The translations under genes and the position numbers were made by a program. Below the pieces are notes generated by a model. The model did not search any database. It saw only the letters and a list, made by a program, of their open reading frames with translations, and was not told where the DNA came from. DNA of 64,000 nt, taken from Acidobacteriota bacterium (GTDB lineage Bacteria; Acidobacteriota; Terriglobia; UBA7540). The DNA lies in contig SCRD01000007.1 in NCBI GenBank assembly GCA_004298155.1, positions 62,001 through 126,000 of the forward strand. Direction: 5' to 3'. Shown one piece after another: positions 1 to 64,000 of the stretch. Numbering within the stretch: position 1 is the stretch's first letter; each line of letters begins with the position of its first letter.

Positions 1-2
1 CG

Positions 3-302
3 GAAGGATACTACGCGCGTGGAGTGGCTGCGCTCAACAGCCGTGAATTCGATCAGGCCCTCGAGTATCTCAGCAAATCGAACAAAATGGTCCCCGGCCA
101 GGAATACGTTCATTATGCTCTGGCTGCTGCGTACGGACTCCAGGGCGATTCGGACAATGCATTCATCCACCTTGAGGAAGCGGTCAGACTCCGCCCGCAA
201 AACCGCGTCCAGGCCCGTCATGACGAGGACTTCCAGGCCCTCTCAACGGACCCGCGCTTTGCCCGGCTTCTGAGGGCTGAGGCCCGCCAGCCGCTGGCAT
301 AG
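3..302 (+). CDS. TPR-repeat protein, C-terminal fragment
   Basis: The reading frame is open from the first bases of the window, so this is the 3' end of a longer gene whose start lies upstream. The visible 99 residues form alpha-helical tetratricopeptide-like repeats: an A-L-N-S-R-E-F-D-Q-A-L-E-Y-L helix, then a Y-V-H-Y-A-L-A-A-A-Y-G helix, then an N-A-F-I-H-L-E-E-A-V helix. TPR repeats usually mediate protein-protein contacts. The end of the protein (F-Q-A-L-S-T-D-P-R-F-A-R-L-L) is a typical terminus of acidobacterial TPR proteins. A GTG at 24 is in frame but is more likely an internal valine. The specific function cannot be read from this fragment. Confidence 0.7.
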   Translation, partial: EGYYARGVAALNSREFDQALEYLSKSNKMVPGQEYVHYALAAAYGLQGDSDNAFIHLEEAVRLRPQNRVQARHDEDFQALSTDPRFARLLRAEARQPLA

Positions 303-362
303 GGTGGCCGAAGTTACTCCTCAAGCTTCGTTTTTCCCAACGTATCGAAACGGGTGTGTGGC

Positions 363-1364
363 ATGAGGGTTGTCGCTATCGGGGGCGGCACCGGTCTGGC
401 CGTCCTGCTGCGCGGTTTAAAGCAGTGGGTCAGCCCTGAGACCTCTCCGGGACGCCGCTCAATAACGCAGTTGACGGCTGTCGTCACTGTAACAGATGAA
501 GGCGGGAGTTCAGGACGCCTGCGGCGTGACTTTGGCATGTTGCCGCCGGGCGACATTCGCAACTGCCTTGTGGCATTAGCCGAGGACGAGAAAGTCCTCA
601 CCCGGTTGTTCAATTATCGTTTTTCGGCGGGGAAGGGCCTTCGTGGGCATAGCCTCGGCAACCTGTTTCTCACTGCGCTGACCAACCTGACAGGTGATTT
701 TTCAATGGCGGTCAGGCTGGCCAGCGAAGTGCTTGCCGTCCGCGGCGATATTTTCCCCGCCACTCTTGCAGACGTCCGCCTCAGCGCCCGGCTTGTTGAC
801 GGCCGGCGCGCGCAGGGAGAATCGCAAATTCATGGGACGCGGGTGCCCATCCGCAAGCTTTCAATTGTGCCGGCCCGCTGCCGCCCCATGCCCGAGACCC
901 TCAAGGCCCTTGCGGAAGCCGATTTAATCACGCTGGGGCCGGGTTCACTGTACACATCGCTCCTGCCCAACCTGCTGGTTTCCCGCATCGCGGAGCGGAT
1001 AAGGCGTTCAAAAGCTACCAGGGTTTACATTGGCAACCTGATGACGCAACCTGGAGAGACGCGGGGTTACAGCGCCGCAGAACATCTCGAGGCGATCATG
1101 CAGCATGTTGGGAGGAACATTTTTGATTTTGCTGTTCTGAACAGCCGGCCGTTCCCGCTTTCGATGCGGAAGCGTTATGCGGCCGACCAGGCTGAGCCCG
1201 TCGCCAATGACCTTGCGAACGTCCGTGCCCTCGGGGTTGTTCCGGTCTCGTTGCCGCTGCTTCAGGCCGAGGACGGGATTGCGCGCCACGACGCGGACCG
1301 GCTCTCGCGCGTGCTGCTGGATCTTGCCAGGCCGCAGAGATCGCGCCCTGAACGCTCTGTGTGA
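363..1364 (+). CDS. yvcK: YvcK/CofD-like family protein (gluconeogenesis factor)
   Basis: A 333-residue protein of the YvcK/CofD-like superfamily, which binds UDP-sugars and in Bacillus is needed for growth on gluconeogenic carbon sources and for cell-wall homeostasis. The N-terminus carries the family's glycine-rich nucleotide-binding motif (V-A-I-G-G-G-T-G-L) at residues 4-12. A T-D-E-G-G-S-S-G-R-L-R motif follows, then P-P-G-D-I-R-N-C-L, L-G-N-L-F-L-T-A-L, L-G-P-G-S-L-Y-T-S-L and N-L-M-T-Q-P-G-E-T, all typical of YvcK. I start at the ATG at 363 because the glycine-rich motif follows directly; a GTG at 354 is possible. In many bacteria this gene is clustered with whiA and rapZ, but neither is visible here. 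Length is normal for the family. Confidence 0.92.
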   Translation: MRVVAIGGGTGLAVLLRGLKQWVSPETSPGRRSITQLTAVVTVTDEGGSSGRLRRDFGMLPPGDIRNCLVALAEDEKVLTRLFNYRFSAGKGLRGHSLGNLFLTALTNLTGDFSMAVRLASEVLAVRGDIFPATLADVRLSARLVDGRRAQGESQIHGTRVPIRKLSIVPARCRPMPETLKALAEADLITLGPGSLYTSLLPNLLVSRIAERIRRSKATRVYIGNLMTQPGETRGYSAAEHLEAIMQHVGRNIFDFAVLNSRPFPLSMRKRYAADQAEPVANDLANVRALGVVPVSLPLLQAEDGIARHDADRLSRVLLDLARPQRSRPERSV

Positions 1365-1583
1365 CCGCAGCTTTTGCAGGGGTTCTGTCGGCATCCATTG
1401 AATTTGATACGCGCGCCATCGGATTTTTTGCGGGCCGCTTTAACAACCCGGTCAGGAAGGACCTCGCCCAGGACGCGCGGGATTGGCCCTATTCGGGTTC
1501 ATGAGTATTTGACCGGAGAAAGGCCATGGGCCCAATCGAACCCTACGCCACACCCTGGAAGAGCCACGCCTTCATCGCGTCTC

Positions 1584-1648
1584 CGTAGCGGCGGCTTCAC
1601 GCCGTCACGCGGCCACGAACATGGCGAGGTAAACTCGCCGCTACAACG
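1584..1648. repeat. REP-like palindromic unit (GTAGCG-type), copy 1
   Basis: The unit opens with CGTAGCGGCGG and closes with CCGCTACAACG. Between them are two small hairpins, GGCG-GCTTCA-CGCC and GGCGAG-GTAAA-CTCGCC. The same architecture, outer GTAGCG/CGCTAC arms around two GC-rich hairpins, appears at 1931, 4252 and 4391. Confidence 0.6.
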
Positions 1649-1894
1649 TCGCTGTGAATTGGTACCGACGGATAATGTTTTCTAGTCCTCGGCTGGCGCA
1701 TCCATCGCACATCATGCATTGGGTGCAGACATTGAATGTCCTGGAAGGCGGGGCAGAAGTTGCCGCCACAAAGGCATGCGACCGGCCAGCTCCGGAGGAG
1801 CGGCAGAATTTAGCCCACGGCGCAAGCCGTGGGTGAACGGTCGCGCCCCACACCCCAACCCTCTCCCCAAAGAAACTGTGACGTGTCATGAGTG

Positions 1895-2007
1895 AAAAGT
1901 GACGGGCCAGTGGCGACGCGTCGCCCCGGCTGTAGCGCAGGCCCTTGCGGCCTGCGGTTCTTTGTTTGCGGGAAAAGCCGCGGGCCGTAAAGGCCCGCGC
2001 TACAAAA
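1895..2007. repeat. REP-like palindromic unit, long form, copy A
   Basis: A roughly 110-bp element begins with GTGACGGGCC and contains GCGTCGCC. It then carries the TGTAGCGCAGGCCCTTGCGG hairpin and ends with GCGGGCCGTAAAGGCCCGCG followed by CTACAAAA. A second copy in the same orientation lies at 4218-4331; the two hairpin arms are identical and only the middle spacer differs. The gene at 2181-4085 sits between the copies. Confidence 0.75.
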
Positions 2008-2180
2008 GCCGTTCCCTTTCAATCACCCAATCGCGGATTACGGGCCATCGAATTAACGTGCCCCCTCACCCGGCGCACCAGGCCGCGCCACCTGCGTGGC
2101 ACGGGCATCCCGCCCGTGGATGTTCATGGCCAGGCCCGCCCTGAGCGAAGCGAACGGGATGGCCACACACGCTCACATGC

Positions 2181-4085
2181 TCATTTGCTCAATTCCACGG
2201 AAATCAGTTCGCCTTCGTTCGGCTGGCCCTTGATGTCGTAGAAGGAAACGCGGGCTTTCATGGTCTGGATCTGCGTGCAGGGATAGAGTTCACCTGTCGG
2301 CTTGTAGTTGAGCGCGCTGAATTGAACCTGGAAATAATTGTCTGTATAGAGGTGCAGCTCCTGGCGCTGGCTGTTAAATTCCATGTCGAGCGAATTCCTG
2401 GAGCACTTGACAGTTTCAATAACCCCAACGGCAATGTCGCGCGGCCCACGAACGGCTTCCGTGTGGCGGAGCACAGGCGGAGTTGACGAGGATTCGTCCA
2501 AATCGGCGGTGCCTGGGGACGGCGGAGGCGACACAGACGGCGGCCGTTCGAGAGCAGATTTCTGAGCTGCCATATATTTTTCCCGCTCCGCCAGGGCCGC
2601 CTGATACTGCAAAGCGTTGCCGAGAACCCCCTCAACCGCAGCCAACTCGGTGGAAGATTTGGCAATCTTCTGGGATTTCTGGGCGACCACAATCGCGTCT
2701 TGAACCCGATTCATCAGCATCAGGATGTGGGCCGTCGTCAAGTAATAATAAACGTTTGACGGGTCAAGCGCCACCGCATGCAGCGCCATCATGTGAGCCT
2801 GTTCAAGTTTTTCGTTCCGCTGGGCGTAAAAGTGGGCCAGCGCGTCATAAGCTGGCGCGAATCTCGGATTCACCTGTATGGCTGCCTCGAGACTTTTCTG
2901 CACCTGGGCGGAGGTGGCTTCGTCCAGGTTATGAGAATTCATCGCCATCCAGGCGTAGTAATAATTTGCAAGAACATTCTTTGAGTTGAGCGGCACGGCC
3001 CGTGCGAACCATTTCTGTGCTTCGGTCCGATGCCCCTGTTGGAATTCAAGTAATCCGAGGCTGACCATTGACTCGACGTTCTTCGGATCCTGGCGGAGAG
3101 CGTCCTGCAGCATCGCCTGTGCGTCGGCGTATCGGCGGTTCCTTGCCAGCAGATCGCCTCGCACGGCCTCGGATTCAGCCTGCGACATCACACGCACCGT
3201 AAAGGAATTCGGATCCACGCGGGTTGCGCCCTGCTCTTTGAGAAGAACAAAGCTCGATTTTTGGATGTAGGATGCCAGTTCCCGCTCAAGATCATCAGGA
3301 TTTCCCAACGCGTGTGCGGCTGCCGTGACGGAGTCAGTCCCACGGCCGATTTCAGCCAGGTAAGGGTCGAGGAGGCTTTTCTTTTCCTGAAAACTTTTCG
3401 TCATCAGATAATGCGCCAGCGCCCAGGACTCGGCATAAAACATTGAGCCCTTGTTCTGTTCGTTATAGTAGGGCGAGTCGGGTCCGACAGCAAAAAGCGT
3501 GCGAAGAGGCAGCTGGCGATTCTCGCGCAGCATTCGTATGTGTTCGGTACTCGGCACACCCAGCAGGATTTCCTTCGAGTGGATCTCCGTGTTCCCGTAG
3601 TACTCTGCGATGCCTTCGTCCAGCCACAGCGGAATCATCGGAATGCCCTGGTGCAGCAGCAGATGCGCATATTCGTGGAAAAGGAGGTGGTAAGGATTTT
3701 CATCCTCGGCGTCGAGGCTCAGCAGGACATAGTTTACGTCCTGCGACTTCAGGAAATATCCTGCGCGCTTCAGTTCGCCTTTCTGTGACCATGATTCCGG
3801 CCCCAAGGCAAGGAAGTCCTTATGACTCTTGACAGCCAAAACCACGATCGGAACATCGGGGTCGACCTTAAGGGTGGGGAAGGTCATCTGGAACACGGCG
3901 CGAATCTGCTCAAATCGGCCACCTACCTGGCGCCCGGGCTTCTCGCCTGCGTTGGTGATCACCGCGAAGTGTGGGCTCCGAACCTCAACCCAGGTTCCAG
4001 GCTCGCTTCGCGCCGCCAAGTTTGTTGCAAAGACAGGACAGAACAGGACGATAGCCGGAACCAGCCAGACTGATCTCCGCGTCAT
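2181..4085 (-). CDS. Exported peptidase-MA-like metalloprotease with TPR repeats
   Basis: A 634-residue protein starting at the ATG at 4085 (an in-frame TTG two codons upstream is less likely), with a hydrophobic signal peptide (V-W-L-V-P-A-I-V-L-F) over residues 5-25. The N-terminal half carries a gluzincin-type zinc motif H-E-Y-A-H-L-L-L-H, followed about 20 residues later by W-L-D-E-G-I-A-E-Y-Y, the glutamate expected as third ligand. This is the pattern of peptidase-MA-like/DUF1570 domains. The C-terminal half has TPR units such as A-Q-A-M-L-Q-D-A-L-R-Q-D-P-K and A-Q-K-W-F-A-R-A-V-P-L. The enzyme is probably periplasmic; the substrate is unknown. The gene stands alone, convergent with yvcK, and is bounded by two direct copies of a palindromic repeat. 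Confidence 0.8.
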   Translation of the reverse strand: MTRRSVWLVPAIVLFCPVFATNLAARSEPGTWVEVRSPHFAVITNAGEKPGRQVGGRFEQIRAVFQMTFPTLKVDPDVPIVVLAVKSHKDFLALGPESWSQKGELKRAGYFLKSQDVNYVLLSLDAEDENPYHLLFHEYAHLLLHQGIPMIPLWLDEGIAEYYGNTEIHSKEILLGVPSTEHIRMLRENRQLPLRTLFAVGPDSPYYNEQNKGSMFYAESWALAHYLMTKSFQEKKSLLDPYLAEIGRGTDSVTAAAHALGNPDDLERELASYIQKSSFVLLKEQGATRVDPNSFTVRVMSQAESEAVRGDLLARNRRYADAQAMLQDALRQDPKNVESMVSLGLLEFQQGHRTEAQKWFARAVPLNSKNVLANYYYAWMAMNSHNLDEATSAQVQKSLEAAIQVNPRFAPAYDALAHFYAQRNEKLEQAHMMALHAVALDPSNVYYYLTTAHILMLMNRVQDAIVVAQKSQKIAKSSTELAAVEGVLGNALQYQAALAEREKYMAAQKSALERPPSVSPPPSPGTADLDESSSTPPVLRHTEAVRGPRDIAVGVIETVKCSRNSLDMEFNSQRQELHLYTDNYFQVQFSALNYKPTGELYPCTQIQTMKARVSFYDIKGQPNEGELISVELSK

Positions 4086-4217
4086 GGGCAATTTTATCTA
4101 TCAGATTCCTACCGCCTCGTCAACAGGAAAGGTCCTTTAGTGTCGTTATCATATGAAATCTCTGGTTAAATTGACAATTGATCCGTCCGCTCAAGAGCAG
4201 TGACGAATGATGATTGG

Positions 4218-4331
4218 AAAGTGACGGGCCGGAGGTGAGGCGTCGCCTGGCTGTAGCGCAGGCCCTTGCGGCCTGCGGTCCTTTGTTCCTTCAAATGACG
4301 AGCCGCGGGCCGTAAAGGCCCGCGCTACAAA
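4218..4331. repeat. REP-like palindromic unit, long form, copy B
   Basis: Same orientation and nearly the same sequence as the element at 1895-2007: GTGACGGGCC, then GCGTCGCC, then the CTGTAGCGCAGGCCCTTGCG hairpin, a divergent spacer, and the GCGGGCCGTAAAGGCCCGCG hairpin closing with CTACAAAA. The spacer between the hairpins differs from copy A, so the hairpins are better conserved than the loop. Confidence 0.75.
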
Positions 4332-4341
4332 AACCTTCACC

Positions 4342-4372
4342 CGCACAGATCGCAGAAACCGCGATCTGTGCG
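4342..4372. repeat. Perfect 12-bp inverted repeat
   Basis: CGCACAGATCGC (4342-4353) and GCGATCTGTGCG (4361-4372) are exact reverse complements separated by the 7-base loop AGAAACC. There is no T-run after it on either strand, so it is not a canonical terminator. It sits directly between two REP-like units. Confidence 0.7.
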
Positions 4373-4390
4373 CCACCTACGGGGATGGTG

Positions 4391-4460
4391 TTGTAGCGCC
4401 GGGCTTCAGCCCGGCATTTTCGCCCCGATACCTCTGCCGACCTGAAGGTCGGCGCTAAAA
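4391..4460. repeat. REP-like palindromic unit (GTAGCG-type), copy 3
   Basis: TTGTAGCGCCGGGCTTCAGC begins a GCCGGGC/GCCCGGC hairpin. After a spacer, CCGACCTGAAGGTCGG forms a second hairpin, followed by CGCTAAAA. The design (outer GTAGCGC/GCGCTA arms around two hairpins) matches the other units, but the hairpin sequences differ. Confidence 0.65.
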
Positions 4461-4476
4461 GAGCATTACGAAGCAG

Positions 4477-5439
4477 TTACCCGTGCATCGTGCCGCGCGA
4501 TGGGTTGGCGGCGCGGCTTTCGGTGTCGCGCTTCCAGTCTTCGAGATGAGGCCCGGAGATGTGCTGGGCGCGCTGGCGCAGGTCCTGCATTTCATCAGCC
4601 GCGAGCGGCTTGAACTGCTGGGCGATGCGGACGTCATCCTCGAGCTGGCCGATGGTGGTGCAGCCGATGGCCGTGCAACTGACGGGCAGGCTGAGCACGT
4701 AACTGAGGCATTCCCGTGCGCTGAAATCCTGCATGAGCTTGGCGTTGCCAAAGTTCTTCATGCCCTGGATGCCCATGCCGCGTTCAACCGCGACGGGCAG
4801 CGTGAGGTCCTGGAAGCTCAGGTAGTGCGCGTCCGCAATGTTGAGCGGCATCAGGATGGAATCGAACTTCTCATAGGCCTCGAGCATGGCCAGGTGCACG
4901 TGCGGATCGTGATGGCCGGTGAAGCCGATAAAACGGCACTTGCCGGCCTTTTTGGCGGCTTCAAAGGCTTCAATGGCGCCGCCGGGGCCGAAAATCCGGT
5001 CCACCTCTTCTTTTTCGTTCAAGGCGTGCATCTGCCAGAGGTCAATGTAATCGGTGCGCAGCCGCTTGAGGGAAGTATTCAATTCCTCTTCGGCGCCGGC
5101 GCGGTCACGCCGGTTGGCCTTGGTGGTGAGGAAAATGTGCTTGCGGAAAGGCGGAAGCACCGCTCCGTAAACTTCCTCCGAGCGGCCGTCCCAGTAGTCG
5201 ATGGAAGTGTCAAAATAATTGATGCCAAGATCGCAGGCGCGCAGCGTGATGGCCTTCGCTTCCTCAAAGGAAATCAGCGGAAAACGCCCGCCCGCCTGAC
5301 CAATCACGGTGACGCTTACGCCCGTCTTGCCAAAGGTGCGCTGCGGAATGCCGCCCGCATTCGTCCGGGCAGGCCGCGCTCCACAGGTCGTGGCAGCCAG
5401 GCCGGCAAATGCGCTTCCGAAAAATGTTCGTCGTCTCAT
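4477..5439 (-). CDS. Aldo/keto reductase with Tat-type leader
   Basis: A 320-residue aldo/keto reductase. The ATG at 5439 is preceded at good spacing by AAGGAGG, which decides the start. It opens with M-R-R-R-T-F-F-G-S-A-F-A-G-L, a twin-arginine leader, so export to the periplasm is inferred. The catalytic tetrad is recognisable: N-Y-F-D-T-S-I-D-Y-W (Asp and Tyr), F-L-T-T-K-A-N (Lys) and D-L-W-Q-M-H (His). The family reduces aldehydes and ketones with NADPH in a TIM barrel; a few members act on sugars. The substrate cannot be told. Export is unusual for this normally cytosolic family. Confidence 0.88.
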   Translation of the reverse strand: MRRRTFFGSAFAGLAATTCGARPARTNAGGIPQRTFGKTGVSVTVIGQAGGRFPLISFEEAKAITLRACDLGINYFDTSIDYWDGRSEEVYGAVLPPFRKHIFLTTKANRRDRAGAEEELNTSLKRLRTDYIDLWQMHALNEKEEVDRIFGPGGAIEAFEAAKKAGKCRFIGFTGHHDPHVHLAMLEAYEKFDSILMPLNIADAHYLSFQDLTLPVAVERGMGIQGMKNFGNAKLMQDFSARECLSYVLSLPVSCTAIGCTTIGQLEDDVRIAQQFKPLAADEMQDLRQRAQHISGPHLEDWKRDTESRAANPSRGTMHG

Positions 5440-6033
5440 ACCGCCTCCTTGCAACTGAGAAAGTCCTCAAAATTCATAAGAAGCCGTCGAACGACTGGCA
5501 AAATACTTCCCGAAAAGAAATCCGGAACCGGTGACGATCTGAATCCGGAGACTTGCGCTTTGCCGATAGAAAGTTTCGCTGAAGTGGAGTATATCCCAAA
5601 TGTAGGCGCATCCCAATGAGCTAACCGCGGGAGGAGCGATACAGTTCGATTTGCGATATGGGCATCCCCGCCCGCAATACGGTCAAGGGCTGCGATGCCA
5701 GCTTCGCCAGGCAAGAAATAAGAGGAAGCGCCGCCAAACGCTGCTGCATTTGCAGGCCAGAATTCATTATTGATAGCCCAAAGCCGGCCTTCCCAGTCTT
5801 TTAGGTAGGCCTTCATGCGTAGGCTAGTAATAAATGTTCGAATCCTCAAAATGGGACGTTTGGGATTTTCGCCTTGCCAAAATTGTGCTTTCGTAAGTAA
5901 CAGATAACAAGACATTTATTAAGCATCTATGGCTCTGAAAATTGAGTGGGTTGGCAATTTGTGTTTATTTTTGGTACAGCGAGTAAGAATTGCAGGTTGC
6001 CGGTTTCTACTAGATTGCTGCGCCCGCGGCCCG
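5440..6033. other. 594-bp intergenic region, no recognisable gene
   Basis: The region lies between the aldo/keto reductase and gltB and is visibly less GC-rich than its surroundings (around 5790-5990). A minus-strand open frame of about 159 codons overlaps the start of the reductase, but it has no plausible ribosome-binding site and no recognisable domain. It may hold decayed coding sequence; nothing firmer can be said. Confidence 0.4.
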
Positions 6034-9000
6034 CTATACCTGGGCAGGCTGGTTTGAGGAAAGAGGAACCGGTTCAGCCGGAGAGTTTGCAGGTTTCGAT
6101 CCGGGCTGGACTTTCCAGAAAGACAGCAGGCTCAAAGACCAGTTATCCAGGATATCCCAGGCCGTTTTGCTTCCGGTTTTTTCGGCGTGCGCCATCACAA
6201 GCTGCCGGAGCAGGTGGGAATCGCCCGGCTCAATCACGCGCTCGATCTTAACCAGTTCAGGGTTGTAACGTTGTTCGAAGCGGCCGACAGTATCCAAGAC
6301 AAAAGCGACGCCGTTGGTCATCCCTGCGCCGAAATTCCTGCCAGTCTCACCGAGAATAACCACAGCCCCTCCGGTCATGTACTCGCAGGCATGATCGCCG
6401 GCGCCTTCGACGACGGCGATGGCGCCGCAGTTACGCACGGCAAAGCGTTCTCCGGCGCGGCCAGCGGCAAACAGTCTGCCGGCCGTGGCGCCATAGAGCA
6501 CGGCGTTACCCATGATGACGTTCTCATTCGATGAGAAAGCGGATTCCTTCGGTGGCCGGATAATGACTTCGCCTCCGCCCAATCCTTTGCCCACGTAATC
6601 GTTGGCTTCGCCGTCAAGCACCAGGCGGAGGCCTTCGGTGAGGAAGGCTCCAAAGCTCTGCCCGGCGCTGCCCTGGAAACGGAACTCCGCAGTCTGGTCC
6701 TTCATTCCACGGTTCCCGAAGCGGAGGGCAATGACGTTTGCGGCGCGAGCGCCGATCGTCCGGTTGACGTTACTGATCTTGTATTCGCGGACGATCGATA
6801 CACCCTGGTCGAGGGCCTGTTTCACGTCCTCTGCCATACGAAGCGCCAGCGCATCAAGGTTTCGTGCGGGGGTCCGCGCGCGAACGCTGGAGCGGATTTC
6901 AGGGTCCGGCCGATGGAGCAGAGGGCGAAGATCGAACTGTCCTCGCCGGCCTTCGATCCGATAACCGGTTGGAATGAGCAAGTCTGTGCGGCCCACAATC
7001 TCTTCGATCGAGCGGAAGCCAAGCTGGGCAAGAATTTCGCGGATGTTTTGCGCCAGGAGCCGAAGGTAGTTCACCAGACGCCCCGGATCATTCGGGAACT
7101 TCTTCCGCAGGTCTTCACGCTGCGTCGCCACGCCCACCGGGCAAGTGTTCAAGTGGCATTGCCTTGCCATCACGCAACCCAACGCCACCAGGGCGGATGT
7201 ACCAAAGCCAAATTCGTCCGCGCCCAGCATCGCGGCCACCACCACGTCTCTGCCGGTTTTCAATCCCCCGTCGGCGCGCAGCCGTACGCGGCTCCGCAAG
7301 CCGTTTTCCACGAGGCACTGATGGGCTTCTGACAGCCCCATCTCCCACGGAGAGCCCGTGTTCTTGACCGAAATCAGCGGCGATGCGCCCGTTCCGCCAT
7401 CGTGACCACTGATCAGTACCACGTCCGCATTCGCCTTGGCGACGCCGGAAGCCACGGTCCCCACGCCGGCCTGCGACACCAGCTTGACGGCGATGGTGGC
7501 GCTCGGGTTAATTTCTCTGAGGTCGTAGATCAGCTGAGCAAGGTCTTCAATGGAATAAATGTCGTGATGCGGAGGCGGCGAGATCAGCGAGATGCCTTCC
7601 ACGGCCCGACGCACGCGGGCAATCATCGGCGTCACTTTGTGGGACGGCAGCTGGCCGCCTTCTCCGGGCTTCGAGCCCTGGGCCATCTTGATTTCCAACT
7701 GCTCAGCCCGGACCAGATATTCCGGAGTTACGCCAAAACGCGCAGAAGCAACCTGCTTGATCTTGTTTTCTGCGGAGTCCCCGTTCTCGAGTTCAACATA
7801 ATAAACATTGGCGTCTTCGCCACCCTCGCCCGTGTTGGATCGCGCACCGATGCGGTTCATGGCCACCGCCAGCGAGTGCTGGGCCTCCGGGCTCAGGGCT
7901 CCGAGCGACATCGCCTGCGACGTGAATCTCTTCCATATGGCCTCAACAGGCTCGACTTCTTCAATCGGAATGGGCTTGGCAGGAACAAACTTTAACAGAT
8001 CACGAAGCGTGATGGGCTCACGTTCATCTACCTCGCGCGCAAAAGCTTTGTAGTTCTCCGCGTCGCCATCCTTGGCGGCCTTTTGCAGATTGCGAACCAC
8101 CTGCGGGCTGAAAGCGTGGCGTTCAAAACCTTTGCGAAACCGATAGTAACCCGCAAACTCCGGCCTTTGAGCGCCAGCCGGAAAAGCTTCGGCGTGCCGC
8201 GCAATAACGTCATTGGCCAGGTCCACCAGCTTGCGGCCGCCAATCAGGGACCGAGTGTCGGGGAAAAACTCTTTCACAACGTCCTGATCAAGCCCGATGA
8301 TCTCGAAGAATTTGCCACCCTGGTAGCTTGCCAGCGTCGAGATTCCCATCTTTGACATGATCTTCTTGACGCCTGTTTCGATGCCGCTCCGGAAATTCTC
8401 CAACGCCTCGATCACGGAAATCTCACCCAGTTCGCCCAGACCTGCAAGGTCGGCAACCACTTCGAGTGCCAGATAAGGGTTGATGCCTGCTGCGCCGTAA
8501 GCCACCAGGCAAGCGAACTGATGCGATTCCCACGCTTCAGCGGTCTCCAGCACCAAATCGGCCTTGTTGCCCACACCCTCGGCGATCAGGTGCTCAACCA
8601 CGGCCCCCACAACCAGCAGCATGGGAACCGAGGCATGGCCAGCATCCACTCCGCGATCACTGAGGATCAGGATGGAACTGCCCTGCTTCACAGCAGCCAG
8701 GCACTCCTGCCTGATTCGGTCGATGGCTGCTGTCATCCCTTCCGGTCCCTGGATAGCAGGAAAGAGCACTGAGACCGTCACCGGCTTGAACTTCTCTTCC
8801 CCAAGCTTCTTCAATTCGGTGAGTTCGGTATCAAAGAGTAACGGCGATTCCAGGCGGATCATGCGGGCGTGCTCGGGCGATTCAACAAGCACCGAGTGGC
8901 GGGCGCCCAGATAAAGATTCAGGGCCATCACCAGCGACTCGCGCAACGGGTCGATCGGCGGATTGGTAACCTGGGCAAACATCTGCCGGAAATAATGGTA

Positions 9001-10563
9001 AACGGGCCGCGGGCGCATGGAAAGGGCGGCAAGCGGAGTATCGTCGCCCATGGAACCCACCGGCTCTTTTTTCATGCCGGCCAGCGGTTTGATCAGGAGT
9101 TCCAGATCTTCCTCAGTGTAACCGACTGCGCGCTGCAAGGCGACGAAGGCTGCGTGGTCAGTGGACGACAGGCGGTCTTCAGCGGCTTCCACCAGCCCGC
9201 TTTCCTCGGCCTTGAAGCGCGGCAGGAAGAGCATGTTGTTCCGAATCCATTTGCGGTATTTCCGGGCGTGGGAGACCTGCTTTTTGAGCTGCTCGTTCTT
9301 GAAAATCTTTTTGTGTTCCAGGTCCACCAGAAGAATCTGGCCGGGGCCGAGCCGTCCCTTTTCCTGCACTCTCTCGGGCTCAATGGGCAGCACGCCAACT
9401 TCAGACCCCAGGACAACCAGGCCGTCCCGCGTGATGGTATAACGAGCGGGGCGCAAACCATTGCGATCGAGCGCGGCGCCCACCAAAGGGCCATCCAGAA
9501 ATGCCATGGCGGCAGGGCCGTCCCACGGCTCCATCAGGCAGGAGTGGTAATGATAAAAAGCCTGAACATCAGCGGGGATTTCAACCGAACCCTCCCAGGC
9601 TTCAGGGATCATCATCAGCAGCGCGTGATGCACTGCGCGGCCCGAACGTGTGAGCAGTTCAAGGACGTTGTCAAAGCTTGCCGAATCGCTCCCTCCAGGC
9701 TGTATCACCGGCTTCAACCATTCGGATTCATTGCCCCAGATGGGATGGTCCAGCACAGCTTCACGCGCCCGCATCCAGTTGCGGTTTCCCATCAGAGTAT
9801 TGATTTCGCCATTATGCGCGACCAGGCGGAAGGGCTGTGCCAGAAACCAGGTGGGCGAAGTGTTGGTGCTGTAGCGCTGGTGATAAAGGGCAGCGGAAGT
9901 CTTGAATTCCGGGTCCACAAGGTCTTTGTAGAAAATCCCAAGCTGAGAGGGAGCCATCAGCCCTTTATAAATAATATTGCGCGAAGAGAATGACGGGATG
10001 TAACAGTCTGCAATCTTTGCCTCGGCGATGCGCCTTTCGATTTCCTTGCGAGTCAGGTAAAGGATCTGTTCAAATTCACGTTCCTGGTCAGCCGGTTGCG
10101 CCACCAGCAGATGCCAGATGGCCGGCTGGCTCTCGCGGGCCTGGGGCCCGAGCGCCTCCGGATTCACGGGAACCTGGCGCCACCCCGCCACGTAAAGCCC
10201 CCGGTTTCGCACCGCTTCCTCAGCGGCAAACATGGCCCGGGCGCGCGCTACTCCGTCGGAGGGAAAGAAAAAAACGCCGACTGCAGTACGCCAATGCGGT
10301 TGGAAACCGGAATTGAGGCGGCGCGCTTCCTGCGCAAAAAAATCAGAGGGAAGCTGGACGGCAATGCCCGCGCCGTCACCGCTGGCCCCGTCAGCGTCGA
10401 CACCGCCACGGTGCGTCAGGCACCCCAGGCATTCGAGCGCCTGAGTGACGACACGGTGCGACGCCGGAGAGTTGAGGTCAGCGACAAATCCCACTCCGCA
10501 GGCGTCGTGCTCGTCGCGCTGGTTCAAGCCGCGAGGGCCTTCGTCTCCCATTCTTTTCTTCAT
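6034..10563 (-). CDS. gltB: Glutamate synthase (NADPH/ferredoxin), large subunit
   Basis: A 1509-residue glutamate synthase alpha subunit, which transfers the amide nitrogen of glutamine to 2-oxoglutarate to give two glutamates. It begins with a class II glutaminase domain; the nucleophilic Cys is residue 22 (H-D-A-C-G-V-G-F), exposed after propeptide removal as is usual. The central and FMN-binding synthase domains follow, including G-E-G-G-E-D, I-K-M-A-Q-G-S-K-P-G-E-G-G and S-G-H-D-G-G-T-G-A-S-P. The 3Fe-4S cysteines are in C-V-M-A-R-Q-C-H-L-N-T-C-P-V-G. The C-terminus is a GXGXG beta-helix domain. The ATG at 10563 is my choice; an in-frame TTG lies at 10599 and no ideal Shine-Dalgarno decides it. 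The small subunit gltD is not adjacent. Confidence 0.96.
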   Translation of the reverse strand: MKKRMGDEGPRGLNQRDEHDACGVGFVADLNSPASHRVVTQALECLGCLTHRGGVDADGASGDGAGIAVQLPSDFFAQEARRLNSGFQPHWRTAVGVFFFPSDGVARARAMFAAEEAVRNRGLYVAGWRQVPVNPEALGPQARESQPAIWHLLVAQPADQEREFEQILYLTRKEIERRIAEAKIADCYIPSFSSRNIIYKGLMAPSQLGIFYKDLVDPEFKTSAALYHQRYSTNTSPTWFLAQPFRLVAHNGEINTLMGNRNWMRAREAVLDHPIWGNESEWLKPVIQPGGSDSASFDNVLELLTRSGRAVHHALLMMIPEAWEGSVEIPADVQAFYHYHSCLMEPWDGPAAMAFLDGPLVGAALDRNGLRPARYTITRDGLVVLGSEVGVLPIEPERVQEKGRLGPGQILLVDLEHKKIFKNEQLKKQVSHARKYRKWIRNNMLFLPRFKAEESGLVEAAEDRLSSTDHAAFVALQRAVGYTEEDLELLIKPLAGMKKEPVGSMGDDTPLAALSMRPRPVYHYFRQMFAQVTNPPIDPLRESLVMALNLYLGARHSVLVESPEHARMIRLESPLLFDTELTELKKLGEEKFKPVTVSVLFPAIQGPEGMTAAIDRIRQECLAAVKQGSSILILSDRGVDAGHASVPMLLVVGAVVEHLIAEGVGNKADLVLETAEAWESHQFACLVAYGAAGINPYLALEVVADLAGLGELGEISVIEALENFRSGIETGVKKIMSKMGISTLASYQGGKFFEIIGLDQDVVKEFFPDTRSLIGGRKLVDLANDVIARHAEAFPAGAQRPEFAGYYRFRKGFERHAFSPQVVRNLQKAAKDGDAENYKAFAREVDEREPITLRDLLKFVPAKPIPIEEVEPVEAIWKRFTSQAMSLGALSPEAQHSLAVAMNRIGARSNTGEGGEDANVYYVELENGDSAENKIKQVASARFGVTPEYLVRAEQLEIKMAQGSKPGEGGQLPSHKVTPMIARVRRAVEGISLISPPPHHDIYSIEDLAQLIYDLREINPSATIAVKLVSQAGVGTVASGVAKANADVVLISGHDGGTGASPLISVKNTGSPWEMGLSEAHQCLVENGLRSRVRLRADGGLKTGRDVVVAAMLGADEFGFGTSALVALGCVMARQCHLNTCPVGVATQREDLRKKFPNDPGRLVNYLRLLAQNIREILAQLGFRSIEEIVGRTDLLIPTGYRIEGRRGQFDLRPLLHRPDPEIRSSVRARTPARNLDALALRMAEDVKQALDQGVSIVREYKISNVNRTIGARAANVIALRFGNRGMKDQTAEFRFQGSAGQSFGAFLTEGLRLVLDGEANDYVGKGLGGGEVIIRPPKESAFSSNENVIMGNAVLYGATAGRLFAAGRAGERFAVRNCGAIAVVEGAGDHACEYMTGGAVVILGETGRNFGAGMTNGVAFVLDTVGRFEQRYNPELVKIERVIEPGDSHLLRQLVMAHAEKTGSKTAWDILDNWSLSLLSFWKVQPGSKPANSPAEPVPLSSNQPAQV

Positions 10564-10970
10564 AGAACCGAGTTTAGACACCACTCCTCCGACCAGCAAG
10601 ACTATTTTCCTTCTTTCATACAGGCCCTGGGAAATGAATAGTTTTTATGGTTCGTATAAATAACTGTATGGATTCTTTCATCATACGCTAAGCCGTTTCG
10701 AATGAACCTCATGAGCACACAGGCAGCAACTTTTCCGCCAACCGCCTTTCCATCGCCTCCATATATGCCAGCAGCGCCATCAGCCTGCTGCGCAAGCTTT
10801 GCTGCACAGACAATCACATTAGCAGCCTGACATCTTCCACCATAGCTCCTCCACAACGTGCATCTTAGAGCGCGAAAAGCTGGCAGGCGCAGAGATACAA
10901 ATTCATGGTAGATTGACCTTTTTGCTTCAGCGAGGCTATTGCCCGTCATTTCATTCCTGGAGATTTGCCT
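10564..10970. promoter_or_regulatory. 407-bp divergent intergenic region
   Basis: It separates the divergent gltB (minus) and S10-type peptidase (plus) genes, so promoters for both should lie here. The part at 10600-10690 is AT-rich (TTATTTATACG, TAAAAACTATTC on the minus strand), a plausible place for the gltB promoter, but no consensus pair is clear. No RNA motif was recognised. A minus-strand frame running from here into the peptidase gene was judged an antisense shadow. Confidence 0.35.
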
Positions 10971-12590
10971 GTGAGAAGGTCCATCCTGAGGATCGCCGCG
11001 ATTTCTTGCGTTGTTCTGGCGCTCGCGCCTGTGGCTAGGGCGCAGGAGAAAGAGGAGAAACCGCCCGCCAGATCCGAGGCGGCAAAAATCGAACCGTTCA
11101 AGCCGGAAGAGCAGCAGACCAAAGGCTCGGTGACGATAGGCGGCCGCGTGATTGAATATGATGCCTACGCCGGAACGCTGGTTGTGCATCCCAAAAAGCC
11201 GGATGACGCCGCGGATGATGCGGACCCGCCCGCTGACAGGCCCGGAGGCCAGACAGCGGAAGCCAGCATGTTTTACGTGGCGTACTTCAAAAGCGGCGAG
11301 AAGGACACGACGCGTCCCGTCACGTTTGTCTACAACGGCGGGCCGGGTTCCTCAACCGTGTGGCTGCACATGGGGGCATTCGGGCCGCGGCGCGTGGTGA
11401 CGGCAGACGACACCCACACACCGCCCGCGCCCTATCGCGTTGTGAACAACGACTACAGCCTGCTCGATGTGAGCGACCTGGTGTTTGTGGATGCGCCGGG
11501 AACCGGCTTCAGCCGCATCCAGGGGAGGAATGCGAAAAAGGAATTCTACGGAGTCGATCAGGATGCGTATGCGTTTGCCGGCTTCATCCTGCAGTTCCTC
11601 TCGAAGTACGGGCGATGGAATTCACCGAAATTCCTGTTTGGGGAAAGTTACGGCACTACACGTTCTGCCGTGCTGGCCAACCTGCTGGAAACCGAACACG
11701 ACATTGACCTGAACGGGGTGATCCTATTGTCGCAGATCCTCAACTTTGACCTTAGCCCTGACGGTCCTGAGTCGAACCCCGGCATCGATCTGCCTTATGA
11801 GCTGGCGCTGCCCACCTATGCGGCCACAGCGTGGTACCACCACAAGCTGCAAAATGCTCCGGCGGAATTGCAGCCGCTGCTTGCCGAGGTGGAGCATTTC
11901 GCAATGACTGACTACGCGGAAGCGCTCGAAAAAGGTTCTGATTTGCCTGCGGACCAACGGCGCGCCATCGCGGAAAAGCTGCACGATTACACCGGCCTTC
12001 CGGTGGCCTACATCGAGAAGGCTGGGCTGCGCATCGACGGCGGCGAGTTTGAAAAGACACTTCAGGACGCCCAGGACCTGACGACAGGCCGGCTCGACAC
12101 GCGCTTCTCCGGCCCCACCTACGACCCGCTGAGCAAGGAGGCCGAGTACGACCCGCAATCAGCGGCCATCAGCGCCGCCTACGTGGCTGCATTCAATGAT
12201 TATGTGCGGAAAGAGTTGAAGTTTGGAGTGGATGAAGAATACAAGCCTGAAATTGAAATATGGAAAACCTGGAATTTTTTGCACAAGCTTCCCGGCCAGA
12301 GCGAGCCGGAACAGCAGTCCGCAAACGTATTACCCGACCTCGCACGAGCCATGAAGTATAATCCCGACCTCCGGGTGATGCTGAACTCCGGCTATTTCGA
12401 TCTTGCCACACCTTTCTTCGAAGGCATTTATGAAATGAGCCATCTTCCCATGCCGGCCAGCCTGCAGAAAAACATCGAAATTAAGCACTATCAGTCAGGG
12501 CACATGGTCTATGCCCACCAGGCATCGCTGAAAGAACTGCACGACAACGTAGCCGCCTTTATCCTCAAGGGAGATCAGCACAAACCCTGA
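10971..12590 (+). CDS. Secreted S10-family serine carboxypeptidase-like protein
   Basis: A 539-residue exported alpha/beta-hydrolase of the peptidase S10 type. I start at the GTG at 10971, preceded by CTGGAG at workable spacing; the in-frame TTG at 10965 is too close to that site. Residues 1-24 are a signal peptide (R-R-S-I-L-R-I-A-A-I-S...A-R-A-Q). The family oxyanion motif is Y-N-G-G-P-G-S-S, the nucleophile lies in F-G-E-S-Y-G-T-T-R, the Asp in L-N-S-G-Y-F-D-L-A-T-P and the His in S-G-H-M-V-Y-A-H. S10 enzymes release C-terminal residues at acid pH; bacterial members are common in acidobacteria. The neighbours give no clue to a substrate. Confidence 0.88.
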   Translation: MRRSILRIAAISCVVLALAPVARAQEKEEKPPARSEAAKIEPFKPEEQQTKGSVTIGGRVIEYDAYAGTLVVHPKKPDDAADDADPPADRPGGQTAEASMFYVAYFKSGEKDTTRPVTFVYNGGPGSSTVWLHMGAFGPRRVVTADDTHTPPAPYRVVNNDYSLLDVSDLVFVDAPGTGFSRIQGRNAKKEFYGVDQDAYAFAGFILQFLSKYGRWNSPKFLFGESYGTTRSAVLANLLETEHDIDLNGVILLSQILNFDLSPDGPESNPGIDLPYELALPTYAATAWYHHKLQNAPAELQPLLAEVEHFAMTDYAEALEKGSDLPADQRRAIAEKLHDYTGLPVAYIEKAGLRIDGGEFEKTLQDAQDLTTGRLDTRFSGPTYDPLSKEAEYDPQSAAISAAYVAAFNDYVRKELKFGVDEEYKPEIEIWKTWNFLHKLPGQSEPEQQSANVLPDLARAMKYNPDLRVMLNSGYFDLATPFFEGIYEMSHLPMPASLQKNIEIKHYQSGHMVYAHQASLKELHDNVAAFILKGDQHKP

Positions 12591-12654
12591 GGCTGCGCGC
12601 CTGGTAAGAACAAAGGTGCGCGTGCCGCCCGAGTTATGGGATGATGCCCGGACG

Positions 12655-14331
12655 CTATTTTCTCTGGAGGAGAATTGCCCAATCGCCACTGTCGGCGGCT
12701 GGGGGCGAGGTCCATGACGGGCCCATCGCGTCAGGCAGTGCGGTTTTCTCTCCCGTGCGCGGATTGAACCACTTGGCCTGGTAAGCGCCGGGCTCAAGCT
12801 TCACCGTTACCGGGCCAGCCATGGGCAGATAGACTACATAAAGCTTTCCGGGATCTCGAAGGCAGAAGTCGCCGTGGGTCACCAGCGAGTCGTCGGGGTT
12901 TGTCTTCCACCAGTCAAAGCTTGTGAAGAAGTCCACCATGTGAGCGTAACCGTGCAGCATCACCATGCTGCTGTCACCGCGGCCATTCACCCAGCCGCCT
13001 CCAGTATCCGGCCAGACCCCTGTGCCGCGCTTGGCCGTTTCTCCAGTGGTCTGGTAAGCCCCGGCCATGGAGAACTCCCACGCTGCGCGCCGCAGGGCCT
13101 CAGCCGACTGGCCGTTGGGAAAATTGGGACTCCACGTCGGGTAATGATCTTCGTACCCGTACTCTTCGTTGACCTGCGGAATGATGCGGCCGGTTGCCAC
13201 CTGCAACATTCGCTGGTTCAACATCCAGGGATGATAGGGCTGGTGCCATTCCTGAAAAGAGGTAAAGCCAAACCATTTGGAGGTGCGGTCCTGATGAGTG
13301 TTGTCAACCGGATGATCGGTCCCCAAATGATGATAAGGGTCGAGTTGCTCCACCAGGAGCGTGCCCATTTCGTGCGACCAGGCCAGGCTGCGGAATGAAC
13401 TGATGTCGTCACCCAGGTCCCAGGTGATATTTGAAAACGCGCTGAAGCGGGCCGCCGCGTAACTGAAATAGCGTTTTTCGTCTTCGCTCAAGGCCGCAGG
13501 ATGCACTTTCGAGTCGTTCCATTCCATGATCACCGAAATAATCATGTCTTTGGACCGCGCGTACCTCAGCATGCGCTCCCACTTCTGGAAGTACTTCACG
13601 TTGAAGCGCGTGTAGTCAAAGCCCGGATTGTCAACGCTCGTGGGCCGCTCGGCAACCCAGACATTTAGAAACGGTTGGAATTCGCCTGACGGGATGATGG
13701 GCTCGCCCCAGAAACTGTTGGCGGCACGCCCCGCAAGCAGCACGCGAATGCGATTGACTTCAAGCGACGAGAGGCGGCGAATAATGCCGCGAATGACGCT
13801 GTCATTTCTCCAGCCCATCATCAGAAATGCTGTTGTGCCGTTCCAGAAATAATGCTGCCCCGTTCCTTCCCAGATGAAATGCCAGGGGTATTGGGGGTCA
13901 ACGCGCAATGTCCCCTTGAGGCGCCCGTCTGTCGCGCGGAAAGTTCCCTCGTGGGATTTCGTGAAACTGCCTTGCTTGTAAGTCAGCACGTAGGTGTACT
14001 CACCCGGGTTGCTCGGCATAAACCGAATGCGATACACGCTGCCGTCCGCAGAATCACAGAAGCCCTCGACATGCGTCGGCGCCTGCCCGGCCATTGCAAA
14101 CTGGCCCGTCACATTGGCTTGAGTGAATGGATTTTGGACGTCTGGCGAGGTGACCGTGATGGTTACTTCCACAAAATCGTAGGCGCTGATTGACTCAGCG
14201 GATTGGGAAAAAGAAACACGTCCCGGTGCTGCGTTCAGCATGCCCGCCGCAGCGCCCAACATCGCGATCAACAATATAAGCATCCTGGATCTGCATCGCA
14301 CGGACGCGGTGTTCTTCAACGTAGCAATCAT
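12655..14331 (-). CDS. Exported DUF5060/DUF4038 glycoside hydrolase-like protein
   Basis: A 558-residue protein with a signal peptide (L-I-L-L-I-A-M-L-G-A-A-A-G) near residues 18-35. An immunoglobulin-like DUF5060 domain covers roughly residues 40-135. A TIM-barrel DUF4038/apiosidase-like domain follows, recognisable from Y-F-W-N-G-T-T-A-F-L-M-M-G-W, with candidate acidic residues in I-S-V-I-M-E-W-N-D-S and N-E-E-Y-G-Y-E-D. The last 80 residues (V-V-Y-L-P...W-F-N-P-R-T-G-E) match the putative collagen-binding C-terminal module often seen on such enzymes. It lies 68 bp downstream of the rhamnonate-dehydratase-like gene on the same strand, suggesting co-transcription and a joint role in plant or microbial polysaccharide use. 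The exact bond cleaved is unknown. Confidence 0.8.
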   Translation of the reverse strand: MIATLKNTASVRCRSRMLILLIAMLGAAAGMLNAAPGRVSFSQSAESISAYDFVEVTITVTSPDVQNPFTQANVTGQFAMAGQAPTHVEGFCDSADGSVYRIRFMPSNPGEYTYVLTYKQGSFTKSHEGTFRATDGRLKGTLRVDPQYPWHFIWEGTGQHYFWNGTTAFLMMGWRNDSVIRGIIRRLSSLEVNRIRVLLAGRAANSFWGEPIIPSGEFQPFLNVWVAERPTSVDNPGFDYTRFNVKYFQKWERMLRYARSKDMIISVIMEWNDSKVHPAALSEDEKRYFSYAAARFSAFSNITWDLGDDISSFRSLAWSHEMGTLLVEQLDPYHHLGTDHPVDNTHQDRTSKWFGFTSFQEWHQPYHPWMLNQRMLQVATGRIIPQVNEEYGYEDHYPTWSPNFPNGQSAEALRRAAWEFSMAGAYQTTGETAKRGTGVWPDTGGGWVNGRGDSSMVMLHGYAHMVDFFTSFDWWKTNPDDSLVTHGDFCLRDPGKLYVVYLPMAGPVTVKLEPGAYQAKWFNPRTGEKTALPDAMGPSWTSPPAADSGDWAILLQRK

Positions 14332-14399
14332 GGTCGTTGCCTCTAGTAAAGATGCATTCCAGAATCCCGGTTCCCGGCGCGCGGCTGGACTTGGTTCGT

Positions 14400-15686
14400 C
14401 TAATCAACAACCAGTTCCCAGCCGAAACCCGGGCGGTCGGGAGGGCGCATGTAAACGCCTTCAGGGCCGCGGGTGATCTGGTTCTCTTCTTCAAAACGCT
14501 GGTAGACTTCCGGCGTGCCGCCCGGAGGCGGCAGAAACATTTCGCACCACGGGCTGTTGGTGGTGGCCATGATAAAGTGCGCTCCGCCGTGCGACCATCC
14601 TGCATGAGGAATCACAGGAATGTTCCAGGCAGCGGCCAGTGCGGCAATGTGGCGCAGTTCGGTGAGCCCGCCGCACCAGGTGATGTCCGGCTGCCAGACG
14701 TCAACGGCGTTGTATTGCAGTAGCAGCCGGAATCCCCACCGCGTATACTCATGCTCGCCGGTGGCCAGCCTGGTGGTTCGGATCCGCGAATGGAGCCTCT
14801 TGAAGCCGTCGTAGTCGTCGGGGGGCAGGCACTCCTCGATCCAGTTGATGCGGTAAGGGGCAACTATTTCCGCCAATTCGACGGTGTAATCTTCGGTGAG
14901 CGCCATCCAGCAATCCAGCATGATGTCGCCGTCGGGCCCCAGGGCCTCTCTTGTTGTTCGCACCAGTTCGGCGTTCCTTTTCAGCCCGTCGCGGCCGTCC
15001 GCCGGTCCGTAAGGAACAGCCAGCTTCAGCCTCTTGTATCCGAACTTGAGGTGCTGTTCGATGTCATTGCCCGTGCAGTAAGCAGGGATTCTGGGTTTGG
15101 TTTCCCCTCCCAGCAACTTGTAAACAGGCAAGCCGAGGGCTTTGCCGATGATGTCCCACAGCGCCAGGTCCAGCGCGCTGATAGCGTTGATCACCAGTCC
15201 CTTGCGCCCATAATAAAGCGTGGAGCGCCACATGATGTCCCAAAGTTCCTCTACGTTAAACGGGTCTTCGCCGAGCAGCAGCTTGGTGAGGTGTTTCTCA
15301 ATCACATAGCTGCATCCCGGCCCGCCGAAGCCGATGCCCTTGATTCCCTTGTCGGTTGAAATCTCGACTGCATCGGGCCCCAGATCATCTGCCATAAAGG
15401 AAGTTCGCTTCGCCTTGTATTTGGGATAAATGGACATGGGGTTCGCCACCAGGGCTCCGCCTGTGCTCCAGGAGCCGGGGGTCGGCTCGTAAGCAGGCAA
15501 TGGTCTTGCAGGCCGGGGCCGCACCATTCGCACGCCAATGATTTTCAGTTTGCTTGGCTCGCCACGAAAAGCCAGCGGAGCAGGTGACGGCAAAGGCGCT
15601 GCCGCGCCACGTCCCGGCCCAACCGCCCCGGCCAAGGCCCCCAATGACATCGCCGTACCGGCTCCTATGAATCTTCTGCGGTCCAT
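14400..15686 (-). CDS. Tat-exported L-rhamnonate dehydratase-like enolase-superfamily enzyme
   Basis: A 428-residue member of the mandelate racemase/muconate lactonizing branch of the enolase superfamily. The ATG at 15686 follows AGGAGG by six bases. The closest family I recognise is L-rhamnonate dehydratase (RhmD), from shared motifs L-D-L-A-L-W-D-I-I-G-K, M-L-D-C-W-M (first Mg ligand), W-I-E-E-C-L-P-P (second), T-G-E-H-E (third), Q-P-D-I-T-W-C-G-G-L-T and a P-H-A-G catalytic His region. Such enzymes dehydrate acid sugars to 2-keto-3-deoxy acids. The N-terminus M-D-R-R-R-F-I-G-A-G is a twin-arginine signal, odd for a cytosolic catabolic enzyme. It leads an apparent operon with the DUF4038 hydrolase. 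The substrate assignment is tentative. Confidence 0.82.
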   Translation of the reverse strand: MDRRRFIGAGTAMSLGALAGAVGPGRGAAAPLPSPAPLAFRGEPSKLKIIGVRMVRPRPARPLPAYEPTPGSWSTGGALVANPMSIYPKYKAKRTSFMADDLGPDAVEISTDKGIKGIGFGGPGCSYVIEKHLTKLLLGEDPFNVEELWDIMWRSTLYYGRKGLVINAISALDLALWDIIGKALGLPVYKLLGGETKPRIPAYCTGNDIEQHLKFGYKRLKLAVPYGPADGRDGLKRNAELVRTTREALGPDGDIMLDCWMALTEDYTVELAEIVAPYRINWIEECLPPDDYDGFKRLHSRIRTTRLATGEHEYTRWGFRLLLQYNAVDVWQPDITWCGGLTELRHIAALAAAWNIPVIPHAGWSHGGAHFIMATTNSPWCEMFLPPPGGTPEVYQRFEEENQITRGPEGVYMRPPDRPGFGWELVVD

Positions 15687-16090
15687 GTCGGTCCTCCTCG
15701 TCCTGACAAGGGCAAACTGCTCTTGCAGCGTGCTGAGGATGCTTTTTGTGCTTGCAGACTTTGAATGGCAACCGGCGCGCGGGTGGCGGAGTCGCCCGAC
15801 AGGGCTCATATCCGCCGCTTGCCCGCATCGGTCGAACCGCTGCTATGGGTCCGGTCCCGGCGCACAGACTACCACGCAGCGGGCGGGCGAGTCTATGGCT
15901 ACCGCGCCACGGGAGGAACTGTTTGATTCACGATGGGAAGGGAAGGCGAAGTTCCAGCGCTGGATGTATCGCGGCCCCTCAAAAGGCCGGAGCGCTCTTC
16001 TGCGAAAGCCGGATGTGATGCCGGTCACTGCCCTGATTGGGACGTGCGGATATTTTACAGAAGAAGGATGTTTGCCAGGGAATAGAAACC
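15687..16090. promoter_or_regulatory. 404-bp divergent intergenic region
   Basis: It lies between the divergent dehydratase-like gene (minus) and the GMC oxidoreductase (plus), so it should hold both promoters. The sequence is GC-rich and I see no consensus promoter, hairpin or repeat worth naming. In-frame sequence upstream of the GMC ATG is not protein-like. Confidence 0.3.
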
Positions 16091-18526
16091 ATGCTGAAAA
16101 GCAAACCACCTACCATGCAAGAGACGTCTGCCCTTCCGGAAAACGAAAGCGCCGACAAAAGCGGGATCGACCGGCGCGCGGCCCTCAGCCGCCTGCTGGC
16201 TGTGGCGGCGGCCGCAATTGAATCCAGCTGGCTGCCCCGGCGGGCATCAGCAGGAATGGCTTTGCAGCGTGAGGCCCCCCATGTGGCAGGAGCCACGGTT
16301 TCAGGGTTCTTCACGGCGCAGGAGAAACTCACCGTCTCTGCGCTGGCCCAGGCGATGGTTCCTGACGACGCCGTCGCGCCCGGCGCCGGCCCAACCCGCG
16401 TGGAGGATTATATCGACTTTGTAATGACCTATGCCCAGCCTGCGGAACAGGCCGCTTGGAAGGAGGGCCTGCAGGCGCTGGATCAGGTCAGCAGTGAGCG
16501 GTTCGGGAAAACCTTTTCCGCTATCTCATCGCCACAGCGGGAGGATTTGCTATCCAGCCTTGCCGCGAATGAGGCGGAACCGAAGACGCCGGTCGAAAAG
16601 TTCTTTGTCCAGTCGAAGCGGTCTGTGGCGACGGGTTACTACACGTCAAAGATTGGCTTGATGGATGACCTGAAGTATAAGGGCAACCAACCGAACAACG
16701 GTGTGATGCCAACCTGCGACGAACTGACAGGGAAAGCTATTGCCTTACGAACGCACAAAGCAAGCGCTTCCGCGATGAGATGCGAAGCAGGGGGCGGCGA
16801 GAGCACGCGGAATGAGGTCGCATCCTCTGACTACCGGATTGTTCCCGCATCGTTTGTCTCCCGTGGCCAGGCCACCGAAAGGCAGGACCTGGACGCCATC
16901 ACCAAAGACACGTACGACGTTTGCATTGTGGGCTCCGGAGCCTCCGGCGGCATCGCGGCAAAGGAATTGACGGAAAAAGGGCTTCGGGTGGTGGTGTTGG
17001 AAGCGGGAAATTGGGTTTCACCGGCGCGTTTTAAGACCCACATTCCTCCGTGGGAACTGCCTTTCCGCGGGCGCTGGAAGTCGCACGGCGAAAACGACTA
17101 CACCGGGTTCCTCTATGTGAAAAACCCGGTGGTCTGCCCCGAGGAGCCGATTGATTACGCGCTTCTGCCCGCCGTGGGAGGCAAGACCCTGACGTGGGCG
17201 CGCATCTGCTGGCGCTTTGGCGAGAAGGATTTCCAGAACCGTGGGACCGGAGATGATTGGCCGTTCGGATATAAGGAACTAGCTCCCTACTACGACCGCG
17301 CCGAAACCTTTATGGGGGTGGCAGGAGCCGCAGACAGGCTGGCCGCCGTACCCGATGGGCGCTTCATCAAGCCGCTGCAATTGCGCTGCGGCGAGATGCT
17401 GATCAGGGAAGCATGCCGCACCAGGATGGGCCCTGACTACCACGTGATCGCGCTGCGCAAGGCAATCAACACGGTGCCTTACGGCGGACGCCGCGAATGC
17501 CACTATTGCGGCCATTGCATGCGCGGCTGCGACATCAACGCCGCATATTCCTCTGCCAACGCGGCCATTCCCGCGGCGCAGGCGACGGGCCGCCTGACGC
17601 TGGTGCGCGATGCCATCGTTCGCGAGCTGGAAGTGGACGCTACCGGCAAGCGGTGCAGCGGCGCAGTGTTTACTGACCGCCGCAGCCGGCAGGAATTCCG
17701 CGTGCGCGCCCGCGCGTACGCGCTGGCCTGCGGTGGCGTGGAAGACGTGCGCATCCTGTTGATGTCAAAATCCAGAGATTACCCGCAAGGACTTGCGAAC
17801 AGCAGCGGCTGGGTGGGCAAGAACCTGGTGAGTGAACACTACGACGGGGCCGTTGGATACATTGAACGCCTGCTGGGGGCCAAAGTAATGAACGAGGACG
17901 GCGCGGACGAGCACGGCGAAATTCCGAACATTTATTACGACCGCCCCGGCAAAAACTTTGCGCGCGGTTACATGATTGACCTGCACAGCGGGCCGGTACA
18001 GATTCCGGACTTCGCTGCGGACGTTCCGGGGTTCGGCGAAAAGTATCGCGAAGAGGTGCGCCGCATCTATCCGGCCATGGTCTATCTGGGCGCGCATGGA
18101 GAAATGCTGGCTAACAAAAAGAGCTATGTTGATCTCGACCCCGTAGCCCACGATCAGTTCGGACTGCCCAAGGCACGGCTACACCTCGAGTGGGGAGAAA
18201 ACGAACTGGCTATGGTGCGCGACGAGCGTGAAAAATGCAAAGCGATCATCGAGGCTGTGGGCGGAAAGGTGCTGGGCATGCGGAGTGATGACATGAAGCC
18301 GCACTTCGATGGCGAGAACCTGGTGGGCACCGTACGCATGGGCGCCGATCCCAGCCGCTCCGTGCTGGACGCGACCAACCGCACGCACGACGTGAAAAAT
18401 CTGTGGGTGCTCGACGGCGCCAGCTTCACCTCCTATTGCGAGAAGAACCCCACGCTGACGGTTGTGGCCGTCGCCATCCGCGCCTCCGATCGCCTTGCCG
18501 AGGCCTTGAGGACGATGGAGGCGTAG
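16091..18526 (+). CDS. GMC oxidoreductase fused to gluconate 2-dehydrogenase subunit 3-like domain
   Basis: An 811-residue fusion. I start at the ATG at 16091, seven bases after AGGGAA. Residues 25-60 contain a twin-arginine-like leader (D-R-R-A-A-L-S-R-L-L-A-V). About residues 75-225 match the gluconate 2-dehydrogenase subunit 3 family (F-F-T-A-Q-E-K-L, Y-I-D-F-V, G-Y-Y-T-S-K-I-G). The rest is an FAD-dependent GMC oxidoreductase with V-G-S-G-A-S-G-G near residue 280 and a C-H-Y-C-G-H-C-M-R-G-C cluster. These two parts are normally separate subunits of a periplasmic sugar/alcohol dehydrogenase. At the C-terminus the usual H-x-x-G-T-x-R-M-G reads N-L-V-G-T-V-R-M-G, so the conserved His is Asn; the second position (E-K-N-P-T-L-T) is a normal Asn. 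Confidence 0.86.
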   Translation: MLKSKPPTMQETSALPENESADKSGIDRRAALSRLLAVAAAAIESSWLPRRASAGMALQREAPHVAGATVSGFFTAQEKLTVSALAQAMVPDDAVAPGAGPTRVEDYIDFVMTYAQPAEQAAWKEGLQALDQVSSERFGKTFSAISSPQREDLLSSLAANEAEPKTPVEKFFVQSKRSVATGYYTSKIGLMDDLKYKGNQPNNGVMPTCDELTGKAIALRTHKASASAMRCEAGGGESTRNEVASSDYRIVPASFVSRGQATERQDLDAITKDTYDVCIVGSGASGGIAAKELTEKGLRVVVLEAGNWVSPARFKTHIPPWELPFRGRWKSHGENDYTGFLYVKNPVVCPEEPIDYALLPAVGGKTLTWARICWRFGEKDFQNRGTGDDWPFGYKELAPYYDRAETFMGVAGAADRLAAVPDGRFIKPLQLRCGEMLIREACRTRMGPDYHVIALRKAINTVPYGGRRECHYCGHCMRGCDINAAYSSANAAIPAAQATGRLTLVRDAIVRELEVDATGKRCSGAVFTDRRSRQEFRVRARAYALACGGVEDVRILLMSKSRDYPQGLANSSGWVGKNLVSEHYDGAVGYIERLLGAKVMNEDGADEHGEIPNIYYDRPGKNFARGYMIDLHSGPVQIPDFAADVPGFGEKYREEVRRIYPAMVYLGAHGEMLANKKSYVDLDPVAHDQFGLPKARLHLEWGENELAMVRDEREKCKAIIEAVGGKVLGMRSDDMKPHFDGENLVGTVRMGADPSRSVLDATNRTHDVKNLWVLDGASFTSYCEKNPTLTVVAVAIRASDRLAEALRTMEA

Positions 18527-18656
18527 GTGCAATTCCACCGCGCGTGTCCGTCGCCTCCGGCGTGGCGCAGGGCGTAACGCCACTCTTCCTCGATTTGTGA
18601 ATCTCTCAGACTGGCTGTGACATCTAACTGGCCATGCCATTGAGGAGGTCCGACAC

Positions 18657-19547
18657 ATGATTGCGATTGTAGGGGCGAGCGGAAATACTGGAAGCGTGGT
18701 TGCTGAAAGGCTGCTGGCGGCCGGCGAAAAGATTCGCGCGATCGGCAGGGCTGTGAGCCGCCTGGAGGGATTGGCGAGACGGGGTGCTGAGGTGTTCACC
18801 GCTGACGTCACAGAGGCGGCCCAGCTTACAAAGGCTTTTGAAGAAGCGTCCGCCGTGTATGCCATGGTGCCGCCAAACATCTCCGTGCCGGATGTGCCGT
18901 CCTACCAGGGGAAGGTTTCAGAAGCGCTCGCGGCAGCACTTGCCGGGGTGTCGATTAAGAAAGCAGTAGTGCTAAGCAGCATTGGCGCGGATAAACCGGA
19001 AAAAACCGGGCCGGTCACCGGGCTTCATCGCCTGGAAGAGAGGCTGAACAATGTGGCCGGACTGGATGCCGTGTATCTGCGCGCGGGGTATTTTATGGAA
19101 AATATTCTGCCGCAGATAGGCGTTATACGAAATTTTGGCATGATGGCCGGGCCTGTGCGAGCTGACCTGCCCCTGCCGATGATTGCCACGCGTGATATTG
19201 GCGCGGCCGCCGCGGAACTGCTGCTGAAGCCAGACTTTACGGGAAAACTTCCGCGTGAGCTGCTGGGCCAGCGGGACGTGACTTATGCCGAGATTGCTTC
19301 CATTGTGGGGAAGGCCCTGGGGAAGCCTGGTCTCAACTACATCCAGCTTCCGCCCGCGCAGCTCCGTCCGGCGCTGGCGCAGATGGGCATGTCCGATAGC
19401 ATGGCGAACCTGCTGCTGGAAATGTCCGATGCTCTAAACAGTGGGTACATGGTGCCGCTCGAACCGCGTTCGACGCGGAATACCACGCCAACTTCCATCG
19501 AGACCTTCGTCACCGAAGAATTCGTGCCGCGCTTCCAGGCTGCGTAA
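18657..19547 (+). CDS. NmrA-like NAD(P)-binding protein
   Basis: A 296-residue atypical short-chain dehydrogenase of the NmrA/QOR2 type. The start is supported by TTGAGGAGG nine bases upstream of the ATG. The Rossmann motif I-V-G-A-S-G-N-T-G-S-V-V is at residues 4-15, and V-V-L-S-S-I-G-A is the equivalent of the fourth strand. No active-site Tyr-x-x-x-Lys is evident, as in redox-sensing NmrA relatives. It probably binds NAD(P) and either acts on quinones or serves as a redox sensor. It follows the GMC gene by 130 bp on the same strand, but co-transcription is not certain. Confidence 0.85.
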   Translation: MIAIVGASGNTGSVVAERLLAAGEKIRAIGRAVSRLEGLARRGAEVFTADVTEAAQLTKAFEEASAVYAMVPPNISVPDVPSYQGKVSEALAAALAGVSIKKAVVLSSIGADKPEKTGPVTGLHRLEERLNNVAGLDAVYLRAGYFMENILPQIGVIRNFGMMAGPVRADLPLPMIATRDIGAAAAELLLKPDFTGKLPRELLGQRDVTYAEIASIVGKALGKPGLNYIQLPPAQLRPALAQMGMSDSMANLLLEMSDALNSGYMVPLEPRSTRNTTPTSIETFVTEEFVPRFQAA

Positions 19548-19577
19548 CAGAGGGCAGAAGCGCCACAAGGGCCTGCG

Positions 19578-20198
19578 CTACTTGCCCAGGCCCTGTTCCT
19601 TCATCAGCTTTGCGACGCCGGAGATGGCGGAGTCTGCGCTCGACTCGAGCGACTCGATTACGCGAGCCTGGTCATCTCTGGGGCGGTTCTGGCTGAGCTT
19701 GAATTTTGCCTCCAGGCGCTCAACAGCAATTTCAAAGCCCACAATCTGGCTGAGCATTTTAGCGCGGTAATTTTCGTTCAGGCCGCGCCACTGGTCGAGG
19801 TACGCCTGGTCGAAGAATGCGATTGTTTCGACCAACACTCGCGCCAGCGGTTCGGGTTCCTCAAAGACTTGCGCGCGGCCGTAAGCATGGACTGCGGCAT
19901 AGTTCCAGGTGGGTACGCTTTCGTGCGACCCATACAGGCTGGGCGAAATGTAGGCGTGCGGGCCGTGGAAGATGACCAGCGTTTCCCGCTCCTGCTCGAG
20001 TAATTTCCAGTGTGGGTTGGCGCGGGCGACATGGCCGCGCAGCATGATCCCGCCTGCCGCATCGGTGGCAAGCACCGGGATGTGAGTTGCAAATGGCGAA
20101 CCATCTCCCGCGGAAACTACAATCGCAAAAGGGTTCGCCTGCATGAAGGCAAACGCAACTGCGGAGTCATTGAGGCGGTTAAATTCAGGTATGTACAA
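19578..20198 (-). CDS. paiB: FMN-binding PaiB-type negative transcriptional regulator
   Basis: A 206-residue PaiB-family protein. Residues 1-25 (M-Y-I-P-E-F-N-R...F-A-F-M-Q-A-N-P-F-A) match the family start. The hallmarks G-H-V-A-R-A-N-P-H-W, F-H-G-P-H-A-Y-I-S-P-S-L-Y and V-P-T-W-N-Y are all present; they form the split-barrel flavin-binding fold. In Bacillus PaiB lowers expression of sporulation and degradative-enzyme genes; in other bacteria its role is unproven. It is convergent with the NmrA-like gene with a 30-bp gap, so it has its own promoter. Confidence 0.9.
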   Translation of the reverse strand: MYIPEFNRLNDSAVAFAFMQANPFAIVVSAGDGSPFATHIPVLATDAAGGIMLRGHVARANPHWKLLEQERETLVIFHGPHAYISPSLYGSHESVPTWNYAAVHAYGRAQVFEEPEPLARVLVETIAFFDQAYLDQWRGLNENYRAKMLSQIVGFEIAVERLEAKFKLSQNRPRDDQARVIESLESSADSAISGVAKLMKEQGLGK

Positions 20199-20487
20199 TT
20201 TGGACCCTCGATGTCAAAGGCGCGTAAGTATGGGACGGGGCGCGCCAATTGCACACATCACAAAAAAGCGCGACGCGTGCGCCGCCCACGTTGTGCTGTC
20301 CACGCTCCAAGCCTTCTTTATTGAATCACAGCCGATGATTGCGCATCAATGGCATGATTGCAGATATTGCGCGGCGGGCGATCCGCGCTCCAGGCTGGAA
20401 AATCAAGCGACCCAGCGCCTGCGTGGTCCGCCCTTTGACAATTCTCGGGCAATTGTTGTAGCTTTATCTGTCCAAGGAGAAGAACCA

Positions 20488-20898
20488 TTGCGTAAATTTC
20501 CAATTGCTTTAATTGCAGGGACGTTGTTGCTGTCTGCGTGCAGCATGGCAGGTTCGTTGAAGTCAAATGATGCCATCAAGGGAGCCATCGAGGCGCATCT
20601 GAAGGACAATCCGCACCTGTCGATGACCAATTTCAACACCCAGATTGAAAACGTCCAATACAAGGACGACACGGCCGATGCGCTGGCTAAATTCGTTTCC
20701 AAGACGGACCCGAACAGCGCTGTTGAAGTTCGATACCAACTGAAGCTGGAAGACCGGCGGTGGAAAGTGGTTTCAAGCACGCCGGCGGGCGGGCAGGGAA
20801 TGGGCGGCCATGAAGGCGCTATGGGTTCCATGCCGCCCGGTCATCCCGCAACGACCCCGGCAGATCAAGGCCAGACTGCTCCGGAAGCAAGCCACTAA
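20488..20898 (+). CDS. Small lipoprotein of unknown function
   Basis: A 136-residue protein starting at the TTG at 20488, preceded seven bases upstream by AAGGAGA. The frame is open much further upstream but that part is not protein-like. The first 18 residues are a lipoprotein signal (L-R-K-F-P...L-L-L-S-A-C) with a lipobox L-S-A-C, so Cys18 would be lipidated. The middle (residues 25-90) resembles small alpha/beta periplasmic domains (A-I-K-G-A-I-E-A-H-L; V-E-V-R-Y-Q-L-K-L-E-D-R-R-W-K-V-V). The tail is rich in Gly, Met, Pro and His. I do not recognise a family. Confidence 0.72.
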   Translation: MRKFPIALIAGTLLLSACSMAGSLKSNDAIKGAIEAHLKDNPHLSMTNFNTQIENVQYKDDTADALAKFVSKTDPNSAVEVRYQLKLEDRRWKVVSSTPAGGQGMGGHEGAMGSMPPGHPATTPADQGQTAPEASH

Positions 20899-21209
20899 TT
20901 TAGACATCAAAATCAGTGCAATCAGTAAAGGCGGCCTGAAGGTCCTTCAATAGCGCCGCATCACCTCGCTATCGGCGACGGCAGGTTCCTGCATGTTGCC
21001 GCCCGGGCACGCCCTTCTCCTCATTGCAACGAGCGTCAGGTGTATGATCCGCCCGACTTCCCTCAGCCCAGCAAGATCTCAGTGATTTTTGATGGACATT
21101 CAAGCATCCGTGCGAAGCGGAGCGTAAGCCTGGTACAGACGAAACGGGGCGATGATCCATGCTGCCCCTTTTTACACACGGGTGTATCCTATTAAAAGAG
21201 GCGTTGGGT
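20899..21209. other. 311-bp intergenic region
   Basis: Between the lipoprotein gene and the large TPR gene. No gene, clear terminator or promoter was recognised. Confidence 0.3.
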
Positions 21210-23600
21210 ATGGGCAGCCGTTTTATTATGGCAAAAGGGTGGCTCTTGCTTGCCATAGGGGCGGTGGTTTGCCCTCTCATCAGCGCCCAGACGAACGCCA
21301 GGAAGCCTACCGATTATTTGAAGCAGGGCAATCAGTTTGCTAAGCAGGAGAAGTGGAAGGAGGCTGAAGACGCCTATCGCAAGGCACTGAGCCTTGCCCC
21401 CAATTCTGCGCCGGCCCACTATGGGATGGCGAACGCGTTGGCCGCCCAGCAGGATGTGGGCAACGCCATCCGGGAATACCAGCGCGCCCTGCAGATCAAT
21501 CCAAACCTCGGAGGAATTCATCGTTCCCTGGGGGCCCTGTTTGAGAGCATCGGCCAGCTTCCGCAGGCGCTTGAAGAATATCGCGCGGAACTTGAAAGGC
21601 ACCCCCATGACGCCGCTGCCAAGGCCAGCGTGGCGCGTGTCCTGACATCCGCCGGAAAATATCCGGATTCGATTGAAGAATACCAGCGCGCTCTGGCTCT
21701 CGACCCCAAAAACGGTGAAATCCAGGCTGCCATGGCCGCAGCGCTGCTCCAGGCGGGCAAAGTTAGCCAGGCAGTGGCGGCCTACCAGCAGGCCGAGAAG
21801 CTGGCCCCGAAGGAGGCTGACATCCATGCGGGGCTGGCAGACGCGCTGACGCTCCAGAGAAAATATGCTGACAGCATCAAGGAATGGCAGGAAGCCATCG
21901 CCCTGAAGCCCGACGACGCCCACCTCCATTACAGTCTTGGCGCCGCCCTCGAGGCTACCGGCAATGTGATTCCGGCGATATACGAATACCGGCAGGCAGT
22001 TTCCCTGCGCCCAGACCAGACTGTCTATCGCTTCAACCTTGCACTTGCCTATCGTGATTCCGGAGATTTTGCAGACGCGGAAAAAGAATTCAAGCAGGTG
22101 ATCCAGCAGGACCCGGACAACACGGCCGCCCATGTGGAACTCGCCGCCACCTACCTCTCGGTGGGAAACCACCAGGCTGCGGCCACCCAGTATCGCGAAG
22201 CCCTGCGCTTGAAACCGGATGATCCTGATCTTCATGAAAAACTCGGGCTCGTGCTGCGGAAGACGGGAGACTTGACCGGCGCGGTTGCAGAGCTAAAGAA
22301 AGCGGCGGAACTCTCTCCCGAGACGGGTACCTACCGGCAGAACCTTGCAGAATCCGTCGAGGCCCAGGGCGACATTCCACGCTTCATATTGGATTATCAG
22401 CAGGAGGTCAGGCTGCGGCCAAACGACCCTGCCGCCCACCTCAATCTGGCCAATGCTTATATGTCCGCGAATAAGGTGAATGAAGCTTTGGGCGAATATC
22501 GAGTTGCCGCTCAACTGGCTCCGAAGAGTGCGGAAATCCAATATCGGCTGGCCATGGTCTCGAAAGCCGCAGGAAACACCAGCGAGGAACAAGCCGCGTT
22601 GCAGAAGGCCGTCCAACTGCGTCCCGATTACGCTGAGGCGCTGGAAGCTCTGGGGGATGTCCTCGCTGCGCAGAAGAATTACCAGCTAGCCGTCCCCACC
22701 TATCGCGACGCGCTCCGAATGCTGCCGAATGATCTCGATCTGCGGATGCGGCTCGCCCGCATTTTGGAAGCGAACGGCGATCCCCAGGGCGCGGTGGAAG
22801 TCATTGAGCAGGCCATAAAGTTGGACCCGACCTCCGCCGAATACGAACTGCAACTTGCCGACGCGCTCTTGGCAAAAAAGGATTACCAGTCGGCTGCCAA
22901 AGTTTATCGTCAGGCGCTTGCCATGAAACCGTCTGATCCGGAACTTGCAGCTAAGCTGGGGGCCGCCTTGCTGCAACTGGGTGACACGAAGGGGGCAGCG
23001 GAAGCGATGCGGCTGGCGATCAAGGGCAGGCCCGATGCGCCGCAGGCCCATCTGGAACTGGCAGCCCTCCTGCAAAAGTCCGGAGACTTTGAGGGAGCGG
23101 CTGAGGAAGCCCGGGCCGCCCTGAAAATTACTCCCAACTCCGCTCAGGCACACTGTGTGCTGGGGTCCGCGCTGCTCGGTGAGAACAAGCAGGATGAAGG
23201 CATCAAGGAGCTTAGGGAATCGCTACGCGATAACGCGAACTACAGTGATGCGCGCCTGGCGCTGGCTAACGCGCTAAGGCAGGCAGGACAAGCCTATGAG
23301 GCCATCGGGCATTACGAGCAGTACCTTCGTGACAATCCGTCGGACGCCCCGGCCCATCTGGTCCTGGCGGATGCTCTCAGTTCGGAAAAGAATTACGCCG
23401 CAGCCATTGAGCAATGTGAAGAAGCGGTGAAGTTGACGCCGGGCGACGCGCAGGCACACTATGATCTGGCGATGAATCTGCAAAAGGCCGGCAAGACAAC
23501 GGGCGCGCGCCAGGAATTCGAGACCTACCTGAAGCTCGCACCTAAAGCTCCCAACGCTGAAGCTGTTCGTACGATTTTGAGAAAACTTGAAAAGACTTAG
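21210..23600 (+). CDS. Large exported TPR protein
   Basis: A 796-residue protein made almost wholly of tetratricopeptide repeats, with a cleavable signal peptide (W-L-L-L-A-I-G-A-V-V...I-S-A-Q) near residues 10-27. I start at the ATG at 21210 with AGAGG upstream; the ATG at 21228 is also possible. By eye there are about twenty consecutive 34-residue units with the consensus W/Y at helix A, A-x-x-x-Y-x-x-A-L at helix B and a Pro at unit ends (A-L-x-L-x-P). No catalytic domain is visible. Such proteins are scaffolds for periplasmic or outer-membrane assemblies; acidobacteria carry many. Neighbours do not hint at the partner. Confidence 0.88.
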   Translation: MGSRFIMAKGWLLLAIGAVVCPLISAQTNARKPTDYLKQGNQFAKQEKWKEAEDAYRKALSLAPNSAPAHYGMANALAAQQDVGNAIREYQRALQINPNLGGIHRSLGALFESIGQLPQALEEYRAELERHPHDAAAKASVARVLTSAGKYPDSIEEYQRALALDPKNGEIQAAMAAALLQAGKVSQAVAAYQQAEKLAPKEADIHAGLADALTLQRKYADSIKEWQEAIALKPDDAHLHYSLGAALEATGNVIPAIYEYRQAVSLRPDQTVYRFNLALAYRDSGDFADAEKEFKQVIQQDPDNTAAHVELAATYLSVGNHQAAATQYREALRLKPDDPDLHEKLGLVLRKTGDLTGAVAELKKAAELSPETGTYRQNLAESVEAQGDIPRFILDYQQEVRLRPNDPAAHLNLANAYMSANKVNEALGEYRVAAQLAPKSAEIQYRLAMVSKAAGNTSEEQAALQKAVQLRPDYAEALEALGDVLAAQKNYQLAVPTYRDALRMLPNDLDLRMRLARILEANGDPQGAVEVIEQAIKLDPTSAEYELQLADALLAKKDYQSAAKVYRQALAMKPSDPELAAKLGAALLQLGDTKGAAEAMRLAIKGRPDAPQAHLELAALLQKSGDFEGAAEEARAALKITPNSAQAHCVLGSALLGENKQDEGIKELRESLRDNANYSDARLALANALRQAGQAYEAIGHYEQYLRDNPSDAPAHLVLADALSSEKNYAAAIEQCEEAVKLTPGDAQAHYDLAMNLQKAGKTTGARQEFETYLKLAPKAPNAEAVRTILRKLEKT

Positions 23601-23670
23601 ATTTGCAGCCGAGGCCGGCAGCCTTTAGGTTAAATGACGCCAAATCCCCTGAAAACCCCTAGAAAGCTTC

Positions 23671-24849
23671 CTACCGTCCCAGCAGGGACTTGGCAATGGT
23701 CTGTAGCTGCATGAAGGATGTGCCTTCGTAGATCTTTCCGATCTTAGAATCGCGCAGGTATTTTTCAGCGGGGCATTCTTTAGTAAAGCCGTAGCCGCCA
23801 TAGATTTCGATGGCCTCAGAAGCTACGCGCTCCGCCACTTCTGAGCAGAAGAACTTGGCCATGGCAGCTTCCTTCAGAAATGGTTTTCCAGAGTCTTTGA
23901 GGCGGGCAGCGTTGTATGCCAGCAGGCGGGCAGCTTCCACGCGGGTGGCCAGGTTGGCCAGTTGGAACTGAATGGCCTGGAATTCGCTGATGGACCTGCC
24001 AAATTGTTTGCGCTCCTGCGCGTAAGCAAGAGCGTGGTCGAAGGCGCCCTGCGCCACGCCCACCATCTGCGCGGCGATGCCGATGCGGCCCTCGTTGAGC
24101 GTCTCAATGGCAACTTTGTAGCCCCTGCCCGGCTGCCCAAGGACGTCCTGTTTTGGCACGCGGCAATCCTCCAGAAGCAGTTCGCAGGTGGATGACGCCC
24201 GGATGCCTAGTTTATCTTCCTTTCTGCCCACCGTAAGACCCGGCGTCGCATGGTCAACCAGGAAAGCCGTGATGCCTTTGTAGCCGAGATCGCGGTTGAT
24301 GGTGGCGAAGATGATGAAGAGTCCGGCCTCTTTAGCGTTGGTGATCCAAAGCTTCCGGCCGTTCAGGACAAAATGGTCGCCGTCTTCGGCGGCGCGGGTT
24401 TCAAGGGCGAATGCGTCGCTGCCCGACCCTGCTTCTGAAAGGGCGTAAGCGCCCACCGTGCCGTGCGCCAGGCGGGGAAGCCATTCCTGCTTCTGGCGGT
24501 CCGTGCCCCATCGGAGTATGGCGTTCGCAACGAGCGTATTCTGAACGTCAATCACCACACCGGCAGAAGCGTCCACGCGTGAAAACTCCTCGATGGCAAG
24601 TGCTGCCATGAAGAAAGTTCCGTCGCTGCCGCCGTGGGCTTCAGGAATGCTGATGCCCATAAAGCCATGCTCGAAGAACTTTTCGATGAGCTCCTGCCGG
24701 AATACGCCTTCGCGGTCCATTGCCTCGACGTGCGGGCCGATTTCTTTTTCGGCAAACTCGCGCGTTGCCGCCCGAAACATCTGCTCCTCTTCAGTCAACG
24801 TTGTCAGGGGTCGAACGGCAGGCGCGAAAACAGATGCAGGATCGGCCAT
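23671..24849 (-). CDS. Acyl-CoA dehydrogenase
   Basis: A 392-residue FAD-dependent acyl-CoA dehydrogenase, catalysing alpha,beta-oxidation of acyl-CoA esters and passing electrons to ETF. The ATG at 24849 follows GGAGG by nine bases. The N-terminal helical domain, the beta-domain (Y-A-L-S-E-A-G-S-G-S-D-A-F and L-W-I-T-N-A-K-E-A) and the C-terminal helical domain (R-K-Q-F-G-R-S-I-S-E-F-Q) are in the usual order. The catalytic Glu is in K-I-Y-E-G-T-S. The signature Y-G-G-Y-G-F-T-K-E precedes it. The pattern fits short- or medium-chain (butyryl-CoA-type) enzymes; chain specificity cannot be read. Confidence 0.93.
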   Translation of the reverse strand: MADPASVFAPAVRPLTTLTEEEQMFRAATREFAEKEIGPHVEAMDREGVFRQELIEKFFEHGFMGISIPEAHGGSDGTFFMAALAIEEFSRVDASAGVVIDVQNTLVANAILRWGTDRQKQEWLPRLAHGTVGAYALSEAGSGSDAFALETRAAEDGDHFVLNGRKLWITNAKEAGLFIIFATINRDLGYKGITAFLVDHATPGLTVGRKEDKLGIRASSTCELLLEDCRVPKQDVLGQPGRGYKVAIETLNEGRIGIAAQMVGVAQGAFDHALAYAQERKQFGRSISEFQAIQFQLANLATRVEAARLLAYNAARLKDSGKPFLKEAAMAKFFCSEVAERVASEAIEIYGGYGFTKECPAEKYLRDSKIGKIYEGTSFMQLQTIAKSLLGR

Positions 24850-24934
24850 GAGCGCTAACCTCCGGCGAAAGCAACCATCTTATCACCACCAGGAGAACGC
24901 ACAAAGCCTCGCTGTTTGTCCTGTGCGGACAAGA

Positions 24935-25510
24935 CTATTCTTTGCTTCTTTCGATTTTCAAATCGACCCGTTCGCCTTCCTTCAGCGGCGGTGATCCATG
25001 GAGTTCCAGTATGCCCTGATGGTAGGTAGCGGATGCACGGAGGGGGTCAGAGGTTACGGCAGGCGCCTGCGGTTGTCCTTTGTGCTTTGAAGCGGAGTCC
25101 ATCGCATCATTCGCAAGGCGGTCCGCCTCGCGGTTGTATTCGCGCCGGACATGTTCAATGCGAAACGCATCGAATTGCGCGATCAGCATTCGAGCTCGCT
25201 CGTGCAGCACTTGGAGATTCGGATTCCTGACTTTATATTGCCCGCCAATCTGGCGCGCCAGCAGTTCCGAGTCCGTGATGATTTTCACCCGCCGTTGATT
25301 ATTCTTCAATGCATAGTCGAGAGCCGCCAGCAATCCTTCGTATTCCGCGACGTTATTGGTGGCGTGCCCCAAATATCTGGAAAACGAAGCCAGTCGGGTT
25401 CCGTCCTGCGTACTGACAACGACTGCGTATGCCGCCGGACCGGGATTGCCGCGCGAACCGCCGTCAATATGGGCAATGATGTGCTTGAGCTCGCTTGAAG
25501 GACTTGGCAT
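24935..25510 (-). CDS. Ribonuclease HI-family protein
   Basis: A 191-residue RNase H-fold protein. The four catalytic acids are visible: Asp16 in A-H-I-D-G-G-S-R-G-N-P-G-P, the Glu of N-N-V-A-E-Y-E-G, the Asp of I-I-T-D-S-E-L and the Asp of N-R-E-A-D-R-L-A-N. This version, with a short linker and an extra C-terminal tail of about 55 residues, is the RnhA-like class lacking the basic protrusion of E. coli RNase HI. It would cleave RNA in RNA-DNA hybrids. It lies 77 bp downstream of the zinc-ribbon gene on the same strand; that pairing is common in bacteria. Confidence 0.9.
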   Translation of the reverse strand: MPSPSSELKHIIAHIDGGSRGNPGPAAYAVVVSTQDGTRLASFSRYLGHATNNVAEYEGLLAALDYALKNNQRRVKIITDSELLARQIGGQYKVRNPNLQVLHERARMLIAQFDAFRIEHVRREYNREADRLANDAMDSASKHKGQPQAPAVTSDPLRASATYHQGILELHGSPPLKEGERVDLKIERSKE

Positions 25511-25587
25511 GTTTCAGGATTCTGTTGCCGTCAGGACTCTACGCGGCGCAGGTGCGCGTTGCGAAAAACGCCAGCCGGAAAAGCGCA

Positions 25588-26343
25588 CTAATTCGGCGCT
25601 GCCGCCTGGGGTCCCTCAGCCTCGGCCGCAGTGGGGAGCCGTTCGCTGGAATAGAGGATGCGCGCGCAGTTTTCGCACTCATAAAGCCCTTCGCCCGCGC
25701 GGACGTCATAGTAAAGCTGCGGGCGCAGAAGCACGTTACATCCCATGCATTTCCCGTCGCGAACTTCCGCCAGCGCCACGCCAGCCCGCCCCTTGCGGAC
25801 GCGCTCGTAATGGACCAGAACATCTCCTCCGAGTTTTGCCGCGAGTTCCTGCCGCTCCCTGACTGAGCCTTCGCGTTCCTCTTTGCTGGCCCTTGCCTCA
25901 GCCTCCAGCCGTGCTTTTTCCTGGGCCACGCGCGCTTTCTCTGAGTCCAGCCGCCCCGCTGCTTCCTTCACCAGGTTCTGAAGTTCCTCAGATTCGATCA
26001 TCTTTTCCAGGATGCGGTCCTCAATGCCCCGGATATTGGCCTCTTCACCTTCGATTTCCTTTAGCATGGCCCGGTACTGCTCATTGGTCTTTACCAGATA
26101 GAGTTGGTCCTTATGCTTGGAAATTTTCTGGCGGATCAACTGGACTTCGCCTTCCATATCCCGGCGCTCTTTCTGGTTTGCGCTCAGGTGCTGCTGTCGC
26201 TGTTCATGAGTGTGAATAAAATCGTTCAGTTGCTTTTCTATGGCCTGGATTTTGCTGGGGAAGGTCTCAATTTGAGAAGAAAGATCGGCAATTTGCTGAT
26301 CTACTCGTTGTAAATCGATCAGTGTTTTAAGGTCGGAGTACAC
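25588..26343 (-). CDS. Coiled-coil protein with C4 zinc ribbon
   Basis: A 251-residue protein. The GTG at 26343 is favoured because AGGAG lies five bases upstream; in-frame sequence further upstream is not protein-like. Residues 1-185 are a long coiled coil rich in Glu, Lys, Gln and Arg. A C-terminal zinc ribbon follows, with C-M-G-C and C-E-N-C pairs. This is the DUF164/CdsZ-like family, found next to RNase H or Nif3-like genes and suggested to act in nucleic-acid or ribosome-related processes. It lies upstream of the RNase H-like gene and downstream of the broken CYTH gene on the same strand. Confidence 0.87.
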   Translation of the reverse strand: MYSDLKTLIDLQRVDQQIADLSSQIETFPSKIQAIEKQLNDFIHTHEQRQQHLSANQKERRDMEGEVQLIRQKISKHKDQLYLVKTNEQYRAMLKEIEGEEANIRGIEDRILEKMIESEELQNLVKEAAGRLDSEKARVAQEKARLEAEARASKEEREGSVRERQELAAKLGGDVLVHYERVRKGRAGVALAEVRDGKCMGCNVLLRPQLYYDVRAGEGLYECENCARILYSSERLPTAAEAEGPQAAAPN

Positions 26344-26445
26344 TTCTTCTCCTGCGCTACGATTAGCACTTCCATCATGGCATCGGTTCGGGTCAGGCGG
26401 CCTCTTATTTCTATCAATTTCACGATTGACTCCCATTTTGGCACA

Positions 26446-27030
26446 TTAGCAACCAGCCTTCAAGTCATTCGGCCAATTCCGGCATTTCTCCGCCCCTTCT
26501 GGGGGGAATTCGCTGTCTTCCAGAATCAGATCGGAGCATGAATGCGACTGAATATCCACCGGAAGAACCTCGAACAGCTTGTTGATACGGGTCGCCTTTC
26601 TTCGAGCACGGCTTGCATTTCCGTGCCTGATAAAAGCTTCGGCTTCAAGGAATTTGCCCAGCCGTCGAACGCGGTCCAGATGGATTTTGACCTTGCCCGC
26701 AAGGTAGGTTTCGAGCACCTTATCAATCACGGCAGCGATGCCAGGCGCCGATGCCAGCGTCGTCCGGATCGTCTGGATTTCATTGGGGCCGGAGAATTCG
26801 CATAGGAAAACTCGCGAAGGCCGCACTTGCGCAGTATTCTTCCGTCAGTAAAAGGTCAGAGCGTTTTTTATATTTCCCTGTCGAAGCTTCGGCCTTCCTG
26901 AAGAGGTGTGGAAGTAAGCGTCGATCTGGTGGTCCGTCCCGGCCAGGCGAGGGCGCAGTCTATTCAGAACGGCCCGGACACGCTTCTCATCGCGCATCCA
27001 GGCCATCGATTCGATGAGGGTCCCCCTCAT
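26446..27030 (-). pseudogene. CYTH-domain (class IV adenylate cyclase-like) gene interrupted by in-frame TGA
   Basis: One reading frame runs from an ATG at 27030 to a stop at 26446, but a TGA at 26845-26847 interrupts it after residue 61. The two halves together read as a complete CYTH protein: Q-I-D-A-Y-F-H-T-S-S-G-R-P-K-L-R before the stop and K-V-K-I-H-L-D-R-V-R-R-L-G-K-F-L-E-A-E after it, ending S-H-S-C-S-D-L-I-L as in class IV cyclase relatives. No frameshift is needed. At the N-terminus the family's E-x-K element reads I-E-S-M-A, so the conserved Lys is also lost. Both changes point to a decayed gene. It is 28 bp downstream of ilvD. Readthrough cannot be excluded from sequence alone. 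Confidence 0.75.
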
Positions 27031-27057
27031 GGGCTGGCGTACTCTCCAGCTTCATGG

Positions 27058-28746
27058 TCAGAATTTTGCCTCTGTGACAGCACCTTCTGCGGCGGAAGAG
27101 ACGAGAGCAGCGTACTTGGCAAAAACGCCCGACTTGTAGCGGGGCTCGGGCTTCTTCCAGCCTGACATTCGCTTGTCGATTTCCTCCGCTGCAAGTTCAA
27201 CGTCAAGCTTCCGTGCATTGATGTCGAACACCACGATGTCGCCGTCTCTCAGGGCGGCAATCGGACCACCCCGCGCGGCTTCCGGCGCAACGTGCCCCAC
27301 CATCAGCCCGCGGGTCGCGCCGCTGAAGCGACCATCGGTCAGCAGGGCAACGGATTCACCCAACCCTTCACCCACCAGCGCTGCAGTCACCCCAAGCATT
27401 TCACGCATGCCGGGCCCGCCGCTCGGACCTTCGTAGCGGATCACCACAACCTCTCCCGCCTTAATGCCCTTGCTGGTTACAGCCTTCATGGCTTCTTCTT
27501 CGCTGTTGAACACACGGGCAGGGCCACGGTGTTTGAGCGGTTCGTGGCCGGAGATTTTTGCCACGCAGCCATGTGGCGCCAGGTTGCCCTTCAGGATAAC
27601 CAGGCCTCCAGTTGCCTTCTTGGCATTGGCGACAGAACGGACCACGTCCTGGCCGGGTGTTTCCTTCACAGCGCGGGCTTCCTCGCCGATTGTCCTTCCG
27701 GTCGGGGTCATCTGGTCTTCGTGCAGCAGGCCAGGCTTGCCCTCGATCAGCTTCTTTGCAATCACCGGAATTCCGCCAGCTTTGTAAACATCTACGGCCA
27801 CATACTTGCCTGCGGGCTTCAAGTCAGCGATCAGCGGGGTCCGCTCGCTGATGGCATTAAAGTCGTCGATGGCGAGTGCTAAGCCAGCTTCGCGCGCCAT
27901 GGCCAGCAGGTGCAGCACGGAATTGGTGGATCCTCCCGTTGCGGCCACGCTGATGATGGCGTTTTCAAAAGCCTTGCGCGTGAGTAAATCGCGCGGCCGG
28001 ACCCCGCGCCTCAAGATGTCCATTACCAACTGACCTGCTTTGAAGGCTGCCTCATCTTTAGCGGGGTCCATGGCTGGAATGCCATTCGCGCCCATGGGCG
28101 AGAGACCGATGAATTCCATCACCGTTGACATGGTGTTGGCGGTAAACTGGCCGCCGCAGGCGCCTGCGGCTGGACATGCCGAGTTTTCCAGCTTCTTCAG
28201 ATCGACATCGGACATTTTGCCGGCTGCATTCGCACCGACGGCTTCATAAACGTCCTGGATAGTGACGTCGTGATCCTGGAAGCGTCCTGCGGCAATGGAG
28301 CCTCCGTAGAGCAGTACGCTCGGCACATTTAGACGCAGCAGTGCCATGGCGCCGGCAGGGATCGTCTTGTCGCAGCCCACCAGCGCAAACATGGCGTCAA
28401 ACATGTGCCCGCGGCCCACCAGCTCGATGGAATCCGCAATCACTTCGCGGCTGATGAGTGATGCCTTCATGCCCTCGGTACCCATGGTGATGCCGTCGGA
28501 AATGGCAATGGTGTTGAACTCCATGGGAGTGCCGCCCGCTGCGCGAATACCCTCTTTCACCTTGGCAGCCAGGCGTCGAAGGTGATAATTGCAGGGCATG
28601 GTTTCAATCCACGTGTTGGCAACACCCACGATGGGCCGGGCAAGGTCTGCATCTGTAAACCCGATGGCCTTCAGCATGGAGCGCGCGCCGGCGCGGTCGC
28701 GCCCTTCCAGGATGACGCGGCTGGGGAGTTGAGGATCGACTGGCAT
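27058..28746 (-). CDS. ilvD: Dihydroxy-acid dehydratase
   Basis: A 562-residue dihydroxy-acid dehydratase, converting 2,3-dihydroxy-isovalerate and 2,3-dihydroxy-3-methylvalerate to the 2-oxo acids of the valine and isoleucine pathways. The ATG at 28746 is preceded by GGAGG. The iron-sulfur cysteines are Cys52 (T-M-P-C-N-Y-H), Cys125 ([10 protein letters not shown]) and Cys197 ([11 protein letters not shown]), the three-cysteine pattern of the 2Fe-2S plant/Mycobacterium-type enzymes. The C-terminal signature [15 protein letters not shown] is intact. Length is typical. It appears to be the first gene of a minus-strand run including the broken CYTH gene and the zinc-ribbon/RNase H pair. Confidence 0.96.
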
Positions 28747-29254
28747 GGGGGCCTCCAGAAAATTAAGTTGATTCGAAGCTGAACCACTGATCATGGCAGA
28801 TTCCACTTTGGAGAGCAAGCGCCTCACGCCAATCCGAACCGGCAACGGCTTCCGCCTGCGGGTGCCCTGTGACTGGAATAATCACCATAAGCCCGGTGCC
28901 AACATCGTGCTGAGCCCTTCGTCCGTCATCCTGAGCGCAGCGAACGGTCCCCGTAGTTACGCGAAACGAACTGCCGTGATGCTTCGCGCGATGACGAGCC
29001 AGCATTTTTCGGTCTGCTACAAGCCGCAAAGTCTTTGGGGCGGAAAAAAGCGGTGCGGGGCCGGCCCCTGTGTCCTTGCCAGGCATGGCCGCGACTGTTT
29101 CCTTAGGGGGCGGAGCTTCAACTCCGACATTCGTAAGGCCCGGCCGGCCGAGAGGCTTTCAGCCCCTGGAGCAATCCTCGCGCTGATCTTCGCGAATTTC
29201 GCTTGACTTCGCTGGCCTAGCGTGGTAGCCTTACCGTGTGTAAAGAGGGCGGCC

Positions 29255-29282
29255 TGTAGCGCAGTCTCTTGCGGCCTGCGGT
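29255..29282. repeat. Half REP-like unit
   Basis: TGTAGCGCAGTCTCTTGCGG followed by CCTGCGG repeats the left hairpin of the units at 1931 and 4252, with a few changes in the stem. The matching right hairpin with CGCTACAAAA is absent, so this is a solitary or truncated copy. Confidence 0.55.
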
Positions 29283-29518
29283 TGTTATCTTCAAAAATAC
29301 ATGGACCTGCAATTTCATGACATGCGCGATGAGTGCATCAGCAGCAGACAGCATCCGCAAAACGACCGCAGCGCATGAAGTCCAGTCTGCGTGAGCGGAG
29401 GGAGACACGTTGAGATCACATCGTCAGAACAGGCTCCCGATTAAGCCTCAAACTATTGAAAACGCTCATTCAGGTGAGATTGGCATCAAAATTGTGGGAC
29501 AAAAAAATACGTTTTTTA

Positions 29519-29650
29519 AAAAACGAACCGGAGAAGTTATTGAAAACAAAGGATCGAGACTCAAAAACGAACCGGAACGAACCGAAAAACGAAGCGGAGA
29601 AGTTGTTGAAAACACGTAGCTGTGGAAAAAACGAACCGAAAACAAACCGG
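29519..29650. repeat. A-rich 66-bp imperfect tandem repeat
   Basis: ACGAACCGGAGAAGTTATTG at 29523 recurs 66 bp later as ACGAAGCGGAGAAGTTGTTG at 29589; both are followed by AAAACA. The surrounding bases carry further ACGAACCG words. The 66-bp period is 22 codons. One frame reads N-E-P-E-K-L-L-K-T-K, then N-E-A-E-K-L-L-K-T-R, without a credible start or fold. The segment is much more A-rich than its neighbours. Confidence 0.65.
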
Positions 29651-29974
29651 AGGTTACGTGCCCGTTGCGATGGGGCCCGGAGAGGGTTACAGGCTCACCC
29701 AAAGTTGCCCGTTCTGAGTGACGAGTTCCGGGTGCTGAGTGAAGGGCCGCGCCGGGTGCCACGTCAACTCGGCGTCGGCAACTTGTAATTCGTAATGTTT
29801 TTTCTGCTGCTGGCGCAAACTCCAATTTGAGGTGAACCCCATAACTCAGAATCCAGAACCGAATTTCATCTTTCAGACTGCGCACTTCCGCGCTTGGTCG
29901 CACCTCTCTGTCCCACATAGCAATTGGAGTATGATGGGCGGGCAAACTGAATCCAGGCAAAGGACACAACCATC

Positions 29975-31636
29975 GTGAACCCGAAAATGCCATTGGACTC
30001 CAGGAGCGCCCAATTCGATCGCCGACGATTTTTGAAGCTCGGCGTTGCGGGAGGTGCTGCTGCGATGGCGGTGCCGGCCTCCTCCTGCACTTCAGAAGCG
30101 CCCATTCCGCCAGGGCAAGGCGTCCGGCCGTTCGAGCTGGATGAAACCACCATTACTGCCCTCCAGGAAGCAATGAAGTCGGGAAGGCTGTCCGCGCACT
30201 CCATCACGGAAAAGTATCTGGCGCGCATCGAGGAACTCGACCGCCGCGGGCCATCGCTTCATTCCATTATTGAGGTCAACCCTGATGCACTGGCAATGGC
30301 CGACCAACTCGACAGGGAGCGCAAGGCCAATGGCCCAAGAGGGCCGCTGCACGGTATTCCTGTGCTGGTAAAGGACAACATCGGTACGGCCGACCGTATG
30401 ACCACCACGGCCGGGTCGTATGCTCTTGAGGGTTCGATTCCGCCGCGCGATTCATTTGTGGCGGCGCAGCTTCGCAAGGCCGGAGCGATCATCCTGGGGA
30501 AAGCCAATCTCAGCGAGTGGGCCAACATGCGGTCCAGCCATTCCACGAGTGGCTGGAGCGGGCGCGGCGGGCTGGCTTGCAATCCCTACGCGCTTGACCG
30601 CAATCCCTGCGGATCGAGTTCCGGCTCTGGCGTGGCCGTTTCCGCCAATCTGTGTCCGGTTGCGCTGGGGACGGAAACCAACGGATCGATTGTGTGCCCG
30701 TCATCCATCAACGGCATTGTGGGCATCAAGCCCACTGTGGGCCTCGTGAGCCGCAGCGGAGTGGTTCCCATCTCGCATACCCAGGACACCGCAGGCCCCA
30801 TGGCGCGGACTGTGGCCGACGCCGCATTCCTGTTGGGCGCGCTCACAGGCGTTGATTCACGCGACAAGGCGACGCTTGCGAGCCGCGGAGAATCGCAGGC
30901 GGACTACACAAAGTTTCTGGACGCGCATGGACTGCGCGGCGCGCGCATCGGCGTGGTGCGAGGGCTGTTCGGCTTCAACGAGTTTGTTGACAAGCTGGCG
31001 AATGCTGCCATCGCCGCCATGAAGGAGCATGGAGCCGTGGTCGTTGACCCTGCGGAAATCGAGACGCTCAAGAGAATGGAAGAGGGAGAGTCTGACCTTC
31101 TTTCTTACGAATTCAAGGCAGACCTGAACGCCTATCTCGAATCGCTCGGGCCAAAAGCTCCAGTGCACTCTCTGAAGGAGATCATAGAGTTCAATGAGAA
31201 ACACGCCAGCGAAGAGATGCCTTACTTCGGCCAGGACATCTTTATTAAAGCGGAGGCGAAGGGGCCTCTCTCAAGCCCGAAATATCAACAGGCGCTGGAG
31301 AAGTGCCGCACGCTCTCGCGCGAGAAGGGCATCGACGCCACCATGAGGAAATACAAGCTGGATGCCCTGGTGGCGCCCACCGCAGCGCCGGCCTTTACTA
31401 CGGACCTGGTGAACGGCGACCACGATACGGGCGGGAGTTCCGGCCCCGCCGCCATCGCCGGGTATCCACACGTGACCGTGCCCGCCGGTTACGTTTTCGG
31501 CCTTCCCGTTGGCATCTCGTTTTTCGGCCGCGCCTGGAGCGAGCCCACGCTGATCAAGCTGGCATACTCTTTCGAGCAGGCAACAAAAGTGCGCAACCCG
31601 CCGAAGTTTCTGCCCACAACGGGGTTGACGCTGTAG
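29975..31636 (+). CDS. Exported amidase-signature family hydrolase
   Basis: A 553-residue amidase-signature enzyme. The GTG at 29975 follows AAAGGA by ten bases; an ATG at 29987 is the alternative. The N-terminus has a twin-arginine motif (D-R-R-R-F-L-K-L-G-V) and a following A-S-S-C that could be a lipobox, so it is likely exported and perhaps lipid-anchored. The Ser-cisSer-Lys triad is visible: Lys in P-V-L-V-K-D-N-I, the cis-Ser in G-S-I-V-C-P-S-S and the nucleophile region N-P-C-G-S-S-S-G-S-G. These enzymes hydrolyse amide bonds; the physiological substrate is unknown. A glutamyl-tRNA amidotransferase role is excluded by the leader and the lack of gatB/gatC. Confidence 0.9.
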   Translation: MNPKMPLDSRSAQFDRRRFLKLGVAGGAAAMAVPASSCTSEAPIPPGQGVRPFELDETTITALQEAMKSGRLSAHSITEKYLARIEELDRRGPSLHSIIEVNPDALAMADQLDRERKANGPRGPLHGIPVLVKDNIGTADRMTTTAGSYALEGSIPPRDSFVAAQLRKAGAIILGKANLSEWANMRSSHSTSGWSGRGGLACNPYALDRNPCGSSSGSGVAVSANLCPVALGTETNGSIVCPSSINGIVGIKPTVGLVSRSGVVPISHTQDTAGPMARTVADAAFLLGALTGVDSRDKATLASRGESQADYTKFLDAHGLRGARIGVVRGLFGFNEFVDKLANAAIAAMKEHGAVVVDPAEIETLKRMEEGESDLLSYEFKADLNAYLESLGPKAPVHSLKEIIEFNEKHASEEMPYFGQDIFIKAEAKGPLSSPKYQQALEKCRTLSREKGIDATMRKYKLDALVAPTAAPAFTTDLVNGDHDTGGSSGPAAIAGYPHVTVPAGYVFGLPVGISFFGRAWSEPTLIKLAYSFEQATKVRNPPKFLPTTGLTL

Positions 31637-31721
31637 CAAGCAGGGCGTAACTGGGCTGTGCAATTTCGATGGTCTCTGGCGTTCCTGGCGTATAATCCCG
31701 CTGCTCTTTGAGAGAACCGTC

Positions 31722-31958
31722 ATGGTGCGAAAACCAACCTGGCCTGCCCTGCTGTTTGGTCTGATTCCGTTTGCCGGTGTGTGTTTTACGGTCGCGCTCT
31801 GGGACCGCGTGTACCCATTTGTTCTGGGCCTGCCCTTCAACTTGTTCTGGCTGGTCTTATGGATCCTGCTGACGCCGCTCTGCCTTTGGTTCGCCTACCA
31901 TTTCGAAAAGCGCGCCGATTCCGGGCAATCCGATGGGCCACAGAGTGGGCCACGATGA
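31722..31958 (+). CDS. DUF3311 small membrane protein
   Basis: A 78-residue protein with two hydrophobic segments (residues 8-26 and 33-56). The G-L-I-P-F and L-G-L-P-F-N-L-F-W motifs are typical of DUF3311. Members of this family sit directly upstream of sodium:solute symporters and may be an accessory subunit. Its stop overlaps the next start codon (ATGA), so the two are translationally coupled. Confidence 0.85.
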   Translation: MVRKPTWPALLFGLIPFAGVCFTVALWDRVYPFVLGLPFNLFWLVLWILLTPLCLWFAYHFEKRADSGQSDGPQSGPR

Positions 31959-33406
31959 GCCCTTCTGCTATCGCACTTCTCATTATCCTTGCCATTGTAG
32001 GGTTTGGCTCGTTTATTGGCTTTCGCGCGGGCGCTCGCCAGACGATGAACCTTGAGCAGTGGGTGGTGGCCGGCCGGGGTTTTGGCGTGGTATTGGTCTG
32101 GCTGCTGATGGCGGGAGAGGCTTATACCACGTTCTCGTTTCTCGGGGCGAGCGGCTGGGCCTACTCGCGTGGCGGCCCGGCGCTTTATATTCTCGCCTAC
32201 ATTTCTCTTGCCTATGTGGTGTCTTTTTTTGTTCTTCCTGCCCTGTGGGAGTTCGGCCGCGCGGGCGGGTTGCAGACACAATCCGACTTTTTTGAGAAGC
32301 GTTATGGCAGCAAGTTGCTGGCGGGACTGGTAGCCGTCATCGGAGTAGTTTTTATTGTGCCCTACTTGCAATTGCAGCTCAAGGGAATGGGCATCATCGT
32401 GGAAGTAGCGAGTTTTGGAGAGATCCATCGTACCGCGGCCATGGTGATTGCGGGGGCGCTGGTGGCCGGATTTGTGTTTACCAGCGGCGTTCACGCCGTC
32501 GCGCGTGTCAGCATATTGAAGGACCTGCTGCTGCTCGGCGCCGCAGTCGTGATCGGCATTGCCGTTCCGTACCACTGGTTTGGCGGGATTGGTCGCATGT
32601 TCAAGGCGCTTGCCAGCACGCATCCCGCGCACCTCACTATGCCCGGCGCAACCAGAAACATGGGGCATGCGTGGTATGTTTCCACCGTGCTGCTCACCGG
32701 ACTCGGCGCTTACATGTGGCCGCACCTTATCGGAAGTTGCTTTACCGCCAGAAGCGCGGACACTCTGCGCCGTAACGCCATTGTGATGCCACTCTACACG
32801 CTGACTTTGCCGTTCATCTTTTTTGCGGGCTTTGCCGCCGTGCTGATTGTCCCGGGGCTTTCAGACGGCGATCTTTCACTTCTGACCGTGGTGCAGAAGA
32901 CGTTCCCGCCGTGGTTTCTCGGGATCGTGGGCGGCGCCGGAGCGCTGACGGCCATGGTGCCTTCCGCTATCCTCATCCTCACAGCCGCCACTCTTTTCGC
33001 CAAGAATTTCTACCGCCCGATTATTGCGCCTTCGATGAGCGATGACCGGGTTGCGAAGCTGGCCAGGCGAACGTCCGTGGCGTTGATGGCGGTGGCGCTG
33101 TTCTTCACGCTCACAAGCGGCCGAACGATTGTAGCGCTGTTGCTGCTCGGCTATGCGGGGGTTTCGCAGTTCTTCCCTGGCATGATTCTTGGACTTTTCT
33201 GGACTCGTGCAACCCTGGCGGGAGTTTTCTCCGGGCTCGTTGCGGGAATCGCCGCCGTCGCTTTCCTTATCCTGAGCGGGCACGACCCCTTTATGGGATT
33301 GAACGCAGGGTTTGCTGCCCTTATCCTCAATTTTGCCGTTACGATCCCGGTGTGCCTTTTGAGCAACTCAAGCGAGGGCGAATCTGTCTATGTTGTTACG
33401 CGCTGA
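31955..33406 (+). CDS. Sodium:solute symporter family transporter
   Basis: A 483-residue polytopic protein of the SSS family, with about 13 hydrophobic segments. The ATG at 31955 overlaps the DUF3311 stop. The conserved early motif (residues 24-75: M-N-L-E-Q-W-V-V-A-G-R-G-F and T-F-S-F-L-G-A-S-G-W-A-Y) and a later A-M-V-P-S-A-I-L-I-L sodium-site region are present. SSS proteins import organic solutes with sodium; DUF3311-linked members are often assigned to monocarboxylates or urea-like compounds, but the substrate is not evident. The in-frame open sequence upstream of 31955 overlaps the DUF3311 gene and is not used. Confidence 0.9.
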   Translation: MSPSAIALLIILAIVGFGSFIGFRAGARQTMNLEQWVVAGRGFGVVLVWLLMAGEAYTTFSFLGASGWAYSRGGPALYILAYISLAYVVSFFVLPALWEFGRAGGLQTQSDFFEKRYGSKLLAGLVAVIGVVFIVPYLQLQLKGMGIIVEVASFGEIHRTAAMVIAGALVAGFVFTSGVHAVARVSILKDLLLLGAAVVIGIAVPYHWFGGIGRMFKALASTHPAHLTMPGATRNMGHAWYVSTVLLTGLGAYMWPHLIGSCFTARSADTLRRNAIVMPLYTLTLPFIFFAGFAAVLIVPGLSDGDLSLLTVVQKTFPPWFLGIVGGAGALTAMVPSAILILTAATLFAKNFYRPIIAPSMSDDRVAKLARRTSVALMAVALFFTLTSGRTIVALLLLGYAGVSQFFPGMILGLFWTRATLAGVFSGLVAGIAAVAFLILSGHDPFMGLNAGFAALILNFAVTIPVCLLSNSSEGESVYVVTR

Positions 33407-33466
33407 AACACATCCCTGCCCGCGAGGGTGGAGCCCAGGTCAAGCAAAGTGCAATCACCGCTTCTC

Positions 33467-34324
33467 TTACGCTTCGCCGTGCGTTCTTGCGGCTTCCCAG
33501 GCGAGCATGGCGCGTTTGCGGTTTACCCCGCCGTGATAGCCGCCGATTGCTCCCACTTTTCGAATGACGCGATGGCAGGGAATGATGAAGGCGATAGGGT
33601 TCTGCCCGACGGCTCCCCCCACGGCGCGTGACGCTCTCGGATTGCCCACGCGCGCGGCTAGTTCTCTGTAAGGCACCACGGCGCCCGGCGGAATTTCCAG
33701 CAATGCCTGCCACACCTTGACCTGAAAATTCGTTCCGCGGAGATCAATGGGCAACCTTCCAGTACGCCTGTCCTGTGGAAAGATCTGGCTGAGAAGCCGT
33801 CCTGTCGCTTTGGCGTCTTCAACAAAACTGGCTCCGGGCCAGCGGCGGCGCACTTCGTTCAACACGGCATCGCGGTTGCTGGTGACAAAATACATCGCAC
33901 AGATGCCCCGGTCAGTCACGGCCAGCAGGCATTCGCCGAACGGGCTGGGGTGGAAGCCATAACTGATGCGCAGCCCTGCGCCACGCTTCTTGAATTCACC
34001 CGGGGTGACGGCTTCCACGCTGACAAACAAATCGTGCAGCCGACTCGGACTCGAGAGGCCGGCGGCGTATGTGGCGTCGAGAACATTCCCGGATTGGTCG
34101 AGCGCTTGCTTCGCGTAGTCCAGCATCAGGAACTGCAGGAAGCGTTTTGGGCTGATGCCCGCCCACCGCCTGAAGAGCCTCTGAAAGTGAAACGGGCTGA
34201 GGTTGACGCTCTTTGCGATCTCCGCAAGATCGGGCTGCGCAGGAAAACGTTCATCAAGGTAATGGATGGCCTTTTCAATCCGCGAGTAATCGTCTGACAT
34301 TGATTGCATATTTCTGTTCTCCAT
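33467..34324 (-). CDS. Ada-like bifunctional AraC regulator and methylated-DNA-protein methyltransferase
   Basis: About 285 residues. The N-terminal third is an AraC-type double helix-turn-helix (A-E-I-A-K-S-V-N-L-S-P-F-H-F-Q-R-L-F). The C-terminal half is an O6-alkylguanine-DNA methyltransferase with the acceptor Cys in I-I-P-C-H-R-V, the DNA-recognition helix R-E-L-A-A-R-V-G-N-P-R-A-S-R-A-V-G and the usual G-Y-H-G-G end. The Ada N-terminal zinc domain that senses methylphosphotriesters is missing, so it probably repairs O6-methylguanine and regulates by a different trigger. Candidate starts are 34333, 34324, 34309 and 34300; the one at 34309 has GGAG nine bases upstream and is equally likely. 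Confidence 0.88.
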   Translation of the reverse strand: MENRNMQSMSDDYSRIEKAIHYLDERFPAQPDLAEIAKSVNLSPFHFQRLFRRWAGISPKRFLQFLMLDYAKQALDQSGNVLDATYAAGLSSPSRLHDLFVSVEAVTPGEFKKRGAGLRISYGFHPSPFGECLLAVTDRGICAMYFVTSNRDAVLNEVRRRWPGASFVEDAKATGRLLSQIFPQDRRTGRLPIDLRGTNFQVKVWQALLEIPPGAVVPYRELAARVGNPRASRAVGGAVGQNPIAFIIPCHRVIRKVGAIGGYHGGVNRKRAMLAWEAARTHGEA

Positions 34325-34519
34325 ACTAACCATCTTGAAGCGGATGCATCTCGGAGGCAATCCGATTCTTGCTCTGGGTGGCGGGGTTTCCGAATTTTTT
34401 CCACGCATCGCAACGGGAAGGACGCATGCCTCAAGTTAAATGTAAAGGGCTTCGATTGTCGCTACGGAAGGCAGCAATGCCTGGGCCAACTGACCGTAAG
34501 GCGTACCAGCGGAACTTCT

Positions 34520-35545
34520 CTACTTTAGCGGCAGCGAGACGGGCCGGCGTTCGCGTGCTGAAATTTCAGAGGCAAAGCAAATTTCGTGGGTGAGTGCGGC
34601 GTCATCCAGGTTGGCGTGGGACTCGCGATCTTCAAGGATACAATCAATAAAGTGGCTGACCTCCTGGGGAAAGGGATGATTCGCTACATCGCCACTGTCA
34701 GGAAGAACGGTGGGAATGGCCGCCCAGTTTTTCTGGCCGGGCCAGCGTCGGCTGAAGACCTCATTGTTGCGGATAGCTCCTTGGTCTCCCAACAACTGGA
34801 TGCGGAAAACATACGGCATGATGGACTCCACGGAAGAAGCCACCTTGCCGATGGTGCCGTCTTCAAACCGGACCAGCGTAAAGCTGTTAGGCTCGTACTC
34901 ATAGTGCAGGGGGTTGTCCGGGCTGGTGTTGGCGTAGGCAAAGATCTCCACGGCCTTGCGGCCCACAAACCAGCGAAGGCCGTCGACCGCATGGCACCCA
35001 CCGGTCAACAGGCTGCTGCCCGCCATCTCCTTTTTGATGTTCCAGGAATACTGTGCGTACCAGGGGCCGATGCCGTGCAAATAGTCGACTTCAGCCGCAA
35101 AGAGCTTCCCAATGAATCCGTCGGCCAGCATCGCTCGAATGGTCTCGAACAGCGGGTTCCAGCGCAGCACAAAACTGACCACGGTTTTGACTTTCGCGGC
35201 GTGAACGGCGGCCTGGAGGTCCCTCATCCCTTCCAGGTTTAAGGCCACCGGCTTTTCGATCACCAGGTGCTTGCCTGCTTTCGCCGCCGCGATGCCCTGC
35301 GGGACATGCAGATGATGGGGCGTGGCAAGCACGACAATTTGAATTCCAGGGTCGTCGAGCATCTTTTCCAGATGCTCATAGGCCCGCGCTCGCTCCAGCT
35401 TGAATTCTTCCGTCTTGGCATGGGCGCGGTCTTTATCCCGGCTGACAATGGCGCGGACCTCGGTGCGAGGGTCGGCTTCAAACGACCGGATGTATTCACC
35501 CGAAACCCATCCTGTCCCCACAATCCCCACACCCAGTTTTTCCAT
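34520..35545 (-). CDS. Gfo/Idh/MocA-family oxidoreductase
   Basis: A 341-residue NAD(P)-dependent oxidoreductase. The ATG at 35545 follows GGAGG by seven bases. The Rossmann motif G-I-V-G-T-G-W-V-S-G is at residues 7-16 and the family catalytic motif E-K-P-V-A-L-N at about 98-104. The C-terminal alpha/beta domain is full length. These enzymes oxidise or reduce sugars and inositols, or their nucleotide forms. Nothing nearby fixes the substrate. It is not part of the later polysaccharide locus, where a different family member is present. Confidence 0.88.
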   Translation of the reverse strand: MEKLGVGIVGTGWVSGEYIRSFEADPRTEVRAIVSRDKDRAHAKTEEFKLERARAYEHLEKMLDDPGIQIVVLATPHHLHVPQGIAAAKAGKHLVIEKPVALNLEGMRDLQAAVHAAKVKTVVSFVLRWNPLFETIRAMLADGFIGKLFAAEVDYLHGIGPWYAQYSWNIKKEMAGSSLLTGGCHAVDGLRWFVGRKAVEIFAYANTSPDNPLHYEYEPNSFTLVRFEDGTIGKVASSVESIMPYVFRIQLLGDQGAIRNNEVFSRRWPGQKNWAAIPTVLPDSGDVANHPFPQEVSHFIDCILEDRESHANLDDAALTHEICFASEISARERRPVSLPLK

Positions 35546-35815
35546 CTGAAGCCTCCGTTTGGTTTTTCATCATGCAGCCGCATTGCGCTGGCGGCTATTC
35601 TATCAAGGAGCGGTGTAAAGTGGCGCTCTTTTGAAAGGGCCTCCGGAATGGGTTGGTACTGGAGGGGGCAGGCTGCGCCGGGCCGTCAGAAATCCAGGCT
35701 TGATCAAACGGCATGGCGGGCAGGAAGGGAGACTCGATGCGCGAAACGCCTAACCGCCCGATCGGGTCCCGTGTTGATTGTGTGAAAGCAGCGGCTCCGC
35801 GGGCCGCCAGGCGCG

Positions 35816-36496
35816 TCAGCACTCGATGTCGTGGCGGCGGCACACGCCGGAAAGAAGATCCCAAAGTGAATTCAGGATCGTGTCTACAGCCTCGGTGACG
35901 TTGCGTGCGTCTTCCGTGTTCAGAGAGGATTCGAGCAACTCCCGCTCAACGCGTGAGTGCTCGCGATCGGCTTCAATGTGGACGCGGAAATAGCCGAGAG
36001 CGTCGGGTGTGTCCAGGCCATAAAATTTCTCAAGGCCCCCGATTTTGGATTCCGCGACTTTGGGAATTTGCGATTCATAAGCGTAAAGCGCGGCAATTCC
36101 CTGAGCGACGCTGCCTTCGCGGCAAATCCTGCGGAACGTCCGAATCAGATTCTCGGTCTCGGGCCAGAGTTCCGCGTTAGTGACCTCCTCGCGGCAGAGG
36201 CCCATCGATTCCGCGAATTGGAGCCAGAGGTCCGGGTGATTGGGATTGCCCGCTTCCTCGTCCACCAGATTGGCGAGAATGTGCCTGCGGACGCGCTGGT
36301 CTTCCGTGTGCGCATGGAGCGCTGAAAGATACGTGGGGAAAGCGGCAACATGGTGATAGTACTGCCGGGCATAGTCGCGCAAGGCAGTCCGCGGCAGTTT
36401 CCCCCGAGTCCACGCCTGATAGAAAGGGTGGAGGAGCAGGCTTCGTTCCGCAATGCGAAGCTCAATGTGTTCCAGGGCGCTGGCCGTAATGTTCAC
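35816..36496 (-). CDS. CADD-type diiron p-aminobenzoate synthase
   Basis: A 226-residue heme-oxygenase-like fold protein closely resembling chlamydial CADD, a diiron oxygenase that makes p-aminobenzoate by sacrificing its own tyrosine. The GTG at 36496 follows AAGGAG by seven bases. From recalled CADD sequence, the six metal ligands align as Glu80, His87, Glu141, His173, Asp177 and His180, each one residue below the chlamydial numbers. The sacrificial Tyr27 equals Tyr26 in H-P-F-Y-Q-A-W, and Lys152 equals Lys151 in A-E-S-K-I-G-G. This would bypass pabA/pabB/pabC in folate synthesis. The TenA and PqqC families share the fold but not this residue set. No folate genes adjoin it. Confidence 0.88.
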   Translation of the reverse strand: MNITASALEHIELRIAERSLLLHPFYQAWTRGKLPRTALRDYARQYYHHVAAFPTYLSALHAHTEDQRVRRHILANLVDEEAGNPNHPDLWLQFAESMGLCREEVTNAELWPETENLIRTFRRICREGSVAQGIAALYAYESQIPKVAESKIGGLEKFYGLDTPDALGYFRVHIEADREHSRVERELLESSLNTEDARNVTEAVDTILNSLWDLLSGVCRRHDIEC

Positions 36497-36778
36497 TCGT
36501 TTTCTCCTTCTGTCTAAAAATGCTGAGTACTGATTGATCGGTGCGGTGCCAGATTGGCGGATTATGCACGATCCGACAACTTTCTTCAACTGGATTCCGT
36601 CGGGCGGTCCGGGCCGGCAGTGCCCGGAAACACGCCGCCGGCGCCGGCGCAGGTTCATCACGGTTTTGTTGACGTGCCGACGAGATCGGTCCGGGAGCCG
36701 CTGCCGAGACGCCGTCAATGCTATTTTCCACTTCCCCGCAGGACAATAGCGGCATTCAGTACAACGTTGGAATGTCGT

Positions 36779-37192
36779 TTACGCTTTCTGGATAATCTGA
36801 TGGGTAAGCCCGCTGCTGACAAAAAGTTTACCCTCGGCGACCTGGCGAACCCCCCAGGCCAGTTCTTCCACAGCGCGGCCCTTGAGAATGTAACCGCGGG
36901 CGCCCGCCTCCAAAGCTCGCGCAACGTAGTGGTAGTCACGATGGACGGTCAGGATAATGGTGTGAGCTTCAGGGACAGACTTCCGGATGCGCCGGATAGC
37001 TTCAATGCCGTTCAGGTAGGGCATTGAAAGGTCAAGGAGAATAACGTCCGGCCGGTGCTTATGGGCGAGAGAGACAGCCTGTTCTCCATCGGCAGCCTCA
37101 ACCACAACGTTGAAACCCGCGCGCTCAAGGAGGGTCCTCAGGCTCCTGCGGACGGGCCCATTGTCGTCAGCCAGCAAGAGTCGCAACGTCAT
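36779..37192 (-). CDS. Single-domain response regulator (NarL-type receiver, no output domain)
   Basis: A 137-residue receiver domain starting at the ATG at 37192 (an upstream TTG at 37207 is possible). The acid pocket is A-D-D at residues 8-10, the phosphorylation site is Asp54 in L-L-D-L-S-M-P, the Thr is in I-I-L-T and the Lys in G-Y-I-L-K-G. The sequence stops after the linker typical of NarL/FixJ regulators (A-E-G-K-L-F-V-S-S-G-L), so the helix-turn-helix is absent. It lies 343 bp downstream of the stressosome operon's regulator and could be a phosphate sink or a remnant of a duplicated regulator. Confidence 0.82.
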   Translation of the reverse strand: MTLRLLLADDNGPVRRSLRTLLERAGFNVVVEAADGEQAVSLAHKHRPDVILLDLSMPYLNGIEAIRRIRKSVPEAHTIILTVHRDYHYVARALEAGARGYILKGRAVEELAWGVRQVAEGKLFVSSGLTHQIIQKA

Positions 37193-37207
37193 GAGAGGCT
37201 TAAGCAA

Positions 37208-37534
37208 TTTTTTCTACTCTGATCGCTCGGGTGCCCCGGTCCCAAGACGGTGTAATTTATATCTCTGAGTATTTCGGGGGCGTTAAATGTTTTCATCCCG
37301 CTGCTTAACTCTGCGCGTTATCAGCATTGCCGTACCCGGATATTCAAGGCCACAACCTTTGGTCTTACGAGCGTCAAGATTACGGGCGGACAATCGTGGC
37401 ACGGAGAACCAATTCCCAGTGCATTTGCATCGTATTCGTATGTGGAGAGAGGGGTCAATCCGGTAATAACCTTAAAAATCTCCCGGAAAGCCAGCGTGGG
37501 AATAAGGGGCGGCAACCTGGCGGTGGGCAGGAAT
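37208..37534. other. 327-bp intergenic region between two regulator genes
   Basis: No supported gene. It separates the NarL-type regulator from the receiver-only gene on the minus strand. The right part near 37208-37330 is AT-rich on the side of the receiver gene, so a separate promoter is possible. A 77-codon minus-strand open frame here has no recognisable domain. Confidence 0.3.
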
Positions 37535-38167
37535 TCAGGGCTGGACCAGGCCACGCCGGATGGCGTACCTCACGAGGCTAGCGGTTTCATGGATGTCGAG
37601 TTTCTCCATGATCCTTGTCCTGTGCGATTCCGCCGTTTTAACGCTGATGTTCAGCAGTGAGGCAACCTCTTTGGTTGTTTTTCCCTCGGCCACCAGTTGT
37701 AGGACCTGAAGTTCACGCGGACTTAGCGTATCGCTTGGAACGTCAACTTTGTTCAGATAGGCGTCGACAACTGTATCTGAAATGTCGGAGCTCAGAAAAG
37801 TCGAGCCCCTTGAAACCTCGCGGATGGCCTGGACCAGTTCGCCGGCGGCGCGACTTTTCAGGACGTAGCCCCGGATTCCCGCGCGCAGGGCCTCCAGAAC
37901 GTACTGCGCTTCTGTGTGCATGGTGAGAACGACGACTTTAGTCTGAGGGCTTATCTGGCTGATGGCCTTGGCTGCGCCGATCCCGTTCATTAACGGCATG
38001 GCCAGGTCGAGGATGGCAATATCCGGCATCAATTCCTGCGCCAGGCGGGTGGCCTGGTGGCCGTCGGCGGCTTCACCAACGACCTTGAAGCCCTCCTGCT
38101 CAAGAAGGGCCTTCAGCCCCTGGCGCACCATTTGATGATCATCTGCCAGAAGGATACGTATAGGCAT
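37535..38167 (-). CDS. NarL/FixJ-family response regulator
   Basis: A 210-residue DNA-binding response regulator. Residues 1-120 are the receiver (A-D-D at 8-10, Asp54 in A-I-L-D-L-A-M-P, Thr82, Lys in G-Y-V-L-K-S-R). Residues 145-205 form a LuxR-type helix-turn-helix (L-S-P-R-E-L-Q-V-L-Q-L-V-A-E-G and T-T-K-E-V-A-S-L-L-N). The ATG follows GGAGG and overlaps the 3' end of the histidine kinase gene by 29 bp, so the two form a coupled pair. As last strongly linked gene of the stressosome operon it is the probable transcriptional output of the pathway. Confidence 0.92.
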   Translation of the reverse strand: MPIRILLADDHQMVRQGLKALLEQEGFKVVGEAADGHQATRLAQELMPDIAILDLAMPLMNGIGAAKAISQISPQTKVVVLTMHTEAQYVLEALRAGIRGYVLKSRAAGELVQAIREVSRGSTFLSSDISDTVVDAYLNKVDVPSDTLSPRELQVLQLVAEGKTTKEVASLLNISVKTAESHRTRIMEKLDIHETASLVRYAIRRGLVQP

Positions 38168-39470
38168 CTTTTCCCTCCGATGGAACTTGAACCGAGATTT
38201 CCGTGCCTTTGCCGGGACTGGAGTTAATTATACATTCCCCGCGCAAGGGAATCAGACGTTCCCTTATGCCGATCAGCCCCAGGCCGGACCTTCCTTTCTG
38301 TCCCATGACGGATTGGACATCGAAGCCTGCCCCATCATCCGTAACGGTCAGATGAATTCTATTCTGGTCTTTCTGGATACGGATCGAAACGTGACCAGCC
38401 CTGGCGTGCTTGGTGATATTGTTCAGGGCCTCTTGAACGATACGGTAAAGGGCGACCTCCACCTGGGGTGAAATCCGCCCGCCGGTATCTCCCTCGACGG
38501 TAATAGGAATTCCAAACCGCTTCGAGACTCCCTGGGTCAGAAACTCCACCGCGGGAACCAGCCCGAGATCGTCCAGGATCGTGGGGCGCAGTTCATGGGA
38601 AAGCCGCCTCAATTCAGTTTCAATCTGTTCGATAAGTTCCTTGATCTCTCCGATGGTCTGCTGGCCGGAGGGTGGCAGGGTATTCACCATGCCATCGATC
38701 GCGATGTGGACCGAAACCAAGAGTTGGCTTGCCTCATCATGGAGCTCGTGGGCGATGTGTTTCGCGCGCTCTTCGAGGGCTTCATTCAGCCGGTGCAGAG
38801 CCTGTTCAGCACGCTTGCGTTCCGAGACGTCGCGGGCAATGCCCTGTATGCCGGTCACTTTCCCACCGTTCAGGATTGGACGGGCGCTAACCTCGACCGT
38901 AAGGGAGTGCCCGTCCCTTGTCAGAATCTCGAGCTCATGCGTCATGGGATCGCCGCCGGTCATCAGGTGTTGGAACATCTTTGCTGCTTCCTCAATATGC
39001 TCCATCGCTAGGAGATTGACCGGGATGGGAGGGGGCTCGTCCCGGCGATATCCGGTAAGTTTTTCACCAGCTCTGTTGATCGAAGTCAGCCTGCCTTCGG
39101 CGTCTGCGGTGAAAACAATGTCGTTTGCGTTTTCGAACAGCTCGCGGTAACGTTCCTCGCTGGCCTGCAAGGCGGCATTTGTTTCCCGGTAGCCACTGAT
39201 GGTCATTTCGTAAGGAGTGAGGGTTTCGATCAAAAACTTTTCGGACGCCTTCATAATAGCCGACATGTCTCCAATGTCGGAAAATTGGGAAAGGGCGCAG
39301 TTGAACGCGTCGGAATGGAGCGTGACCATCTCGATCAGGCTGATCTCCAGGCGCAGAGCGCGACGCCCCAGTTCATAGGCCTCTTCCAGCGCCACGTCAT
39401 CCTTCTTTACCAGATAGGCCCGCAGTGCTGACTCGTATTGGCGCATGAGTTCGCGCTGGCTGGCTTTCAT
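38139..39470 (-). CDS. PAS histidine kinase with RsbU-like N-terminal domain
   Basis: A 443-residue cytosolic sensor kinase with no membrane segment. Residues 1-95 resemble the N-terminal RsbT-binding domain of RsbU (Y-E-S-A-L-R-A-Y-L, E-I-S-L-I-E-M-V-T-L-H, E-K-F-L-I-E-T-L-T-P-Y-E-M). A PAS domain covers about 105-225 (F-E-N-A-N-D-I-V-F-T-A-D). The HisKA_3 helix has His244 in H-E-L-H-D-E-A-S-Q. The ATPase domain has N (E-A-L-N-N-I-T-K-H-A) and G boxes (D-D-G-A-G-F-D; G-L-G-L-I-G). It overlaps the phosphatase gene upstream and the regulator downstream, so it is translated with both. The N-terminal domain suggests RsbT switches this kinase, in place of RsbU. Confidence 0.9.
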   Translation of the reverse strand: MKASQRELMRQYESALRAYLVKKDDVALEEAYELGRRALRLEISLIEMVTLHSDAFNCALSQFSDIGDMSAIMKASEKFLIETLTPYEMTISGYRETNAALQASEERYRELFENANDIVFTADAEGRLTSINRAGEKLTGYRRDEPPPIPVNLLAMEHIEEAAKMFQHLMTGGDPMTHELEILTRDGHSLTVEVSARPILNGGKVTGIQGIARDVSERKRAEQALHRLNEALEERAKHIAHELHDEASQLLVSVHIAIDGMVNTLPPSGQQTIGEIKELIEQIETELRRLSHELRPTILDDLGLVPAVEFLTQGVSKRFGIPITVEGDTGGRISPQVEVALYRIVQEALNNITKHARAGHVSIRIQKDQNRIHLTVTDDGAGFDVQSVMGQKGRSGLGLIGIRERLIPLRGECIINSSPGKGTEISVQVPSEGKDAYTYPSGR

Positions 39471-40084
39471 CGCGGCCTCCCATGAATTGTGGCGACCAGC
39501 ACCAGAGCGTCGTCAGTGTCCAATCCGTCACGCGCAAGAATGCCTTCTGCGGTTTTTGCAGGCATCTCGAAAAGGACCATCCTGTCCTCGAATCCGCGCC
39601 GGATCCCGTCCGTTGCGAGGACCAGAGTGTCCCCGCTGCCGATCTTCAAGGCGGAGGTGCGCAGTGGGGGCAGGCTTGCGCCGAGGACTCCGGACGACAA
39701 TAACAGGGACTCCTTCGTGGTTTTTCCGCCAGGCATGGAACGCACCAGGACGCCTTCAACGTTGCCCACGCCAACCCATTCCATGGAGCTTTCAAGATGG
39801 TTGAGGATGGCCATGGTCATGACGGCCCCGCGCGCCTGGCGCAATCTCAGGTTGCAATTCTCGAGCACTTGGACCAGAGGTTTATGAGAATATTCCTCCA
39901 CTGTCTCCAGAGCGAGCCGCGCGGCTTCCGCAGCCGCTGCGCCATGACCCAACCCGTCAGCGACCGCAACCAGGGTACTATCCCCAAGTGCCTTCACCAG
40001 ATGCATGTCGCCTGACAGAGTTTCGCCCGCCTTAGGCCTTTCCGCCGCCCCCCATTCAACGAGGTGTGAAATCATGACTTCCAT
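39467..40084 (-). CDS. RsbX/SpoIIE-type protein phosphatase
   Basis: A 205-residue PP2C/SpoIIE-type phosphatase of single-domain form. The first metal motif is A-V-A-D-G-L-G-H-G (residues 41-49) and the later one is L-A-T-D-G-I-R-R-G; a T-D-D-A-L-V-L-V-A end closes the domain. RsbX in Bacillus resets the stressosome by removing phosphate from RsbR and RsbS. The position here, overlapping rsbT by 13 bp and the kinase by 4 bp, fits that job. It lacks the N-terminal extension of RsbU, so it is not the RsbT-activated phosphatase. Two nearby ATGs at the start make the first residues uncertain. Confidence 0.87.
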   Translation of the reverse strand: MEVMISHLVEWGAAERPKAGETLSGDMHLVKALGDSTLVAVADGLGHGAAAAEAARLALETVEEYSHKPLVQVLENCNLRLRQARGAVMTMAILNHLESSMEWVGVGNVEGVLVRSMPGGKTTKESLLLSSGVLGASLPPLRTSALKIGSGDTLVLATDGIRRGFEDRMVLFEMPAKTAEGILARDGLDTDDALVLVATIHGRPR

Positions 40085-40482
40085 TTGATCGTAGTCACCG
40101 TTGTCCCACGTCCCTTGTGGGAAACGATGGCAAACTCATCCATCATTCGGCGAACGCCCGGCAAGCCTAGGCCCAGGCCCCCCGAAGTGGAATACCCATC
40201 TCTCAGGACGGCCTCGACGTCCGGGATGCCCGGGCCCTCGTCCGTCGCCTGGATAACAATACCCTTCTTTGGTTCCCTTTCAATTGCCCAGCAGATAATG
40301 TTTCCATTTTTTGCGTAGAGCAGAAGGTTTCGCGCCAGTTCCGAGATGGCTGTGGCGATCACGGCCAGTTCTGACGGGCCGAAGCCAAGATGGTCCCCCA
40401 ATTCCCGTCCTTCCTGCCGGGCGGAGAGAATGTCTTCATCCGATTTGATCGATACTCGGACTTCATTTTCCGCGCTGGCCAT
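40072..40482 (-). CDS. rsbT: Stressosome switch kinase RsbT
   Basis: A 136-residue GHKL-type serine/threonine kinase. It matches RsbT over its length: A-I-S-E-L-A-R-N (N box), T-D-E-G-P-G-I-P-D (G1) and S-T-S-G-G-L-G-L-G-L-P-G-V-R-R-M-M-D-E-F (G2). In Bacillus RsbT phosphorylates RsbS and RsbR when stress is sensed, leaves the stressosome and binds RsbU. Here the overlap with rsbS (20 bp) and with the phosphatase gene (13 bp) keeps the usual R-S-T-X order. No RsbU, RsbV, RsbW or sigma-B gene is in the window. Confidence 0.95.
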   Translation of the reverse strand: MASAENEVRVSIKSDEDILSARQEGRELGDHLGFGPSELAVIATAISELARNLLLYAKNGNIICWAIEREPKKGIVIQATDEGPGIPDVEAVLRDGYSTSGGLGLGLPGVRRMMDEFAIVSHKGRGTTVTTIKWKS

Positions 40483-40843
40483 GGTCCATCCGTTTCGTCT
40501 TCCGGTTCATGTACTCAAGCCCTTCTTCCAAGTCGAGTACCGTTGCAACTCCTTCCAATTTGAGACCCAACTGGACCATTGAAAAAGCTACCTCGGGCTG
40601 GATGCCGACGATCACTGTATGCGCCCCACGCAATCTGATCATGGTGGCGATGTCGCTGAGCGTTCTGCATGCGAATGAGTCGAGAACGTCCAGCGCTGTG
40701 ACATCGATGATCACGCCTCTGGACCGGTAGGCCCCCACTTTTTCTGTCAAAGAATCCCGCAGACTGATAAGGTCGGCGTCCCGCAAGGCCGCCTGTACTG
40801 AAGCGATGAGGTAATGTCCTTGCTTGAGGATTGGGACTTGCAT
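40463..40843 (-). CDS. rsbS: Stressosome STAS protein RsbS
   Basis: A 126-residue stand-alone STAS domain. The phosphorylated serine of RsbS (Ser59 in Bacillus) corresponds to Ser56 in V-L-D-S-F-A-C-R. The strand V-I-I-D-V-T-A-L-D and the V-G-I-Q-P-E-V-A segment are characteristic. RsbS forms the icosahedral stressosome core with RsbR and holds RsbT until phosphorylated. The gene begins three bases after rsbR ends and overlaps rsbT. Confidence 0.95.
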   Translation of the reverse strand: MQVPILKQGHYLIASVQAALRDADLISLRDSLTEKVGAYRSRGVIIDVTALDVLDSFACRTLSDIATMIRLRGAHTVIVGIQPEVAFSMVQLGLKLEGVATVLDLEEGLEYMNRKTKRMDHGQRGK

Positions 40844-40846
40844 GGT

Positions 40847-41752
40847 TTACCTTCCTTCCACCTCATCGTCAGAAGGGTCGCCCACGCGGGTCACTCTGAA
40901 GCCCAGCAGCCGGTCAGCCTCCTCGATTCCACCGCGCAGATCGCAAACCGTGCACATCTTGGTTAAGTCGACACCGATTGTAACCAGCGTCTGGGCAATC
41001 TCTGGTGATAACCCTGTAACAATGGCTGCTGCTCCCAACAAGCGGGCTGCTTCGACCGTGAGGACGAGGTGGTTAGCGACGGTGGAGTTGATGGACGGAA
41101 CTCCGGTAACATCGATCACCACCACCTTGGCGCGGTTGGCGCGGATGCCACGCAGGAGCTGGCCGGTCAACTGGCGCGCCCGCTGTGGATCGATGACGCC
41201 GACGATGGGCAGAATGAGCAACCCCTCGCGGACAGGCAGTACCGGGGTCGAGAGCTCCCGGATGGCGTCCTGTTGCTGGTGAATGATTCTCTCGCGCTGG
41301 TGAACGAATCCCACGGCCACTGTCACCGTAATCCGGCGCGCGGCCGGCTCAAAGGCGTCCAGCATACGGCTGAGCGAACCCACGCTGGATTGGCATTTTA
41401 CGAAAAGTGACCTCAATAACACGTCTCGGAGGAGAAGGACGATTCCTATGACTTCGTGGGTTTCCACGCCCCGGGGAATGATCCGCTCGGAGAGGTTGTG
41501 CGCATAAGCCTCCAAGGCTTCGACGGCGCCGGTTTCCAGAACGTCTACGTAATTATCGTAGATCGACGTCGTCTCAGTCAGGATCTCCTCTTCGCTCATC
41601 GCCGTTAGAAGCCGCGCTTCGGTAATGCGGCGCGCCCATTCTTCCCGTAGCCCGGTTCTGTTTTTGCGCAGATGGGCAACAAGTTCAGGGAAGATATCGG
41701 AGGCCCCGCCTTGAGACCCGGCCCGTAAATTTCTCTTCCTGGCTGCAGGCAT
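40847..41752 (-). CDS. rsbR: Stressosome sensor RsbR
   Basis: A 301-residue RsbR-type protein. The N-terminal half (residues 20-160) is a helical RsbRD-like sensor (L-R-E-E-W-A-R-R-I, Y-D-N-Y-V-D-V-L-E), not a globin-like fold. The C-terminal half is a STAS domain (V-V-I-D-V-T-G-V-P-S-I-N-S-T-V-A; L-S-P-E-I-A-Q-T-L). The residue equal to Thr205 of Bacillus RsbRA is Ser223; Thr169 in L-S-T-P matches Thr171. It is the first gene of the operon, with GGAGAG upstream of the ATG. It would sense an input, still unknown, and pass it to RsbT. Confidence 0.93.
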   Translation of the reverse strand: MPAARKRNLRAGSQGGASDIFPELVAHLRKNRTGLREEWARRITEARLLTAMSEEEILTETTSIYDNYVDVLETGAVEALEAYAHNLSERIIPRGVETHEVIGIVLLLRDVLLRSLFVKCQSSVGSLSRMLDAFEPAARRITVTVAVGFVHQRERIIHQQQDAIRELSTPVLPVREGLLILPIVGVIDPQRARQLTGQLLRGIRANRAKVVVIDVTGVPSINSTVANHLVLTVEAARLLGAAAIVTGLSPEIAQTLVTIGVDLTKMCTVCDLRGGIEEADRLLGFRVTRVGDPSDDEVEGR

Positions 41753-42239
41753 GGGAGTTTTCTCTCCTTCGCTCCGGTTAATTCTTATCCCGCCTCCCCA
41801 CAGATTTGCGCCGTAACTGCGTGCGCTGACTGACGACGCAGGCCAAACAGGCCTGTGTAGTGGCGAAGTACAGAACGCACCGTCTCTCCTAGGACTTCGG
41901 TCCCCTCGGAGCCGGGTAGCCGATCGGATGGTATTGTGTTTGTCAGCATCCTGGCGAAATGCGGATGCATTCCATGGATGCTATCTGGCGCTCCTGCCGC
42001 CGCTTCATCGTTAAGAGTTTTGCCCTTTCTGGGGCAACGTGTCAAATCCTTTTAAATTGAAAGACTCAGCCTACGCTCACGCCTGCGTCCTGAACAATTG
42101 TACCGGCGCCGGAAGCGGTTGGAAAGCACCGGCAACGCACCTGTTCTTCCAAGCGGGCTGGGCTTGCAATGTGCTGGTCCAAATAGAGGTGTCGCTTTCC
42201 CAGCTCTGCAAAACATTTCCGCAAACGGAAGAAGTTTGC
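41753..42239. promoter_or_regulatory. 487-bp divergent region between stressosome operon and polysaccharide locus
   Basis: This separates rsbR (minus) from the first AAA+ regulator (plus), so it should hold the promoters of both. A minus-strand open frame of 86 codons (41785-42045) exists but starts with TTG, has poor ribosome-binding spacing and no recognisable domain. Upstream in-frame sequence of the regulator is not protein-like, which favours the ATG at 42240. Confidence 0.35.
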
Positions 42240-43475
42240 ATGCGGCCGGCTTCCAAAAGCAACCCTATCCATTGTGAAATCTTCGGCGCGCTAGAGTTGC
42301 AAGCCACACTACACACGGATGTTACAGAAGTGTTACGGATTTCGAATTTGACGGAGCTTTCACCCGGCCGGCATTTGGCAGGAGATGTGCTGTCGAAGTC
42401 CCCCCGTAGGTGTCATGAAGAGGTGACGCAAGTGGCCGAAGAGATAACGGCTATGACAACCCGCTGTGGGCTCCTCCCTCCGGAGCCAGTAGTGCTTGGC
42501 ACATCATGCGCTATGAAGGAAGTGAGGGACAAACTCGAAAAGATTGCATTCACTGACGTTCCGGTCCTGATCCGGGGAGAAGCGGGCAGCGGAAAAGAAG
42601 TTCTGGCCAGGCTTATCCACAAGAAGCATCCCGGTGATTATACTCCTTTCCACAAGGTAAGCCCCGCCGGGCGGGCCGGATGGCGAAAGAGTGATAGTTT
42701 CGTGTTGTCGCAGGAAGAAGTTAACGGAGCCAACGGAAGTAGCCAATATCTGCAGGAAGGCCCAGGACGGCCAGGATGCATTGGGACATTATTTTTTGAT
42801 GAGGTCGCGGAGCTGAATCCTGCCTCCCAGCGGAATCTGACGCATTTATTGCACGATGATCGGCCTTCGGGTATAGGCCTTTCCGATTACCCTCCTCCGC
42901 TCTTCCGTGTGATCTGCAGCACCAGGCATGATCTCGAACGGGAAATGAGCCTGGGAAATTTTCGTGAAGACCTCTTCTATTCCATCAACATTGTTAGCCT
43001 GCACCTTCCACCCTTACGAGCACGGTGTGAAGATATCCCAGGTCTGGCGTGGTACTTCTGGGAGAGCTATCGGGAGGAATTGAATTCGAGCACTCCGGCG
43101 CCTGCGACTCGCCTGGTCGATGTCCTTCAAGGCTACGGCTGGCCGGGGAATATCCGCGAGCTCGCAGGTGTAATGAAGCGTTATGTCCTTCTGGGCTCCG
43201 CTGACAAAATTGTCGAGGAATTGGCTACAAGGACGGCGCTGCCAGGGGGGTGTAAGACCTCTTCCACGCGAGGCATCTCCCTCAAGAAACTGGCGAAACA
43301 GGAAGCACAGGAACTTGAACGGAAAATTATTTTCAAAACACTTCGTGAAACACAGTGGAACCGGAAGCAGGCAGCTCGAGCGCTAAATATCAGTTACCGA
43401 ACTCTGCTTTACAAGATCAAGGAGGCCGGAGTGCCTCCAAAAAGAATTTTCGTGAAGCGGGAGACAGAAAATTGA
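42240..43475 (+). CDS. AAA+/Fis-type transcriptional regulator lacking the GAFTGA loop (paralog 1)
   Basis: A 411-residue regulator built like sigma-54 activators. The ATG at 42240 has GGAAG upstream. Residues 80-320 form an AAA+ domain with Walker A G-E-A-G-S-G-K-E, Walker B T-L-F-F-D-E-V-A-E-L and the L-P-P-L-R-A-R-C-E-D-I-P segment. The C-terminal Fis-type helix-turn-helix is N-R-K-Q-A-A-R-A-L-N-I-S-Y-R-T. The stretch where E-L-F-G-H-x-x-G-A-F-T-G-A should be reads G-R-A-G-W-R-K-S-D-S-F instead, so contact with sigma-54 in the usual way is doubtful. No receiver or GAF domain precedes the ATPase. It heads the polysaccharide locus and overlaps the next small gene by four bases. Confidence 0.85.
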   Translation: MRPASKSNPIHCEIFGALELQATLHTDVTEVLRISNLTELSPGRHLAGDVLSKSPRRCHEEVTQVAEEITAMTTRCGLLPPEPVVLGTSCAMKEVRDKLEKIAFTDVPVLIRGEAGSGKEVLARLIHKKHPGDYTPFHKVSPAGRAGWRKSDSFVLSQEEVNGANGSSQYLQEGPGRPGCIGTLFFDEVAELNPASQRNLTHLLHDDRPSGIGLSDYPPPLFRVICSTRHDLEREMSLGNFREDLFYSINIVSLHLPPLRARCEDIPGLAWYFWESYREELNSSTPAPATRLVDVLQGYGWPGNIRELAGVMKRYVLLGSADKIVEELATRTALPGGCKTSSTRGISLKKLAKQEAQELERKIIFKTLRETQWNRKQAARALNISYRTLLYKIKEAGVPPKRIFVKRETEN

Positions 43476-43873
43476 AGAACCTTACTGAGACCAAACACAC
43501 CAAAACGGATCTGGGCCAATTGGACGAGTCGGAATTGAAAAGGCGCGCGGCAGAGGATGCCTTCAAGGATGCCGATTCTTACGCCGTCGCCGCAAGATCT
43601 CAAAGCAACACGGCCCCCTCGGTTAAAAGAGTCAATCCCGTTTCGTATCTGATCAAGGGAAAGCAGTTACGGGTGTCAGTGGACCCACCCGAGGGGATTG
43701 ACGGTGTCCTCGTCCGTGCGAATGACAGCCGAGCCAGCCTCGTTCTTTCGGATGAACTGTTGCAGGCTTCTCTTGCCGTTGAGATCGCAACGCTTGTGGA
43801 TGAGCCCATAAGGATATTCCACGTTCAGGGTCAGACACCCTGGGTGGAACAGGTGCTGGTCGGCAAAGCATGA
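43472..43873 (+). CDS. Small protein of unknown function between the two regulators
   Basis: A 133-residue protein starting at TTG 43472, inside the TTGA overlap with the upstream stop, with GGGAG eight bases before. The first 50 residues are charged and probably disordered (T-K-T-D-L-G-Q-L-D-E-S-E-L-K-R-R). The remainder looks like a small beta-rich domain (Y-L-I-K-G-K-Q-L-R-V-S-V-D-P-P, V-L-V-R-A-N-D-S-R-A-S-L-V-L, I-R-I-F-H-V-Q-G-Q-T-P-W). I do not recognise a family; a PilZ-like or regulator-binding role is only a guess. Translational coupling to the regulator is the main support that it is real. Confidence 0.6.
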   Translation: MKNLTETKHTKTDLGQLDESELKRRAAEDAFKDADSYAVAARSQSNTAPSVKRVNPVSYLIKGKQLRVSVDPPEGIDGVLVRANDSRASLVLSDELLQASLAVEIATLVDEPIRIFHVQGQTPWVEQVLVGKA

Positions 43874-44558
43874 GATCGCCTGGCAGTCCGGAGAAGCTCC
43901 GGCCGTGGCCGGGTGTTAGGGCGTCAGATCTCCTCAATTTACCTGAGTCTGCCCTGTCTAATTTCCTTGCCAAGTTCTCAGGTTTAAATGATCAAGCGGT
44001 GAGTTGTGTAAGGGCGAGATTATACCCGATTGATAGCTTTGGGCGAATGTGCAACCTTTTTCGTCCATCTCCCTTTATTCATTCCTTTTCAATCGAAAGT
44101 AGCGCATTAAGCGGTTTGAAGTTACAGCCGTTAGTAATCCAGCCCGCAATCGAAACGAAGTGCAAGACAGTTCTTAGGCATGAATAAGTTTGCATGATGT
44201 GAAGCTGGCTTCCGGACTGATCACGAGGACTGCAAGAGTTTTCACTCGATGCGGATGGGTTCTAACCTGTTGCAATGCATAGTGTTAAAGGTATACGGCG
44301 CTCGAAGGCTCCAATCAAGTGGGTTCTCGGAAGCTGGTCTCGTTTTGGCATGTCATGTGCGAGCAGAAGCTTGAGTAAGCTTCGCCGTGGTACCTGGCAG
44401 GAGTGAAGTTTTGGGTTTTCATTCCTCAGGATTCCTGAAGTGGGTTGGGTTTCTTCAGGAACTGTAAAGCGAGAGTTTCCAGGTATGGATCGGAAAATTC
44501 CCGACGCTTGCCGCTCAACCTGGCAGCGAAGAAAAGGAACAGCGCATGGGGGGGTACG
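43874..44558. promoter_or_regulatory. 685-bp intergenic region upstream of the second regulator
   Basis: No gene is supported. The segment from about 43960 to 44200 is less GC-rich than its neighbours. A sigma-54-like site is at 44346-44361, about 200 bp before the second regulator. An AAGCTT-GAGT-AAGCTT direct repeat lies at 44368-44383. Confidence 0.4.
44346..44361 (+). promoter_or_regulatory. Candidate sigma-54 (-24/-12) promoter
   Basis: TGGCATG-TCAT-GTGC keeps the GG and GC dinucleotides exactly ten bases apart, with TGGCA at -24. The -12 element is imperfect (GTGCG rather than TTGCA). Position and orientation suit the second AAA+ regulator gene. It rests on a single match by eye. Confidence 0.3.
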
Positions 44559-45617
44559 TTGAACACTTTTGATAGCAGGCTGGATTTTCGTCAGCCACTT
44601 CCCTCCAAGGTAGCGATTTTTGGCCAGACCGAAGGGATGAAAGGGTTATGGCAGGTTGCGGAAAGGGTTGCTAGCGCCAGTGTTCCAATCCTGATTGTTG
44701 GGGAAAGGGGAACCGGGAAAGAGGTCTTTGCGCGATTTATTCACTCCTGCAGTCCCGGGCCCAATGCGCAGTTCCTGAAATGGAGTCTGCCGGTTCCAGA
44801 CGGGCACACAAGCGATGGAATCGTCTTTCGCCCGGAAACCGAGGGGCTTGTCGGCGAAGAAGATTTTGGCGGCAATGTAAATTCCGTCCGGCGGTTGTGC
44901 ACGCTGTTTGTTGATGAAGTATCCGAGGCGGGTCCTGAGCGCCAATTGGAGCTGTTGCAGTTGGTTCAGGGATCTAGACCCTTTATTTCCAGAGACGGGA
45001 TAAACATTCCCGTTTCTCTGCGGGTCATTGCCACAAGCACCCGCGATCTGGAACAGGAAGTGGCCGCCAGGAGCTTTCGTGCCGACCTTTTTTCCGTCCT
45101 CAGTGCAGTGACGCTGCGTCTGCCTCCGTTGCGGGAGCGCAGAGAGGATATTTCAGAGCTTGCCAACTATTTCTGGCGGATTTACAGCGAGAGGTTTGGT
45201 TGCCAGCCGGTACCTCCAGGTCCACAGGTGATCGAGCGTCTTCAGCAGCACAACTGGCCGGGGAATATTCGCGAGCTGGAAAACGTGATGAAGCGCTATG
45301 TGGTCCTTGGGGCCGAGGGAATCAAGGGAACCGGGCACGCCGAGCAGCTCCGGCGGCCGGTCGAATTTGCGCCTTCGAGCGGCCATCCCGTCTCCCTAAA
45401 AGAGGCAACCCGTGAGGCTGCTCTGGCACTGGAGCGCAAAATTATTTTTAAGACTTTGCAGGAGACCCAGTGGAACCGCAGGCGAACGGCGCGGGTGTTG
45501 AACATCAGCTATCGCGCGCTTCTTTACAAGATCAAGGCGGCCGGGCTGATGTCTGAAGAGCAGAAGGCCAGCGTGCGCGTCAGTGAGATTCTGAAGGCGA
45601 GTGAAAACGCTGCGTAA
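44559..45617 (+). CDS. AAA+/Fis-type transcriptional regulator lacking the GAFTGA loop (paralog 2)
   Basis: About 352 residues, paralogous to the protein at 42240-43475. I use the TTG at 44559 with a G-run five bases upstream; the frame is open to 44445 and an ATG at 44637 would be too far inside the AAA+ domain. Walker A is G-E-R-G-T-G-K-E and Walker B T-L-F-V-D-E-V-S-E-A; L-P-P-L-R-E-R-R-E-D-I-S is intact. GAFTGA is absent, with P-V-P-D-G-H-T-S-D-G-I in its place. The C-terminal helix-turn-helix, W-N-R-R-R-T-A-R-V-L-N-I-S-Y-R, is nearly identical to that of paralog 1, suggesting overlapping DNA targets. It lies 14 bp before the NusG-like gene. Confidence 0.85.
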   Translation: MNTFDSRLDFRQPLPSKVAIFGQTEGMKGLWQVAERVASASVPILIVGERGTGKEVFARFIHSCSPGPNAQFLKWSLPVPDGHTSDGIVFRPETEGLVGEEDFGGNVNSVRRLCTLFVDEVSEAGPERQLELLQLVQGSRPFISRDGINIPVSLRVIATSTRDLEQEVAARSFRADLFSVLSAVTLRLPPLRERREDISELANYFWRIYSERFGCQPVPPGPQVIERLQQHNWPGNIRELENVMKRYVVLGAEGIKGTGHAEQLRRPVEFAPSSGHPVSLKEATREAALALERKIIFKTLQETQWNRRRTARVLNISYRALLYKIKAAGLMSEEQKASVRVSEILKASENAA

Positions 45618-45631
45618 TAGAGGACCAGGAA

Positions 45632-46273
45632 ATGGCTCTTTTCAACGTTCCATTTGATAACGCCGCCGCCCCAGACATAAGCGCGATGTGGTACGCGGTA
45701 CACACTCGCCATCAGCATGAGAAGCTGGTTGCCCGCACGCTGGCCAATAAAGGGTTTGAGGTATTTCTTCCTCTTTACTCGGAAGTTCGCCAATGGCGCG
45801 ACCGGACAAAGATGGTGGAATTACCCCTTTTTTCCTGCTACGTCTTTCTTCGCGGCGATCTTGACCGCCGCCTCGCCATCCTCACCACGCCTGGAGTTCA
45901 CGGCATGGTGGCTACGGCGGGGAAGCTTGCGGGAATTCCGGAAGAGGAAATTCAGGCGGTGAGAAGCGTTATCGAGAGCCGTGTCAATGTGGAACCGCAC
46001 CCATTTCTCAATTGTGGCGACCTCGTCCGTGTGAAGTATGGCGCTCTGGGCGGCCTGGAAGGGTTCCTGGTGCGGAAGAAAGGGCAGGCTCGGCTGATTA
46101 TTTCGGTGACGTTGCTTGAGAGATCAGTTGCCGCGGAAGTAGATGCAAGTGCCGTTGAACGGCTCGCAGGGCCGCGTGTCAGGACGGCGACCCAATTTGT
46201 TTCGGTCCCGATGTCCAGAGGCTGGGGCTTCAGGAATGTGCTACAGGAGCCGGCGCACACGGCTTCGTCATAG
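45632..46273 (+). CDS. NusG-like (UpxY/RfaH-type) transcription antiterminator
   Basis: A 213-residue NusG paralog. Residues 18-115 are the NGN domain (M-W-Y-A-V-H-T-R-H-Q-H-E-K-L, F-E-V-F-L-P-L-Y, L-P-L-F-S-C-Y-V-F-L-R). Residues 130-185 are a KOW-type domain (F-L-N-C-G-D-L-V-R-V-K-Y-G-A-L-G-G-L-E-G). Such specialised NusG proteins are usually the first or second gene of a long surface-polysaccharide operon and keep RNA polymerase from terminating early in it. Its position directly before the export genes supports this. The ATG has AGGA five bases upstream. It is not the housekeeping NusG, which would adjoin secE and rplK. Confidence 0.9.
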   Translation: MALFNVPFDNAAAPDISAMWYAVHTRHQHEKLVARTLANKGFEVFLPLYSEVRQWRDRTKMVELPLFSCYVFLRGDLDRRLAILTTPGVHGMVATAGKLAGIPEEEIQAVRSVIESRVNVEPHPFLNCGDLVRVKYGALGGLEGFLVRKKGQARLIISVTLLERSVAAEVDASAVERLAGPRVRTATQFVSVPMSRGWGFRNVLQEPAHTASS

Positions 46274-46342
46274 CAGTCCGCAGGTCGCAATACGATGATT
46301 TCACTCTTTAAAGGTTTTTCGATGCGGGAAGGAGGGCAAGGA

Positions 46343-47461
46343 ATGTCAAAAATATGGCTGTGCTTGGTGGCCCTGGTGGTGGTGGGGACACAGAATGCTT
46401 CGGCCCAGTCTGCCGGCCCTTCTAATCAGACTGTCTTAACGGCCGGCATCAGCAACACCAAAATGGAAACCACTGATGACTGGAACCGCCGTCTCGAGAC
46501 CTTGGTTCATTCGGCACTCGCCAGTGCCCAGACCAGCCCTGCGCCTGGGGATTATCGAATCGGACCGAACGATCAGCTTCAAGTTACCGTCTTCGGCGCA
46601 CCCGATCTCAGCCAGGCGGTCCGAGTTGCGGGAGACGGCGATATTTCTCTGCCTCTGTTGGGAACCATCAAGGCCTCGGGATTGACACCGCGAGAACTCG
46701 AACTGGTTCTGCAGGCCCTGCTGCGCCGTACCTACATGAAGGACCCTCAGGTGATTGTAACCGTTACTGAAATACAGAGCCACACTGTCTCGGTGATGGG
46801 GGCAGTCAAGACGCCTGGAGTGTTTCAGATTCGCGGGACCAAGACGCTCCTCGAAATGCTCTCCATGGCCCAGGGCCTTTCGCCTGATGCCGGAGATGCA
46901 GTGCTGGTGATGCGCGGCGCCGGGTTTGATGCCGCCTCGGATTCGAAGGCAGGATCCGGAACGAATGCCGGAGCCTCTGATGGAACTTCGGGGGTGGGGC
47001 TATCCGCATCCGCCGAAAAGGTTGAAGCAGGAAACACAATTGAGATCAGCCTGAAGCGCCTGCTGGATTCGGGAGACCCCAAGTACAACATTGCCGTCTA
47101 TCCCGGCGACATCGTCAAAGTCAAAGCCGCGGGAATCGTCTACGTGGTTGGCGACGTCATGCGGCCGGGCGGTTTCCCAATACAAGCCAACGGGCATATG
47201 ACGGTTTTGCAGGCAATTGCGCTTGGAGAGGGGATGGGCCCTGATGCTGACAAAGGCAAGGCCAGGATTATTCGGGTTGCAGAGAACGGAAAGCAAATCG
47301 AACTGCCTGTCCCACTGAAAGCAATCCTTTCCGGAAAGGCGCCCGATCCTGCGCTCCAGCCCAAGGACGTTCTTTTTATCCCCAAGAACGGGACCGTGTC
47401 GGCCAGCAAGACTGCGCTCAGGACTTTTTCACAGTGGATCGTTTGGCGAGCAATTCCTTGA
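46343..47461 (+). CDS. Wza-like outer-membrane polysaccharide export protein
   Basis: A 372-residue polysaccharide export protein. The ATG at 46343 is chosen because GGAGG lies eight bases upstream and a signal peptide follows (W-L-C-L-V-A-L-V-V-V-G...A-S-A-Q). A poly-export domain begins at about residue 65 (D-Y-R-I-G-P-N-D-Q-L-Q-V-T-V-F-G), followed by two SLBB domains (V-M-G-A-V-K-T-P-G-V-F-Q and V-V-G-D-V-M-R-P-G-G-F-P). A Gly/Ser-rich insert (residues 205-235) interrupts the first SLBB region. No lipobox Cys is present at the cleavage site, unlike Wza of E. coli. It is the outer-membrane channel partner of the next gene. Confidence 0.92.
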   Translation: MSKIWLCLVALVVVGTQNASAQSAGPSNQTVLTAGISNTKMETTDDWNRRLETLVHSALASAQTSPAPGDYRIGPNDQLQVTVFGAPDLSQAVRVAGDGDISLPLLGTIKASGLTPRELELVLQALLRRTYMKDPQVIVTVTEIQSHTVSVMGAVKTPGVFQIRGTKTLLEMLSMAQGLSPDAGDAVLVMRGAGFDAASDSKAGSGTNAGASDGTSGVGLSASAEKVEAGNTIEISLKRLLDSGDPKYNIAVYPGDIVKVKAAGIVYVVGDVMRPGGFPIQANGHMTVLQAIALGEGMGPDADKGKARIIRVAENGKQIELPVPLKAILSGKAPDPALQPKDVLFIPKNGTVSASKTALRTFSQWIVWRAIP

Positions 47462-47501
47462 ACGGAGACGAAGATATCCAGACAGCGTTGGAGACTTTGA
47501 T

Positions 47502-49943
47502 ATGACCGAAGAGAATAAAATTCAACTTTTCAGAAGCGGAGTTTTATCGAGGGTACGAAAACTTTCCGCGACGGTCGTGAACTCAAGTTCGCCAAACCCC
47601 GATGGCGATGTCGACCTGAATTACCTCTTGAAGGTGCTCCGGGAACACTACCGCACAGTCCTGACTTCTGGAATTTCAGTCATGCTGTTGGCCCTGCTGG
47701 CCTCGCTCTTCATGACACCGGTCTATCGCTCTCAGGCGACGATTGAGATCAAGGAAGCGACGCCGGATATCGAGAGTCTGGACCAGTTGCAGAACCGGAG
47801 TGCAGCCCCCAATAACGTCGTTGTGACAGAGGTAGAGACAGAGATCGGGATCCTCAAGAGCGATACGCTTGCCCGGCAAGTGATCAATCAGGTCCTGCTG
47901 GCGAAGAGCGGCGATGAGGGTTCTTCTGGCATTTTCAGCAGCATATGGCACGGCTTCGTCCGCTGGTATGTGGGGCCTGACTCCGATGCTTCTTCCGGCC
48001 AGGGCGCGAGCTCTTCCCTGCAGGCAGCGTCGGCGGCTGCTGACGCCGCTTCGGTGGGCGCATCAGTTGCATCCGAAATGGATCCGAAGGCCTATCAGCG
48101 CATGGTAGACCGCTTTGAAGCGTCGCTTAAAGTATCACGCGTTGGAAGCAGCAGGCTGGTCACGATCACCTATGAAGGCAGCGATCCCCGTATCGTCTCT
48201 CGTGTGGTCAACGCGGTTGTAGCCAATTACCTTCAATTGCACGAAAATGCCACCGAGAAATTTACCAGAATGCTTTCCAAGCAGGTGCTGGAAGCGAAGA
48301 ACGAATTAGAGCAGTCAGAGCAGAAGATGACTCATTATGCGAAGCAAAACGGCCTGCTCTATCTGGAAACCAATACGGGGACCACGCAAAACATTGTCAG
48401 CGAACGGCTCCGTCAGCTCCAGGACCAGTTAACCCAGGCGCAGTCAGACCGGTATCAGAAAGAGTCGGTTTACAACCTTGTGCAGAAGGGAGACTACAGT
48501 TCGCTTCCCGGGGTCTTTGATGACAAGCTTCTGCAGACCCTTACGGAGAAGGTTGCCGACCTCAAAACTCAATATGCGCAGTTGTCGGCCACGTTTACTG
48601 ATAGCTATCCCAAGGTCAAAGAGGTAAAGAACCAGCTCAAGGCGGCAGAGCAGACTCTGGCCCGGGAGCGCCAGCGCGCCGCCGCGAGCATCACCAATGA
48701 TTACCTGGCAGCCGTTCGACGTGAAGCGCTTCTGGCACGGGCATTCCAGGGACAGAGAAATGAAGCAGTTTCCGTAGCCGATAGGTCCACGCAATACAAC
48801 ATATTGAAGCGCAACGCGGATTCCGACACCGCGCTATACGAGAATATTCTACAAAAAGTTAAAGAGGCCAGTCTGGTGGCCCGGATCAAATCGAACAACG
48901 TTAACGTTGTGGACCGCGCCATGCCGCAATTTCTGCCTGTTAAGCCGAGGATCATATTTAACCTGGCTCTCGGCCTCACCTTGGGATTGGGGCTGGGCGT
49001 GGGAATCGCATTCCTGCGGACGCACTTCGACACCACTTTAAAGACCGTCGAGGAAGTTGACCGCTTCCTGGGCCTGCCCGCTCTGGCTATGATTCCTGCG
49101 GTGGATTCTCTCGCCCAACTGGTTGTGGAGGGGAACCATAATAACGGCCACGGCCTACTACTCCCTGACGTGCTCGATACATCGCAGATGTCAAAAGCCG
49201 AGACACCCTGGTACCGGATTGACAAACAGGTTCAGCAGAAATATTCGCCTCTGGTAGAGGCCTTCCGGACCCTCGGAAGTTCGGTGATGCTGGAGGCCGC
49301 TGGGCGAAAGAGAGTACTCCGAAGCATCGTCGTCACAAGCTCCCAGCCAGGCGAAGGGAAAACCACGGTTTCGGTGAATCTGGCAATCGCCCTGGCGCAG
49401 CAAGGGAGCCGCGTCATTCTTGTTGACGCCGACCTCCGACGCCCTGCTGTCCATCGGGCGCTCGGGTTCCGGAACGTTCGCGGGCTCTCCGGGTACCTTG
49501 AAGGACTGTGCGAGTGGGCTCCCTGTGTCCTGCCGGGGCTGTCGCCAGGGCTTGATACTTTGTCTGCCGGGCACGCGGCAAAGAATCCGGTCGCGCTGCT
49601 TTCTTCGACGCGAATGAGAATCCTGGTCAGTGAAATGCTGGAAGAATACGACTATCTCATCATTGACTCCCCAGCGCTGATGCCCAACCTGATGGATGCC
49701 CGCATCCTGGCTGGCATGGTTGACGGCGCTCTCATGGTTGTTCGAAGCGGAATGGCGCCCCGAGACTATGTCATCAGAGCGCGCAAGCAACTGAATAATA
49801 TTGTTGGAGTTGTCCTGAACAGCATGGATGTGCGGTCTATGGAGGACTACTACGGCTACGACTCCTACGGCTATGGCAACGCTGGCAAGGAGACCGAAGA
49901 AGATTCCGAACGTACACCCTACGAAAAGCGGATAGCCGGTTAA
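47502..49943 (+). CDS. Wzc-like polysaccharide co-polymerase with fused BY-kinase
   Basis: An 813-residue inner-membrane protein. It has a Wzz domain (D-L-N-Y-L-L-K-V-L-R-E-H-Y-R at about 44-57) with a first membrane segment at about 62-78, a long coiled periplasmic part (residues 80-470) and a second membrane segment at about 487-510. A cytoplasmic BY-kinase domain follows, with Walker A S-Q-P-G-E-G-K-T-T near 615-623 and Walker A' I-L-V-D-A-D-L-R-R-P. The tail has a tyrosine cluster (D-Y-Y-G-Y-D-S-Y-G-Y) for autophosphorylation. It controls chain length and couples synthesis to the Wza-like channel. All parts look intact. Confidence 0.94.
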   Translation: MTEENKIQLFRSGVLSRVRKLSATVVNSSSPNPDGDVDLNYLLKVLREHYRTVLTSGISVMLLALLASLFMTPVYRSQATIEIKEATPDIESLDQLQNRSAAPNNVVVTEVETEIGILKSDTLARQVINQVLLAKSGDEGSSGIFSSIWHGFVRWYVGPDSDASSGQGASSSLQAASAAADAASVGASVASEMDPKAYQRMVDRFEASLKVSRVGSSRLVTITYEGSDPRIVSRVVNAVVANYLQLHENATEKFTRMLSKQVLEAKNELEQSEQKMTHYAKQNGLLYLETNTGTTQNIVSERLRQLQDQLTQAQSDRYQKESVYNLVQKGDYSSLPGVFDDKLLQTLTEKVADLKTQYAQLSATFTDSYPKVKEVKNQLKAAEQTLARERQRAAASITNDYLAAVRREALLARAFQGQRNEAVSVADRSTQYNILKRNADSDTALYENILQKVKEASLVARIKSNNVNVVDRAMPQFLPVKPRIIFNLALGLTLGLGLGVGIAFLRTHFDTTLKTVEEVDRFLGLPALAMIPAVDSLAQLVVEGNHNNGHGLLLPDVLDTSQMSKAETPWYRIDKQVQQKYSPLVEAFRTLGSSVMLEAAGRKRVLRSIVVTSSQPGEGKTTVSVNLAIALAQQGSRVILVDADLRRPAVHRALGFRNVRGLSGYLEGLCEWAPCVLPGLSPGLDTLSAGHAAKNPVALLSSTRMRILVSEMLEEYDYLIIDSPALMPNLMDARILAGMVDGALMVVRSGMAPRDYVIRARKQLNNIVGVVLNSMDVRSMEDYYGYDSYGYGNAGKETEEDSERTPYEKRIAG

Positions 49944-50369
49944 ACGGTTTGGCTTGGTCGACAGCCTGGATCCCAGTGTTGATGGGTGCCAGGTGCAGTG
50001 AGGTTGCAGGTGGTTTTGAGGAGCAGAATGTCACAGGCTGGGTTGATGAAGCAGGTTTTTTCAGCCAGACAGCGGGCCTGTAACCCAAGGTAAAAAGTTT
50101 CGGCAAGGTCCTGGCTGACTAAAAGCAGGGCAAGAACCCAGAACAGTTTTGAGGGGGAACACCGACGGTGTGACTCAGAGGGCGGAGCTATACACTGCCG
50201 GCGGAAGTAATCTCCTGGTTCGAGAATTGCTGAAGAGCCAGTATGGGCAAGGTACGCAAGCTTTTCAACTTTCTCGAGTTTTCATAAGCCGATGTGCGAT
50301 GCGAGAAGCAACCTGTACACCGTTTTGTACTGACTCTGACGACCCGAGCTCTTTTCCCAGGTGAAACTT
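49944..50369. other. 426-bp intergenic region
   Basis: Between the Wzc-like and the sugar-transferase genes. No gene, strong terminator or promoter was recognised. A loose inverted pair TGGGTT/AACCCA near 50040-50093 is too distant to call a terminator. This is the largest gap within the polysaccharide operon, so an internal promoter is possible. Confidence 0.3.
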
Positions 50370-51512
50370 ATGTCACTTCGTGCTATGCGGAATCAATGGA
50401 ATCCTGAGACCACGGCATCGCCTTCGCGGGAGCCTATTCTGGTTACCGGTGATGGCTCCATCCCGGGTGAACTGCAGTTCAGTGAACTTCTTTGCCTGGA
50501 GCGGAGAAGGGCGGAGCGGTCGCATAAGCCCTTTCTGCTGATGCTCCTTGACCTTCGAAAGGTCCTGCTGAACAGCAATAGTGGAAGCGTGATTCAGAAT
50601 GTCTGGGAATCGGTCTGTTCCGCCTCGCGGGAGACCGACATCCGCGGATGGTATCTGCAGAATGCTGTTCTTGGCATCATATTCATCGAAGTCAAGGCCG
50701 AAGCGACCGTGCCTGTCAGTGACGTGATTTATGCAAAGGTTACTTCAGCCCTTTCCAGTCGTCTCGAAACCCACGAGCTTGACCGCATCGACATCCGAAT
50801 GTATTTGCAGCCGGACAGCGCCTCCAACTGGGATGACTGGTCAGGGCTCTACCGTGATTTGCGTGAAAAAGACTCGGACAAGAGATTGCACCGCGTCGTC
50901 AAAAGGGGCCTGGACATCCTGGGAAGCGCGACAGCGCTTCTGGTGTTCACTCCTCTGATGGCAGTCGTTGCGCTGCTCATCAAGGTTACATCCAAAGGGC
51001 CCATCCTATTTCGGCAATCCCGCGTGGGCTATCGTGGCGTCCCGTTTACTTTTCTGAAGTTTCGAACCATGCGCCACAGCAATAACGGGTCTGTGCACAG
51101 GGAATTTATTCAGCGGTTTATTTCCGGCGAGATGAGTCCTGCAGGTACGGCGCCCGTCTACAAGATCACTGACGATCCGCGCGTGACTCGAATCGGAAAG
51201 TTTCTGAGGAAGACCAGTCTGGACGAATTGCCGCAGTTCTGGAATGTCCTGACAGGGAAAATGTCATTGGTAGGGCCGCGGCCTCCAATCCCTTATGAGG
51301 TTGAATATTACGACATCTGGCACAGGCGGCGGGTCCTCGAAGTCAAACCAGGCCTGACAGGTCTGTGGCAAGTCAAGGGACGCAGCCGCACATCTTTTAA
51401 CGACATGGTCCGGCTTGATTTGCAGTACGCGAAAACGTGGTCGATATGGCTCGACCTTAAGATCCTGTTTGAAACGCCGCTCGCCATGATCTCCGGCGAC
51501 GGTGCTTATTGA
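50370..51512 (+). CDS. Initiating sugar-phosphate transferase with soluble N-terminal domain
   Basis: A 380-residue protein. The ATG at 50370 has AGGTG six bases upstream; a GTG at 50361 is possible. Residues 180-380 are a bacterial sugar transferase (WcaJ/WbaP C-terminal family): [35 protein letters not shown] and S-L-V-G-P-R-P-P. It moves a sugar-1-phosphate to undecaprenyl phosphate, starting each repeat unit. Only one hydrophobic helix is visible (about 195-215). Residues 35-165 form a soluble alpha/beta domain distantly like GGDEF domains but without G-G-D-E-F; WbaP-type proteins instead have four further membrane helices. Confidence 0.9.
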
Positions 51513-51640
51513 ATCCAAGCCTTCCCAGCCAGCTGAATGGCCGCATAAGTTCCGGCATACGCGCGTCCTCTCTTTGCGGGAGCGCTGGGGCCGCAAGGTC
51601 CGCATGGCGGCAGGAAGGCTGAATGTCCGGCGAGGTTGAC

Positions 51641-51663
51641 GGAAAGCTCCCTCGGGCTTTTCC
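51641..51663 (+). terminator. Possible weak hairpin terminator
   Basis: GGAAAGC and GCTTTTCC form an imperfect stem around an 8-base loop in the gap before the Gfo/Idh/MocA gene. The T-run is short, so it may only attenuate transcription. The antiterminator encoded upstream would make such sites tolerable. Confidence 0.25.
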
Positions 51664-51699
51664 TCGATTGGGCCGGTTCGTACAGAACGGGGGTGCAAA

Positions 51700-52701
51700 A
51701 TGGTTGGAGTTGGAGTCATTGGTTACGGCTATTGGGGGCCCAATATTGTCAGGAATTTGCTGTCCCTCGCTGGAGCGAAGCTAGTAGGGATTTGCGATAA
51801 GAACCCGGCGGCGTTGCGGCGCGCAGAGTCAATCAATCACGGCACACGGCTTCTCAGCGATCCACAGGAACTCGTCACCTCACCTGATATTGATGCAGTT
51901 GCGGTGATTTCGCCGGTCTGGACGCATCATGCGCTGGCCAAGACGGCCCTGGAAAATGGGAAGCACGTTTTTGTGGAAAAACCCTTTACGCGTACGGTAG
52001 CCGAGGCAGAAGAACTCATCGAGATCGCCCAGAAGAAGAACCTGAAGATCATGGTGGACCATACGTTCCTCTTTACGGGCGCCGTCCGCAAGATCCGTGA
52101 ACTGATTGACGAGGGAACGCTGGGAACTCTCTATTATTACGATTCGATGAGGGTCAATCTGGGGTTGTTCCAGCACGATGTCAACGTTGTCTGGGACCTC
52201 GCCCCGCATGACCTGTCGATTCTGGATCACCTGATCAGAAAGGATCCCGAGGCCATCATCGCCACAGGCGAGCAGCACCTCAACGGGCTCGAAGATGTTG
52301 CTTTTATCACAATCTATTTTCCGGGAAACGTGATCGCCCACGTGAATGTGAACTGGCTTTCGCCCGTTAAGGTCCGGACCACCTTAATTGGCGGGGAGAA
52401 AAGAATGCTGGTATGGAACGATCTCGAGGCCGACGAAAAGATTAAGGTTTACGACAAGGGAGTGGAGATGGGCAACCAGGAGGGGGTCTACAACCTGCTT
52501 GTGAGCTACCGGTCAGGCGACATGTGGGCGCCCAAGTTGGAACAGTGCGAGGCCCTCCGCTCAGAGTTGTCCTATTTTATCAACTGCATCGAGAGCGACG
52601 AAATCCCCTTCAATGATGGAGAGGCTGGTCTGCGGGTTGTCAGGATGCTCGAGGCCGCGGAGACGTCGCTGAAAAGCAAAGGAAAGGCCGTTTATCTATG
52701 A
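51700..52701 (+). CDS. WlbA/WbpB-like UDP-sugar oxidase (Gfo/Idh/MocA family)
   Basis: A 333-residue NAD-dependent dehydrogenase with G-Y-G-Y-W-G-P-N near residues 9-16 and the catalytic E-K-P-F-T-R-T motif at about 93-99. Its placement immediately before a hexapeptide acetyltransferase and a DegT-type aminotransferase matches the WlbA-WlbB-WlbC (WbpB-D-E) pathway. That pathway oxidises C3 of UDP-N-acetylglucosaminuronate, aminates it and N-acetylates it. H-V-N-V-N-W-L-S-P in the C-terminal domain is typical of this subfamily. Its end overlaps the next gene by four bases. The substrate assignment is by family and context; the UDP-GlcNAc dehydrogenase that would supply it is not in the window. 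Confidence 0.85.
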   Translation: MVGVGVIGYGYWGPNIVRNLLSLAGAKLVGICDKNPAALRRAESINHGTRLLSDPQELVTSPDIDAVAVISPVWTHHALAKTALENGKHVFVEKPFTRTVAEAEELIEIAQKKNLKIMVDHTFLFTGAVRKIRELIDEGTLGTLYYYDSMRVNLGLFQHDVNVVWDLAPHDLSILDHLIRKDPEAIIATGEQHLNGLEDVAFITIYFPGNVIAHVNVNWLSPVKVRTTLIGGEKRMLVWNDLEADEKIKVYDKGVEMGNQEGVYNLLVSYRSGDMWAPKLEQCEALRSELSYFINCIESDEIPFNDGEAGLRVVRMLEAAETSLKSKGKAVYL

Positions 52702-53201
52702 ACGACTTTGTCTGTGTTTCCCCTGACGTCAAGCTCGGATCTGGCGTTAAGCTTTCCAAGTTTGTCAATCTTTACGGCTGCGAAATCGGCGACGAAACAA
52801 AGATCGGCGCTTTTGTCGAAGTCCAGAAAAACGCCCGGATCGGCATTCGCTGCAAGATTTCGAGCCACACCTTCATATGCGAAGGCGTAACTATCGAAGA
52901 CTATGTGTTCGTGGGGCATGGAGTAACCTTTATCAACGACAGTTACCCTCGCGCCACGAATCCGGATGGAGCACTGCAAACAGAAAAAGACTGGAAGGTG
53001 GAGCGGACGGTGATCAAAAAGGGGGCCTCGATCGGTTCAGGCTCAACCATCCTCGCAAATGTAACCATCGGCGAAAACGCCATTGTTGGCGCCGGGGCCG
53101 TCGTGACGAAGGATGTTCCGGCCAATACGATTGTAGTGGGCAGTCCCGCACGGTTTTTGAGATCGATAGCAATGGGAGGACGTAATGGGCACAGTCAATA
53201 G
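52698..53201 (+). CDS. WlbB/WbpD-like N-acetyltransferase (left-handed beta-helix)
   Basis: A 167-residue hexapeptide-repeat acetyltransferase. Triplet-type repeats run nearly throughout (K-L-G-S-G-V, K-I-G-A-F-V, I-G-S-G-S-T-I-L-A-N-V-T-I-G, I-V-G-A-G-A-V-V-T-K-D-V-P). A loop G-H-G-V-T-F-I-N-D holds the likely catalytic His. It would transfer acetate from acetyl-CoA to the 3-amino group of the UDP-sugar. The start overlaps the stop of the oxidase gene (ATGA) and its end overlaps the aminotransferase by 17 bp, so the three are coupled. Confidence 0.88.
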   Translation: MNDFVCVSPDVKLGSGVKLSKFVNLYGCEIGDETKIGAFVEVQKNARIGIRCKISSHTFICEGVTIEDYVFVGHGVTFINDSYPRATNPDGALQTEKDWKVERTVIKKGASIGSGSTILANVTIGENAIVGAGAVVTKDVPANTIVVGSPARFLRSIAMGGRNGHSQ

Positions 53202-54408
53202 GGTACCGTTTCTTGATTTGAGTGGTTTACACGCGGAAATTGAGGAAGACCTCGTGGCGGTCTTCAGGCGGGCACTGAAAACTTCGGGATTTGTGGGTGG
53301 GCCTGAAGTCGAACAGTTTGAAAACGAGTTTGCCCAGTTTTGCGACGTTGATCTTTGCGTGGGTGTCAACAGCGGCACGGACGCGCTGAGGTTTGCGCTG
53401 ATCGCCGCCGGTGTCGGACAAGGCGATGCCGTGATCACCGTCCCCAACACATTTATTGCCACCGCGGAAGCGATCTCGCAGTCAGGAGCCGTGCCGAGGT
53501 TTGTCGACGTCGACCCGAAGACCTACAACATGGATGCCGGCCGGCTGGAAGATTACCTGGCGAACAAAAGCTTTGTGGACCGCACGAGCGGGCGTCTGTT
53601 TGACCTTGCCACGGGAAACGTAGTGAAGGCTATCGTCCCCGTCCATCTCTATGGCCAGCCCGTGGATATGGATCCCATCCTTGAACTGGCGGAAAGTTAC
53701 AATCTGATCGTGATTGAAGACGCCTGCCAGGCGCATGGCGCGCAGTACTTCTCGAGAAAAATGAACCAGTGGAGAAGGGTAGGGTCAATGGGGCTTGCCG
53801 CAGCGTTCAGTTTTTACCCCGGCAAGAACCTGGGAGCCTGTGGTGAGGGTGGGGCCGTAACAACGAATGATCCCGAAGTGGCACGGAAAGTCCGCATGCT
53901 GCGTGATCACGGCCAGCCGAGGAAATACTATCACGACATGGAGGGATACAACGGCAGGTTGCACTCCATCCAGGCGGGGTTCCTGCGCACCAAGCTCGGG
54001 CTCCTCTCTGACTGGAATGAGAAGCGCCGCGAAGCCGCCAATCGTTATCGTGAATTTTTCGGCGCCGTTGAAGCGATTGTCGTGCCTTACGAGCCTGAAT
54101 GGGCCAACGCCGTTTACCATCTGTTCGTTGTGCGGGTGCCGGAACGCGCTGACGCGATAGATCACCTTTCCCGTGCGGGCGTTGGCACCGGAATCCACTA
54201 TCCCATTCCCTTGCACCTTCAAAAGGCCTACAACCGTCTTGGTTACAAGGCTGGCGACTTCCCGGTGGCTGAGAAGGCAGCAGCAGAGATCCTTTCGCTT
54301 CCGATGTTCCCAGGGATCACAGTCGAGCAGCAGAAGCTGGTGGCCGCCGAGTTGCAGCAATTCATCAGCAAGTTGTCAGGCGATGAGGCCCGCGAAGCCG
54401 CCGCTTAA
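53185..54408 (+). CDS. WlbC/WbpE-like DegT-family sugar aminotransferase
   Basis: A 407-residue PLP-dependent DegT/DnrJ/EryC1 aminotransferase. The PLP-binding Lys lies in F-Y-P-G-K-N-L-G-A-C-G-E. The cofactor-binding V-N-S-G-T-D-A-L and E-D-A-C-Q-A-H-G motifs are present, and the C-terminus has the usual G-T-G-I-H-Y-P-I-P-L-H. It would put the amino group on C3 of the oxidised UDP-sugar, using glutamate. An insertion of about 15 residues (D-R-T-S-G-R-L-F-D-L-A) follows A-N-K-S-F-V in the large domain, longer than in most family members. Confidence 0.92.
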   Translation: MGTVNRVPFLDLSGLHAEIEEDLVAVFRRALKTSGFVGGPEVEQFENEFAQFCDVDLCVGVNSGTDALRFALIAAGVGQGDAVITVPNTFIATAEAISQSGAVPRFVDVDPKTYNMDAGRLEDYLANKSFVDRTSGRLFDLATGNVVKAIVPVHLYGQPVDMDPILELAESYNLIVIEDACQAHGAQYFSRKMNQWRRVGSMGLAAAFSFYPGKNLGACGEGGAVTTNDPEVARKVRMLRDHGQPRKYYHDMEGYNGRLHSIQAGFLRTKLGLLSDWNEKRREAANRYREFFGAVEAIVVPYEPEWANAVYHLFVVRVPERADAIDHLSRAGVGTGIHYPIPLHLQKAYNRLGYKAGDFPVAEKAAAEILSLPMFPGITVEQQKLVAAELQQFISKLSGDEAREAAA

Positions 54409-54603
54409 AAATGTTTCCGGCACCGAACCTTCATTTCCGATCAGTTGAAAATTCCGCGGGAACTGCCAGGTCGATGTGCCGGGCTGCTATCAGCGGAACG
54501 GATTTTCTGGATACATTTTCTTGAGACATTTTCGCAACCCGAGTTGGAATTAAAGCTTTCTCGCGGCCGGAAATGGAAACCCATCGTCATTGGAGGGACC
54601 CAA

Positions 54604-55719
54604 ATGCAGAAAGACGGAGGACGATTGGCGCCTAAGTTGACAAGTCAAGCCAGCCAAAGGGCGAAAATCTGGATCGATCTGGATAATTCACCGCATGTTC
54701 CGTTTTTCGTGCCCATTATCAAGGAACTCGAAGAACTTGGCTATCCGGTTGTATTGACCGCGCGGGATTGCTTTCAGGTTCGCGATTTAGTCAGCCTTTT
54801 CAACTTGCGCTGCAAGTTTGTGGGACGCCACTATGGCAAGCACAAGCTGGCAAAAATTGCAGGGACCTTACTTCGTGGCCTGCAGCTGGCTATCCTGCTT
54901 CGAGGCGAAAAAGCCCGGCTGGCCGTGGCCCACGGTTCCCGCGCGCAGACGGTCGCAGCGACTCTTTTGGGGATCCCATCCTTATGTCTCTGGGATTACG
55001 AGTTTACCAAGGGGATTGGAAAAATTCGGCCAGACTGGGTGATGGTCCCCGCGGTGATTCCGGATTCCGCGATTCACGCTGACACCCGCAGGGTATTCAA
55101 ATATCAGGGAATTAAAGAAGACGTTTATGTTCCCGGATTCAGGCCCGACCCAAGCCTGCGAAGCCGCCTTGGCTTGAAGGAAGACGACTTTGTAGTAACT
55201 GCCCGGCCGCCCGCCGATGAGGCCCATTACTATAATCCTGAAAGTGACGAGCTTTTTCGCGCAGCGATCGATTTTCTGGCCGAGCAGCATCGCGCCAGGA
55301 TCATCCTTCTGCCGCGGAATGAGAAGCAGTGCGCTGCCGCTAGGGCGCTTTGGCCTGAGCTTGTCGCCGGACGCAAAATGATTATCCCCGAGCATGCCGT
55401 TGACGGTTTGAGCCTGTTGTGGAGTTCCGATCTTGCCATCAGCGGCGGTGGCACGATGAACCGGGAGGCTGCTGCCCTGGGCGTACCTGTTTACAGTGTG
55501 TTCCGCGGAAAGATTGGAGCCGTTGACCGATACCTTGCACAAAATGGCCGCCTGGTTCTCCTGGAAAAAGCTTCAGACGTGCGCGAGAAGATTATCGTGC
55601 CTCAAAGCGGGCGGAAACGCGCACCCGCCAATCGCCAATCCTACACCTTGAAAATGATTGTCGACAACCTCGTCGCAATCGTTGAAACGGGAAGGTTCAG
55701 TCCAAAAGTTGCGGCATGA
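54604..55719 (+). CDS. DUF354-family protein, probable glycosyltransferase-like
   Basis: A 371-residue protein. The ATG at 54604 is preceded by GGAGGG at six bases; the frame is open further upstream but not protein-like. It begins (after 18 residues) with K-I-W-I-D-L-D-N-S-P-H-V-P-F-F, the DUF354 signature, and has a GT-B-like second domain with S-D-L-A-I-S-G-G-G-T-M-N-R-E-A-A-A-L-G. DUF354 proteins are common in archaeal and bacterial surface-sugar loci and resemble UDP-GlcNAc 2-epimerase/GT-B proteins. Whether it transfers or epimerises a sugar cannot be said. An epimerase acting on the diacetamido-uronic acid is conceivable. Confidence 0.78.
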   Translation: MQKDGGRLAPKLTSQASQRAKIWIDLDNSPHVPFFVPIIKELEELGYPVVLTARDCFQVRDLVSLFNLRCKFVGRHYGKHKLAKIAGTLLRGLQLAILLRGEKARLAVAHGSRAQTVAATLLGIPSLCLWDYEFTKGIGKIRPDWVMVPAVIPDSAIHADTRRVFKYQGIKEDVYVPGFRPDPSLRSRLGLKEDDFVVTARPPADEAHYYNPESDELFRAAIDFLAEQHRARIILLPRNEKQCAAARALWPELVAGRKMIIPEHAVDGLSLLWSSDLAISGGGTMNREAAALGVPVYSVFRGKIGAVDRYLAQNGRLVLLEKASDVREKIIVPQSGRKRAPANRQSYTLKMIVDNLVAIVETGRFSPKVAA

Positions 55720-55808
55720 ACCTGATCATCAGGGCTTCCGAGGCATGCCGGATCTCCCTGCCGAATTGAGGCTCGAACTCCAGCTCTGCGGTCCACCGGA
55801 AATAAAAA

Positions 55809-57068
55809 ATGATTTCTGCGATCCTCCCAAGGCAATCTATGCAACAGGACCTGGCGGTAAGGGCCCAGTGTGAAGACGCGGTCCGAAAGCTTGTGGCTTA
55901 CTGCTGTGGAACCGGCTGGGCTGGGTATGACCCCTACGATGCCCTGAACAGCAGGATCTTTGGGATGATGCCCTTCCTGGGTTCCCGCCTTCCGCGGCTG
56001 ATCCTGACGCAGACATTAAAGCGAAGTCCGCTCAACCTCCGGCGTATGCTGCTTGTTGAGAAAGCCCAGAACCCGAAGGCGATGGCGCTTTTCCTGTCGG
56101 CATTCGTCAGGCTGGGAGGCTCCAGCATTGTGGATGCGGAAGGCCTGGCCCGCCTGATGATTGAACGGCTGATCGCACTGCGGTCTCAAGGTACGGACTA
56201 CTGGTGCTGGGGATACAGTTTTCCGTGGCAAATGCGTAAAGACATCGTTCCCAGATGGGCCCCGAACCTTGTCTGCACGACATTCGTGGCGAATGCGCTT
56301 CTGGACGCGTACGAAAGCTCCTGGGACCCGCAATGCCTGAAAATGGCGTCCAGCGCCGCGGAATATATCCTGACGGACCTCTACTGGAAACGGGGACCGG
56401 TGGTAGCCGGGTTCAGTTATCCGCGGCCTGACCTTCGCGCCCAGGTCTATAATGCCAACTTTCTTGCTGCGGCGTTGTTGTGCCGGGTGTACCGCCACAC
56501 CGGCGAGGAGCGACTGCTGGGTCCGGCGCTCGCTGCCGCCCGTTATTCGGCCGCAATGCAGTTTCCCGATGGCTCCTGGACCTACGGAGAAATGCCGTCT
56601 CAGCACTGGATCGACAATTTTCACACGGGATTCAACCTTTGCGCGTTGCAGTCGATCGGGAGAAATGCCGGGACTGCCGAGTTCGAACCCTGTCTCCGTC
56701 GCGGCCTCGACTTTTACCGAGCACACTTCTTTTGCGAGGACGGCGCGGTCCGATATTTTTACAACCGCACTTATCCCATCGACATTCACTGCGTGGCACA
56801 GGCCATGATTACGCTGGTGGAACTTGAAGACCTGGACCCCGGCTGCATGAACCTGGCGCAGTCGGTATTTCAGTGGGCGATGGCACACATGTGGGATGAC
56901 AGGGGCTTCTTTTATTATCGGGTCCTCCGTTACTTCACAAACCGCATATCGTATATCCGATGGTCCCAGGCATGGATGCTGCTGGCGATGGCCACGCTGC
57001 TGTCCAAATCTGGTGAAACCGCCGGGCTGCCGCAACAACTGCAGGCACCAGCTTCCGTCGAGGCCTAG
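55809..57068 (+). CDS. Unknown alpha-helical barrel protein of polysaccharide loci
   Basis: A 419-residue soluble protein. No signal peptide is visible. The sequence has regularly spaced helices with Trp/Tyr/Gly-rich turns (G-T-D-Y-W-C-W-G-Y-S-F-P-W, N-L-V-C-T-T-F-V-A-N-A-L-L-D-A-Y, F-P-D-G-S-W-T-Y-G-E, W-I-D-N-F-H-T-G-F-N-L), a style typical of (alpha/alpha)6-toroid enzymes such as glycosidases, epimerases or lyases. Family members occur beside glycosyltransferases. Acidic candidates are in Y-G-E and I-D-N, but no catalytic pair can be assigned. It is followed by the GT2 gene two bases later. Confidence 0.75.
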   Translation: MISAILPRQSMQQDLAVRAQCEDAVRKLVAYCCGTGWAGYDPYDALNSRIFGMMPFLGSRLPRLILTQTLKRSPLNLRRMLLVEKAQNPKAMALFLSAFVRLGGSSIVDAEGLARLMIERLIALRSQGTDYWCWGYSFPWQMRKDIVPRWAPNLVCTTFVANALLDAYESSWDPQCLKMASSAAEYILTDLYWKRGPVVAGFSYPRPDLRAQVYNANFLAAALLCRVYRHTGEERLLGPALAAARYSAAMQFPDGSWTYGEMPSQHWIDNFHTGFNLCALQSIGRNAGTAEFEPCLRRGLDFYRAHFFCEDGAVRYFYNRTYPIDIHCVAQAMITLVELEDLDPGCMNLAQSVFQWAMAHMWDDRGFFYYRVLRYFTNRISYIRWSQAWMLLAMATLLSKSGETAGLPQQLQAPASVEA

Positions 57069-57070
57069 TT

Positions 57071-57967
57071 ATGGCAAATCTTCCTGCCTATGTTGTGATC
57101 ACTCCAGCGCGGAACGAAGCGCAGTTCATCGAACTCACTCTGAATGCGATGGTGGCGCAGACGATCAGACCGCTGAAATGGGTGATCGTGAGTGATGGCT
57201 CAACTGACGGCACCGACGAAATCGTCAGCCGGTATACTGCGGAATATCCGTGGATCGAGCTGGTCAGAATGCCCGAGCGCGCCGAGCGCAATTTTGCCGG
57301 AAAGGTCCATGCGATTAACGCTGGTTGTTCACGCGTGACCGGTCTGGATTACGCAGCAATTGTCTGCATGGATGGCGACATCTCTTTCGAACAGGACTAC
57401 TTCGCGTTTCTGTTAGGAGAGTTGTCAAAAGATGCCAGGCTGGGCCTTGTGGGTACGCGCTTCTGGGAAGGAAACCTGACCTACGATTTCCGATTCAGCA
57501 GCGTTGAGCACGTGTCAGGCGCCTGCCAGATGTTTCGCCGCGCGTGCTTTGAGGATATCGGGGGCTATCGACCACTGAAATCCGGAGGGATTGACGTGAC
57601 CGCGGTGTTGAGCGCGCGGGCCAAAGGGTGGCTCACGCGGACATTTACTGAGAAATCCTATGCTCACCATCGAAAGATGGGAAGCGCCCAGTACGCCGGC
57701 TATCGTGCAAGGCTCAACATTGGCCATAAGGATTATCTGCTTGGCAGCCATCCCGCCTGGGAAGTTTTCCGGTGCGTTTACCAGATGCGGCGCAAGCCGT
57801 TCGTCATTGGAGGGCTTTTGATGATGTCCGCTTACTTCTGGGACCTGCTGCGGCGCGTGGAGCGGACCATGCCGCAGGACCTGGTTAAGCTTCGCCAAAG
57901 AGATCAGATGGGCCGGTTAAAAGGATTCTTTGCGAGGGCGGTTCATGGCCGCCTGCAGATTGATTAG
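57071..57967 (+). CDS. Family 2 glycosyltransferase
   Basis: A 298-residue GT-A-fold enzyme. It has the N-terminal V-I-T-P-A-R-N-E-A-Q-F-I, the nucleotide-binding V-S-D-G-S-T-D-G-T-D and the metal-binding D-x-D equivalent in C-M-D-G-D-I-S-F. The acceptor region follows at G-A-C-Q-M-F-R-R (R-R-x-C-F-E-D-I-G-G-Y). The last 50 residues include a hydrophobic helix (V-I-G-G-L-L-M-M-S-A-Y-F-W) that may sit in the membrane. The gene starts two bases after the preceding stop. It would add one sugar to the lipid-linked repeat unit; the donor is unknown. Confidence 0.92.
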   Translation: MANLPAYVVITPARNEAQFIELTLNAMVAQTIRPLKWVIVSDGSTDGTDEIVSRYTAEYPWIELVRMPERAERNFAGKVHAINAGCSRVTGLDYAAIVCMDGDISFEQDYFAFLLGELSKDARLGLVGTRFWEGNLTYDFRFSSVEHVSGACQMFRRACFEDIGGYRPLKSGGIDVTAVLSARAKGWLTRTFTEKSYAHHRKMGSAQYAGYRARLNIGHKDYLLGSHPAWEVFRCVYQMRRKPFVIGGLLMMSAYFWDLLRRVERTMPQDLVKLRQRDQMGRLKGFFARAVHGRLQID

Positions 57968-58064
57968 CAGCCACGGTTGATCGGGAGCCAGCAGCGGCAA
58001 GAGCGCTTTGGCTTGCCACGATCTGAAATGACCAAAGCTTGGCCGGTTCGAAATCGAATTCCCA

Positions 58065-58991
58065 ATGGCGGCAAGTGCAGCAGAGAGTGAATTGTCGCAT
58101 CCGATGAATTTCCAGGAAGAATCCACTTTAATTGTGCACGAGGGCCGCTCCGCACCGGAAAACGCCATGCCCTCTATCAGGGATGGCTATCCGGAAGCGC
58201 GGGTAGCCGCGAACTCTGAAGGAACGAGTACGGGGGCCCTCATCGTGAACGCAGATGACTGGGGACGCGATCCCATCACTACTGATCGGACGCTGGAATG
58301 CGTTCTTCGGGGCGCCGTTTCGTCCGTCAGCGCGATGGTCTTCATGCAGGATTCAGAGCGGGCCGCCGGCATTGCGCGAACGCGGTGCGTCGACGCTGGT
58401 CTGCACCTCAACCTTACGACCCCATTTTCGTCGCCGAGGCGCCCTTCGGGCCTTGCGGAGCGCCAGGAAAAAGTCGTTGCTTACCTGCGCGGAAATCGTT
58501 TCGCCCAGGTACTCTTCAATCCTTTGCTGGCGGCGTCGTTCGAGTACCTGGTGAAAGCCCAAAGAGAAGAATTTTGCCGCCTTTATGGAACACAGCCGGA
58601 GCGGATTGACGGCCATCATCACATGCACCTATGTGCCAACGTGCTTTGGGGAAGGTTGCTGCCTTCAGGGACCACAGTGCGGCGGAACTTTTCGTTCCAA
58701 CCCGGCGAGAAGAGCCTGTGGAACCGTCTCTACCGGCATGCTGTCGACTTCAGCCTCGCACAGCGCCACCGCCTTACCGACTACTTTTTCTCTCTGGTTC
58801 CACTCGAGCCCTTGGACCGTTTGCAGAGAGTTTTTTCGATGTGCCGCCAGCACGTCGTGGAGGTGGAAACGCACCCGGTGAACGAGGAAGAGTATCGCTT
58901 CCTGGCTGGAGGTGAGATCTTCCGTCACACACGGTGTCAGCAGATTGCCACCCGCTACGTCGCGAGGCCGAAAAGTCATTCGCACCGCTGA
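58065..58991 (+). CDS. YdjC/ChbG-type carbohydrate deacetylase
   Basis: A 308-residue protein; the first 60 residues are poorly conserved-looking and the start is uncertain (ATG 58065, alternatively 58104). The deacetylase core has N-A-D-D-W-G at about residues 64-69 (metal Asp), G-L-H-L-N-L-T (His) and I-D-G-H-H-H-M-H-L (His), as in YdjC/ChbG and HpnK. It would remove an acetyl group from N-acetylated sugars. Given the neighbours, N-deacetylation of a sugar of the exopolysaccharide or of its lipid-linked precursor is a reasonable inference. Confidence 0.85.
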   Translation: MAASAAESELSHPMNFQEESTLIVHEGRSAPENAMPSIRDGYPEARVAANSEGTSTGALIVNADDWGRDPITTDRTLECVLRGAVSSVSAMVFMQDSERAAGIARTRCVDAGLHLNLTTPFSSPRRPSGLAERQEKVVAYLRGNRFAQVLFNPLLAASFEYLVKAQREEFCRLYGTQPERIDGHHHMHLCANVLWGRLLPSGTTVRRNFSFQPGEKSLWNRLYRHAVDFSLAQRHRLTDYFFSLVPLEPLDRLQRVFSMCRQHVVEVETHPVNEEEYRFLAGGEIFRHTRCQQIATRYVARPKSHSHR

Positions 58992-59306
58992 GTTCCGGAT
59001 GTCTTTCCGGCACGTCGCGTAAGTTTTACGCGATGCTCCAGAATTGAACATATTTTAAAATCGCCGTATTTATTAAAAGCTTAAGATTTCAATAAGATGC
59101 TTATTATCAATCGACTACAAATTGCGAATTTTGAAAGCATTAAAATCCCATACGTCCCAAAAACGCCCGGAATCAGACTGTCTGTAGCCTAGCTACAGAA
59201 GCTACGTCCCGGTGGTTCGTGCCCGCCCGGCGAGGTTCCAACTGTTTCGCCGGGGCCTCAGGCAGCGGCCCCCCGGACATGCACTCTCAGAAGAGGTTGT
59301 TGGCCC
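58992..59306. promoter_or_regulatory. AT-rich 315-bp intergenic region with two perfect inverted repeats
   Basis: The stretch from about 59034 to 59165 is much richer in A and T than anything around it. A perfect 8-bp inverted repeat, TCGCGTAA-GTT-TTACGCGA, is at 59015-59033. Another, TCTGTAGC-CTA-GCTACAGA, is at 59181-59199. No T-run follows either. An internal promoter or operator for the acyltransferase genes is possible. Confidence 0.5.
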
Positions 59307-60200
59307 ATGGAGGTTTGCGGCAAGCAGATACGGTTTCGCGGAAGGCTGGTTCGCATTGCCTATCTTGATGCTGAAGGCTACCGGTTCCTCGACGACCCGG
59401 ATGCTGCTCTCGCGTTGCTCCGGAGGTCGCAGCCTCGCGCCGATCTCTTCACGTTCATTCAAAGGCTCTCCAACCGTTCGCCCGAGCACGATTATCCGAT
59501 GGAGCCAGACAACTTTGCTGTCCTCCCGGTTTCGACCTTCGACGAATGGATCACCCATCAGATCCGCTTCAAGGCCCGGAACAAGATCCGGAAGGCGGAG
59601 AAGATGGGCGTCAGCGCACGGGAGGCGCCATTTGACGACGATCTCATTCGCGGCATCCACGCCATATACAACGAGTCGCCCACCCGCCAGGGCCGGCGGT
59701 TCTGGCACTACGGCAAAGACTTTGAAGCCGTGCGCTCGACAACAGCGACTTTTCTTGATCAGAGCATCTTTATCGGCGCGTTTTTCCAGGGCGAAATGAT
59801 TGGCTTTGCAAAACTGGTAGCTGACGAAAAGAGGACCCAGGCCGGGCTGATGCACATTGTAGCCATGAACCGGCATCGTGACCTGGCGCCCAACAACGCA
59901 CTGGTTGCCCGTGCCGTGGCCGCCTGTGCCGAGCGAAACATTCCCAGCCTCTGGTATGCGCATTTCTCCTACGGAAAGAGGGAAGGCGACACCCTGGCTG
60001 ACTTCAAGCGGCACAACGGTTTCGAGAAGGTTGAGGTCCCCAGGTACTACGTTCCTCTCACGCTCGCCGGGCGCGCGGCCCTGCGGCTGGGCCTCCACCA
60101 CAGTCTGTTGGAGCTGGTCCCCGCTCCGGCAATCATGCAATACCGCAAGATCCGCAACCTCTGGTACTCAAGAAAGTTTGCCGGCCTGGAGAGCGCTTAG
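59307..60200 (+). CDS. GNAT/FemAB-like acyltransferase (paralog 1)
   Basis: A 297-residue protein with a GNAT-type domain in the second half (F-I-G-A-F-F-Q-G-E-M-I-G-F-A-K-L, N-N-A-L-V-A-R-A-V-A-A-C-A-E-R). The early middle part, K-A-R-N-K-I-R-K-A-E-K, resembles the BioF2/FemAB-like group found in polysaccharide and capsule loci. They are expected to add an acyl or aminoacyl group. The shared motif R-Q-G-R-R-F-W-H-Y-G-K is kept in the next gene. Start ATG 59307 with AGAGG ten bases before. The exact acceptor is not known. Confidence 0.8.
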   Translation: MEVCGKQIRFRGRLVRIAYLDAEGYRFLDDPDAALALLRRSQPRADLFTFIQRLSNRSPEHDYPMEPDNFAVLPVSTFDEWITHQIRFKARNKIRKAEKMGVSAREAPFDDDLIRGIHAIYNESPTRQGRRFWHYGKDFEAVRSTTATFLDQSIFIGAFFQGEMIGFAKLVADEKRTQAGLMHIVAMNRHRDLAPNNALVARAVAACAERNIPSLWYAHFSYGKREGDTLADFKRHNGFEKVEVPRYYVPLTLAGRAALRLGLHHSLLELVPAPAIMQYRKIRNLWYSRKFAGLESA

Positions 60201-60280
60201 GATTGAGTCCGGACCTGTTTATTCACATAAAACTAATCAGACAGTTTTGATTCGCAATTTTCCTTGCAAGGGGGTATCGA

Positions 60281-61303
60281 GTGGCAGGATCTTTGCTCCA
60301 GCCAGATTTAACGCACGCCTTGATCGGCAAATGTTCGGTTGAAATCAGCGTTCGAGGAAAGTGGACCAGGGTCCCCGCGCTTGATGTCAGCGGCAACAAG
60401 CTGATCGTTTATGGAAAGAGGCTGAAGCGGGCAGTTGTTCAGGATGAGGAGTGGCTCGATAGCGAGGTTAATGACCCTGAACTTTGCGTGCAGGCGCTCG
60501 AAGGCCAAACATCAGGAGACTTGCGGGCTGATATCTTTACTTTTTCCCAGATGCCGCCCAATACGGACCCCAAATATCCCTATCCGTTCGAGCGTGACAG
60601 CGTTGCCGTCGCCTCCATTTCCAGCTTCAAGGACTGGTGGGAAGGCTTGCCGCAGGTGACCCGAAAGAACGTGCGAAGGTCACAAAAGCGTGGTGTGATG
60701 GTGAGGGTCTGCCAGCTTGACGACGAACTGATCAAAGGATTGGTTGACCTGAATAATGACTCCCCGGTCCGGCAGGGCAGGCGTTATTCCCACTATGGCA
60801 AGAGTTTTGACCAGGTCAGGAAAGACCAGTCATCCTTCCTTGACCGATGTGACTTTATTGGAGCTTACTTTGGGAACGAGCTGGTCGGGTTCCTCAAGCT
60901 TGTCTACCGGGGCCAAACCGCTTCCATTCTCCAGTTGCTTCCCAAGGCTTCCCACGCGGACAAGCGGCCCGCGAACGCGCTGGTGGCAAAGGCCGTTGAA
61001 ATCTGTGACGCAAAAGGCATTACGCACCTGACGTATGGCCTGTATAATTACGGTAACAAGGGCGATAATCCGCTCCGGGAATTCAAGATCCGAAATGGAT
61101 TCTCAGAGTTGCTGGTCCCCAGATACTATGTCCCGTTAACCCTTAAAGGGCGGCTCTGCATGAAGCTGAAGCTCCATCGCGGCCTCGTCGGAGTTCTCCC
61201 TCAGCGCATCATCAGTCTGGGCGTTGCCGCCCGGAGCCACTGGTATCATTTCAAACACTCTTTCAGCCGGCGTAGCTTAATAGTAGAGCGACCGGGATTG
61301 TAA
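60281..61303 (+). CDS. GNAT/FemAB-like acyltransferase (paralog 2), 3' end inside a tRNA-like gene
   Basis: A 340-residue protein starting at GTG 60281, seven bases after AGGGGG. It aligns along its length with paralog 1 (V-R-Q-G-R-R-Y-S-H-Y-G-K, F-I-G-A-Y-F-G-N-E-L-V-G-F-L-K-L, V-P-R-Y-Y-V-P-L-T-L) and has an N-terminal extension of about 20 residues. The last 12 codons are read from the tRNA-like gene at 61266-61342, and the stop lies in its anticodon loop. The terminus R-S-L-I-V-E-R-P-G-L is therefore a by-product of that overlap. It is likely to acylate a sugar of the polymer. Confidence 0.8.
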   Translation: MAGSLLQPDLTHALIGKCSVEISVRGKWTRVPALDVSGNKLIVYGKRLKRAVVQDEEWLDSEVNDPELCVQALEGQTSGDLRADIFTFSQMPPNTDPKYPYPFERDSVAVASISSFKDWWEGLPQVTRKNVRRSQKRGVMVRVCQLDDELIKGLVDLNNDSPVRQGRRYSHYGKSFDQVRKDQSSFLDRCDFIGAYFGNELVGFLKLVYRGQTASILQLLPKASHADKRPANALVAKAVEICDAKGITHLTYGLYNYGNKGDNPLREFKIRNGFSELLVPRYYVPLTLKGRLCMKLKLHRGLVGVLPQRIISLGVAARSHWYHFKHSFSRRSLIVERPGL

Positions 61304-61342
61304 CCCGGGGGGTGGGGCGTTCAAATCCCCCAGCCGGCTCCA
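61266..61342 (+). tRNA. tRNA-Thr(TGT)-like gene, aberrant
   Basis: A 77-base cloverleaf-like sequence with encoded CCA. GCCGGC at 61266-61271 pairs with GCCGGC at 61333-61338; discriminator T and CCA follow. The D arm is GCTT/GAGC, the anticodon arm CCGGG-ATTGTAA-CCCGG (anticodon TGT) and the T loop TTCAAAT. Oddities: one extra base (A61291) between D and anticodon stems, a C-C mismatch in the T stem, a G-A mismatch at the base of the acceptor stem, and a D loop (AATAGTA) with only one G where G18-G19 belong. It may be a divergent or decaying tRNA-Thr. It overlaps the 3' end of the upstream coding sequence on the same strand. Confidence 0.6.
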
Positions 61343-61440
61343 AACTTTCAACGAGAAATTGTGAAAGCCAGCCCCATGCCGCAGGGTGGCGTTGGGGCCG
61401 ATCAAATCCACAACTGCAAGCTTACATTCGGACAAATAAT

Positions 61441-63264
61441 ATGCCTGGAATAGTCGGTTTCATCACTAAATTGCCGCGCCAAAGCGCTGAGCCGCGCCTG
61501 CGCCGGATGGTCGAGGCCATTAACCATGAGTCTTTTTACGCCACGGGGACCTGGATTGACGAATCCCTGGGCGTTTATGTGGGATGGGCCGTGCAGAAGA
61601 ATTCCTTTTCTGACGGACAACCTTTAATTAATGAGAGCCAGGACGTCATTCTGGTGTTTTGCGGTGAAGAGTACCCTGAGCCCGGAACGGCCGCCCGCCT
61701 CAAAAGCCGCGGACATCAACTGGAGGCAAAAGGCCCTTCCTACCTGGTCCACCTTTATGAAGAAGACCCCGAGTTTCCAGCGGGCTTGAACGGAAGGTTC
61801 CACGGGCTTTTGATCGACCGGCGGCAAGGCAAGGCGGTGCTTTTCAACGACCGTTATGGAATGCAGAGGCTCTGTTTCCATGAAACGCCAGACACCTTCT
61901 ATTTTGCCGCGGAAGCCAAAGCGATCCTGGCCGTCCGGCCGGAACTGCGCAAGCTGGATATGCAGGCGGTTGGAGAGTTTGTGTCCTGCAGTTGCGCGCT
62001 GGGGAACCGGACGATGTTTGAAGGCGTCAGCCTGGTGCCCGGCGGCGCTGCCTGGGAATTCCGGAACGGGCCGGCCCCTCAAAAACGCTCTTATTTTGAC
62101 GTCCGCGAATGGGAGGAGCAATCTCCCCTTGATGCGGAGGAATACTATCAGGAACTGCGGGAAGTTTTTTCACGCAACCTGGGCCGTTACTTCAACGGCA
62201 GCCAGAAGGTCGGGGTTTCCCTCACCGGCGGGATGGACACGCGGGTGATTATGGCCTGGCGAAAGGCCCAGCCCGGCTCGCTGCCCTGCTACACCTACGG
62301 CGGAATGTTCCGCGATTGCCGGGACGTGCAGATAGCGCGGGAAGTGGCGGGCATCTGCCACCAGTCTCACAGCGTCGTTGAGGTTGGGAGCGAATTCCTT
62401 TCGCAGTTTGCGCACTATGCTGACCGCAGCGTTTATTTGAGCGACGGCGGCGTCTATGTCGGCCGCGCCGCCGACCTTTACGTAAGTGAAAAAGTCCGCG
62501 ATATCGCGCCCGTCCGGGTTGCAGGCACCTACGGCAGCGAGGTGCTCACCCAGGTGCCGATGTTCAAGCCGATTGACCCCATGCCCGGCCTGTTCCAGCC
62601 GGAGTTGTGCGCCGTCATCGAGCAGTCCAAGACAACCTATGGCGAACTTCGCCGGCGGCATCCCGTCACGTTCGCCGCTTTTCTGCAGTCGCCCTGGTGG
62701 CACTACGGAGTTCTGGCGCTCGAGCAGAGCCAGCTAAGCGTCCGCTCTCCATATCTGGACAATGATTTCGTCCGCGTGGTTTACCGCGAGCCGAAGTCGC
62801 TCGACATGACGCGCGACATCCGCTGGCGGATGATCTGCGACGGCAATCCGGCGCTGGGCCGCGTGCCAAGCGACCGCGGCGTTAACGGCGCCAAGAGGGG
62901 GCTGACCACCATGCCCTTGCGCGGTTTCCAAGAGTTTACGTTCAAGGCCGAATACGCTTACGACTACGGCATGCCGCAGTGGCTGGCAAAATTCGACCAT
63001 TTCTTCTCGCCGTTGCGCTTCGAGCGGCTTTTCCTGGGGCGGCACAAGTTTGCCCATTTCCGCGTCTGGTTCCGGGACGGCCTGGCCGATTACGTGCGGG
63101 AAATTCTGCTGGACCCACGGAGCCTGTCGCGGCCCTATGTGGAACGCAAGGGGCTGGAAGCCGTAGTGAACGGCCACCTCAAGGGTGACCGCAACTATAC
63201 GGTTGAGCTGCTCACCCTGCTGACCCTGGAGCTTCTGCACCGCCAGTTCGTCGATCTGCAATAA
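61441..63264 (+). CDS. Asparagine-synthetase-like enzyme lacking the glutaminase cysteine
   Basis: A 607-residue protein with an N-terminal class II glutaminase-fold domain (residues 1-200) and a C-terminal ATP-pyrophosphatase domain. I start at ATG 61441 because M-P-G-I-V-G-F aligns with the M-C-G-I-V-G-F start of active enzymes. Residue 2 is Pro, so the nucleophilic Cys is gone and glutamine hydrolysis should fail. The PP-loop is present in variant form, L-T-G-G-M-D-T-R at 261-268 (usual S-G-G-L-D-S). In polysaccharide loci such proteins amidate uronic acids (WbpS) or make other amides. With the uronic-acid pathway upstream, amide formation on that sugar using ammonia or an amine is plausible. 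Confidence 0.85.
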   Translation: MPGIVGFITKLPRQSAEPRLRRMVEAINHESFYATGTWIDESLGVYVGWAVQKNSFSDGQPLINESQDVILVFCGEEYPEPGTAARLKSRGHQLEAKGPSYLVHLYEEDPEFPAGLNGRFHGLLIDRRQGKAVLFNDRYGMQRLCFHETPDTFYFAAEAKAILAVRPELRKLDMQAVGEFVSCSCALGNRTMFEGVSLVPGGAAWEFRNGPAPQKRSYFDVREWEEQSPLDAEEYYQELREVFSRNLGRYFNGSQKVGVSLTGGMDTRVIMAWRKAQPGSLPCYTYGGMFRDCRDVQIAREVAGICHQSHSVVEVGSEFLSQFAHYADRSVYLSDGGVYVGRAADLYVSEKVRDIAPVRVAGTYGSEVLTQVPMFKPIDPMPGLFQPELCAVIEQSKTTYGELRRRHPVTFAAFLQSPWWHYGVLALEQSQLSVRSPYLDNDFVRVVYREPKSLDMTRDIRWRMICDGNPALGRVPSDRGVNGAKRGLTTMPLRGFQEFTFKAEYAYDYGMPQWLAKFDHFFSPLRFERLFLGRHKFAHFRVWFRDGLADYVREILLDPRSLSRPYVERKGLEAVVNGHLKGDRNYTVELLTLLTLELLHRQFVDLQ

Positions 63265-63300
63265 GCCGGTATTTTTTGCCGGACCCACGGCTGATCCTTT

Positions 63301-64000
63301 ATGAGTTCCATCGCCACCCTCGTTTGCGGGTTCGTAATCCTGGGGCTGTTCGCGATTTACCACGACCCCAAGTCGCGGACTTCGCCGTCCCTCTGGATTC
63401 CCACCGTCTGGATCCTGCTGGCGGGCTCGCGGATGGTGTCCCTGTGGTTCGACAATCCCGCCGATGCTTTGCAGACCGCGAGCCAGGTGGGAGAAGGCAG
63501 CCCGCTCGACCGCCTCATCCTGACCGGGCTCCTGATGCTGGGGATCCTCGTCCTGATGTGCCGGGCGCGCCGGGTGATGAAGGTGCTGATGATGAACTGG
63601 CCGTTGCTGGCCTTCTTTGGGTATTGCGCGCTCAGCACCTACTGGTCAGCCACTCCCCAGGTGGCGATGAAGAGATGGTTCAAGGCCACGGGCGACCTGG
63701 TGATGGTCCTTATTATTCTTACGGACAGGAACCGGGGGGAAGCGATCAAGCGGGTCATCACGCGGGTAGCCTTCATCCTGATGCCGCTCTCGGTGCTGCT
63801 CATCCAGTTTTATCCCGACATCGGGCGCGCTTATAACCCTGAAGACGGAGAGATCGCCAATATCGGCGTCACGACCAACAAGAACATGCTCGGCGTCATC
63901 TGCCTGGTGGCCGGGCTTGGCTGCGTCTGGCTGTTCATGAAGGCCCTCCGCGAGGAGCGGCGAAAGAACCGTCAACTGCTGGCGCTCGTGGCCGCCCTCG
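63301..64000 (+). CDS. O-antigen ligase/polymerase-like membrane protein (partial)
   Basis: An open frame from ATG 63301 runs off the end of the window without a stop, giving 233 residues so far. The translation is polytopic, with hydrophobic segments at about residues 4-20, 27-40, 72-86, 95-110, 130-144, 152-168 and 192-210. A T-T-N-K-N-M-L-G motif at about 187-194 matches the Wzy_C/O-antigen ligase family. Such proteins polymerise lipid-linked repeat units or ligate polymer to a carrier in the periplasm. As the locus has Wza- and Wzc-like genes, this is the likely polymerase. A flippase (Wzx) has not appeared yet. Confidence 0.8.
   Translation, partial: MSSIATLVCGFVILGLFAIYHDPKSRTSPSLWIPTVWILLAGSRMVSLWFDNPADALQTASQVGEGSPLDRLILTGLLMLGILVLMCRARRVMKVLMMNWPLLAFFGYCALSTYWSATPQVAMKRWFKATGDLVMVLIILTDRNRGEAIKRVITRVAFILMPLSVLLIQFYPDIGRAYNPEDGEIANIGVTTNKNMLGVICLVAGLGCVWLFMKALREERRKNRQLLALVAAL

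Follow-up and report, generated by a model that had tools for sequence, protein, structure and literature searches.

The operon described here, from the phylum Acidobacteriota, appears to encode a stressosome with a two-component output, in which released RsbT would bind an RsbU_N domain and thereby switch a histidine kinase, a reading to which we give a probability of about 0.7. The switching of the kinase by RsbT is supported, rather than demonstrated, by the evidence that follows. The operon lies on the minus strand of the window, the 64,000-nucleotide stretch of DNA that was analysed, and has the order rsbR-rsbS-rsbT-rsbX, then the genes of an RsbU_N histidine kinase, a NarL-type regulator and a lone receiver; all of the genes are open at the coordinates given here. 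RsbR (41752-40847), the co-antagonist, has a helical, RsbRD_N-like N-terminal domain and a STAS domain (Pfam STAS 45.9 bits; Listeria RsbR chains 117 bits). It is followed by RsbS (40843-40463), the STAS scaffold with phospho-acceptor Ser56 (Pfam STAS 48.3 bits; Listeria RsbS E 3e-26), and by RsbT (40482-40072), the GHKL serine kinase and switch protein (HATPase_c 41.6 bits). The RsbR-RsbS STAS pair and the RsbT kinase are thus encoded together, as in a stressosome (RsbRST) module, and would presumably assemble into the megadalton complex. Adjoining rsbRST is a single-domain PP2C/SpoIIE phosphatase (40084-39467) that is RsbX-like (SpoIIE 47.2 bits; B. subtilis RsbX 3w40 E 9.6e-14) and is probably the reset enzyme. 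The kinase (39470-38139) and the NarL-type response regulator (38167-37535), with phospho-acceptor Asp54 and a GerE HTH (Response_reg 105.9 bits, GerE 68.5 bits), come next. By their coordinates the genes overlap by 20 nt (S/T), 13 nt (T/X), 4 nt (X/kinase) and 29 nt (kinase/regulator), so that the sequence-only reading of this DNA, which had named the four Rsb genes and an overlapping kinase and NarL regulator, agrees with Pfam matches and coordinates alike. The stand-alone receiver (37207-36779, phospho-acceptor Asp59, Response_reg 99.8 bits) is 47% identical to the receiver of the regulator, and a tblastn search of 34501-38300 with the regulator and its HTH found no HTH remnant behind it.

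The centre of the argument is the N-terminus of the kinase, which the same reading had likened to RsbU_N. The HMM check bears this out: PF08673 matches residues 11-89 (39440-39204) at E 1.6e-13 and with 51.0 bits, twice the cut-off of 25.5 bits, which excludes a chance match. This domain is the presumed RsbT docking and dimer domain, and in the AF2 model it consists of four helices with a mean pLDDT of 94.2. Comparison of folds, for what is a helical bundle, does not favour RsbU in particular. A Foldseek search with the N-terminal model gave no match at E 0.001 and placed RsbU 1w53 at rank 9 (E 0.88), and structure comparison gave Z 9.4 for the KaiA C-terminal domain (rmsd 2.6 over 87 residues) and Z 7.7 for RsbU 2j70 (rmsd 4.6 over 72). 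Beyond RsbU_N, the PAS and HisKA_3 domains that had been proposed are found by Pfam (PAS 106-215, HisKA_3 and HATPase_c). Because HisKA_3 and HATPase_c stand where RsbU has its C-terminal SpoIIE/PPM domain, the kinase is not an RsbU; it has an N-terminal RsbU_N and shares an operon with rsbT, as do the RsbU_N histidine kinases of stressosome operons. HisKA_3 carries His244 and the DxxxQ motif (Asp245, Gln249); these residues and Asn351 are invariant in 23 of 23 aligned kinases, as are Asp378, Gly380 and Gly382. With the kinase His, the DxxxQ, N and G boxes, and Asp54 and the GerE HTH of the regulator, the pair is a HisKA_3/NarL two-component system.

How might a stressosome be wired to such a kinase? 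RsbR and RsbS would hold RsbT until, upon stress, RsbT phosphorylates RsbS at Ser56 and is freed. Free RsbT would dock on the RsbU_N dimer at the kinase N-terminus and stiffen the long exit helix, and the stiffened helix would shift the balance between the kinase and phosphatase activities of the HisKA_3 core, where His244 resides. The kinase would then phosphorylate the NarL-type regulator at Asp54, and perhaps the lone receiver at Asp59 too; the regulator would presumably act on target genes, and RsbX would reset the system by stripping the phosphate from RsbS. That RsbT activates the kinase is an assumption carried over from RsbU, which RsbT activates by ordering the RsbU_N linker, as described in PMC12143880. 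In the AF2 model of the window kinase a helix, residues 66-114, runs unbroken from RsbU_N into the PAS domain. In all 24 kinases lacking an inserted domain exactly 32 residues lie between RsbU_N and the phospho-His, a constancy expected of a stiff continuous helix. The window kinase differs from this type by its inserted PAS. The insertion counts against the proposed switch, since it separates the RsbT site from the catalytic core; lying in the coupling helix, PAS may provide a second input to the kinase.

The state of the stressosome proteins also bears on this scheme. The conserved Ser56 noticed in RsbS does align with Ser56 of Listeria RsbS, and this phospho-acceptor position is Ser in 85 of the 85 loci having an RsbS. 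RsbT, about 52% identical to B. subtilis RsbT, has the kinase boxes ascribed to it, with catalytic Glu48, Asn52, Asp81 and Gly85 invariant in 16 of 16 alignment rows. The RsbR of the window has neither phospho-threonine of the Gram-positive stressosomes: Pro189 stands at the place of Listeria Thr175, and Ser223 at that of Thr209. This does not exclude it from the stressosomes, because these sites vary outside the Bacilli; V. vulnificus RsbR has Ser199 and Thr233 there. The RsbR N-terminus scores 22.4 bits against Pfam RsbRD_N, just under the cut-off of 24.3, and no globin family in Pfam matches RsbR at E up to 1.

How general is the arrangement? RsbU_N occurs in 15 of 396 Acidobacteriota genomes, with 16 matches, 14 of them on histidine kinases (12 of the HisKA_3 type by blastp class, 2 of the HisKA type), one on a sigma-54 activator and one cut by a contig end; none of the 16 is on a readable SpoIIE phosphatase. 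The wider survey took, out of at least 568, the 80 named rsbT loci whose RsbT most resembles that of the window, so that their counts are not frequencies; L061 duplicates L055 exactly and was left out, so that 79 remain. Outputs were classed by blastp against a small set of reference proteins, with Pfam checks for 11 of the 16 phylum proteins and a few others. The sequence-only reading had offered a neighbourhood survey as a check, and homologous kinase-type operons indeed go without the sigma-B branch: in blastp with Halobacillus queries, on loci some of which are cut by contig ends, RsbV was found at 0 of 34 HisKA_3-type loci as against 22 of 23 SpoIIE-type loci, and SigB at 1 of 34 as against 22 of 23, the one being an orphan kinase without rsbT (L059, 66 bits). 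At 33 of the 34 HisKA_3-type loci the start of the regulator lies 29 nt or less from the end of the kinase gene, and 12 share the exact 29-nt overlap of the window. In Actinobacteria, fusions of a sigma factor with RsbT were seen beside a stand-alone RsbU_N.

Do the residues themselves speak for contact between RsbT and the kinase? Of 85 RsbU_N domains, 84 retain an acidic residue at the position of Glu24, through which RsbU binds RsbT; in the window it is Asp25. Two known contact positions are changed in the window kinase (RsbU Tyr28 to Glu, Arg91 to Gln), and Asp92 of RsbT, the partner of RsbU Arg91, is Asp or Glu in just 20 of 32 kinase-type loci. Arg19 and Arg23 of RsbT were considered as a marker of an RsbU_N partner and rejected: they are equally conserved in 10 of 10 loci with no RsbU_N nearby, and in the five of these whose genomes were searched (L067, L080, L087, L107, L116) RsbU_N is absent, so the arginines, kept where RsbU_N is lacking, are not specific to it. 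A mirror-tree reading was likewise rejected. Distances for RsbT correlate with those for RsbU_N at r 0.79 and with those for the kinase core at 0.79 (partial 0.45 and 0.55), and a correlation no higher than that with the core shows co-inheritance of the operon and not an interface.

That failure suits a reading in which RsbU_N is a dimerisation module only, the stressosome and kinase being co-operonic but unwired or the kinase sensing through PAS alone. In RsbU the domain does form a dimer, as PMC12143880 describes, and two of the 16 phylum matches, L060 and the sub-threshold L059, belong to kinases that have no rsbT in their neighbourhood. Yet the acidic binding residue is lost in L059 and the PFEM motif in L060, while rsbT adjoins 14 of the 16 matches (rsbR and rsbS also adjoin 12) and RsbU_N next to rsbT recurs on many unrelated outputs, so we consider mere dimerisation improbable. 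Might RsbT instead phosphorylate the kinase, or the regulator, on Ser/Thr, with no role as an allosteric ligand? RsbT has all of its catalytic residues, and such a route has been proposed, following Vibrio vulnificus, for proteins without RsbU_N: PMC9237108 reports that no RsbU_N was detected in the downstream kinase of that species and that VvRsbT-VvD1 binding was undetectable. The window kinase does have an RsbU_N, and in the RsbU paradigm as given in PMC12143880 it is binding that activates, not phosphorylation, which makes this route unlikely.

A target elsewhere in the genome must also be weighed. The claim that RsbU, RsbV, RsbW and sigma-B are missing holds at the locus; elsewhere in the genome, on contig C17, an RsbW-like ATPase (by Pfam) is encoded next to a sigma factor and a protein that looks STAS-like by eye. 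There are 10 SpoIIE matches in the genome, the RsbX of the operon and nine others, and RsbT might act on one of the nine, feeding the RsbW/RsbV-like pair and its sigma factor. None of the nine coincides with the only RsbU_N match of the genome (97.6% complete), which is on the window kinase, and this makes such a target very improbable. No sigma factor of the genome reaches the cut-off of the SigB/F/G model, the best scoring 132 against 234.35 bits.

The RsbR proteins of the HisKA_3-kinase operons form one group across six named phyla. Within it the Listeria Thr175 site is Pro in 30 of 31 loci, while all 31 retain Ser56 of RsbS. The window RsbR has a long branch (0.94) and odd composition, which make its exact place within the group unsure. 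Among RsbRs with 60% or more identity to the window RsbR, a Fisher test for association of the proline with kinase output gave 30/1 versus 1/28 (p 1e-14); it was set aside because trait and output change in only 2 and 1 steps on the tree, leaving at most two independent pairs. A tentative scenario, with the odds somewhat against it as a whole, is that these operons are one stressosome lineage, passed among at least six phyla as an rsbR-S-T-X-kinase-regulator unit. The internal Gram-positive brake would have been dismantled, with Thr175 of RsbR fixed as Pro and the Thr209 site often unphosphorylatable. Ser56 of RsbS would be the sole conserved phospho-switch and RsbT a reversible allosteric ligand of the kinase, to which the window adds a PAS signal. 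Is RsbR phosphorylation needed for signalling? The lineage is a simple natural test of this long debate, as the site lost here by evolution is one that was mutated by hand in B. subtilis in the work described in PMC3944199.

Should the main reading hold, stressosomes would be a general front end, able to drive ordinary two-component signalling, and moving a single small docking domain would plug a stress hub into unrelated outputs. A literature search on stressosomes and acidobacteria returned nothing relevant, only an unrelated review, and the operon would offer a genetic way into the control of stress responses in this phylum.

How does the operon compare with known systems? The idea of an RsbT-switched kinase is not new. 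PMC9237108 and PMC12143880 report that rsbT operons of Proteobacteria encode proteins with RsbU_N, some of them histidine kinases, and propose RsbT binding as the link to the kinase, and PMC12143880 includes an AF2 model of one such Proteobacteria kinase, 'NreB' MBI3545564.1. Those operons share with the window an RSTX module followed by an RsbU_N histidine kinase and a response regulator. The window differs in its RsbR without a globin match, where the Vibrio-type RSTX module has a globin RsbR, in the PAS between RsbU_N and HisKA_3, and in the change of RsbR Thr175 to Pro. With the B. subtilis and Listeria stressosome it has in common RsbR, RsbS (Ser56), RsbT, RsbX and RsbU_N as presumed RsbT receptor; in place of the RsbU-RsbV-RsbW-SigB path it has a two-component output, no local RsbV, RsbW or SigB, and an RsbR without the phospho-threonines. 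Moorella thermoacetica, where a diguanylate cyclase, RsbU_N-GAF-GGDEF, is under the control of RsbT and RsbU_N (Quin 2012, as cited in PMC12143880), likewise has RsbU_N on a non-phosphatase output, although its output is cyclic-di-GMP and not phosphotransfer. The NreB/NreC and NarX/NarL systems share the HisKA_3 core with DxxxQ and the GerE-type regulator, whereas the input in the window is RsbU_N plus PAS, within a stressosome operon. The window operon thus shows the arrangement clearly in a further phylum, and what is added to the Proteobacteria examples is the single RsbR group over six phyla, its Thr175 to Pro change and the fixed 32-residue kinase spacing.

Seven open genes occupy 36779-41752 on the minus strand, in the order RsbR, RsbS, RsbT, RsbX-like phosphatase, histidine kinase, NarL-type regulator and lone receiver. 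The gene overlaps proposed in the sequence-only reading amount to 20, 13, 4 and 29 nt in succession from RsbS through the regulator, the conserved Ser56 of RsbS is present, and the claimed resemblance of the kinase N-terminus to RsbU_N (PF08673), the presumed RsbT-binding domain, is borne out by a match of 51.0 bits over residues 11-89 (cut-off 25.5). Pfam places STAS in both RsbR and RsbS, HATPase_c in RsbT, SpoIIE in the phosphatase, and RsbU_N, PAS, HisKA_3 and HATPase_c in the kinase. Among solved structures, RsbR and RsbS have their closest named relatives in their Listeria namesakes, and the phosphatase has its closest in B. subtilis RsbX (3w40). Phospho-acceptors are present at kinase His244, regulator Asp54 and receiver Asp59. 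The lone receiver (36779-37207), behind the stressosome operon, has no DNA-binding domain; because several related loci (e.g. L062, L070 and L103) hold a second full NarL-type regulator near the equivalent place, it is perhaps a second regulator in shortened form. The opposite strand close upstream of this operon has genes at 42039-43475, 44445-45617 and 45632-46273 that read by eye as two sigma-54-activator-like proteins and one NusG/UpxY-like protein.

How might a stressosome drive a kinase? RsbT, let go by RsbR-RsbS, would bind the RsbU_N domain and change the state of the kinase, the NarL-type regulator would take the signal on to DNA, and RsbX would provide the reset. The route probably works in these steps, with the direction of the RsbT effect assumed by analogy with RsbU; the PAS domain suggests entry of a second signal. 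The kinase carries the single RsbU_N match of the whole genome (97.6% complete). SpoIIE has nine more matches elsewhere, and on another contig an RsbW-like ATPase has as neighbours a protein that by eye looks STAS-like and a sigma factor containing regions 2-4, so the cell has ordinary partner switching in another place. The cut-off of the SigB/F/G model is not reached by any of the genome's sigma factors.

PF08673 was found in 15 of 396 Acidobacteriota genomes, the window's own included, at 16 places: twelve on HisKA_3-type kinases (the window, L046, L048, L049, L050, L053-L056 and L058-L060), two on HisKA-type kinases (L051, a hybrid, and L052), a single one on a sigma-54 activator (L057), and a last one, L047, that ends at a contig edge after a PAS. 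None of the 15 readable RsbU_N proteins is a SpoIIE protein. An rsbT lies near 14 of the 16 places, joined by rsbR and rsbS at 12; the sole places without it are L059 and L060, with RsbU_N matches respectively below and barely on the cut-off. The L057 protein (4080-5909 of that locus, genome G317) reads RsbU_N-GAF-sigma-54 activator-HTH_8, in an operon that also holds rsbR, rsbS and two rsbT-like genes, and is possibly a direct line from stressosome to sigma-54 transcription. In L055, identical to L061 (contig QHXY01000254.1), the kinase frame (3784-4899) extends 244 nt into the regulator gene, which suggests that its 3' end is affected by a frameshift or by a mistake in the assembly.

Which outputs accompany rsbT elsewhere? 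An RsbT profile search of genome contigs gave at least 568 loci; the best 80 (79 after removing the duplicate) were classed by blastp as 22 HisKA_3-type, 23 SpoIIE-type, five HisKA-type (L071 incomplete), 17 with stand-alone RsbU_N (L099 and L124 end at contig edges), two other (L083, incomplete, and L119, GGDEF-EAL by Pfam) and ten without nearby RsbU_N, several being short contigs, and such counts from a best 80 are not frequencies. These 79, the phylum set and the window were pooled (95 loci) and queried with Halobacillus proteins. RsbV relatives occur at 22/23 SpoIIE-type versus 0/34 HisKA_3-type loci, and SigB relatives at 22/23 versus 1/34 (L059, 66 bits). RsbW relatives occur at all 23 SpoIIE-type loci; matches at 39-40 bits in 2/34 HisKA_3-type, 2/7 HisKA-type and 1/17 stand-alone loci may be homologous RsbT or kinase ATPases.

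In evenly drawn genomes, RsbU_N was found in 10 of 398 Pseudomonadota and 18 of 296 Actinomycetota, on HisKA, GGDEF, HD-GYP, SpoIIE, HisKA_3 or GAF proteins, or alone. It is fused to HD-GYP-type HD_5 in five of ten scanned proteins (L149, L150, L151, L168, L178), and in L149-L151 it is followed by another RsbU_N protein, whose end resembles that of a hybrid kinase. One protein of L180 (919-1806) combines RsbU_N with an RsbT-like HATPase_c_2, with a divergent rsbR downstream. In L126, 'uncultured archaeon' by record title only, rsbR-S-T-X precede an RsbU_N-PAS-HisKA-HATPase-receiver hybrid kinase.

At 17 Actinobacteria loci (L064, L069, L072, L076, L084-L086, L088, L096, L097, L104, L108, L123, L124, L131, L132 and L136), the RsbT sequence makes up the C-terminal portion of an extended frame that opens with a sigma factor; in L069 and L123 Pfam finds Sigma70_r2, Sigma70_r4_2 and HATPase. 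This frame occurs in 16 of the 17 stand-alone-class loci plus L131, and is absent from the 66 loci that belong to RsbU_N-output classes. Next come RsbR and RsbS and, in 15 loci whose end can be read, a stand-alone RsbU_N some 100 residues long. These loci would be stressosomes wired directly to a sigma factor, an arrangement of which the open-licence papers listed in literature searches gave no report.

Does RsbT contact the kinase as it does RsbU? PMC12143880 names RsbU Glu24, Tyr28 and Arg91 as RsbT contacts. The Glu24 position is acidic in 84/85 RsbU_N domains (the window has Asp25); the Tyr28 position keeps its Tyr only in SpoIIE-type proteins (22/23; 0/34 HisKA_3-type); the Arg91 position is Arg or Lys in 31/34 HisKA_3-type kinases, whereas the window kinase has Gln. 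On the RsbT side, the Asp92 position is Asp or Glu in 20 of 32 kinase-type loci. RsbT Arg19 (93/93 loci) and Arg23 (92/93) are not discriminating, because they are conserved also at loci without RsbU_N. Over 30 loci RsbT distances correlate equally with those of RsbU_N and of the kinase core (r 0.79 each; partial 0.45 and 0.55). Residues and correlations thus show a conserved unit rather than proving an RsbT-RsbU_N interface.

RsbU_N joins the HisKA_3 helix directly in 24 of 34 HisKA_3-type kinases, and in all 24 exactly 32 residues separate the PFEM-motif Glu from the phospho-His (counted by script in 23 and by eye in L138); in the other ten the spacing is 92-561. It is 156 in the window, because a PAS is inserted, and 157 in two Rokubacteria with an inserted PAS (L062, L070). 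AlphaFold2 models the N-domain alone as four helices (mean pLDDT 94.2), the last continuous over 66-112 or 66-114 depending on the model; most blocks of the whole-kinase model have pLDDT 88-96, and its domain arrangement is not reliable because pTM is 0.40. The spacing and the continuous helix fit the mechanism described in PMC12143880, in which RsbT orders the RsbU linker into a coiled coil.

RsbR itself has changed. Listeria RsbR Thr175, which we take to be B. subtilis Thr171, is Thr in 21/21 SpoIIE-type loci; of the 31 HisKA_3-type loci that have an RsbR, 30 carry Pro here and one, L054, carries Ser. The HisKA-type L052 has Pro too, and the alignment has no gaps at this position. The Thr209 position is Thr in 21/21 SpoIIE-type loci and, among the 31, Ser (15), Ala (7), Val (5), Thr (2), Leu (1) or Asn (1). 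RsbS Ser56 is Ser in 85/85 loci. In a tree of 61 RsbR STAS regions, with both phospho-sites left out, a single branch (support 99/76) has all 30 proline rows on the same side, with L054 adjoining; of 200 bootstrap trees, 98% give the proline one origin. The proline therefore marks one lineage that crossed phyla, not many independent events. Named members are Acidobacteriota, Rokuibacteriota, Pseudomonadota, Bacteroidota, Ignavibacteriota and Eiseniibacteriota, though single placements may be binning errors, since most of these genomes are metagenome-assembled. Among stand-alone-type Actinobacteria RsbRs, which match the window RsbR as closely as many kinase-type RsbRs do, 14/17 carry Glu at the Thr209 position.

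Variation at the phospho-sites is already known from V. vulnificus (Ser199/Thr233) and V. brasiliensis (sites not conserved); extracts of the related literature contained no statement of a Thr175 to Pro change. PMC9237108 reports eleven architectures downstream of RSTX modules, HisKA/REC phosphorelays among them, and notes that in alpha-, beta- and gammaproteobacteria some of the downstream proteins carry RsbU_N; the protein of L065, from a gammaproteobacterial groundwater genome, may be of that kind. The window operon is thus of a known kind in another phylum, and the change in RsbR is what this analysis adds.
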